From Candidatus Desulfofervidus auxilii (GTDB lineage: Bacteria > Desulfobacterota > Desulfofervidia > Desulfofervidales > Desulfofervidaceae), in assembly GCF_001577525.1 (NCBI RefSeq), contig NZ_CP013015.1:579652-611898 (forward strand): 32,247 bases of DNA, given 5' to 3'. Made by a program: the position numbers and the translations under genes. The stretch's first letter is position 1. The number at the start of each line of letters is the position of its first letter. A model generated the notes under the pieces. The model saw nothing but the letters and a program-made list of their open reading frames with translations. It was not told where the DNA came from and searched no databases. Below are positions 1-32,247 of the stretch, piece after piece.

Positions 1-597
1 CTTATATCTCGAAAAATCAGGATACCTTACCAGAAGCCTCAACATCTTCTTGCTGTCTGTATCACCAATCTCTAATATCTCAGGAGATACTTCTAATAGC
101 CTTTTTCGAAGCCTGTTTTGCAACCTTATCTTCTCATCTATCAGGGTTTGTTGATGCCGAGACAGAATCTTTAACTTTTCATTGATTTTTGTTGCCTTCT
201 CTACCGCAATGAATGCCTTTTCATTTTCAGCGTCTAAATAATCTCTTAATTTCAGCATTTTTGCTAACATTTTTGCGTCCCTTTTATCGTTACGCCATTC
301 TGCCCCAAATACATTCCGAAATTGTTTTAATTTTAAATTATCTACATTGTATAAGGTGAATCCGCTCTCTATAAGTATCCGATCAAATGGTGCTCCGTAT
401 CCATTCTTTCCTTCAATTGCAAATGATATTATCCCACCTTCTCTTTTCTCAATCTCTCTAAATTCTCTAACTGCCTTATAAAATTCACTGAATTTGTGTG
501 CTATCTTCTGGTCATACAAAATCTGTTCTTCATCATCCATGATAATTATGTGATGATTATCACTGCCAATATCGATTCCTCCAGATAACCTTTTCAC
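1..597 (-). CDS. IS110-family transposase, N-terminal half (runs off the window)
   Basis: The minus-strand frame is open from a GTG at 597-595 to the left edge, 199 codons with no stop. An AGGAGG ribosome site at 605-610 (minus strand) supports this start. The RuvC-like DEDD nuclease core of IS110 recombinases is complete: D9 in GIDIGSDNH, E62 in FAIEGKNGYG, and D104/D107 in NDKRDAKMLA. A charged helical region follows (about residues 125-180), matching the coiled-coil linker of the family. The C-terminal serine domain lies outside the window. IS110 enzymes excise and insert the element through a circular form, guided by an RNA encoded in the element's own noncoding end. Nothing seen suggests inactivation of this part. 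Confidence 0.93.
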   Translation of the reverse strand, partial: MKRLSGGIDIGSDNHHIIIMDDEEQILYDQKIAHKFSEFYKAVREFREIEKREGGIISFAIEGKNGYGAPFDRILIESGFTLYNVDNLKLKQFRNVFGAEWRNDKRDAKMLAKMLKLRDYLDAENEKAFIAVEKATKINEKLKILSRHQQTLIDEKIRLQNRLRKRLLEVSPEILEIGDTDSKKMLRLLVRYPDFSRYK

Positions 598-600
598 GCC

Positions 601-760
601 TCACCCTCCTTTATGTTTGATATTTTATGGCTCTGCCAATACCTTTATCCCGTCTATAATAGCCACTTAAAGGCACCTTTCCATTAGACAGGGTATTGGC
701 AGGAGAACATCCGGCAATTCAAACCGAGTCACAATAATTCAACATTATTGACTGACCCCG
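601..760 (-). ncRNA. Candidate structured leader / bridge RNA of the IS110 element
   Basis: Immediately upstream of the transposase the DNA is noncoding and strongly self-complementary. An 11-bp perfect stem joins CTGCCAATACC (633-643) to GGTATTGGCAG (692-702). Inside it are shorter pairs (GTCTA/TAGAC and AAAGG/CCTTT). A second hairpin lies at 728-752, GTCA(c)AATAAT against ATTATTGAC with a 5-nt loop. Known biology: IS110 elements transcribe a bispecific bridge RNA from the noncoding end next to the recombinase gene, and its loops base-pair with target and donor DNA. Position, orientation and folding fit; the loop-to-DNA guide matches cannot be tested because the element's ends are not defined here. 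Confidence 0.4.
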
Positions 761-1297
761 TTAGCCACAAATGTTCCCCTACCCATTTATCATTTATATC
801 ACATAAAGAAGGCTTCTTAATTTCATTCCCTATTTTTTACTCTCACTTTTAATTATAGACCCCAATTCCACTACATTTGGCTATTTCACTACTCACTGAT
901 TTAATGTTTTGGCATTTAGACATTTGGATTTCATTTGGTATTTGGATTTTGAAATTTGGATTTTTTAGACCATATTTAAACGTTTGTTCTTTTTGTTAAA
1001 CTACTTATGGTCTGACTTTGACGTAGCCCTGAGGTAAAGACATAGGCAAAGATAAAAATTTTCCCCTGCCTTTACCTTAAACTCTACCTGTAACCTATTC
1101 TAGTAGTGTACATTTTTGGTCTTAGAGTAACAAATTTAGCCTCTTTTTCTTCCTTAACTGAAACAATTATATAAAGAAACCTACTTTACACCTTATTCTT
1201 TTTTTAAAACAAATGAGATAAATGTCACAAATATACCTACTAACTGGTAACTTCTTTACTTGATTTAATAAAATAGCTATTTCCCAATTTTTTATTG
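761..1297. other. Noncoding spacer between IS110 and the pil operon
   Basis: I see no gene in this stretch on either strand. It holds the outer part of the IS110 end (boundary not identifiable) and a low-complexity tract at about 900-970 made of repeated ATTTGGATTT-like words. A weak inverted repeat (AGGTAAAG with CTTTACCT, about 1030-1080) is present, followed by AT-rich DNA leading into the sigma-54-type promoter. Confidence 0.5.
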
Positions 1298-1313
1298 TGG
1301 CATGAAATTTGCT
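1298..1313 (+). promoter_or_regulatory. Sigma-54 (-24/-12) promoter for the pil operon
   Basis: TGGCAT-GAAAT-TTGCT matches the RpoN consensus TGGCAC-N5-TTGCA at 9 of 11 fixed positions, with GG (1299-1300) and GC (1311-1312) at the required 10-bp spacing. It stands about 95 bp before the first gene of the helix-turn-helix/pilMNOPQ operon. Sigma-54 promoters need an enhancer-binding ATPase, so the operon would be under active, signal-dependent control. I did not identify an enhancer site upstream. Confidence 0.65.
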
Positions 1314-1407
1314 TGAAAATTGAGAATAACGGTGTTAAATGACAATAACAATAGAAAAAAGATGCGCATTTTAATTATCAAGATTATTGAGAATAAAGGA
1401 GCTAAAA

Positions 1408-1602
1408 GTGGAGTCTTCTGATAATATAGTCATGAATGCTGATGAAGTTTCCAGATGGCTTCGTATTCCCAAATCAACTCTATATAAATTGTGTAAGAAA
1501 GGACAAATTCCTTGTACCAAAATAGGAAAACACTGGAGGTTTGACAGGAGTATACTTGAAACTTGGTTTGAAGAAAAAGTAAGGGAAAAAAATAAAAAAT
1601 AA
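1408..1602 (+). CDS. Excisionase/MerR-like helix-turn-helix protein
   Basis: A 64-residue protein that is essentially one DNA-binding domain of the HTH_17 (excisionase-like) family: NADEVSRWLRIPKSTLYKL forms the turn and recognition helix, and KIGKHWRFDRSILETWF is the typical wing and last helix. I place the start at GTG 1408, because AAGGAG lies at 1396-1401, seven bases upstream; a TTG in frame at 1387 has no ribosome site. It is the first gene after the sigma-54-type promoter and precedes pilM by 46 bp in the same direction. It may regulate this operon or other surface genes, which is inference. A phage or IS excisionase role is unlikely, since no integrase is near. Confidence 0.8.
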   Translation: MESSDNIVMNADEVSRWLRIPKSTLYKLCKKGQIPCTKIGKHWRFDRSILETWFEEKVREKNKK

Positions 1603-1648
1603 TGAAAATATTGACTTTATCACTACTTTATGGCAAAAGGATAAATAA

Positions 1649-2752
1649 ATGAGCATCTTAGCAGGTTTACAAACACTTTTAAAGCCCATTTCTTTGAAGG
1701 CCTTTTTAAAAGGATTTGCCAATCGTCCTCTATTAGGTATTGATTTAGGCCAACATACCATAAAATTGCTTCAGTTAAAACTTAAAAATTTACAAATTTC
1801 AACCTTTGGCTCTTATATTTTACCTCCTGAAGCTATGACAGAAGGCGAAAAAAGAGATGAATATTTACTTACTGCATTAGACGGATTATTGCGGCAGCTC
1901 AAAATTAAGCAAAAAGAAGTAGCTTTATGTTTACCTTCTAAGTATGTGATTATAAAGAAGATAGAATTACCTCGTATGGAAAAAAAAGAAGAAATAGCCT
2001 CAGCCGTTTTTCGAGAGGCAGAACAATATATTCCCTATGAATTAGAGGATGTAAATATAAGTTATCAAGTAGTCTCAGAAGAAGCAGAAAAATTAGATAG
2101 AATGGAAGTTCTGCTGGTTTCAGCAAAAAAAGATATTATTAATCACCAAGTAGCATTAATAAACGAAGTAGGTCTTATACCTTATGTAATTGATGTAGAA
2201 AATTTTGCCCTAGTTAATGCTTATGAAGCATGTTATGGAAAAACTCCAGGACCTCTAGCTATAATAGATGTTGGTGCCAGTAAAATAAATATAGTGGTGG
2301 TGGAAAATAATATTCCTATTTTTAACCGTGAGGTACCTATTGGAGGAATATACCTAACAAAAAAAATTCAGGCTAATTTAAATATAGATTATGAAGAAGC
2401 TGAAAAGATTAAAATTGAAGGAACTTCTGATAAAAAACTTTTATCTGCTCTTAAAGAAGTCTTTGTTACAGTAACCCAAGAGTGGTTACAAGAAATAACT
2501 GCTGCCTTAAATTTTTTTGAAAGTAGCACAAAAACAAAAATAAATGAAATTTTTCTCTGCGGAGGTTCTTCCAGAATAGAAGGTTTTTCTGAAATTTTAG
2601 AAAAATCTTTAAAAAAGAAAGTGCATAATTTCAATCCCTTTAATACACTCAGATATGATAGTAGCCATTTTGACCCTGCTTATTTAGAATATTATAATTC
2701 TCAAATTCCAATAGCCTTTGGTCTTGCTTTAAGAACTATGGTAGAAAGATGA
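1649..2752 (+). CDS. pilM: Type IV pilus inner-membrane assembly protein PilM
   Basis: A 367-residue cytoplasmic actin-like ATPase-fold protein of the PilM family, which docks on the N-terminal tail of PilN and links the cytoplasmic pilus motors to the envelope complex. The first phosphate loop is seen as LLGIDLGQHTIKLLQL (about residue 28), the second as AIIDVGASKINIVVVENN, and the adenosine motif as IFLCGGSSRIEGF. Length is normal for the family. The ATG at 1649 is preceded by AAAGGAT. The stop overlaps the pilN start (ATGA), so the two are translationally coupled, as is usual for pilMNOPQ. Confidence 0.95.
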   Translation: MSILAGLQTLLKPISLKAFLKGFANRPLLGIDLGQHTIKLLQLKLKNLQISTFGSYILPPEAMTEGEKRDEYLLTALDGLLRQLKIKQKEVALCLPSKYVIIKKIELPRMEKKEEIASAVFREAEQYIPYELEDVNISYQVVSEEAEKLDRMEVLLVSAKKDIINHQVALINEVGLIPYVIDVENFALVNAYEACYGKTPGPLAIIDVGASKINIVVVENNIPIFNREVPIGGIYLTKKIQANLNIDYEEAEKIKIEGTSDKKLLSALKEVFVTVTQEWLQEITAALNFFESSTKTKINEIFLCGGSSRIEGFSEILEKSLKKKVHNFNPFNTLRYDSSHFDPAYLEYYNSQIPIAFGLALRTMVER

Positions 2753-3306
2753 TTAAGATAAATTTACTTCCCAAGGAAGAAATTAAGGCAGTTCCAGATA
2801 TCAAGCGAGAAGTCTCCATTGTTTTTTTATTTTACATCCTTTTGATATTGGTTGGTGCTTATTTGTTCATAAATATTAACGGTAAGATCTCAACCCTTAA
2901 AAAAGAGTTACAATCAGCCCAAATAGAACTTGCCAAATACAAAGATATTCAAAAAAAACTAACTGATTTGAAAAAACAAAAAGAGATTATAGAACAAAAA
3001 ATAAAGGTAGTTTCTGTTTTAGAAAAAGAAAGGAAAAAAGCGATAGAAGTTTTAAATGCTTTAACTGCTAATTTTTTAGTAAACAAAATGTGGTTTGAAG
3101 AACTAACTTTAGAAGGAAATCAATTGAGTGTTAAAGGAATAGCTTTGGGTAATGAAACAGTAGCAGAGTTTATGGAACGATTAAAAAAGATACCTTACTT
3201 CCAAGTGGTAGAACTAATTAAAACCGAAAAGAAAAAAATTGCTGAATTAAACTTAACCAAGTTTACTCTAAAGTGCAATATTAGGATAATAGGAGAAAAG
3301 GTTTAG
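2749..3306 (+). CDS. pilN: Type IV pilus assembly protein PilN
   Basis: A 185-residue bitopic inner-membrane protein. It starts with the family hallmark MIKINLLP, the segment that inserts into the PilM cleft, followed by one membrane helix (about residues 24-42), a periplasmic coiled coil (about 45-105, KKELQSAQIELAKYKDIQ and onward) and a small alpha/beta domain. It forms heterodimers with PilO in the pilus alignment complex. It overlaps pilM by 4 bp, and its TAG stop shares one base with the pilO GTG start. Confidence 0.94.
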   Translation: MIKINLLPKEEIKAVPDIKREVSIVFLFYILLILVGAYLFININGKISTLKKELQSAQIELAKYKDIQKKLTDLKKQKEIIEQKIKVVSVLEKERKKAIEVLNALTANFLVNKMWFEELTLEGNQLSVKGIALGNETVAEFMERLKKIPYFQVVELIKTEKKKIAELNLTKFTLKCNIRIIGEKV

Positions 3307-3908
3307 TGTTAGAAAAACTTCAAAGTTTACCTTTATCTAAAAGAATCCTGATTTATATTCTTATTCCCATTGTGGCTGTGATACTTTTTTGGAATGGGTA
3401 TTATTCTCCCTCCATGACTAAAATTAGAGGTCTTAAAGCAAATTTAGAGCAAACTACTAAAAAATTAGAAGAGGCAAAACTTGCCCAAAAAAAATTAAAT
3501 CAATTGAACAAGGAAATAACGGAAATTGAGAAAAAATTTTATGAAGTAGGACGCCTTTTACCTACAGAAAGAGAGATCCCAGGATTACTTCGCAATGTTT
3601 CTAGCTTGGGCAGTGATGCTCATTTAGACTTCCTTTTATTTGAACCTCAGAAAGAAATAATAAAAGACTTTTATGCAGAAGTACCTGTTCGTCTAAAACT
3701 GGAAGGTGAATATTTGAATATGGAAAACTTCATTAAAGAATTATCTGAGTTACCCAGGATAATTAATGTGTCTAAGCTCAAATTTAGTAACCCTAAAATG
3801 ACAGAAACTAATCTAAAATTAAAAGTAGACATGCAAATTCTTACTTATCGCTTTATTCCTAAAGCAAAGGCGTCAGCTAAAAAAGGAAAAAAACAAGGTA
3901 AAAAGTGA
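3306..3908 (+). CDS. pilO: Type IV pilus assembly protein PilO
   Basis: A 200-residue inner-membrane protein with a short cytoplasmic tail, one membrane helix (about 13-31, ILIYILIPIVAVILFW), a coiled coil (about 38-75) and a ferredoxin-like periplasmic domain containing PTEREIPGLLRNVSSLG, typical of PilO. It partners PilN and contacts PilP. It begins with GTG overlapping the pilN stop by one base. The C-terminus is lysine-rich. Confidence 0.93.
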   Translation: MLEKLQSLPLSKRILIYILIPIVAVILFWNGYYSPSMTKIRGLKANLEQTTKKLEEAKLAQKKLNQLNKEITEIEKKFYEVGRLLPTEREIPGLLRNVSSLGSDAHLDFLLFEPQKEIIKDFYAEVPVRLKLEGEYLNMENFIKELSELPRIINVSKLKFSNPKMTETNLKLKVDMQILTYRFIPKAKASAKKGKKQGKK

Positions 3909-4312
3909 TGAAATCATATAAAGTGGGATTAATTGTATGTTTTTTGTTAAACCTCTTTTTTATAAAAATTAGTAGTGCTAGCCACATAGACCCTTTTAGG
4001 CCATTTATCAAATTAACAAAGGAGACTGCCAGCCCGGAAAGTCTGCTTCCTATCCAGAGATTAAAGCTCTCTGAAATAAAATTGACAGGAATTATTTGGA
4101 ATACAAAGAATCCTTTAGCCTTGATAGAAGACCCAGCAGGAAAAGGTTATGTTTTGAAAAAAGGAGACCTTATAGGTCCTTCTGGTAAGGTAAAAGAAGT
4201 AAAAAAAGACAGAGTTATTATTGAAGAAAGCTATATAGATATATTTGAAGGTAAAAAAACAAGGTTTGTAGAATTAGTTCTGCCCCAAAAAGAGGAGGCC
4301 ATTTTGCCATGA
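3908..4312 (+). CDS. pilP: Type IV pilus assembly protein PilP
   Basis: A 134-residue periplasmic protein with an N-terminal hydrophobic signal (about 5-24) and the PilP DPFRPF motif just after it, then a small beta-sandwich domain (LTGIIWNTKNPLALIEDP, GYVLKKGDLIG). PilP connects the PilN/PilO complex to the PilQ secretin. I prefer ATG 3908, which overlaps the pilO stop as TGATG, to the GTG one codon earlier. There is no lipobox cysteine, unlike many PilP proteins. It overlaps pilQ by 4 bp. Confidence 0.9.
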   Translation: MKSYKVGLIVCFLLNLFFIKISSASHIDPFRPFIKLTKETASPESLLPIQRLKLSEIKLTGIIWNTKNPLALIEDPAGKGYVLKKGDLIGPSGKVKEVKKDRVIIEESYIDIFEGKKTRFVELVLPQKEEAILP

Positions 4313-6519
4313 AAAAATTTATGTGTTTTATAATTTGTTTTTGTTTGATGGGTTTTGGCCAAATCCTAGCTAGTGAAAAGGCAACATTCATAAAAGAAGT
4401 TGAAGTCAAGACCCAAGCCAAAGAATTAAAAATACAACTTGTGGCCAATGGCCCTATTTCTGACTATGTTTCTTTCAGTTTAACCAAACCAGCTAGATTG
4501 GCAATAGATGTCCCCTTAATGGATTGCAAAATTCCTAGAATCTATCCATTAAATAACCCTATTTATCCTCGTTTACGTTGGGCACCCTTCAAGGGGAAAT
4601 TGCGTTTCGTTATTGACTCTAACTTAAAACAACTCCCTCCTTATAAAATCTCTGCTCAAAACAACAGATTGGAAGTATTATTGCCTTTGGAAAAACCTTC
4701 TTTACCATTAATAGCTGTGAAGGCCATAGATTTTGAACAAATATCGCCCCAAAAATGTCGGCTGGTAATAAGTAGTGAAGGGGAACTACAATATGAAGTT
4801 TCCCATCCTAAATTGCATACTATGCTCTTACAATTAGACAATGTAAAAATGCCTTCTTATCTCTTGAGGGAACTGGAGACAAAACACTTTCCCTGTGGTA
4901 TAGAACAAATTCTGCCATATTCTATAAGTAAGAACAAAGTAGGAATAGAAATAAAATTAAAAGAGAGAATACCTTTTAAGATAGTAACTACAGAGGAACA
5001 TTTATATCTTACCTTCACTACTTCTGGCAAAAAAGTAAAGGAAGCTAAGAAAGAAGAGTTGAAACCAGAGGTCTCAAAAAAGACAGAACCTAAGGAAGAA
5101 AAACCTCAGGAAGTAGTTGAGGCAGCCTTGTCCGTAAAACCAGCTTTTGTTTCCCTATTTGCTCAAAAACTACCTACTGAAACCCAAATCATCTTCCCTG
5201 GTAGGATAGGAGTGTTTACAGGACAACCTATTTCTTTAGATTTTCAAGATGCAGACATCAAAAATGTATTTAGAATCTTGGCTGAGGTAAGTGGTTTTAA
5301 TTTTGTGATAAGTGAAGGAGTAAAAGGAAAGGTTACTTTAAAATTAGATAATGTGCCGTGGGATCAAGCCCTTGACTTAATTTTACAAACCTATAGTTTA
5401 GGAATAGTAAAAAGAGGGAATGTATTGCGGATTTTGACTCTTGAAGACCTGAAAAAGGAACAAGAAAGATTGATTCAAACCCAACAAGCATTAGAAAAAA
5501 AGAAAGAATCAGAACCGTTAATCACAGAAGAAATCCAGGTGAATTATGTTAAGGCTGCTGATCTCATAAAACAACTTAAAGACATCAAAACTAACCGTGG
5601 GAAGCTTACTTATGACGAAATGACTAATAGAATTATTATGACAGATGTAAAAACAGCCCTTAAAAAAGCCAGGGATTTAGTAAGAAGCCTGGACATTGCT
5701 CCAAGACAGGTGATGATTGAAGGTAGAATTGTAGAAGTAAGTACTGAATACACTAAAGACTTAGGAATTCAATGGGGACAGCATTTTTCACATACCATGA
5801 CTGAAACAAGTAATATCATTGAAACTAGAGGCGGAGCAGGTGGAGGAGATAAATTTGAGTTTGAGATGGGAGATAGAGAGTGGAAGGGAAACATCCCTCT
5901 TATTGTCAATCTCCCCCCAGAAGGAGCTTATGGCGGACTTGGTTTTACTCTTGCCCATTTAGGAAGGGCTTACACTTTAATATTAGATGCAAAGCTTCAA
6001 GCTATGGAAAGCGAAGGGAAGGTGAAAATCCTTTCAGTTCCCAAAGTGGTCACTATGGACAATCAACCTGCTCTTATTTCTCAGGGCTTACAAATTCCTT
6101 ACCGCACTACTTCTGAAGCCGGGACTTATACCCAATTTCAGGAAGCAGTCTTAAAACTGGAAGTCACCCCTCATATTACCCCTGATAAAAAGGTCAGGTT
6201 AGAACTTAACCTACATAAGGATTCTCCGGGTATCCGACAAGAAGGTATGGATGCTATCCCTATTGAAAAAAAGGAAGTAAAAACTACTCTTTTGGTGGAT
6301 AATGAAGAAACCGTAGTAATTGGAGGTATCATCACCGAAACAAAAGAAAGTAAAGAAAGTAGAGTGCCCTTTTTTTCTCGTGTTCCGCTTTTTGGCTTAC
6401 TTTTTCAAAATAAGATGCGAGGGATTGCAAAAAGGGAGCTTCTTATGTTCATTACCCCAAGAGTAATAGCCCAAAAGGCAAGCATTCAAGAAAATTCCTT
6501 TATAAAAAGCGCTTATTGA
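4309..6519 (+). CDS. pilQ: Type IV pilus secretin PilQ
   Basis: A 736-residue outer-membrane channel subunit. In order: a signal peptide (1-21), two AMIN-type beta-sandwich domains (about 28-110 and 135-235), a linker rich in Lys, Glu and Pro (about 240-275), an STN/N0 domain (SLDFQDADIKNVFRILAEVS, about 305), a secretin N1 domain (EEIQVNYVKAADLIKQL), and the secretin core (QVMIEGRIVEVS; KVKILSVPKVVTMDNQPA; VTPHITPDKKVRLEL; DNEETVVIGGI; VPLFGLLF; ELLMFITPRVI). The start has a strong GAGGAGG ribosome site at 4292-4298. It is the last pil gene and is fused by a TGATG overlap to the formyltransferase-like gene. Confidence 0.96.
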   Translation: MKKFMCFIICFCLMGFGQILASEKATFIKEVEVKTQAKELKIQLVANGPISDYVSFSLTKPARLAIDVPLMDCKIPRIYPLNNPIYPRLRWAPFKGKLRFVIDSNLKQLPPYKISAQNNRLEVLLPLEKPSLPLIAVKAIDFEQISPQKCRLVISSEGELQYEVSHPKLHTMLLQLDNVKMPSYLLRELETKHFPCGIEQILPYSISKNKVGIEIKLKERIPFKIVTTEEHLYLTFTTSGKKVKEAKKEELKPEVSKKTEPKEEKPQEVVEAALSVKPAFVSLFAQKLPTETQIIFPGRIGVFTGQPISLDFQDADIKNVFRILAEVSGFNFVISEGVKGKVTLKLDNVPWDQALDLILQTYSLGIVKRGNVLRILTLEDLKKEQERLIQTQQALEKKKESEPLITEEIQVNYVKAADLIKQLKDIKTNRGKLTYDEMTNRIIMTDVKTALKKARDLVRSLDIAPRQVMIEGRIVEVSTEYTKDLGIQWGQHFSHTMTETSNIIETRGGAGGGDKFEFEMGDREWKGNIPLIVNLPPEGAYGGLGFTLAHLGRAYTLILDAKLQAMESEGKVKILSVPKVVTMDNQPALISQGLQIPYRTTSEAGTYTQFQEAVLKLEVTPHITPDKKVRLELNLHKDSPGIRQEGMDAIPIEKKEVKTTLLVDNEETVVIGGIITETKESKESRVPFFSRVPLFGLLFQNKMRGIAKRELLMFITPRVIAQKASIQENSFIKSAY

Positions 6520-7331
6520 TGCGAGTAGGTTTCTTCTTTTCTGGTGGTGCAAGTAGTTTAAAAGCTGCTTATCAAAGTGAGCTTCATGGGGAAAAATACC
6601 ACATCGTATTTGCCTTGACAGATAAACCACAGGCTAGTGGTATTAAATTTTGCCAAGAGGTCGGGTTACCAGTTATAGTTTTGGATTATAAAAAATTTTG
6701 CCAAGAAAGAAATTTAAATTATCGGAATCTAAAAGACCGTTTTTTCTACTTTGAGGAAGTCCTAGAGAGAATAGCTGATTTTAAAGCAGATATTATTGGC
6801 CTATCGGGATTTATGTTGATTGTGACTGAACCATTATTATCTGTATACAAAAACCGCATTTTTAATATTCATCCATTCCGTTTAGATATTCTATCTGGTC
6901 CCCAAGTAGAAAGATTAGATGTAGGAAATCTGATGCCAGAGGAAGTAGAAAAATTAGTAAAAATGAACAAATTACAACGTAAATATAAAGGTGAAGACGC
7001 TGTTTATGACGGTATGATTTCAGGAGAACCTTATGCTCAATCTACTCTCCACATTGCTACCGCTTTATTTGACGAAGGGCCAATTATAGTTATGTCTAAA
7101 AAAATCTATTTTGATCAACAATGGGTTAAACGCTGTTTAAAAATGCGTAATTTTAGACCTTTGCGAACAAAAGCCGATGCTATTCAGGAGCAAATGAAAT
7201 GGGAATGTGATGGCCCTGCTTTTATTAAAGGCTTAGAACTGGCAGCAGAAGGACGGATAGTCGTAAAGAATGGGACTGTTTTTCTAGATGGCACACCCCT
7301 CCCTTATAAAGGTTTTCAATTAGAAGATTAA
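6519..7331 (+). CDS. Formyltransferase-like protein (PurN/GART fold)
   Basis: A 270-residue protein with the glycinamide-ribonucleotide-formyltransferase fold. Seen: an N-terminal strand-loop VGFFFSGGASSLKAAY in place of the PurN VLISGxGSNLQA, then IGLSGFML and RIFNIHP giving the formyl-transfer Asn116 and His118, and STLHIATALFDEGPIIV giving the aligned Asp185. The catalytic Asn/His/Asp set is therefore complete, so it is probably an active formyltransferase or hydroxymethyl-folate hydrolase. It is longer than PurN (about 210) because of an insertion after the HP motif (about 122-165), so its substrate may not be GAR. Start ATG 6519 overlaps the pilQ stop by one base; coupling to the pilus operon is notable. 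Its 3' end overlaps the converging toxin remnant. Confidence 0.72.
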   Translation: MRVGFFFSGGASSLKAAYQSELHGEKYHIVFALTDKPQASGIKFCQEVGLPVIVLDYKKFCQERNLNYRNLKDRFFYFEEVLERIADFKADIIGLSGFMLIVTEPLLSVYKNRIFNIHPFRLDILSGPQVERLDVGNLMPEEVEKLVKMNKLQRKYKGEDAVYDGMISGEPYAQSTLHIATALFDEGPIIVMSKKIYFDQQWVKRCLKMRNFRPLRTKADAIQEQMKWECDGPAFIKGLELAAEGRIVVKNGTVFLDGTPLPYKGFQLED

Positions 7332-7584
7332 AACTTAGTAAGTTTCTTTTCTTGGGGAAAACTCCTGTTGTCCCCAGCTTTCTCTAATATTCCTATAGCC
7401 CGATAATCTTTTGTAATTCTTATTGAAAAAATAGGTTTACTTGAATGCACTCTTTTAAAATGGAGACTTGGATGAAAGAGATCTTTTTGAAAAAAAAATT
7501 AAAAACCTCTTTACTTTTCTCTTTAATTTCTTTTGGGAATCTCTTGTAAGATTTCCAAAATTTTGTCGTAGTTCTGGAAATCAT
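7328..7584 (-). pseudogene. RelE/ParE-like toxin, frameshifted at a T9 tract
   Basis: The ATG at 7584-7582 overlaps the antitoxin stop (ATGA). The first frame reads ISRTTTKFWKSYKRFPKEIK and onward to a run of nine T on the coding strand (A9 at 7490-7498). There it slips into a wrong frame and stops early. One extra T would join it to the second frame, which reads LFHPSLHFKRV, SIRITKDYRAIGIL and a stop at 7328-7330. Together these give a normal RelE/mRNA-interferase toxin of about 85 residues. It is a disabled toxin, a product of transcriptional slippage, or a homopolymer sequencing error. The last bases overlap the 3' end of the formyltransferase gene. Confidence 0.75.
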
Positions 7585-7799
7585 AATTTATTAAAATCTA
7601 AAATTTCTGTTTTTCCTTCTTTAAATTCCTTTAGCGCTTCTTCAGCAAGCTTTTCTAAGACATCTTCAGATTCTGCAAAAAGTTTATCCCATTTTCTCTC
7701 TGCTTCTAATTCTTCCAATATCCACTTAGCAAAAATATTCTGTTCAGCCTCAGATAACTTTTTTATTTCATTAAAAGCTTTTTCTAAAAGAGTGCTCAT
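7581..7799 (-). CDS. Antitoxin-like small protein of a type II toxin-antitoxin pair
   Basis: A 72-residue, acidic, all-helical protein (LLEKAFNEIKKLSEAEQNIF; LAEEALKEFKEGKTEILDF). The pattern of an N-terminal helical pair with LSEAEQ and a C-terminal EEALKEFKEGKT is that of small antitoxins paired with RelE-like toxins. It overlaps the toxin ATG by 4 bp, as is normal for such modules, and has a GGAGGG ribosome site 9 bp before its ATG. It begins 58 bp beyond the attC core, so it stands in the second-cassette position of the proposed integron. Toxin-antitoxin pairs are common integron cargo (family knowledge). Confidence 0.72.
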   Translation of the reverse strand: MSTLLEKAFNEIKKLSEAEQNIFAKWILEELEAERKWDKLFAESEDVLEKLAEEALKEFKEGKTEILDFNKL

Positions 7800-7856
7800 T
7801 CTATTCCCTCCAATATTTTTTAACTTTTCCAGTTTAAAACTTTTAAAAATTTTTCA

Positions 7857-7937
7857 ATCTAACGACAAAGCTCACTTGCCGACAAGACGCCAAGCGGCGC
7901 CAGCGGATTGGCGGTCTGATGGAGTGATTTGTTAGCG
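7857..7937 (-). other. Integron attC recombination site
   Basis: Read on the minus strand, an 81-bp imperfect palindrome runs from CGCTAAC (7937-7931) to GTTAGAT (7863-7857), the latter an exact match to the attC consensus GTTRRRY. Next inside, ACAAATCACT pairs with the complement of AGTGAGCTTTGT, leaving extrahelical bases as expected for attC L boxes. The centre (CGCCAATCCGCTGGCGCC and GGCGTCTTGTCGG) folds as the variable terminal structure. It directly follows the SEC-C gene stop (7949), the usual place for an attC. The R'' box CGCTAAC is the exact complement of GTTAGCG at the other end of the same cassette (8253-8247), which is what a genuine excisable cassette predicts. Confidence 0.82.
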
Positions 7938-7948
7938 GATAGTTATTG

Positions 7949-8215
7949 TTAAATACTATTACTTCCACAACATTTTTTGTATTTTTTGCCGCTACCACAT
8001 GGACAAGGATCATTCCTGCCAATCTTTTTCGATATTGCTGGCTTCTGCGGATTAAGCAACTTCTCCAGATCAGAAATATCCTCTGGTTTATCAGGCTCAA
8101 ATCCTATAATATAATGCCATCCATGCTTTGCACATGTTTCAGCCACATACCTTGCCTTTTCATATGTATGAACACGAACAACAATTGGTCTTTTTTCCGA
8201 TCCTAATTTTGCCAT
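7949..8215 (-). CDS. Small SEC-C zinc-binding protein (integron cassette gene)
   Basis: An 88-residue protein with a short alpha/beta N-terminal part ([26 protein letters not shown]-like region with [20 protein letters not shown]) and a C-terminal SEC-C metal-binding motif, [17 protein letters not shown], with ligands C71, C73, C82 and C83/H. It resembles the PBPRA1643-type small SEC-C proteins. SEC-C motifs bind one zinc and are found in SecA and many stand-alone proteins. The gene fills a cassette of about 390 bp: a recombination core 38 bp upstream of its ATG and an attC 12 bp after its stop. The biochemical function is unknown. The ribosome site is weak, which is common for cassette genes. 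Confidence 0.88.
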
Positions 8216-8246
8216 TTATTTGCCTGTCATATTTGTTTTATTTCTG

Positions 8247-8253
8247 CGCTAAC
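8247..8253 (-). other. Cassette 5' boundary / attI recombination core
   Basis: GTTAGCG on the minus strand (8253-8247) marks the start of the SEC-C cassette and would be the crossover point at attI. The sequence upstream (plus 8254-8338, toward the integrase remnant) does not fold like an attC, as expected for attI. The site lies 86 bp from the integrase remnant start, a normal integron spacing. Confidence 0.6.
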
Positions 8254-8338
8254 TTATTTCCTATTTTTTATATTACATGTTTTTTTCATATCAAAATCTG
8301 CCCTATTTGTCAAAGAAAGTTTTTTAAAAGAATGGAAG

Positions 8339-8524
8339 ATGGTTGAGGAAAGGGCCATTAAGGCCTTGTGTTTGCGCCATAGGTCTTACAGGACAAAAAG
8401 GGCATATCTAGCTTGGCTTGCCCGGTTTTATGGTTGTGGATTAAGGTTAAGTGAGTGTGTGAGACTATGTATATTGGAATTTTATCCAAAAAGTCGCGGA
8501 TTTTGGGATATTGAAAATTTTTGA
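8339..8524 (+). pseudogene. Integron integrase (IntI-type tyrosine recombinase) remnant
   Basis: The 61-codon frame joins two pieces of a tyrosine recombinase. Residues 1-30 (EERAIKALCLRHRSYRTKRA, YLAWLARF) match the N-terminal core-binding domain with the RHxSYRTExAY signature of IntI and XerC/D relatives. Residues 31-43 (YGCGLRLSECVRL) match the first catalytic-domain segment, which carries the first active-site Arg (GLRLSE). Roughly 110-130 residues that should lie between are missing, and the rest of the catalytic domain (HxLRH and the Tyr) is gone. It points away from the cassettes, as intI genes do. Its end overlaps the start of the histidine kinase gene. Confidence 0.72.
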
Positions 8525-9573
8525 CAGAAGAGAGGATTTTTGCTACTTTCAATTCTGTGAAAGGGTGGAGTAAATTTGTTTATTGTTGGGGGAAAGGTAT
8601 TCCTTATAGGATTAAATGGGCAGTAACATTTTTGCTTCTAATAGGTATTTTCCTTTGGCAAATTAAAGTTCCATCAATCAGGTATGTTTTTCTTTTTAGA
8701 TTATACTATCTCCCCATTTTCATGGGCAGTCTTTTGGGTGGGTTAAGAGGGGGCATTCTGTTTGCCACTTTAAGTTCATTTTTTTCATTTTGCGTTTCAA
8801 ATCAGTTTTCTTTAGACAAGCTAGACTTTTTATTTGAAATAATATTATTTTACTTTTTTGGTATCATAACCGGATTTTTAGTAGATAGAGAAAAAAAAGA
8901 GAAAGAGAGGGCAAAAGAGGCCGAGGATTTGGCCTTGTTAGGAAAGGCTGCTGCCGCTATTGCCCATGAGTTGAGAACACCTTTGGTAGTCATAGGAGGG
9001 TTTTCCCGAATTGTTCAGAAACAACTCCCACCTGAATCACTTTCTTGGAAAAAATTGGATATCATCCTAAAAGAAGCAAAATGGATGGAGGATATAATTC
9101 AAGGTATTTTAGACTTTTCTAAACCTCTTGAGTTAGAACTAAAACCAACAAATATAAAATCTCTTATAGAAGAAGTTGTAAGTTTAGTTGCACCTGAAAA
9201 AGAGAGGAAAATCCAGGTAAGATTTGTCAATCCTATATTGAAAGAAATAAGGCTAGATCCGGATAGATTTAAGCAAGTCTTGATAAACTTACTTAATAAT
9301 GCCATCCAGGCCTCCCCGGATAAGCCTGTAAAAATAAATGTATTTTTTACTGACGAGTCAATGATTATTGAAATAATAGATCAAGGACCAGGTATACCAA
9401 AAGAATATCAGGCTAAAATTTTTGAACCTTTTTTTAGTACCAAGGCAAGAGGAACTGGCTTGGGCTTAGCTATTGTGAAAAAAATAATTAATGCTCACAA
9501 AGGAAGCATTTCCTTTAGAACATCTCCAGAAAAGGGCACTACTTTTGTAATTACCATTCCTACAAACTTATAA
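8521..9573 (+). CDS. Membrane-bound sensor histidine kinase
   Basis: A 350-residue protein. Four hydrophobic segments (about 32-48, 54-72, 76-92 and 102-121) form an N-terminal membrane sensor without a large periplasmic loop. A short charged helix (122-140) leads to the HisKA domain with AAIAHELRTPL (phospho-acceptor H149), then HATPase_c: N box NLLNNAIQA (about 257-264), G1 DQGPGIP (287-293), F box FEPFFS, and G2 GTGLGLAI (311-318). All catalytic boxes are present. No response regulator is adjacent in the window, so it is an orphan by position. The start is uncertain: TTG 8521 lacks a clear ribosome site; GTG 8557 is an alternative. It abuts the integrase remnant, so its upstream region was probably rearranged. 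Confidence 0.9.
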   Translation: MTEERIFATFNSVKGWSKFVYCWGKGIPYRIKWAVTFLLLIGIFLWQIKVPSIRYVFLFRLYYLPIFMGSLLGGLRGGILFATLSSFFSFCVSNQFSLDKLDFLFEIILFYFFGIITGFLVDREKKEKERAKEAEDLALLGKAAAAIAHELRTPLVVIGGFSRIVQKQLPPESLSWKKLDIILKEAKWMEDIIQGILDFSKPLELELKPTNIKSLIEEVVSLVAPEKERKIQVRFVNPILKEIRLDPDRFKQVLINLLNNAIQASPDKPVKINVFFTDESMIIEIIDQGPGIPKEYQAKIFEPFFSTKARGTGLGLAIVKKIINAHKGSISFRTSPEKGTTFVITIPTNL

Positions 9574-9581
9574 AGCTTTTC

Positions 9582-10547
9582 TCAATCAATAGGTTCGGAA
9601 ACATCCGAAAACAAATCTTGTTCAAAAAGCCCTTTGAATGCTTTAAAAACAGCACCCGGAAACCCATCTCCAATACGTTTCCCTTGCAAAGAAACAACAG
9701 GTAAGACATCAATAGTGGTGCCCAAAAGTAATATTTCTTTGGCTTCATAAGCATCCTCTAAAGAAATAGGACAAAAACACACACCTCTTATGAGTTTTGT
9801 TTTTACTAACTCTTGGGACAGGAAAAAGGCCCTTTTTAACGTTATCCCTTCTAAAATCCTATTACTTTCTGGAAACTTCAAATACCCATCTGTTGAAACT
9901 ATCCCTACGCTTTCTGTAGCCCCCTCTGCAAGATAACCATTTTCATCTAGCCCTATTGCATAATCTGCCCCCTTTTGTATCGCTTCTTTTTTCATCAAAA
10001 CATTGGGCAGATAATTACATGATTTGATTTGGGCAAAAAACCCAGATTTTAAGGGAATTTTACTTATTATAGCCTTAACACCCTTTTGGAGATGCTTTTT
10101 ATCAGGGGGTAACCATTTGGTAATGACAATATAAAGCTGAGTGCCTATACTTTCAAAAGGGTTTACACTAAAACCTCCTGGTCCCCTAGATAGAAAAATG
10201 CGGATGACACAATCTTTTACCTGGGCAGCCTTTATTGTTTCTCTGATTCTTTGTTTCAATTCAGGTAAAGACAAAGGAAATTCTAAACCAATCCCTTGAG
10301 CCGATTTCTGTAAACGTTGTAAATGAGCTTGGAACTGATAAATATAGCCTTTGCAACACTTTATAACTTCAAACACCCCATCTCCTCTATGGACTATGTG
10401 GTCATCTATAGGAATCCACATTAAACTTGGTTCAGTTACCACACCACCCAAGAGGCTAGAATACATAGCCAAATAAGACTGTTGGTGAGAATATTTGATT
10501 GTTTTTATTTTTTCTAAAAATTTTTCTGGACTAAAAACCTCAACCAT
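9582..10547 (-). CDS. Class IV PLP-dependent aminotransferase (branched-chain aminotransferase / aminodeoxychorismate lyase type)
   Basis: A 321-residue fold-type IV PLP enzyme. Seen: HRGDGVFE with R54, the phosphate-binding Arg; K175 in FAQIKSCNYLPN, the Schiff-base lysine; E208 in LAEGATESV; and ILEGITLKRA and LLGTTIDVLPV, which close the PLP site. The group includes IlvE, D-amino-acid transaminase and PabC, and motifs alone do not separate these. There is an N-terminal extension of about 30 residues before the usual first strand; a start at Met28 is possible. It converges on the histidine kinase gene (8-bp gap). Confidence 0.83.
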   Translation of the reverse strand: MVEVFSPEKFLEKIKTIKYSHQQSYLAMYSSLLGGVVTEPSLMWIPIDDHIVHRGDGVFEVIKCCKGYIYQFQAHLQRLQKSAQGIGLEFPLSLPELKQRIRETIKAAQVKDCVIRIFLSRGPGGFSVNPFESIGTQLYIVITKWLPPDKKHLQKGVKAIISKIPLKSGFFAQIKSCNYLPNVLMKKEAIQKGADYAIGLDENGYLAEGATESVGIVSTDGYLKFPESNRILEGITLKRAFFLSQELVKTKLIRGVCFCPISLEDAYEAKEILLLGTTIDVLPVVSLQGKRIGDGFPGAVFKAFKGLFEQDLFSDVSEPID

Positions 10548-10726
10548 TTTATTCTTTTAAACCGTCCTCAAAATAAGGTCAAGTTATAGACAGGACTTTC
10601 CCCAGAATTTTTAAAAGCTTTCTCAAAAGAAAGGTAAGGTGAGCTCCTCAAAACCGGAATAACTTTAAAAGAAAACGGTCAAATATGGTAACTGACCTTA
10701 CGCACGGTATAAAAATCATTTTTAAA

Positions 10727-10754
10727 GGTTGCGGTCAAAAAACTGACCGCAACC
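10727..10754. terminator. Perfect hairpin, possible terminator
   Basis: GGTTGCGGTCA (10727-10737) and TGACCGCAACC (10744-10754) form an 11-bp perfect stem with a 6-nt loop. On the minus strand it is followed by a T-rich stretch, on the plus strand by a weaker one. It lies about 180 bp upstream of the aminotransferase start, so it may end a transcript or be another copy of the palindromic elements found in this spacer. Confidence 0.4.
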
Positions 10755-10770
10755 ATACAAATATTTTTAG

Positions 10771-10857
10771 GGCTGGGCTGTCAAGGAGTGCTCGCTCGCC
10801 TGCCGTCAGGCAGGCATTCCGCAGCTCGTTGTGCTCCTCCTTGACAGAAAATCAGCC
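10771..10857. repeat. Nested palindromic element
   Basis: GGCTG/CAGCC outer arms (10771-10775, 10853-10857) enclose CTGTCAAGGAG/CTCCTTGACAG (10778-10788, 10837-10847). A central CCTGCC-gtca-GGCAGG palindrome sits inside. The architecture of an outer arm, a CTGTCAAG-type inner arm and a GC-rich centre is like the element at 31345-31470. It has no coding potential. It probably belongs to a family of small mobile palindromes. Confidence 0.55.
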
Positions 10858-10900
10858 AAATCAAGTATAAAAAATTCTCTCTCCTATAGCTTCACCTAAT

Positions 10901-11033
10901 AAGACATTTTATTCCTTTCAACTAACTCTACTTTTTAAAAAGCAGATTGCGAAGTGCCATCAAGACTGGCGAAAGCCACCCTGAAGGGCTTGGTCTTGAT
11001 GGCTTAACGGAGCAATCTGCTAAGCTATAAAAT
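10901..11033. repeat. Interspersed palindromic repeat, copy 1
   Basis: It begins with an 18-bp segment (10901-10918) also found at 31325-31342. The core at 10941-11021 is an 81-bp palindromic unit: AGCAGATTGC/GCAATCTGCT outer arms, GCCATCAAGAC/GTCTTGATGGC inner arms, and a small AAGCC/GGCTT centre. The core is base-for-base the same as 31519-31599 as far as I can read. The length and fold suggest a MITE-like element or a structured RNA; no protein is encoded. Confidence 0.75.
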
Positions 11034-11103
11034 AAATAGGTTGGTGAAGTTAACCTTGAGGTATTTTCTTATTCCACTTATTGAACGCAAAAAATCCTTA
11101 ATT

Positions 11104-11141
11104 CATCCCTGCCTGTCGGCAGACAGGCAGGGATGTTTTTT
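11104..11141 (+). terminator. Rho-independent-type terminator / GC-rich palindrome
   Basis: CATCCCTGCCTGTC (11104-11117) and GACAGGCAGGGATG (11122-11135) form a 14-bp perfect stem with a 4-nt loop, followed by six T. It would stop transcription from upstream just before the promoter of the surface-protein island. The same CCTGCC/GGCAGG palindrome occurs inside the 10771-10857 element, so it may have come from a repeat family. Confidence 0.65.
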
Positions 11142-11189
11142 AAAGATTAACGCCTAAATTTTGGGGAATGTCCAAATTTAATTTTTTTC

Positions 11190-11218
11190 TTGACATTTTA
11201 ATTTACTCAGCGTACAAT
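11190..11218 (+). promoter_or_regulatory. Sigma-70-type promoter of the surface-protein island
   Basis: TTGACA (11190-11195), a 17-bp spacer and TACAAT (11213-11218): 11 of 12 consensus positions. It lies 33 bp before the GTG start of the first PEP-CTERM protein and just after a terminator. Confidence 0.75.
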
Positions 11219-11251
11219 TCTTGAAAAGCTAAATTATGGGAGGGCAAAATT

Positions 11252-12043
11252 GTGAGAAAAGTCTTTATTTTTTTAATATCAATTCTAACATTTATAGGAA
11301 TTTTGGAAAATGTTATGGCTGGTGTTGTAAAGTGGTCTCAACCCCCTCGTATGGATCAATATGGTTATGACTTTTCTTCAGAGACTCAAGTACCATCTAA
11401 AGTAGCAGACGATTATCTTTGTAAAAGTGGACTTCCTGTAATTGGAATTACTTGGTGGGGTTCTTATTGGAATTCGGGTAATTGGTATCCTTATAACAAC
11501 AGTAACCATTGGGGAGACCCAGCAAATGTTCCCCCTGGGACAGTGAATGGATTTATTATTCGTTTCTATAAGGATGTGCCTGCAGGTACAGGTACTCCTC
11601 CCTATAGCCACCCAGGTGATTTGCTTTATAAAGAAACATTAGATTTTAATTTGGTAAATGAGAAATATTATGGTCAAATTGACCACGCAGACGGAGAACT
11701 AGGGGTAGGAACTGATATAATTGAAACTGTCTTTCAATATCATGCCACATTGCCTATTCCCTTTGACCAACAAGCTGACAATATTTATTGGCTTTCTATT
11801 CAAGCCATTGACCATGATGGTAAGCCCATTCAATGGGGCTGGCATGAAGCAGAGAACCTTTGGCATGACAATGCAGTTCAGTGGGGCACATTTTTTAATG
11901 GCGGAATGGAGAATTGGAACATTCTTACCGATAAAGATATGGCCTTTCAAATAGAAGTAGTCCCCATTCCTACTACTTTATTGCTTCTAGGTACTGGATT
12001 GCTTGGCATCCTGACCCTGGGAAGGAAATCACGTCAAAGTTAA
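11252..12043 (+). CDS. Secreted PEP-CTERM protein with one copy of the WLQPPDM-type surface domain
   Basis: A 263-residue secreted protein: signal peptide (1-23), one aromatic-rich domain (about 26-235) and a PEP-CTERM-type sorting tail, VPIPTTLLLLGTGLLG followed by basic residues (GRKSRQS). The domain has the markers VKWSQPP, VADDYLC, YKDVPAGTG, YSHPGDLLY, IYWLSIQAI, WGWHEAE and WHDNAVQWG. These recur three times in the protein at 14574-17201. The fold and function are unknown to me; relatives are common in PEP-CTERM proteins of Planctomycetes and Deltaproteobacteria. The tail predicts cleavage by exosortase and cell-surface or matrix attachment. GTG start with GGGAGG at 11238-11243. Confidence 0.85.
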   Translation: MRKVFIFLISILTFIGILENVMAGVVKWSQPPRMDQYGYDFSSETQVPSKVADDYLCKSGLPVIGITWWGSYWNSGNWYPYNNSNHWGDPANVPPGTVNGFIIRFYKDVPAGTGTPPYSHPGDLLYKETLDFNLVNEKYYGQIDHADGELGVGTDIIETVFQYHATLPIPFDQQADNIYWLSIQAIDHDGKPIQWGWHEAENLWHDNAVQWGTFFNGGMENWNILTDKDMAFQIEVVPIPTTLLLLGTGLLGILTLGRKSRQS

Positions 12044-12221
12044 TTAGCTAAAAAGAGATCAAATAGAGATTAGGAAGATTGCTCAGAACAAGGTTAGAAT
12101 TTTTATCTAGGTTGAAAGTTAATGGAGATTATAGGGGTTGGTAGAGGCAGTTTCTAGGTTTGGGTTAGGTGACAAAAGGGAAAGACTGTTATTAAAACAA
12201 AAGATATGTAAGGGAGAAAAG

Positions 12222-13040
12222 ATGTTACAAAAAACACAAAAAGCAACATTTAAGGTTTTAATTTCATTGGTCATATTCTTTTTCGCTTTTGCTCTGGCAA
12301 TGGCTGACAATGCCGTGGCTGAGGAGTTGACTGGGCCTCCTGAAGGCAAGGTTCCGTCCGTTGAGGCCGAGGAAGTCGAAGAGGGCGTACCGTTGTTCCA
12401 GGAAGGAGAGGATAAGCCACTACCACGTCCAACCCATCCGCCTATCCATCAGATCCCGCCGATGCCCATGCCTACTGAACCTCCCCAGGGAAGGGGAATG
12501 CCTTTAGAACCTGGAGTGGGAATCATTCATGATTTAAAAACAGGAAAAACAATCACTGTGCCAAACAATCTTACTATACCAAACGATACCTTAATGCAAG
12601 ATCAAGGTGGTGGTTATAGTGGAGCTGATGGGGGTGGTGGCATTGAAAATCTGTTAACCTCTTTTGGTACCATGATCAGAACAGAGAGTGTTGAGGATTT
12701 CCCTTGGCGGATGAATGTTAAGCTTGTAATGCGATTTGGAAGTGACTGGTACGTTTGCTCCGGCACCATGAGAGATGCCGAGGTTGTCCTTACCGCAGGC
12801 CATTGTGTATACGATTATGATGGAGAAGGTTGGGCTGATGAGATCTACGTCTATCCGGCGTATGATGGAGATACTTTTCCTATTGGAGCATATGGATATG
12901 GTTATGCTTCAAGGCTTGGCTCATGGACTGGATGGACTGAACATGGTGATTTGAACTATGACATTGGTGTAATTGAAATCCAAAGGGCTGTCGGCATGCT
13001 CACAGGACTGATTGCCCACATTAGCTATACAGTAAATTGA
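12222..13040 (+). CDS. Secreted trypsin-like (S1/glutamyl-endopeptidase type) protease, C-terminally truncated
   Basis: A 272-residue protein from ATG 12222 (AGGGAG ribosome site at 12211-12216): signal peptide (about 1-35), an acidic Pro-rich propeptide-like segment (about 40-110), then a chymotrypsin-fold N-terminal half. The catalytic His lies in VVLTAGHCVYD and the catalytic Asp in DLNYDIGVIEI. The reading frame ends about 20 residues later, before the second barrel, so the nucleophile Ser (GDSGGP or GxSGSP) is absent. I found no such motif in the next 55 bp up to the following gene. It is a truncated gene or a non-catalytic relic. An earlier in-frame start at 12138 would lengthen the N-terminus but has no signal sequence at its front. 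Confidence 0.78.
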   Translation: MLQKTQKATFKVLISLVIFFFAFALAMADNAVAEELTGPPEGKVPSVEAEEVEEGVPLFQEGEDKPLPRPTHPPIHQIPPMPMPTEPPQGRGMPLEPGVGIIHDLKTGKTITVPNNLTIPNDTLMQDQGGGYSGADGGGGIENLLTSFGTMIRTESVEDFPWRMNVKLVMRFGSDWYVCSGTMRDAEVVLTAGHCVYDYDGEGWADEIYVYPAYDGDTFPIGAYGYGYASRLGSWTGWTEHGDLNYDIGVIEIQRAVGMLTGLIAHISYTVN

Positions 13041-13095
13041 TAAAAGGGTTTATTAATTTAATTGGTAAATACAAAAGTAAAGGGGGTGAGAAGCA

Positions 13096-13725
13096 ATGAA
13101 AAAGCAAGGATTGTTAGTGTTATTTTTGATAATTGCGCTAATCTTCTTTATTGGGCTACCATCTGTTATGGCAGTAACTGATACCTTTTATGTTGAAATG
13201 GGCTCAAATAATGACCTTATTTCAGGTGGTGGCAGCGGATACGAGAATGGGACATGGTATTATTACCCAAATACTAAATGGTGGAATCAGTGGTTTTACA
13301 ATGCACCTTTTGACCTGGACCGCTGGAAGGTAATTGACATTTCCTTTAATATAGAGACTACTGGGCTGGGAAGTGCGGCCGTGGTTGCTTACAATTGGTC
13401 AACACCTGAGTGGTCTGCCCTTGGTTTAAATCGGCCTCCTCTTCCAGAAGATGTACCCACTCCTGAGTTAGAAGAAAAATATATAGAACGGCATATTTTC
13501 CTTATAGAGTCCGATTGGATACCTCCGTCATTTAGGGTTGAAGACCACTTTGAAATTCTAGACTATAATCCTGAATGGGTCTCCATTGATGTTCGGGGAG
13601 CTAATTTCAGGATAACTGATGGCGTAATAGATCACCGGTGCGTCCCTATTCCCAGCACCTTGCTGCTTCTAGGATCTGGTTTTATTGGGTTGATTGGCTT
13701 TAAGAGAAAATTATTTCGGGGATAG
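13096..13725 (+). CDS. Secreted PEP-CTERM protein of unknown function
   Basis: A 209-residue secreted protein: signal peptide (1-26), a globular part rich in Trp, Tyr and Asn (YENGTWYYYPNTKWWNQWF; WSTPEWSALGL) and the sorting tail VPIPSTLLLLGSGFIG with a basic end (FKRKLFRG). The tail predicts exosortase processing. I do not recognise the main domain. A strong GGGGGTGAG ribosome site precedes the ATG. It lies between the truncated protease and the cohesin-like protein, 58 bp before the latter's start, so all are probably co-transcribed. Confidence 0.8.
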   Translation: MKKQGLLVLFLIIALIFFIGLPSVMAVTDTFYVEMGSNNDLISGGGSGYENGTWYYYPNTKWWNQWFYNAPFDLDRWKVIDISFNIETTGLGSAAVVAYNWSTPEWSALGLNRPPLPEDVPTPELEEKYIERHIFLIESDWIPPSFRVEDHFEILDYNPEWVSIDVRGANFRITDGVIDHRCVPIPSTLLLLGSGFIGLIGFKRKLFRG

Positions 13726-13783
13726 TGAATGTGGATAAGTAGTTAAATTAGTGAAAATATAAGGGAAAAAGGAGGTGAAAAAG

Positions 13784-14380
13784 ATGAAAAGATTGTTAGT
13801 TGTAGCTGTGGCATTGTTTATGGTATTGGGGTTGGCAAACCCGGTAAGAGCGGACTTAGTGTTTAACCTTGATTTTGGACAGGATAGCAATTATGAGAAT
13901 TATTGGGAGTTGAATCCGGGTGAGACTGTATCAATAGATATCTATGTTTCTAACGTACCTGATCCTGGTCTAATAAGTATGGGTTTTGATCTTGTTTATG
14001 ATCAAACTCAACTTGAGGTAGTGACTGCGGATATTGACAGTACAAATTGGTATATGGGTGGTGTTCAACACACTACTCCTGAAATTGAGATGAAAGGTGG
14101 CCGTGTGGAGCCAGGTCTTTCTGGTGATAATATTAAGCTTGGAACAATCGAATTTAAGTGTGTGGCTATGGGTATCAGCGAACTCTGGTTGTATGACAGT
14201 GATCGGGGAGGCAATTATGATGATTTTGTCTTAGTTGGCGGGACGGTGCTAGATGAGCAGATTGTTAGTGGAGTAAATCTGGCCGAGGTCAACAATGTCC
14301 CCATCCCCAGTACCTTGCTCCTTTTGGGTACTGGACTAATTAGTTTTCTTGGTTTAAGCCGAAGGAGGATTGCCGGTTAA
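13784..14380 (+). CDS. Cohesin-like domain protein with PEP-CTERM anchor
   Basis: A 198-residue secreted protein: signal peptide (about 1-23), one cohesin-like beta-sandwich domain (about 28-160) and a C-terminal sorting tail, VPIPSTLLLLGTGLIS then SRRRIAG. Cohesin markers are the start of the jelly roll (NPGETVSIDIYVSNVPD), the middle motif MGFDLVYDQTQLEVV, and GDNIKLGTIEFKCVAMGISEL near the end. Cohesins bind dockerins in a calcium-dependent way, and six intact dockerin-tagged proteins are encoded just downstream. The PEP-CTERM tail would hold the cohesin at the surface. Start ATG 13784 is preferred to GTG 13775, since GGAGGTG at 13771-13777 is correctly spaced for it. The domain assignment rests on pattern alone. 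Confidence 0.75.
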   Translation: MKRLLVVAVALFMVLGLANPVRADLVFNLDFGQDSNYENYWELNPGETVSIDIYVSNVPDPGLISMGFDLVYDQTQLEVVTADIDSTNWYMGGVQHTTPEIEMKGGRVEPGLSGDNIKLGTIEFKCVAMGISELWLYDSDRGGNYDDFVLVGGTVLDEQIVSGVNLAEVNNVPIPSTLLLLGTGLISFLGLSRRRIAG

Positions 14381-14390
14381 AGAGAAAAGT

Positions 14391-14432
14391 CATTATAGGA
14401 GGTGGCTAACCTAAAGCCAACCTCCTATAATG
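14391..14432 (+). terminator. Long hairpin after the cohesin-like gene
   Basis: CATTATAGGAGGTGGCT (14391-14407) pairs with AGCCAACCTCCTATAATG (14415-14432), 17 bp with one bulged A and a 7-nt loop. No T run follows on the plus strand, so it may be an RNA-stabilising or partial-termination hairpin at the border between the anchored proteins and the dockerin proteins. Confidence 0.45.
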
Positions 14433-14573
14433 GCTACAAAAAACACCAATTGGATTAGATTTTCCTAAAGAGTTTCAGTGCTGCAAGTGACATGCCAGGA
14501 TGAGAGAGGAGGATTATACTACATAAGTTCAATAACTTACCGATGGGCACTTGTAAGAGCTAAAGGAGGTATT

Positions 14574-17201
14574 ATGAAAAAATTATTAGTGTTTTCCTTT
14601 GTGGCCATTTTTCTGATGATGGCCGCAGGTGCACAGGGAACAAATGGAGGTACTGGTAAATGGCTTCAGCCTCCAGATATGGAGTATGGAGTAAATATAA
14701 AATCCACTGAGTCAGAGCCCATTGTGGCCGATGACTGGAAGTGTGAAGACCCAAGGGAAATAGTGAATGTCCACTTCTGGGGCTCTTATATTGGCTGGGA
14801 AAGAGAGAATCCTGAGCCACCACTTCCTCCACCTGGAGTGAACGCCTTTATCATCCGTATTTATAAAGATGTGCCTGCCGGGGCCGATCCAGACTTTCCC
14901 TATAGTCACCCAGGCGAGCTTCTTTATGAAAAAAGGGTAACAGAATTTAAAGAAAGGTATTATGGTACAATTACTCATCCAGATGAAACCTATGAGCACA
15001 AATTTTATTATAGTTTAGATCTTCCTGAACCATTTTATCAGAGGGAAGGAACTGTTTACTGGATTTCTATTGCCGCGGTTATGCCAGATGGCAGCGAATT
15101 CCCCTGGGGATGGGAAACCTCTACAGCCCACTGGAATGATAATGCCTGCCGATATTGGTTTTACAATAACTATTGGGAAGAAATTTTGCCTTCACAGCTT
15201 CCTTCTTGGTATCAGGAACATTACAGAACCGTAGACATGGCCTTTGAGCTCACAGTAGAATTTGAGCCACCGCCGCCCTTGGAGCCTATAAAGTGGCAGC
15301 AAAGACCAGACATGGAGCAAGGGGCAAACATTATCTCCATTCCAATTATGCCTTCACAAAAAAACCCTGTAGAGCGGGGCACTGTGGCTGATGACTGGCT
15401 CTGCTTAGATGCCAGCCCTGTCTCTGACTTACATTTCTGGGGTTCATATCCAGGCTGGGAAGAGCAAAACCCAGGACCGCCTATGACCCCTCCACCAGGG
15501 GTAGAAGCATTCAGAATCCAGGTCTATTCTAATGCTCCAGCCACAAGCCCACAAGATTTCAGCCGTCCTGATAAGCTGTTGTATGAGGTCTGGGTTAAGG
15601 ACTTTACTGAAACCTATGTAGCAAGTATCTTTCACTTCTGGGATGAAAAATGGGAACATAAGTACCGCTATGATTTAGACCTCCCTCGTATCTTCTGGCA
15701 AAAGCGGGATAAAATCTACTGGCTAAATATCTCGGCAATTCCTAAAAATCCTGATTACCTTTGGGGCTGGGAGAGCTCCATGGACCGCTGGGGTGATTTT
15801 GCTGTAAAGGGCTGGTATTTAGACCCGGATAATTGGTGGTGGGAGATGATTAAACATCCCTATACAGGAGAAAATATCGATATGGCCTTTGAACTTACTA
15901 CCTGTGAAGGCCCCATTAAGTGGCTGCAATTCCCTGATATGGCCAATGGCATTAATATCCTATCTCTGGACCCTGTGGTGGCCGATGACTGGCTGTGCAT
16001 CAAAGGAAAGCCCATCACTGAGATACACTTCTGGGGTTCTTATTTAAGTTGTGATGGACAGGTACATTGGGAGCAAAGAAATCCTGGGCCACCTGAAAAT
16101 CCACTTCCTCCCACCCCTGGATTATCTGGCTTCTGGATAAGTTTCCACAAAAATGTTCCTGCTGGAGTAGACCCTGATATGCGCTGGAGCCACCCAGGTG
16201 AACTGATTAAAGAGATATGGGTGGATTTTAAGGATGTAAAAGAAATCTATTGGGATTCTGTGCCTCACTCCACAGGCCCAGATGGTTTAATATGGTGGGA
16301 ACATAAGTTCTATTACATCGTCCGTCTGGAAGAACCTTTTAAACAGGAGGAAGGAACCATCTACTGGCTGAATATTGGGGCAACACCACTACCAGACAGC
16401 CGATGGTGCTGGGGCTGGGAGACCTCCAAAGACCACTGGAATGATAATGCAGTCCAGGGTTCAGAAGAATGGTGGGAGGAATTGGGCGCATCAACAATCG
16501 ATTTCGAAGACCTCATACTTGGAACCACATATAACTGCTGCGGATATAAATTCACCACCTCGGGCATTCCAGTTACCCTGAAGAAGTTCCAATGGAGTAA
16601 CGGCCAATGGACCAGCGACGGGTATACTAAGGTTCAGGACGGCGGGCAAGCCGGAGGCTCGGGCAATGAGATGTGGGTCAACAATGTCAACCTGGACTTT
16701 GGCTTTGGAGTTCCCCTTACACATTTGTCTCTCCTCTTCGGTGAGTATGGCGGTAACGTCAATATTGAAATCAATGGCGATTTCCGGAATGTTCTCAACT
16801 TCTCAGACATTAACGGACTCACAATAGGCGGGGTTCTTGTCACCGTGGTTGATTTTGGTGGCGGCAAAGGAGGTATCACCTTAACCGGCGTCATCAACCA
16901 ATTCGCTATCGGCGGACAGGAGCTAGCTATCGACAACGTCGAGGCTCCCATAGATATGGCCTTCGCACTCATCACCAAGGATGATACCAAATATTGCGAG
17001 GGAGATTTTGACCGTGACGGAGACGTGGATGGCTCTGATCTAGCCATATTTGCCGCAGACTTTGGGAGAACAGACTGCTATTTTACAGGCGATTGTGAGG
17101 GTGACTTTGATTACGATGGTGATGTAGATGGCTCTGATTTGGCAGTATTTGCTGCAGACTTTGGTAGGACTGATTGCCCCTGTGCATTGAATGTGCCTTA
17201 A
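14574..17201 (+). CDS. Large secreted protein: three WLQPPDM-type domains, an inserted beta domain and two dockerin repeats
   Basis: An 875-residue protein: signal peptide (1-22) and three copies of the same domain as in the 11252 gene, starting at residues 29, 240 and 449 (markers ADDW, HFWGSY, VPAG, IYWLNI, WGWETS, HWNDNA, DMAFEL). Copy 3 is interrupted by a foreign domain at residues 640-790 (TIDFEDLILGTTYNCCGY to FAIGGQELAIDNVE). The end (808-875) has two dockerin-like EF-hand repeats, [20 protein letters not shown] and a close copy, each closed by TDC. There is no PEP-CTERM tail, so attachment would be through a cohesin. Start chosen at ATG 14574 with AAAGGAGG at 14562-14569. The domain function is unknown. 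Confidence 0.85.
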   Translation: MKKLLVFSFVAIFLMMAAGAQGTNGGTGKWLQPPDMEYGVNIKSTESEPIVADDWKCEDPREIVNVHFWGSYIGWERENPEPPLPPPGVNAFIIRIYKDVPAGADPDFPYSHPGELLYEKRVTEFKERYYGTITHPDETYEHKFYYSLDLPEPFYQREGTVYWISIAAVMPDGSEFPWGWETSTAHWNDNACRYWFYNNYWEEILPSQLPSWYQEHYRTVDMAFELTVEFEPPPPLEPIKWQQRPDMEQGANIISIPIMPSQKNPVERGTVADDWLCLDASPVSDLHFWGSYPGWEEQNPGPPMTPPPGVEAFRIQVYSNAPATSPQDFSRPDKLLYEVWVKDFTETYVASIFHFWDEKWEHKYRYDLDLPRIFWQKRDKIYWLNISAIPKNPDYLWGWESSMDRWGDFAVKGWYLDPDNWWWEMIKHPYTGENIDMAFELTTCEGPIKWLQFPDMANGINILSLDPVVADDWLCIKGKPITEIHFWGSYLSCDGQVHWEQRNPGPPENPLPPTPGLSGFWISFHKNVPAGVDPDMRWSHPGELIKEIWVDFKDVKEIYWDSVPHSTGPDGLIWWEHKFYYIVRLEEPFKQEEGTIYWLNIGATPLPDSRWCWGWETSKDHWNDNAVQGSEEWWEELGASTIDFEDLILGTTYNCCGYKFTTSGIPVTLKKFQWSNGQWTSDGYTKVQDGGQAGGSGNEMWVNNVNLDFGFGVPLTHLSLLFGEYGGNVNIEINGDFRNVLNFSDINGLTIGGVLVTVVDFGGGKGGITLTGVINQFAIGGQELAIDNVEAPIDMAFALITKDDTKYCEGDFDRDGDVDGSDLAIFAADFGRTDCYFTGDCEGDFDYDGDVDGSDLAVFAADFGRTDCPCALNVP

Positions 17202-17204
17202 TGT

Positions 17205-17238
17205 CCTGTAAGGGCGGACAAAGTCCGCCCTTTACAGG
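17205..17238. terminator. Hairpin after the large dockerin gene
   Basis: CCTGTAAGGGCGGAC and GTCCGCCCTTTACAGG form a 15-bp stem (one bulged T) around an AAA loop, 3 bp after the stop codon. There is no T run after it. The same hairpin with a TTT loop follows the next dockerin gene at 18816-18849. Confidence 0.55.
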
Positions 17239-17257
17239 CAAATATGAATCTACCTTG

Positions 17258-17365
17258 TGTGAAGGTGACTTTGATGGCGATGGCGATGTAGATGGCTCTG
17301 ATTTGGCAGTATTTGCTGCAGACTTTGGGAGAATTGATTGCCCCTGTTGGAAAAAAGTCAGGTAG
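17258..17365 (+). pseudogene. Orphan dockerin-repeat remnant
   Basis: In one frame this stretch encodes one full dockerin-like repeat ([20 protein letters not shown], ending [12 protein letters not shown] and a stop), but no gene runs into it; the upstream gene stopped at 17201. The same ending, CPCWKKVR, closes the intact gene at 19327-20895, and in both places the next gene starts 13 bp later with almost the same upstream sequence. It is the tail of a lost gene left by recombination. Confidence 0.75.
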
Positions 17366-17378
17366 GAAGTAGGGTGAG

Positions 17379-18812
17379 ATGAAGGCAAGGTTATTATTTT
17401 TGGTCTTTTTGGTGGCCTTTTTGGCAACTAATGTAACATTGGGAGAGATCTTTAATGTAACAAACCTAGAGGAGTTTCAAGATGCACTTACAACTGCAGA
17501 ATCTAATGGGGAGGATGATATAATAAATGTGGCCGAAGGGACATATAATATTACCTCTACCCTTCGCTATTCAACTTATGATGGGGATAGCGGTGATAAA
17601 CTTACCATTCAGGGTGCAGGTGCAGATAAGACAGTCCTTGATGGTGGAGGAAGTGTTCAGATTTTGTATATAGATACTGGCACAGATGGTGGTGATGTAA
17701 CAATAAAGGATATGGCCCTTGAGAATGGAAATGGGGGCAACGGCGGTGGTATCTATGTTCATGGGTCATCTATAAATATAACAATAAAAGAGTGTATATT
17801 CTCAGGAAATTCAGCTGAGGATGCTGGTGGTGGTGTAGAGGCAGATTCATGGTCAGGCACAATAACTATTATAAACAATATATTCTCAAGAAATTCAGCT
17901 AAGTATGGTGGTGGTGTATCTGCACATTCAGACTCAGGCATAACTATTATAAACAACACATTCTCAGAAAATTCAGCTAAGGATTATGGTGGTGGTGTAT
18001 CTGCACATTCATGGTCAGGCACAGTAACTATTACAAACAATATATTCTCAAGAAATTCAGCTAAGTATGGTGGTGGTGTAGATGCAGGTTCAGACTCAGG
18101 CACAACCATTATAAACAATACATTCTCAGGAAATTCAGCTAGTCGGGATGGCGGCGGTATATGGACACGGTTATATTATGACTCAGCAATCCTAAATATT
18201 TATAATAATATCTTTTTTGATAACACAGCCAATGCTGGTGGAAATGACGGCGATGACCTATATGTTAATTCTGATGGTAATGGGAATTCCACAGGCTCTA
18301 CTGTCAATCTATACAACAATAACCTTTCAGGAAATGCCAATTTTGATACAGGGCAGTCTGAGGACCTTTTTATAACTGAGACAGATAATTACTCACATGG
18401 AGCTAATATTCAACAAAATCCTCTATTTGTGGATGCTGAAAACGGAGATTTTCACCTAGAATCAACTTCCCCCTGCATAGATGCAGGCACAAATGATGCC
18501 CCTCACCTGCCAGACAAAGATAAAGATGGAAAACCAAGGATTATAGATGGAGATGGTGATGATATAACCATTGTAGATATGGGTGCTTATGAGTTTGGTG
18601 ATATATGTGAGGGTGATTTTGATTGTGACGGAGATGTGGATGGAAGTGATCTAGCTATATTTGCCGCAGACTTTGGCCGTACAGACTGCTATTTTACAGG
18701 CGATTGTGAGGGTGACTTTGATTACGATGGTGATGTAGATGGCTCAGACTTAGCCATATTTGCAGCAGATTTTGGGCGTACAGATTGCCCCTGTGCATTG
18801 AATGTGCCTTAA
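17379..18812 (+). CDS. Secreted right-handed beta-helix protein with two dockerin repeats
   Basis: A 477-residue protein: signal peptide (1-22), a parallel beta-helix (about 23-340) built of turns such as [18 protein letters not shown], a choice-of-anchor-Q-like segment (about 350-406: [31 protein letters not shown]), and two dockerin-like repeats (410-477). Beta-helix proteins of this type are found among polysaccharide lyases, adhesins and surface proteins; no catalytic residues can be assigned. It is a close paralogue of the 20909 gene, including the 5' flank. The dockerin pair matches that of the 14574 gene down to its end, CPCALNVP. Near-identical turns (lines of NNxFSxNSA) imply internal duplication. 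Confidence 0.87.
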
Positions 18813-18815
18813 TGT

Positions 18816-18849
18816 CCTGTAAGGGCGGACTTTGTCCGCCCTTTATAGG
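18816..18849. terminator. Hairpin after beta-helix gene 1
   Basis: The same stem as at 17205-17238 (CCTGTAAGGGCGGAC with GTCCGCCC), but with loop TTT in place of AAA, three bases after the stop codon. The two copies are inverted relative to each other within otherwise directly repeated flanks. Confidence 0.55.
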
Positions 18850-18854
18850 CAAAT

Positions 18855-19131
18855 ATGAATGTAAATAAAGATAAACCAATTATAATAGACCCACTTCTTG
18901 CAAGCACCTTCATTGATGGAAGTAGTGATGTATATGTAACTGGCTTTTTAACTATCTTAGAAGATAAGGTAACTGTGTTGAAGCCATAATGTAGGTGGGA
19001 TGTTTTTATCTCAAAGCTTGATAAAAACCTTTCTGCAGCAAAATCTTATGAGGGAAATTTTGACAATGATATTGAGATAGATAACAATGATTTAACTATT
19101 TGATTTTGGCCGGATAGACTGCCTGGTCTGT
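18855..19131 (+). pseudogene. Decayed SBBP-type repeat protein with a broken dockerin
   Basis: An ATG at 18855 opens 44 codons containing PLLASTFIDGSSDVYVTGF, which resembles the seven-bladed-propeller SBBP repeat (xxYLGGSSDDxxxVTGxT). It stops at 18989. From 19047 a dockerin can be read in another frame (YEGNFDNDIEIDNNDLTI, then stop), and after a frame change FGRIDCLVCE. So the C-terminal dockerin of a former secreted protein is present but degenerate: Cys to Tyr at its start, a deleted residue in the calcium loop, and a frameshift. The whole 514-bp gap between the beta-helix genes is otherwise without a gene. Confidence 0.6.
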
Positions 19132-19262
19132 GAGTGGGCAGTTTTTTGTGTTGATAATTTAAGGTATTAAAGCCTGCTAGATTTTTTTGAAAAAATCTTG
19201 ACAAAAAGTGGAAAAGTGGAAATTTAAAGAAAATAAGGTGCGCAAAGAAAGGAGGATTGGTG

Positions 19263-19281
19263 TAACGACAGAGTGTCGTTA
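19263..19281. repeat. Short perfect hairpin in the leader of beta-helix gene 2
   Basis: TAACGACA-gag-TGTCGTTA: an 8-bp stem with a 3-nt loop, 45 bp before the ATG at 19327. A TTGACA lies at 19198-19203 but no good -10 hexamer follows it. The hairpin could protect or regulate the leader. No function can be assigned. Confidence 0.4.
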
Positions 19282-19326
19282 TGCCAGGGTTGATGTGATT
19301 TTGGGAAATTACAAAAGGGGTTAATA

Positions 19327-20895
19327 ATGAGAAAAGGAAGCATTTATAAAGTTATGTTAGGAGTGGTTTTGTTCCTTAGTGTTATTATAATAAATATTTC
19401 AAATGCAATAGGAGCAACTTTTACTGTAACAAATACTACAGAGTTTCAAGATGCTTTAGATATAGCTCATAATAATAATGAAGATGATATAATTTATGTT
19501 TCTCCTGGCACATACACTGTCTCATCAACCCTTAGCTATCAAACGGACACAGGTGATAATGGACATAGCCTTATCATTAAAGCACAGGATATGAATAATA
19601 AACCTGTACTTAATGGAAATCTAACACAAATTATGAATATAAACACGGACACATCCAATAATGGTGGAGATATAGGTGGTGATATTACTATATGTGGAAT
19701 TGTTTTTAAGAATGGCTCAAGTAGTTTTGGTGGTGGGATTTACGTTCATACAACCAGCGCAAGTATTAATGTTTGTAAAAATATTTTTAATAATAATTCT
19801 GCTTCTAATGGTGGTGGTATCTATGTGAAAACAGACTCAGGTAATGTTACAGTTACAGATAATATTTTTAGTGAGAATTCAGGCAGTATTAGTGGTGGTG
19901 GCATCTGTGTCCAAGTAAATTCAAGTACAGTCAACTTTGAAAATAATACTTTTAATGAAAATGGGGATTTTTTGGGTGGTGGGATCTATATGGAAGCAAG
20001 AACAGGTAAAATTACTCTTATAAATAACACTTTTTATAATAATTCAGGTGGTGTTGGTGCTGGTGCTTGTATAACTTCAACTGCAGGGACAACCACATTA
20101 ATAAACAATATTTTTACCGAAAATACAGTTAGCTTTGAGTGGGATAGTTATGGCGGCGGTGTTCATGCAGAGACAGGCTCAGGTAAAATTATCTTTACAA
20201 ACAATATTTTTAATAATAACTCCGCCAATAATGGAGGTGGTATTAATATTATGCTTAGTGCTGACCAGGCTAAAGCCAATATTTACAATAATATTTTTTG
20301 GAATAATACTGCTGATTCTAATAATGCTGCTGATTTTGGTGAAGATATCTATATAATGAGTGATAAGAATAAAAACGGCATAGGCTCTATAATAAATCTC
20401 TATAATAACAACTTTTCAGGAAATGCAGACTTTGATACAGGGCAGTCTGAGGATCTTTTTATAACTGAGACAGATAATTACTCACATGATGGTAATATCC
20501 AGGAAGATCCTCTATTTGTGGATGCTGAAAACGGAGATTTTCACTTACAATCAACTTCCCCCTGCATAGACACAGGCACAAATGATGCACCTCACTTACC
20601 AGAGACAGACAAAGATGGTAAGCCAAGGATTATAGATGGAAATGGTGATGAGATAGCTATTGTAGATATGGGTGCTTATGAGTTTGGTGATATATGTGAA
20701 GGGGATTTTGACCATGACGGTGACGTCGATGGCTCTGACCTGGCCACCTTCGCGGCTGACTTTGGAAGGACAGATTGTAGTGGCGATTGTGAGGGCGACT
20801 TCGATAATGACGGCGATGTAGATGGCTTTGATTTGGCAGTATTTGCAGCAGACTTTGGAAGAACTGATTGCCCCTGTTGGAAAAAAGTCAGGTAG
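19327..20895 (+). CDS. Secreted right-handed beta-helix protein with two dockerin repeats (second)
   Basis: A 522-residue protein with a signal peptide (1-29), a beta-helix of about 14 turns (for example [40 protein letters not shown]), an anchor-Q-like segment (about 390-453, NPLF-type [33 protein letters not shown]) and two dockerin-like repeats (457-522), ending CPCWKKVR. The second repeat has Phe for Ser at the calcium-loop position 11 ([10 protein letters not shown]). It is more divergent from the 17379 and 20909 genes in the helix than in the last 150 residues, which are nearly the same in all three. This suggests gene conversion of the C-terminal part. Confidence 0.87.
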
Positions 20896-20908
20896 GAGGT
20901 AGGGTGAG

Positions 20909-22321
20909 ATGAAGTCAAGGTTATTATTTTTGGTCTTTCTGGTGGCCTTTTTGGCAACTAATGTAGCATTTGGGGAAACCTTTAATGTAACAAACCTAGA
21001 GGAGTTTCAAGATGCACTTACAATTGCAGAATCTAATGGGGAGGATGATATAATAAATGTGGCCGAAGGGACATATAATATTAATATCACCTCTCCCCTT
21101 AATTATTCAACCAATGATGGGGACAGTGGTCATACGCTTACCATCCAGGGTGCTGGGGTAGATAAGACAATACTTGAGGGAGGAAGATTGAGAATAGATA
21201 CTGATGAAGATTGGAATGGTGGTGATAGGGGTGCTGATGTAACAATAGAGGGTATGACCTTTAAGAATCGCCGTGGATACATACATGGGACACATATAAA
21301 TGTAAAAATAAAAGAGTGTACATTTTCAACAGGTGGTGGCATAGAAGTACGTTTGGACTCAGGCACAATAACTGTTACAAACAATATATTCTCAGGAAAT
21401 TCAAGTGTGTGGGGTGGTGGCATAACAACATATTTAAGGTCAGAAGGCACAATAACTATTACAAACAATATATTCTCAGGAAATTCAGCTAAGGATTATA
21501 CTAATCCATTGAATGGTTATGGTGGTGGTGTACTTGCACATTTATGGTTAGGCACAATAACTATTACAAACAATATATTTTCAGGAAATTCAGCTGATCA
21601 TGGTGGTGGTGTATCTGTATATTTAACGTCAGGCACATTAACTATTACAAACAATACATTCTCAGGAAATTTAGCTAGTCAGGATGGTGGCGGTGTATGG
21701 GCACGGTCATACTATGATTCAGCAACCTTAAATATTTATAATAACATCTTTTTTGATAACACAGCCAATGCTGGTGATGATCTACATATTGGATGTGATT
21801 GCAATGGAAATCATATAGGCTCTATAATAAATCTCTATAATAATAACTTTTCAGGAAATGCAGATTTTGATACAGGGCAGTCTGAGGACCTTTTTATAAA
21901 TGAGACAGATAATTACTCACATGGGGGTAATATTCAAGAAAATCCTCTATTTGTGGATGCTGAAAATGGAGATTTTCACTTACAATCAACTTCCCCCTGC
22001 ATAGATACAGGCACAAATGATGCACCTTACTTACCAGATACAGACAAAGATGGAAAACCAAGGATTATAGATGGAAATGGTGATGATATAGCCACTGTAG
22101 ATATGGGTCCATATGAATTTGGTGATATATGTGAAGGGGATTTTGATGGTGACAGTGATGTAGATGGTTCAGACTTAGCCACCTTCGCGGCTGACTTTGG
22201 AAGGACAGATTGTAGTGGCGATTGCGAGGGCGACTTCGATAATGACGGCGATGTCGATGGCTCAGATTTAGCTGTATTTGCGGCAGATTTTGGGAGGACG
22301 GATTGCCCGGTGTGTGAGTAA
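20909..22321 (+). CDS. Secreted right-handed beta-helix protein with two dockerin repeats (third)
   Basis: A 470-residue protein: signal peptide (1-22, nearly the same as that of the 17379 gene), a beta-helix (about 23-330; turns such as [20 protein letters not shown]), an anchor-Q-like segment (about 340-404) and two dockerin-like repeats (408-470, ending TDCPVCE). In the first repeat Gly is replaced by Ser at loop position 6 ([10 protein letters not shown]). It starts 13 bp after the upstream stop, so the two are probably one transcript. The N-terminal 60 residues and 5' flank are a duplicate of the 17379 gene, the dockerin region resembles the 19327 gene, so this is a mosaic. Confidence 0.87.
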
Positions 22322-22460
22322 AAGCTCGTAGCTGACAGCTCATAGCTCACAGGTGATTGGGTTTATTGATTTCACACGGTTCATAGAGTTTGTTGGCGTT
22401 AATTCAATTTAAGGAAAAGGAAATAGTTGTAAAAATTAAAAATTTCAAAGGGGGTCAGCT

Positions 22461-23246
22461 ATGGGAGGAGAAAGACATTTAAGTTATAGGAAATTGTTAG
22501 TTTTTGTTTTCTTCTTTGTATTTATTGGATTGCCTATTTCATCTTTTGGGGAAACTTATAATTTAAAAGAATATTTCCCTGTGGAGCAAGGAGAGTTTTT
22601 AAACTATAAGGTTACTGTACTGGAAAATGGTGTCGACATAGAAGTAGAGAGTCAGTACGGAGGTAGTAAAGTAGTTATTAATGGGGTGGAGTGCACAAAG
22701 TGTGTTACCCGTGGAGGTGAGATGTATGAATATGGAGGTTGGTATGAGGACGGCCTTAGACTATATAAATCCAAATACCCGGTTGAGGATGAATATCGAA
22801 TCTATGAACCTTATATACTGATTTGTCCTCTTACATTGGAAACCGGAGAGCCTTTTACAAGTGAATGTATTTATAAGATCTATGAAAGTGGTGTAATAAC
22901 AGAGCAAGGGCCTCTAAAGGTAGAATTGCGGGCCTTAGGTGAAGAGGAAGTGACAGTTCCAGCAGGGACTTTTAATTGCCTTAAGATTTATGGCAGAGTC
23001 GAATGGAAACCGCCGTATGAACCAGCACATAGTGGGGAAGGATACATTTGGTTGGCCCGCGGTATTGGTTTAATCAAGCTCGACGTGACTCCCAATGTAG
23101 TGGATGGACGTGAACCCAGGGTTTATGAGCTTCTTTTTGGTTTTATCCCTGTATGCAAAGGTGACTTTGACCATGACGGGGATGTAGATGGGGCTGATTT
23201 AGCTATATTTGCCTCAGAATTTGGAAGGACTGATTGTTTGCCATAG
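22461..23246 (+). CDS. Secreted protein with one dockerin repeat
   Basis: A 261-residue protein: signal peptide (about 1-30), a beta-rich domain (about 33-228) with YFPVEQGEFLNYKVTVLENG near its start and VTVPAGTFNCLKIYGRVEW and YIWLARGIGLIKLDV later, and one dockerin-like repeat at the end (232-261, [25 protein letters not shown]). The phrases Y-F-P-x-x-x-G and V-P-A-G-x-F-x-C with W-L-A-x-G-I-G-L-I-K are typical of a broad family of lipoprotein-like envelope proteins of unknown role. There is no anchor-Q segment and a single rather than paired dockerin. GGGGG lies 8 bp before the ATG. Confidence 0.8.
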   Translation: MGGERHLSYRKLLVFVFFFVFIGLPISSFGETYNLKEYFPVEQGEFLNYKVTVLENGVDIEVESQYGGSKVVINGVECTKCVTRGGEMYEYGGWYEDGLRLYKSKYPVEDEYRIYEPYILICPLTLETGEPFTSECIYKIYESGVITEQGPLKVELRALGEEEVTVPAGTFNCLKIYGRVEWKPPYEPAHSGEGYIWLARGIGLIKLDVTPNVVDGREPRVYELLFGFIPVCKGDFDHDGDVDGADLAIFASEFGRTDCLP

Positions 23247-23281
23247 GAAGTTGGGCTATTAGAGTAGATTGGGAAACTTTT

Positions 23282-23657
23282 ATGAATGATGGCCTCTGGA
23301 AGAGAAGAGCAGTAATTGTATTGGCATTGATATTTCTCCTAACAGGCTGTTTTGCTCGCTTAAAAGCACCTGAGCTAAATCCTGAGATGGCAGGTTTTCA
23401 GGGGATGGAATGGGACACATCATTAGAAAAATTGAATTTAAAGATAAAGGGAGAAGATAAAGGGAGAGGTCTTAAATGGTTTTTTACTAAGGATAAGATC
23501 TTTTTAGCAAATGTGCCCTTAAATGAGGCAATTTATGAAAAAGATAAATTTATTTGACTTCTATCATGGTTTAGATGTAGATGGTAGTGACCTAGCTATA
23601 TTTGCTGCTGATTATGGCAGAGAAAATTGCCCGTGTCCTTCGATTTTGCTACAATGA
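23282..23657 (+). pseudogene. Short lipoprotein with a frameshifted dockerin
   Basis: From ATG 23282 a lipoprotein signal is clear (KRRAVIVLALIFLLTGC, lipobox LTGC), followed by about 65 residues of unrecognised sequence, with a stop at 23555-23557. Directly after the stop, in another frame, a dockerin half-repeat reads [28 protein letters not shown] and ends at 23655-23657. The two parts were once one gene: a frameshift or deletion has separated them and damaged the first half of the calcium loop. The lipoprotein part could still be made. Confidence 0.6.
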
Positions 23658-23784
23658 GGAAGGCCAAGCTTGGAAGGATGGTTGATTGAGTTTAGGGTTT
23701 AATCCAATCAAAAAAAGGAGGTGGTTGCAAATGCGGTGAATGATCAATTGTTAAAGGTAAAAAACAGAAAAGGAGGATTAAGAG

Positions 23785-24687
23785 ATGAAAGGTAAATCAA
23801 AAATCCAATTGGCTTTATGGGCTTTACTGTTTATGGTAGCCATCCCTATTTCTGCCTACGGGGTAGATGGGCAGATAAAGATTGCCCAGACGGCAGCAAC
23901 CACCTTTCCCATCCAAATAAATGAGCCTGGGAGTTATGTGCTTACATCTAACCTTATAGTAACCACTGCTAATGTGAATGCCATAAAGATCAATGCCGAT
24001 AATGTAACCTTAGACCTAAATGGCCATGGTATTTATAGGCCAGGAACTGGAACTGGATATGGCATTTATGCCCGAAATAAGTTCAACATAACCATAAAAA
24101 ACGGTATTGTGAGAGGGTTTTATTATGGAATTTACCTATATAACAATCCTGACCACAAAGGTGCTGGCCACCGTATTGAGGGGATTCAGGCTTCTAACAA
24201 TGGCCGTAATGGGATTTATGCCTACTATAGCACAGTAACCAACTGCACTGCTAATAACAATGGCGATGATGGGATTTCTGCCTCCTATAGCACAGTAACC
24301 AACTGCACTGCTAATAACAATGGCGATGATGGGATTTCTGCCTCCTATAGCACAGTAACCAACTGCACTGCCAATAACAATGACATTGGGATTAATGCCT
24401 GCCACAGCACAGTAACCAACTGCACTGCCAATATCAATGGCACTAATGGGGTTTATGCCTACTATAGCACAGTAACCAACTGCACTGCTAATAACAATGG
24501 CGATGATGGGATTTATGCCTTCCACAGCGCAGTCAAGGGTTGCAATGTGAGGAATAACACTGGATATGGGATAGAAGCGTGCTTCGGTTGCCAAAGCTAC
24601 ATCTATAGAAATGCTGCAAGTGGGAACACTGCTGGTCAGATTAACTGCCCAAGCGGAAACACCTGTGTGGATAATGCTACCTTCTAA
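23785..24687 (+). CDS. Secreted NosD-like parallel beta-helix protein
   Basis: A 300-residue protein: signal peptide (1-26), then PbH1-type beta-helix turns. The first part (NVTLDLNGHGIYRPGTGTGY, NITIKNGIVRGFYYGIYLYN) is of the NosD/periplasmic-copper-binding-like kind, and the second part is six 18-20-residue turns of the form YSTVTNCTANNNGDDGI. There is no dockerin and no PEP-CTERM tail, unlike its neighbours. AAAGGAGG lies 8 bp before the ATG. Cysteines recur once per turn (TNC) and would stack into a ladder along the helix. Function unknown; likely extracellular. Confidence 0.83.
   Translation: MKGKSKIQLALWALLFMVAIPISAYGVDGQIKIAQTAATTFPIQINEPGSYVLTSNLIVTTANVNAIKINADNVTLDLNGHGIYRPGTGTGYGIYARNKFNITIKNGIVRGFYYGIYLYNNPDHKGAGHRIEGIQASNNGRNGIYAYYSTVTNCTANNNGDDGISASYSTVTNCTANNNGDDGISASYSTVTNCTANNNDIGINACHSTVTNCTANINGTNGVYAYYSTVTNCTANNNGDDGIYAFHSAVKGCNVRNNTGYGIEACFGCQSYIYRNAASGNTAGQINCPSGNTCVDNATF
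24208..24527 (+). repeat. Tandem ~60-bp repeats coding the beta-helix turns
   Basis: Units of 54-60 bp of the form CACAGTAACCAACTGCACTG plus a variable spacer. The 60 bases at 24241-24300 and 24301-24360 are the same base for base; other units differ at a few positions. This indicates recent unit duplication and a likely variable number of turns between strains. Confidence 0.85.
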
Positions 24688-24714
24688 TTCCAGTTTTTTA
24701 AGGAGAGAAATGCC

Positions 24715-25647
24715 ATGATAGCCAAATTTAGGATGACCAAAGTGGTGTCCCTCCTCTTAGGGGCCATTCTTACAGTGGCTATTTCCTCTTTATCTTTTGC
24801 AGAGATCTTTCTTTCTCCCGACATCCCAATAACCATAGGGAGTGACGCCTTTGAGGAGAGGGATGTTATGTACTTTAAGGATTCTAGTTTTCTACCATAT
24901 ATTTCTGGCTCAACCTTGGGGATTCCAAAAGGGGTAAACATAGATGCCTTTGGCTTCTCTGAGGGCAAAATCATCTTTTCTGTGGATATACCCACTACAT
25001 TAGATGGAGTGGCCTATACTGAGCGAGACCTAATCCTCTATGATGGGACTAATTTTAGTAAGCTTTTAGATGGTTCAGCTATACCTGATGGGGCACGTAT
25101 TGATGCCGCCACTGTACTTTCTGATGGAAGTATTGTCTTTTCCCTGGATATCCCTGTAACTTTAGGTGGACTCTCCTTTAAGGCCAATGACCTTATTAGA
25201 TATAACGGCTCATTTACTCTCTACTTTAGTGGTTCTGACCATAATATCCCAGAAAGTGCCAATATAGATGGGGTATGGGTAAGTCCTGATGGTGATATTC
25301 TATTTTCACTAGATATCCCTTGTAACCTCAATGGACTAGAAGTCAAGGATAAAGACATTGTCAAATGGTCTAATGGTTCCTTCTCCTTATACTTTGATGG
25401 GCTTTCAGAAGGAATTCCTTTAGGTGCTGATCTAGATGCCTTATCTTCAATAGAACTATGTGAAGGTGACTTTAACGGTGACGGAGATGTGGATGGAAGT
25501 GATCTGGCTATATTTGCCGCAGACTTTGGCAGAACAGACTGCAATCTTACAGGCGATTGTGAAGGTGACTTTGATGGCGATGGCGATGTAGATGGCTCAG
25601 ACTTGGCAGTATTTGCCGCAGATTTTGGCAGGACAGACTGCCCCTGA
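24715..25647 (+). CDS. Secreted protein with four DIP repeats and two dockerin repeats
   Basis: A 310-residue protein: signal peptide (1-29) and four repeats of about 54 residues, each beginning [I/L]FS[L/V]DIP and containing DLIxYDG and a GIPxGAxIDA-like end (for example IIFSVDIPTTLDG, IVFSLDIPVTLGG, ILFSLDIPCNLNG). This looks like a beta-propeller or beta-sandwich repeat protein. Two dockerin-like repeats follow (249-310). The repeat type is common in secreted proteins of unknown function. AGGAG at 24701-24705 precedes the ATG. It is the last gene of the island; a terminator follows. Confidence 0.83.
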   Translation: MIAKFRMTKVVSLLLGAILTVAISSLSFAEIFLSPDIPITIGSDAFEERDVMYFKDSSFLPYISGSTLGIPKGVNIDAFGFSEGKIIFSVDIPTTLDGVAYTERDLILYDGTNFSKLLDGSAIPDGARIDAATVLSDGSIVFSLDIPVTLGGLSFKANDLIRYNGSFTLYFSGSDHNIPESANIDGVWVSPDGDILFSLDIPCNLNGLEVKDKDIVKWSNGSFSLYFDGLSEGIPLGADLDALSSIELCEGDFNGDGDVDGSDLAIFAADFGRTDCNLTGDCEGDFDGDGDVDGSDLAVFAADFGRTDCP

Positions 25648-25678
25648 GCATTACCTCTGAATGCACATTAGTGCTACT

Positions 25679-25715
25679 GGGTGGTCCTCTGTAACCGCCC
25701 TTTTTCTTCTTTTTT
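25679..25715 (+). terminator. Terminator of the surface-protein island
   Basis: GGGTGGT (25679-25685) pairs with ACCGCCC (25694-25700) with one G-U pair, followed by TTTTT and a further T-rich stretch. It is 32 bp after the last dockerin gene. Confidence 0.6.
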
Positions 25716-25727
25716 GACTTTTGTTTT

Positions 25728-25776
25728 GACAGGATTTACACGATTTTTTTATCCTGATCATACCCTTGATCCTGTC
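25728..25776. repeat. Imperfect palindrome of the ATCCTGTC family
   Basis: GACAGGAT (25728-25735) and ATCCTGTC (25769-25776) flank a T-rich centre containing another ATCCTGATC. This resembles small intergenic palindromes found in many copies in some bacterial genomes. The rest of the spacer up to 25895 shows no gene. Confidence 0.4.
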
Positions 25777-25895
25777 TGCGTGCAACGTACAAACAGGCTT
25801 AGGGATTTTTTTCCAATTAAAAAGGAACTTGGGAAGATTGACTTAATCTCTTTTTTATCTTAGAAAAGAACTAATAATAAATCAAAGGGAGTAAA

Positions 25896-26354
25896 TTGAA
25901 AAGAAAGGTAAAGACAGAAATTTCTGCGGGAGGAGTGGTTTATAAGTGTGAAGATAAAAAACCAAAGATAGCACTGTGTCGACATAAGACTTTTAATGGC
26001 CGAGAAGTATGGAGTTTACCCAAGGGTTGGGTAGAACCAGGAGAAAAATTGGTTGCAGCTGCCTTGAGGGAAGTAAGAGAAGAAGCAGGTCTAGAGGGAG
26101 AAATTGTAGAAAAGTTACCTCCTATTTATTATTGGTTCTATCACCCTTTGGAAAGAATTAAAGTGAAAAAAACAGTCCATTTCTTCTTAATGAAAGCCAC
26201 TGGTGGAAATATTACCCAACATGACTTGGAGGTAGACGAAGTCTGTTGGTTTTTCCTTGAAGAAGCCATCCGTAATTGTGCTTATAAAGGAGAGAAAAAA
26301 GTATTAGAAGAAGCAAAATCCAAATTGATTCTTATATGTGAAAAAACGGGTTGA
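25896..26354 (+). CDS. Nudix hydrolase
   Basis: A 152-residue protein with a perfect Nudix box (G44 to L66; GWVEPGEKLVAAAL then REVREEAGL, fitting GX5EX7REUXEEXGU), which binds Mg2+ and cleaves nucleoside diphosphates linked to another group. ISAGGVVY at the start and YWFYHPLERIKVKKTVHFFL afterwards resemble the Ap4A-hydrolase/8-oxo-dGTPase group, but the substrate is not certain. TTG start with GGGAG seven bases upstream. It is 32 bp ahead of the next gene and probably co-transcribed. Confidence 0.88.
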   Translation: MKRKVKTEISAGGVVYKCEDKKPKIALCRHKTFNGREVWSLPKGWVEPGEKLVAAALREVREEAGLEGEIVEKLPPIYYWFYHPLERIKVKKTVHFFLMKATGGNITQHDLEVDEVCWFFLEEAIRNCAYKGEKKVLEEAKSKLILICEKTG

Positions 26355-26386
26355 TTAAAACTCTCAAGATATAAAGAAGCACTGTT

Positions 26387-27376
26387 ATGCCTAAAGAAAT
26401 TTATATAGGGTTTTCATCACATAGATTAGAAGCTATTCCTTCTTACGAAAGGGTTTTTAACCAAACTGATTTCATTATTCTTGAAGATGCCCCATGTCCT
26501 CTTTTCCCCCTTATGTTAAAAGGAGAAATTTCTCCTGAAGAATATTCCCAAAAGTTTGAGACCGATTTCCCTAAGTTTATACAGGCCCAATTTCGGCTTT
26601 TACAAAAGGCCTATCAAGATAGGAAAGAGATTATCCAAATTGACCCATATATGGAAAAAGTCATCCAAATATATCAATTATTGGAAAAAGGCAAAAAAGG
26701 CCAAGAGATTAGTCACCTGCCTGAGTTTAGAGAAATCTATACTGCAGAACATAATGCCACTGGTTGCCTCTTAGATTATTACCAAGCCACTATGGGAACA
26801 TTTGAACAGGCAGTGGAGGCTATCAAGGCCTTTGCCCGTGCTGATGCCCAACGGATTGCCTTAAGAGATAAAATGCGAGCAGAAAAAATTGCCCAATATT
26901 TGCAGAATAAAAGAGGAAGGGTGTTTGTAGAAGCAGGTTATATTCATTTATTTTTATCATCATTTTTGCGGAAGTCAATGCCACCTGATTGGAAGTTGAA
27001 AGCCTCTTTTCTACTTGCCTCTGTTAGTCGCCAAATAGCCAAAAGTATCATAGGTAAACCCCTACCTTACCCTCTAGTGCCAGGCGATATATTGACCTTT
27101 TGGTATATAGGTAAAAAAAAGATTAATCCAGAAAAAGAAAGGCTATTCGCAGCTCAAGTCCTCATCTATAATCAACTTATCACCACAGAGGAGTTAGAAC
27201 CCACACCAGAAGTTCCATATCCACATTTGAAACAGGAGTTTGAAATCAAGTCCATCCTGAAAAAACTCTCCTATCTTGATTGTTCCCGTTTATACCCACT
27301 TATAAAATTTCTTCCCCCTGGAAAATCATGGGCTCTGGTAAAAAAATTCATTTGTGTAAGGAAAAATAGCGATTAA
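26387..27376 (+). CDS. Protein of unknown function, possible TraB/EreA/ChaN-like
   Basis: A 329-residue protein with no signal peptide. The first part has SSHRLEAIPSYERVFNQTD followed by FIILEDAPCPLF, the middle has a HNATGCLLDYYQ segment, and later comes RDKMRAEKIAQYLQ followed by GRVFVEAGYIHLFL. The order (early H, acidic strand end, R-x-x-x-M-A-x-x-I, then a strand with GxxH) recalls the Tiki/TraB-EreA-ChaN metal-hydrolase group, but I cannot claim membership. It is cytoplasmic by composition. It follows the Nudix gene and overlaps the 3' end of leuA, on the other strand, by 29 bp. Confidence 0.6.
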   Translation: MPKEIYIGFSSHRLEAIPSYERVFNQTDFIILEDAPCPLFPLMLKGEISPEEYSQKFETDFPKFIQAQFRLLQKAYQDRKEIIQIDPYMEKVIQIYQLLEKGKKGQEISHLPEFREIYTAEHNATGCLLDYYQATMGTFEQAVEAIKAFARADAQRIALRDKMRAEKIAQYLQNKRGRVFVEAGYIHLFLSSFLRKSMPPDWKLKASFLLASVSRQIAKSIIGKPLPYPLVPGDILTFWYIGKKKINPEKERLFAAQVLIYNQLITTEELEPTPEVPYPHLKQEFEIKSILKKLSYLDCSRLYPLIKFLPPGKSWALVKKFICVRKNSD

Positions 27377-28868
27377 TTGCATTTAAATAGGCCCTAGCAC
27401 TCGCCTCTATTACATCAGGACTGGTGGCACAACCACTAACTACCTCCCCGTTTATTTCTATCTTTACTGTAGATTCTCCTAAGGCCTCAGTGCCTCCTGA
27501 GAGAGATTCTACTCGGTAATCAAGGAGATTCACATTTAAATTAGTTATTCCATTAATACACTTAAATACCGCATCTACAGGTCCATTTCCTACCGAAGCC
27601 TGGGTAATCTCCTCTCCATTTTTCCTAAGGGTTAAAACAGCCAAAGGCAGATCACTTCCACTCATAGCCTGGGTAGTTACCACCATTTTGACAAAGCTAT
27701 ACAGTTCTTCTACTTTGCTCAGTTCTACTTCAACAATAGATTTTAAATCTGCCGCGGTAATCTCCTTTTTTCTGTCTGCTACTGACAAAAAACGTTTATA
27801 AATTTTCTCAAAGGTTTCATCTGAGAGATCATAGCCCAAATCTGTTAATTTTTGTCTCACTGCCTTACGCCCCGAACGTGCCGTCAAAACCAACAGGTGT
27901 TGCTGGGCACCTACATCTTCTGGACGGATAATTTCATAAGTGCGACGGTCTTTAAGAATACCATCCTGATGAACACCAGAAGAATGAGCAAAGGCATTGG
28001 CTCCCACAATGGCTTTATTAGGCTGAATAGGTAAATTCATCATTCGGCTGACCAAACGACTAGTAGGAATAATTTCCGGGGTAACAATATTGGTTTCAAT
28101 ATTAAAGTATTGAGGGCGTGTCTTTAAAATCATGACTATTTCTTCTAGGGCGGCATTTCCTGCCCGTTCTCCAATACCGTTTATAGTACACTCTACTTGA
28201 GTAGCACCATTAACTATAGCAGCAATGCTGTTAGCAGTGGCTAAACCTAAATCGTTATGACAATGAACACTTAAAATAATCTTGTCAGTAGTAGGCACTC
28301 GCTCTCTCAATTTTCTGATAAGTCTACCAAACTCTTCAGGAATAGTATATCCCACTGTATCAGGAATGTTTATCACCGTAGCCCCGGCTTTTATGGTTTC
28401 TTCTACTACCTGACAAAGATAATCAAAATCTGCTCGGGTGGCATCCTCAGGAGAAAATTCCACATTAGGGCAATATTTTTTAGCATACTTAACAGCTTCT
28501 ACAGCCATTTCCAGCGCTTGTTCTCTATTTAGACGGAGTTTTTTTTCTATATGAACATCTGATGCAGCTAAAAATACATGAATTCTGGGTCTATCTGCAT
28601 CTTTTATTGCTTCCCAGAGAATATCAATATCTTTTTTCAAGGCACGGGCTAAACCAGCAATAATAGGTTTTCTTACCTGTCGGGCTACCAAATTAACAGC
28701 TTTTGCATCACCAGGTGAAGAAACTGGGAAACCTGCCTCTATTACATCTACTCCTAACCTTTCTAGTTGTTTTGCCACCACTAATTTTTGATCAATATTC
28801 AACTTTGCCCCAGGTACCTGTTCGCCATCACGCAAAGTGGTATCAAAAATCAAGAGCTTCCTTGGCAT
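27348..28868 (-). CDS. leuA: 2-isopropylmalate synthase
   Basis: A 506-residue enzyme condensing acetyl-CoA with 2-oxoisovalerate, the first step of leucine synthesis. The TIM barrel (1-270) starts with FDTTLRDGEQVPGAKL; metal and catalytic residues lie in SVHCHNDLGLA and GIGERAGN; NAFAHSSGVHQDG is the LeuA subdomain signature; and the C-terminal LeuA allosteric domain (about 385-500, VVTTQAMSG to SARAYLNAINRY) is complete, so feedback inhibition by leucine is expected. I choose ATG 28868, which has GGGAG seven bases upstream; the TTG two codons earlier is too close to it. It lies after a leucine leader peptide and attenuator. Confidence 0.95.
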   Translation of the reverse strand: MPRKLLIFDTTLRDGEQVPGAKLNIDQKLVVAKQLERLGVDVIEAGFPVSSPGDAKAVNLVARQVRKPIIAGLARALKKDIDILWEAIKDADRPRIHVFLAASDVHIEKKLRLNREQALEMAVEAVKYAKKYCPNVEFSPEDATRADFDYLCQVVEETIKAGATVINIPDTVGYTIPEEFGRLIRKLRERVPTTDKIILSVHCHNDLGLATANSIAAIVNGATQVECTINGIGERAGNAALEEIVMILKTRPQYFNIETNIVTPEIIPTSRLVSRMMNLPIQPNKAIVGANAFAHSSGVHQDGILKDRRTYEIIRPEDVGAQQHLLVLTARSGRKAVRQKLTDLGYDLSDETFEKIYKRFLSVADRKKEITAADLKSIVEVELSKVEELYSFVKMVVTTQAMSGSDLPLAVLTLRKNGEEITQASVGNGPVDAVFKCINGITNLNVNLLDYRVESLSGGTEALGESTVKIEINGEVVSGCATSPDVIEASARAYLNAINRYFSLHK

Positions 28869-28900
28869 CCTCAATCTCCCTAATTATAAAAAATAAAAAA

Positions 28901-29043
28901 GCCATGAGATTCTCCCATGGCCAATTAAAAAACCATGGGTCCTTCACCCATGGTTTATATTCTGGTTCTTACTTCACATGGGTGAAGGGTCAACTTAGAC
29001 CTAAAAATAGACCTAGATTAAACCCTTGCACCTGAAGTAAGAA
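28901..29043 (-). promoter_or_regulatory. leuA transcription attenuator
   Basis: The leader holds arms that can pair in alternative ways. Arms 1:2 are 29033-29043 with 28966-28976 (11 bp). Arms 2:3 are 28977-28988 with 28941-28952 (12 bp). Arms 3:4 are ACCATGGGT/ACCCATGGT (28932-28940, 28946-28954) followed by six T, a typical terminator. Arm 1 overlaps the first two Leu codons of the leader peptide. A second hairpin (28901-28921, GCCATGGGA/TCTCATGGC with T-run after it) stands before leuA. A ribosome stalled on Leu codons would mask arm 1, free arm 2 to pair with 3 and prevent termination. The logic is known from leu and trp operons; its operation here is inference. Confidence 0.75.
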
Positions 29044-29058
29044 ACTAATTCTTTGCAT
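28990..29058 (-). CDS. leuL: Leucine leader peptide
   Basis: A 22-residue reading frame from ATG (29058-29056) to TGA (28992-28990), too short for ordinary gene finding. Six residues are Leu (positions 7, 8, 15, 17, 19, 21), clustered as LL and LGLFLGL. It lies in the leuA leader and its stop is next to the arms of the attenuator, so it fits a leucine-sensing leader peptide. The ribosome site is poor. The fit between peptide, hairpins and gene makes chance unlikely. Confidence 0.72.
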   Translation of the reverse strand: MQRISFLLQVQGFNLGLFLGLS

Positions 29059-29064
29059 AAAACC

Positions 29065-29093
29065 ACATTAGCTAATTGAGAATAACTTGTCAA
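29065..29093 (-). promoter_or_regulatory. Candidate leuA promoter
   Basis: On the minus strand TTGACA (29093-29088) is a perfect -35 hexamer, with TAATGT (29070-29065) 17 bp downstream, a poor -10. If used, transcription would begin almost at the leader ATG. Read-through from gmhA is another possibility. Confidence 0.4.
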
Positions 29094-29101
29094 GAGAGCC
29101 C

Positions 29102-29671
29102 TTAAATAAATAATGCCCTTTCTACCAATTCACATACTATGTGGCCTATGGTAATATGTATTTCTTGAATTCTTGGAGTCTTAAAGGAGGGAACAATAAT
29201 GCTTATATCAACTATGTTGGCTATTTTACCACCATCTCCTCCTGTAAGAGCCACTGTTTTTAAGCCTCTTTGTTTGGCCTTTTTTAACCCTAGATAAACA
29301 TTAGGAGACATTCCGCTAGTACTGATGCCCCAAGCCATATCTCCTGATTGACCTAAGGCCTCAATTTGCTTAACAAATATCAAACTATAGTCATAATCGT
29401 TGGCAATGCTGGTCAAAATAGAAGTATCTGTAGTCAAGGCTATGGCAGGTAATGGCCGCCGTTCCCTTTGAAAACGATTCACGAATTCAGCAGCTAAGTG
29501 TTGGGCATCAGCAGCACTCCCTCCATTACCAAAAAAAAGAAGTTTTTTCCCTTCTTTAATAGTCTCAATAGTCTGTTTGGCCAAAAGTAGTGTTTGTTCT
29601 AAACATTTTTCCAGGAAGGTTTCTTTGAGGGCTATGCTTTCTTTAAAAATCCCTTTTATAACTTCTTGCAT
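29102..29671 (-). CDS. gmhA: Phosphoheptose isomerase (sedoheptulose-7-phosphate isomerase)
   Basis: A SIS-domain enzyme converting sedoheptulose 7-phosphate to D-glycero-manno-heptose 7-phosphate, the first step toward LPS-core or S-layer heptose. Seen: FGNGGSAADAQHLAAEFVNRF (substrate phosphate loop and catalytic Glu), ALTTDTSILTSIANDYDY, GISTSGMSPNV, LTGGDGGKIA and RIQEIHITIGHIVCELVE (catalytic His). ATG 29671 gives 189 residues, the family's normal length; a TTG at 29707 would add 12 residues, and neither has a strong ribosome site. It is followed by leuA in the same direction after a 233-bp leader. Confidence 0.9.
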   Translation of the reverse strand: MQEVIKGIFKESIALKETFLEKCLEQTLLLAKQTIETIKEGKKLLFFGNGGSAADAQHLAAEFVNRFQRERRPLPAIALTTDTSILTSIANDYDYSLIFVKQIEALGQSGDMAWGISTSGMSPNVYLGLKKAKQRGLKTVALTGGDGGKIANIVDISIIVPSFKTPRIQEIHITIGHIVCELVERALFI

Positions 29672-29898
29672 AACTTCTTTATAGGAAATTTGTTCACCTT
29701 TTGTCAATATCTATCAGAAACTCGATAAAGTCATCCCTAAAGCAGGTGTGAAGCAAGAAGGTAAAAAACCTTCTAACAGAAAAAATTGACCACTGATTTT
29801 ATACTATAGCCTTTTATCTATTTCCTAATAGATTTTTTTCAAAAATATAATAAGGAGTTTGCAAACATTTACTAAAAATCATTATAAGGAGGGGTAAG

Positions 29899-31233
29899 AT
29901 GAGTAGGATTGTACGTAAAAAGACGGTCATTTTATTTTTTCTTTTGGTTCCTTTAATACTGGGTTTGATTTTCCCCCAGATAACATTTGCGAAAGACCCG
30001 GAAAAGAGGATCCAGGAGTTAGAAAAAAAGCTTGAAAGCTTAGAAAAGCAGGTAATAGAGTATAAAAATCTATTAAAAGAAGTATTAGAAGAAAAAGAAG
30101 CAGCAAAACCTGAGAAGGTTGTTGTGAAAGAAGCGCCAGCTCCTGCGAAGGAAAAACATCCTGTATGGTCTAAGTTTGACGTGCAGCTTGGTGGGCGAAT
30201 AAAAATTGACACGCACTATGATACAGTGGCCTTCGATGCATACAATGACTTTTTGGGAGTAGTCTCTTCAAGACCAAATTATAAAGGAGACTCAATCAAT
30301 TTTAACCCTAGGGATACTCGTTTTGAGCTTATAGTAAAACATAACTCTGGCAATCTCACAGGGGTGGGACGAATTGAGACTGACTTTTATGGAGGCGTTT
30401 TTGGGAATAATATTGCTCCCCGTATCCGCCTTGCCTATGTGGACTTAACGAACAACAAGACTCACACCAGTTTTCGTGTTGGTCAAGATTGGGTTCCTGT
30501 TGCCCAACAAAACCCACACATGTGTGAGTTTGGTATTATGGCCGGTGGCGGCAACCTCTGGTGGAGAATTCCCCAGATTACCTTAAGGCAAAAATATGGA
30601 GATTTTGAGTTTCTAGCTTCTCTTATGCGGCATAGAAGGGTCTCTGTGTATGAAGAACAATGGAGCTGGCCTTGGATGCTTGCTCGGATAGCCTATAATT
30701 TACATTGCCTTGATAAAGGTAGCCTCATTGCCTTGGGTGGTGGTTATATGACTGATAAGCGAACCATGTTAGACAAAACAAGGGTAAGACTCCATAGATG
30801 GTTGGCTGCTTTTGAATATAAGTTCAAAAAGAATCCCTTTGAGCTGAAAGGTGAGGTCTGGGTAGGACAAGGTATTGGTAGCCACTGGCTCAGATATGAT
30901 ATGGGATATAATCCCATGACTGGTGAAGAAATCAGGTCACAGGGTGGCTTTGTAAGCTTATTGTACAAAACACCTATTAAAAAGTTGGCATTTGCTGGTG
31001 GTTTTGGTATAGACCATGCCACTACTTCTGATCTAAAGGGATGGGATTTTAAAACTCCTGATTATGATTTTTACAAACGTCGGTTTAAGCAAAATCTAGA
31101 ATGGTTTGGAAATATTCAGTATCAAGTGACTGATGCGATAAAGTTTATCTTAGAATATATTCACATGAATACAATGCGTGATGAAGTAAGAGAAGGTAAT
31201 AGAATCACCTTTAGCACATTTTATAGATTTTAG
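29899..31233 (+). CDS. Outer-membrane porin with N-terminal coiled coil
   Basis: A 444-residue protein: signal peptide (1-31), a coiled coil (about 34-72, KRIQELEKKLESLEKQVIEY), a Pro/Ala/Lys linker, then a beta-barrel (about 95-444) with alternating strands (FDVQLGGRIKIDTHYDT, RFELIVKHNSGNLTGVGRIE, IALGGGYMTD) and a terminal strand ending in Phe (FSTFYRF), the signal for Bam insertion. It resembles DcaP-like or carbohydrate-type porins with a trimerisation coiled coil; no substrate is evident. AGGAGG lies 8-9 bp before the ATG. It is a single-gene unit with its own terminator. Confidence 0.85.
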   Translation: MSRIVRKKTVILFFLLVPLILGLIFPQITFAKDPEKRIQELEKKLESLEKQVIEYKNLLKEVLEEKEAAKPEKVVVKEAPAPAKEKHPVWSKFDVQLGGRIKIDTHYDTVAFDAYNDFLGVVSSRPNYKGDSINFNPRDTRFELIVKHNSGNLTGVGRIETDFYGGVFGNNIAPRIRLAYVDLTNNKTHTSFRVGQDWVPVAQQNPHMCEFGIMAGGGNLWWRIPQITLRQKYGDFEFLASLMRHRRVSVYEEQWSWPWMLARIAYNLHCLDKGSLIALGGGYMTDKRTMLDKTRVRLHRWLAAFEYKFKKNPFELKGEVWVGQGIGSHWLRYDMGYNPMTGEEIRSQGGFVSLLYKTPIKKLAFAGGFGIDHATTSDLKGWDFKTPDYDFYKRRFKQNLEWFGNIQYQVTDAIKFILEYIHMNTMRDEVREGNRITFSTFYRF

Positions 31234-31240
31234 TTTAATC

Positions 31241-31276
31241 AAGACCCTTCCATAAGGGAGGGTCTTTTAATTTTTC
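31241..31276 (+). terminator. Rho-independent terminator of the porin gene
   Basis: AAGACCCTTCC (31241-31251) pairs with GGGAGGGTCTT (31256-31266) with one T-G pair around a short loop, followed by a T-rich run. It starts 8 bp after the porin stop codon. Confidence 0.85.
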
Positions 31277-31344
31277 TTGAGTTTCTCATTATTCTCAGGC
31301 TGTTGAAAAAATCAGATGCACATTAAGACATTTTATTCCTTTAC

Positions 31345-31470
31345 CCAACCTGTTTTCTAGTTTAGCACGCCGCTTCGCTTGCTGTCAAAGCTGCTCCGTT
31401 TCACTCCGCACCCTTTGGGCTTACGGCTTTGACAACGCTTTGCAGCGTGCTCCTGAAAAATTAAGGTTGG
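31345..31470. repeat. Nested palindromic element inserted in repeat copy 2
   Basis: Three sets of arms from outside in: CCAACCT/AGGTTGG (31345-31351, 31464-31470), AGCACGC/GCGTGCT (31364-31370, 31445-31451) and GTCAAAGC/GCTTTGAC (31384-31391, 31426-31433). About 154 bp (31343-31496) appear to sit inside the segment that is continuous in copy 1 at 10901-11033. It encodes nothing. Confidence 0.6.
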
Positions 31471-31518
31471 CGAGAAAGAAAAAAACTTTTTTTCTTCAAC
31501 CAACTCTACTTTTTATAA

Positions 31519-31599
31519 AGCAGATTGCGAAGTGCCATCAAGACTGGCGAAAGCCACCCTGAAGGGCTTGGTCTTGATGGCTTAACGGAGCAATCTGCT
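31519..31599. repeat. Interspersed palindromic repeat, copy 2
   Basis: The 81-bp unit, reading the same as 10941-11021: AGCAGATTGC/GCAATCTGCT outer and GCCATCAAGAC/GTCTTGATGGC inner arms. The flanking CTCTACTTTTT and CTAAGCTATAAA are also shared with copy 1. Confidence 0.8.
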
Positions 31600-31639
31600 A
31601 AGCTATAAATAGTTAAGCGCAATGGCTCAATGCAGAATG

Positions 31640-31880
31640 CCAATTGAAAAATGCAAAATCGCCTTCTGTTAAATTGGAACGTTAGCACGTTAGAATTGGG
31701 AATTAGGAACTGGAAATTGGGAATTTCTATTTCCTATTTTCTGTTTCCTATTTTCTATTTTCCTTTTCCCATTTCCTTCTTTTCCTTCTTTATGCACGTT
31801 AACACGTTTACACATTGACACGTTCACATGTTAGAAATGGGAACTGGGAATTTCCGTTTTCTATTTTCTTAACTGTATTT
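31640..31880. repeat. Low-complexity spacer next to the right IS110
   Basis: Short words repeat imperfectly: GGGAATT/GGAAATT, then TTTCCTATTTTC runs, then an ACACGTTNACA-like series (about 31795-31832). I see no gene here. The tract leads into the IS110 transposase end at 31933 and may include the element's terminus. Confidence 0.5.
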
Positions 31881-31932
31881 TGTAGGTTTGAACTTTCCAT
31901 TTAAAAAGTCAAGTAAAAAATGGAAATATTTT

Positions 31933-32247
31933 TTAAGCAGCCTTCTCCATTTCCTCCTTTAAGATATAGTCTCGATCTTCTTTTAACATCTTAAAAATAA
32001 CTTTTATCAATTGTCTAGCAAGGCAGCGCAAGGCATGGTTATGCTCTTTCCCTTCAGTCCGTTTTTTAGCATAGTAAGTAGCGGATTCTGAAACATACCG
32101 AATTGTGCAGCCCGCAATTTCAATCATAGTTGCTTTACATATCTTATTAGCCTTATATACAACTCTTGTCCTTTTGTGTTTACCAGACTCATCATCTATA
32201 CAGGCTACACCACAATAGATCGCAAGTTGCCTCTCGTTTTTAAATCT
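31933..32247 (-). CDS. IS110-family transposase, C-terminal part (runs off the window)
   Basis: The minus-strand frame is open from the right edge to a TAA at 31935-31933, 104 residues. It carries the C-terminal IS110/IS116/IS902 domain: RQLAIYCGVACIDDESGKHK with the conserved Ser-Gly of the serine active site, RTRVVYKANKICKATM, and a helical end (HNHALRCLARQLIKVIF). It would be the 3' end of a full-length transposase whose start is outside the window. It does not overlap in sequence with the left fragment (N-terminal half), so I cannot say whether both are the same element species; orientation is the same. Confidence 0.9.
   Translation of the reverse strand, partial: RFKNERQLAIYCGVACIDDESGKHKRTRVVYKANKICKATMIEIAGCTIRYVSESATYYAKKRTEGKEHNHALRCLARQLIKVIFKMLKEDRDYILKEEMEKAA

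Follow-up and report, generated by a model that had tools for sequence, protein, structure and literature searches.

A PEP-CTERM-tailed cohesin and its dockerin-tagged neighbours suggest exosortase-dependent protein display in Candidatus Desulfofervidus auxilii

A gene cluster of Candidatus Desulfofervidus auxilii (HotSeep-1) probably encodes an anchoring scaffoldin with a single cohesin, sorted by an exosortase, onto which secreted dockerin proteins lacking a sorting tail dock. The cluster lies in a window of 32,247 nucleotides (the whole stretch of DNA analysed; contig NZ_CP013015.1, positions 579,652 to 611,898), and the cohesin gene, the six dockerin genes downstream of it, the two genes for PEP-CTERM-type proteins before it and the dockerin remnants at 17255 and 23545 are on the forward strand. 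In the proposed mechanism, an exosortase would sort the secreted cohesin encoded at 13775–14380 through its PEP-CTERM tail, and the sorted protein would be retained on the cell surface or within the exopolysaccharide layer. Six cargo proteins encoded downstream would be exported by their signal peptides without any anchor, and their putatively calcium-binding dockerins would plug into the cohesin. Since all of them would use one anchored cohesin, a single sorting event could serve many interchangeable cargo proteins. The proposal of the preliminary description that anchoring is split from display largely holds. It connects exosortase sorting with cohesin-dockerin assembly. For syntrophic sulfate-reducing bacteria (SRB), whose cohesins and dockerins outside any cellulosome have been puzzling, it offers a mechanism that is concrete and can be tested.

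The tailed cohesin

The proposed anchoring receptor is a protein of 201 amino acids (13775–14380), whose start may instead be at 13784, an alternative ATG preceded by GGAGG and the start assumed in the preliminary description. That description had read the protein as a cohesin-like domain with a PEP-CTERM tail, and both parts are borne out by profile scores above the cut-off: 30.7 bits against 24.1 for the Pfam cohesin profile PF00963, and 17.5 against 16 for the PEP_CTERM profile TIGR02595. The tail, NNVPIPSTLLLLGTGLISFLGLSRRRIAG, combines the C-terminal signature with a hydrophobic stretch and a basic end; on a second profile, PF07589, it stays below the cut-off (18.1 against 20.7). An AlphaFold2 (AF2) model of the protein is of moderate confidence (pLDDT 71.8, pTM 0.64), and its matches in the PDB are almost exclusively cohesins, as the preliminary description would have it: the best 30 Foldseek matches all contain cohesins, with E-values from 6e-7 and TMt up to 0.71, and include the cohesins of ScaE and OlpA/OlpC.

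Dockerin-tagged proteins of the cluster

Six intact genes 3′ of the cohesin gene end in conserved dockerin repeats and encode no anchor of their own, so that the dockerin-like C-termini claimed earlier for these secreted proteins could be located in all six. The first (14478–17201, more likely starting at 14574, upstream of which lies a ribosome-binding-like site) carries three DUF7901 domains (PF25470, E 8e-159) and two dockerin repeats (16995–17180). It is followed by a right-handed beta-helix protein with a choice-of-anchor Q domain (17379–18812; PF13229, NF041518) and a two-repeat dockerin (18606–18791), and by a second protein matching beta-helix and choice-of-anchor Q profiles (19327–20895; dockerin repeats at 20695–20874). 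A beta-helix paralogue of the 17379 protein (20909–22321) has its two repeats at 22130–22309. The fifth gene (22461–23246) encodes a DUF3108-like protein (PF21347, E 6e-9), and the sixth (24715–25647) a DIP-repeat protein with two repeats (25459–25644). The preliminary description spoke of dockerin repeats and dockerin pairs, and two repeats are present in five of the genes; the DUF3108-like protein has a single repeat (23152–23236), and orphan or decayed copies are also present. Among the latter are a half-repeat matching dockerins at 17255–17344, a remnant, a further copy near 19000, and a decayed orphan repeat outside any intact gene at 23545–23633. No dockerin was found in the beta-helix protein at 23785–24687.

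The window dockerins remain below the cut-off of the Pfam dockerin profile PF00404, the best protein scoring 16.6 against 22.9. A profile built from them nevertheless finds a type II dockerin, 2y3n_B, as its best match among solved structures (8.5e-9). The same chain is the best PDB match of the AF2 model of the dockerin of 24715–25647 (pLDDT 88), with a TMt of 0.77 and an rmsd of 1.5; the Foldseek E-value is only 7e-3, the chain being so short. Tandem loop-helix repeats, predicted to bind calcium, and the modelled fold thus point to genuine dockerins, represented in the 22461 protein by one repeat. Dockerins of the window stand after a choice-of-anchor Q domain, as judged by profile matches, and in other proteins the position after such a domain is taken by an anchor. 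A comparable exchange occurs within the DUF7901 family: a protein with this domain upstream of the cohesin (11252–12043; PF25470, E 4e-50), which is 35% identical to the product of 14574–17201, carries a PEP-CTERM tail of its own (a weak match), so that one cluster holds DUF7901 in both a directly tailed and a dockerin-tagged form. Another secreted protein (13096–13725) ends in a PEP-CTERM/VPDSG-like tail with weak matches under the curated cut-offs.

As to function, the preliminary description saw no sign of cellulose degradation, which stands for the ten window proteins scanned, none of which has a glycoside hydrolase, carbohydrate-binding module (CBM) or SLH domain; the dockerin cargo scanned in the HotSeep-1 genome likewise contained no glycoside hydrolases or CBMs. 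The cargo of the window may have an adhesive or matrix role, as was suggested. Such a role would not be the only one, since proteases are among the cargo elsewhere.

Exosortases and further cohesin loci

HotSeep-1 is a thermophilic bacterium of methane syntrophy. Its genome contains two exosortase genes (PF09721, E 9e-71 and 1e-65), as was to be expected if the tail is used. One encodes XrtD (572 bits against a cut-off of 400); the other is XrtA-like (185 bits against 208) and resides in a full XrtA/PEP-CTERM cluster comprising a response regulator, EpsB_2, an XrtA-system deacetylase, EpsI and FemAB. No exosortase turned up in two draft assemblies, G252 and Thiohalobacter, which may be incomplete, or in CP070697, a single chromosome record with a cohesin-PEP gene. 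Exosortases may also release their substrates instead of anchoring them.

The additional cohesins anticipated in the genome exist as well: two further cohesin-PEP genes were found, each followed by same-strand genes with a second type of dockerin. Judged by their sequences, three genes of HotSeep-1 would therefore qualify as anchoring scaffoldins, that is, as cohesins fused to a surface-sorting signal, and all three have same-strand dockerin genes on their 3′ side. The genes of the window set (type A) and of the two other loci (type B) are unmixed, and the two types would constitute separate cohesin-dockerin sets within one genome. The type B cohesin at C1:2432664 scores 22.3–22.5 bits on PF00963, just under the cut-off, and one type B dockerin reaches 23.3 on PF00404, over its cut-off of 22.9. 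Cohesin searches of the genome yielded single-cohesin proteins only and no multi-cohesin scaffoldin.

Recurrence and alternative explanations

The pairing of a cohesin-PEP gene with dockerin genes recurs across families in numerous other bacteria, including free-living ones. Carriers of the module are a genome of the same family (G001), the isolate Desulfobacter latus and a Thiohalobacter metagenome-assembled genome (MAG); the type A module is also found in Seep-SRB1g. In Desulfobacter latus, a cohesin 44% identical to that of the window over nearly its full length is encoded 46 bp from a beta-helix-dockerin gene.

This distribution bears on an unlikely alternative, according to which the system is an interspecies glue, with the dockerins docking mainly on cohesins of the ANME partner or the cohesin accepting archaeal dockerins. 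Tens of cohesins and dockerins are encoded in ANME-1 and ANME-2a genomes (PMC5244752, PMC9012536), Murali 2023 (PMC10553843) describes strong expression in ANME-2c and in its partner Seep-SRB2, with sensing of the partner as a suggested role, and the occurrence of the type A module in Seep-SRB1g fits this explanation too. However, among the bacterial cohesins compared, nearly every cohesin-PEP gene adjoins a dockerin set of its own, and the same module is present in the Thiohalobacter MAG and in Desulfobacter latus, which is not known as an ANME partner.

Slightly less probable still is the absence of any mutual binding. The repeats would then be no more than C-terminal folds that bind calcium, the cohesin-like protein would be one PEP-CTERM beta-sandwich among many, and their genes would share a cluster because both encode secreted surface proteins. 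The sub-threshold Pfam scores of the window dockerins would agree with this, as would cohesin-like domains in proteins without a display function, such as secretin-like proteins of relatives; many phylum-wide PF00963 matches were indeed secretin-like proteins or lipoproteins without a tail and were dropped. Against it, and for the docking proposed here, speak, besides the dockerins found as best matches of the dockerin model, three observations on linkage and divergence. First, cohesin searches in the Desulfobacterota yielded 21 cohesin-PEP genes, 19 of which have a same-strand dockerin gene no more than one gene away, and the linkage is specific: a dockerin lies within ±1.5 kb of 10/17 cohesin-PEP genes and of 0/32 other PEP-CTERM genes (Fisher p 2e-6), the control set consisting in part of tail-only matches from the type B alignment search. 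Second, a tandem cohesin-dockerin adaptor recurs beside the cohesin-PEP anchor. PEP-CTERM neighbours of such adaptors in three genomes (G307, G398, G401) were tested as further cohesins, their identity stayed unconfirmed, and they were therefore left out of the 21. Third, types match types: distances between cohesins correlate with those between dockerins (Mantel r 0.58–0.70, p 1e-4) in a set that retains these unconfirmed neighbours, a correlation that co-inheritance of linked genes would also be expected to produce.

That cohesin and dockerins were once paired and the family is now eroding, as the copies at 17255, about 19000, 23545 and, elsewhere in the genome, C1:1625292 might suggest, is scarcely credible: the six dockerin genes are open and intact and their repeats conserved, the three cohesin-PEP genes are intact as well, and Murali 2023 (PMC10553843) infers from expression data that adjacent HotSeep-1 cohesin and dockerin genes may matter in the partnership.

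Relation to known systems

The proposed exosortase-sorted receptor resembles ScaE of Ruminococcus flavefaciens and OlpA/OlpC of Clostridium thermocellum, surface-anchored proteins that likewise receive dockerin partners on one cohesin. ScaE is anchored by a sortase through LPXTG, and OlpA/OlpC through the surface layer. The HotSeep-1 protein differs from them in that it would be anchored by an exosortase, in a Gram-negative bacterium and through a PEP-CTERM tail, and in that no cellulosome cargo is seen. With the PEP-CTERM/exosortase system (Haft 2006, PMC1569441), HotSeep-1 shares the tail, the exosortases and the XrtA exopolysaccharide gene cluster; known substrates of that system bear their own tails, whereas in the scheme proposed for HotSeep-1 cargo proteins without a tail would depend on a single cohesin that has one.

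Cohesin and dockerin proteins outside cellulosomes have been described from ANME archaea and from syntrophic SRB (Timmers 2017, Chadwick 2022, Murali 2023), and those of HotSeep-1 and Seep-SRB1g are noted as putative adhesins of syntrophic SRB in Murali 2023 (PMC10553843). The main text of that paper mentions neither sortase nor PEP-CTERM. A literature search retrieved no paper combining PEP-CTERM and dockerin and no description of the exosortase sorting step of such a cohesin display. The earlier statement that no description of the combination is known consequently stands for exosortase anchoring and not for the cohesins and dockerins themselves; novelty is limited to this anchoring, to the pairing of types, to the adaptor and to how widely the system is distributed. 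According to Murali 2023, closely related SRB lack the proteins, yet the module is present in G001 and in Desulfobacter latus. Its presence in an isolate indicates that the module is not syntrophy-specific, which corrects the view of these proteins as an adaptation to syntrophy, and makes the display system testable without a consortium.

More tentatively, and with considerably less confidence than in the local mechanism, exosortase-anchored cohesins might be widespread among Gram-negative bacteria as a platform for protein display, a counterpart of the sortase- or surface-layer-anchored scaffoldins of cellulosomes. Dockerin codes would then be orthogonal and paired by lineage, and the cohesin-dockerin adaptor would be conserved; in methane-oxidising consortia, the same modules might in addition link surface proteins of the bacteria with those of the archaea. 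The separate cohesin-dockerin pairs of a thermophile could be used as docking tools. The name of the NCBIfam family NF041540, 'GC-type dockerin domain-anchored protein', likewise treats a dockerin as an anchor; the dockerins of the window and of G001 score 15.6–16.3 on this profile, below its cut-off of 29.

The sorting-tailed cohesin and its dockerin-tagged neighbors

The protein encoded at 13775-14380 (+) joins a cohesin domain to a C-terminal PEP-CTERM tail, an arrangement referred to here as cohesin-PEP. In profile searches, it scored 30.7 bits against PF00963 (curated cut-off 24.1), and its terminal sequence, NNVPIPSTLLLLGTGLISFLGLSRRRIAG, passed the TIGR02595 PEP_CTERM model (17.5 versus 16) but not the Pfam PEP-CTERM motif. 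The cohesin assignment made in the preliminary description was borne out by an AlphaFold2 model generated with six relatives as input (mean pLDDT 71.8, pTM 0.64, the core being better ordered): the first 30 Foldseek matches in the PDB were all cohesin-containing structures, with E-values from 6.2e-7 and TM-scores by target of up to 0.71. Six intact genes downstream carry C-terminal dockerin repeats, as had been claimed—two repeats in five of them and one in 22461-23246. Scores of these dockerins with the Pfam dockerin model are low. A profile built from 17 window-type dockerins nevertheless retrieved solved dockerins, the best being 2y3n_B (8.5e-9) from a Bacteroides cellulosolvens type II complex, which was also the best structural match of the modelled dockerin (pLDDT 88.4; rmsd 1.5; TM-score by target 0.77).

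At the DNA level, the cluster contains 13 occurrences of the dockerin repeat, several of them orphan or decayed. Such copies at 17255-17344, about 18980-19030, and 23545-23633, together with one outside the window at C1:1625208-1625465 (C1 being the genome's contig), represent the birth and death of dockerin-tagged genes. Since a segment spanning a dockerin to the start of the next gene is duplicated with 93% identity, the cluster has probably grown by copying of tagged genes. Tail and dockerin interchange on the same domain: of two DUF7901 proteins sharing 35% identity, the one at 11252 bears a PEP-CTERM tail and the one at 14478 a dockerin. Also in this region, the trypsin-like secreted protein at 12138-13040 breaks off halfway through the protease domain (PF00089 positions 11-97 of 220) and is probably truncated and inactive. 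Upstream of the cluster, 1649-6519 holds genes for type IV pilus assembly (PilM, N, O, P, Q-like).

A second set and the exosortases of the same genome

Two further cohesin-PEP genes, at C1:2105604-2106221 and C1:2432664-2433278 (both minus), answer the earlier question of additional cohesins. They share about 77% identity and resemble the window cohesin only distantly. Each is followed by same-strand genes for large secreted proteins ending in a dockerin which, unlike that of the window (type A), reads GDLDGDGDVDLDDLNILLTYRNQ...DIDGDGVITVLDARKLVLLCTRPRCA (type B). Thus, all three cohesin-PEP genes of the genome lead same-strand dockerin genes, and types A and B are unmixed. Type B cargo bears SBBP propellers, ZU5, carboxypeptidase-regulatory, fibronectin, and ASPM-type immunoglobulin-like domains; a papain-family protease gene without a recognized dockerin intervenes. 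Three near-alike Uma2-like genes (MDTAVK..IKFTYEDYLHF; C1:2096467-2097018, 2101941-2102495, and 2429091-2429642) adjoin type B dockerin genes, and the start of a transposase-like gene (MKRLSGGIDIGSDNHH...; window 1-597, minus) has a partly masked repeat copy at C1:2086533 by the type B dockerin region.

The exosortase route put forward in the preliminary description finds candidate machinery in two exosortases. The first (XrtA score 185, cut-off 208) belongs to a complete XrtA/PEP-CTERM exopolysaccharide cluster that also encodes a PEP-CTERM response regulator, EpsB_2, an XrtA-system deacetylase, EpsI, and FemAB; the second is XrtD (572 bits, cut-off 400). At E 1e-5, no exosortase was detected in three other carriers of cohesin-PEP, namely G252, a Thiohalobacter MAG (G308, L124), and CP070697 (G302, L160), the last being a MAG recorded as a single chromosome.

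The same pairing in other genomes

A related cluster in another genus of the family (G001) encodes CARDB-like dockerin, cohesin-dockerin, cohesin-PEP, DUF7901-like dockerin, and beta-helix-dockerin proteins. Cohesin-PEP also adjoins a type A dockerin gene in the ANME partner Seep-SRB1g strain C00003106, the isolate Desulfobacter latus AcRS2, and the Thiohalobacter MAG, loci which are linkage-biased, having been found by a type A dockerin scan of named genomes. The Desulfobacter latus and window cohesins are 44% identical over nearly their full length (E about 1e-48). Among 21 profile-confirmed cohesin-PEP genes taken only from cohesin queries and the window itself, 19 have a same-strand dockerin gene at most one gene away; the exceptions are in G006 and, at a contig edge, G319. 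Using a motif pattern made for this analysis, dockerins were detected within 1.5 kb of 10/17 cohesin-PEP genes versus 0/32 cohesin-free PEP-CTERM genes (Fisher p 2.4e-6). Cohesin and dockerin distances correlate across 23 linked pairs (r 0.70, p 1e-4), also without near-duplicates or without dockerin-found loci (r 0.58-0.59, p 1e-4), as would be expected of a binding pair and also of co-inherited genes.

Cohesin-PEP has a direct neighbor in G001, Desulfobacter latus, CP070697, and G192 that combines a cohesin with a dockerin at its C-terminus (about 250-267 residues). The arrangement resembles that of cellulosomes, with their adaptor and anchoring scaffoldins. This cohesin-dockerin adaptor is absent from the window cluster, which would be a simple two-part form.

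PF00963 domains also occur C-terminally on secretin-like proteins (~625 aa) of several Desulfobacterota (L043, L044, L046, L047, L048, L050, L054, L056, L068); a PF00963 match by itself does not indicate surface docking. L114, a contig binned as Methanococcoides, encodes several type A dockerin proteins, reflecting misbinning or archaea-bacteria transfer.

Proposed mechanism and relation to earlier work

With both folds, the sorting tail, the exosortases, the close type-specific linkage, and the DUF7901 interchange established, we propose that the cohesin would be exported, undergo exosortase processing, and remain on the surface or within exopolysaccharide, while dockerin proteins would take a separate export route and dock onto it in sea water, which is rich in calcium. 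Since exosortase substrates are associated with exopolysaccharide (PMC1569441), a matrix location would be as likely as a membrane location.

Cohesins and dockerins are numerous in ANME archaea (PMC5244752, PMC9012536). Murali et al. 2023 (PMC10553843) found proteins of this kind conserved in HotSeep-1 (Candidatus Desulfofervidus auxilii, the organism of the window) and Seep-SRB1g and proposed that they may serve in adhesion or in sensing the partner, the main text of that study mentioning neither sortase nor PEP-CTERM. No paper treating dockerin and PEP-CTERM together was found among the open papers searched, weak evidence of absence given that subscription papers fell mostly outside the search. 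New to this analysis are the link to exosortase, the matching of pairs by type, the tandem of adaptor and cohesin-PEP, and a distribution reaching beyond syntrophs. Such adhesins were presented as missing from free-living and closely related SRB (PMC10553843); contrary to this, G001 and Desulfobacter latus carry the cohesin-PEP/dockerin module.
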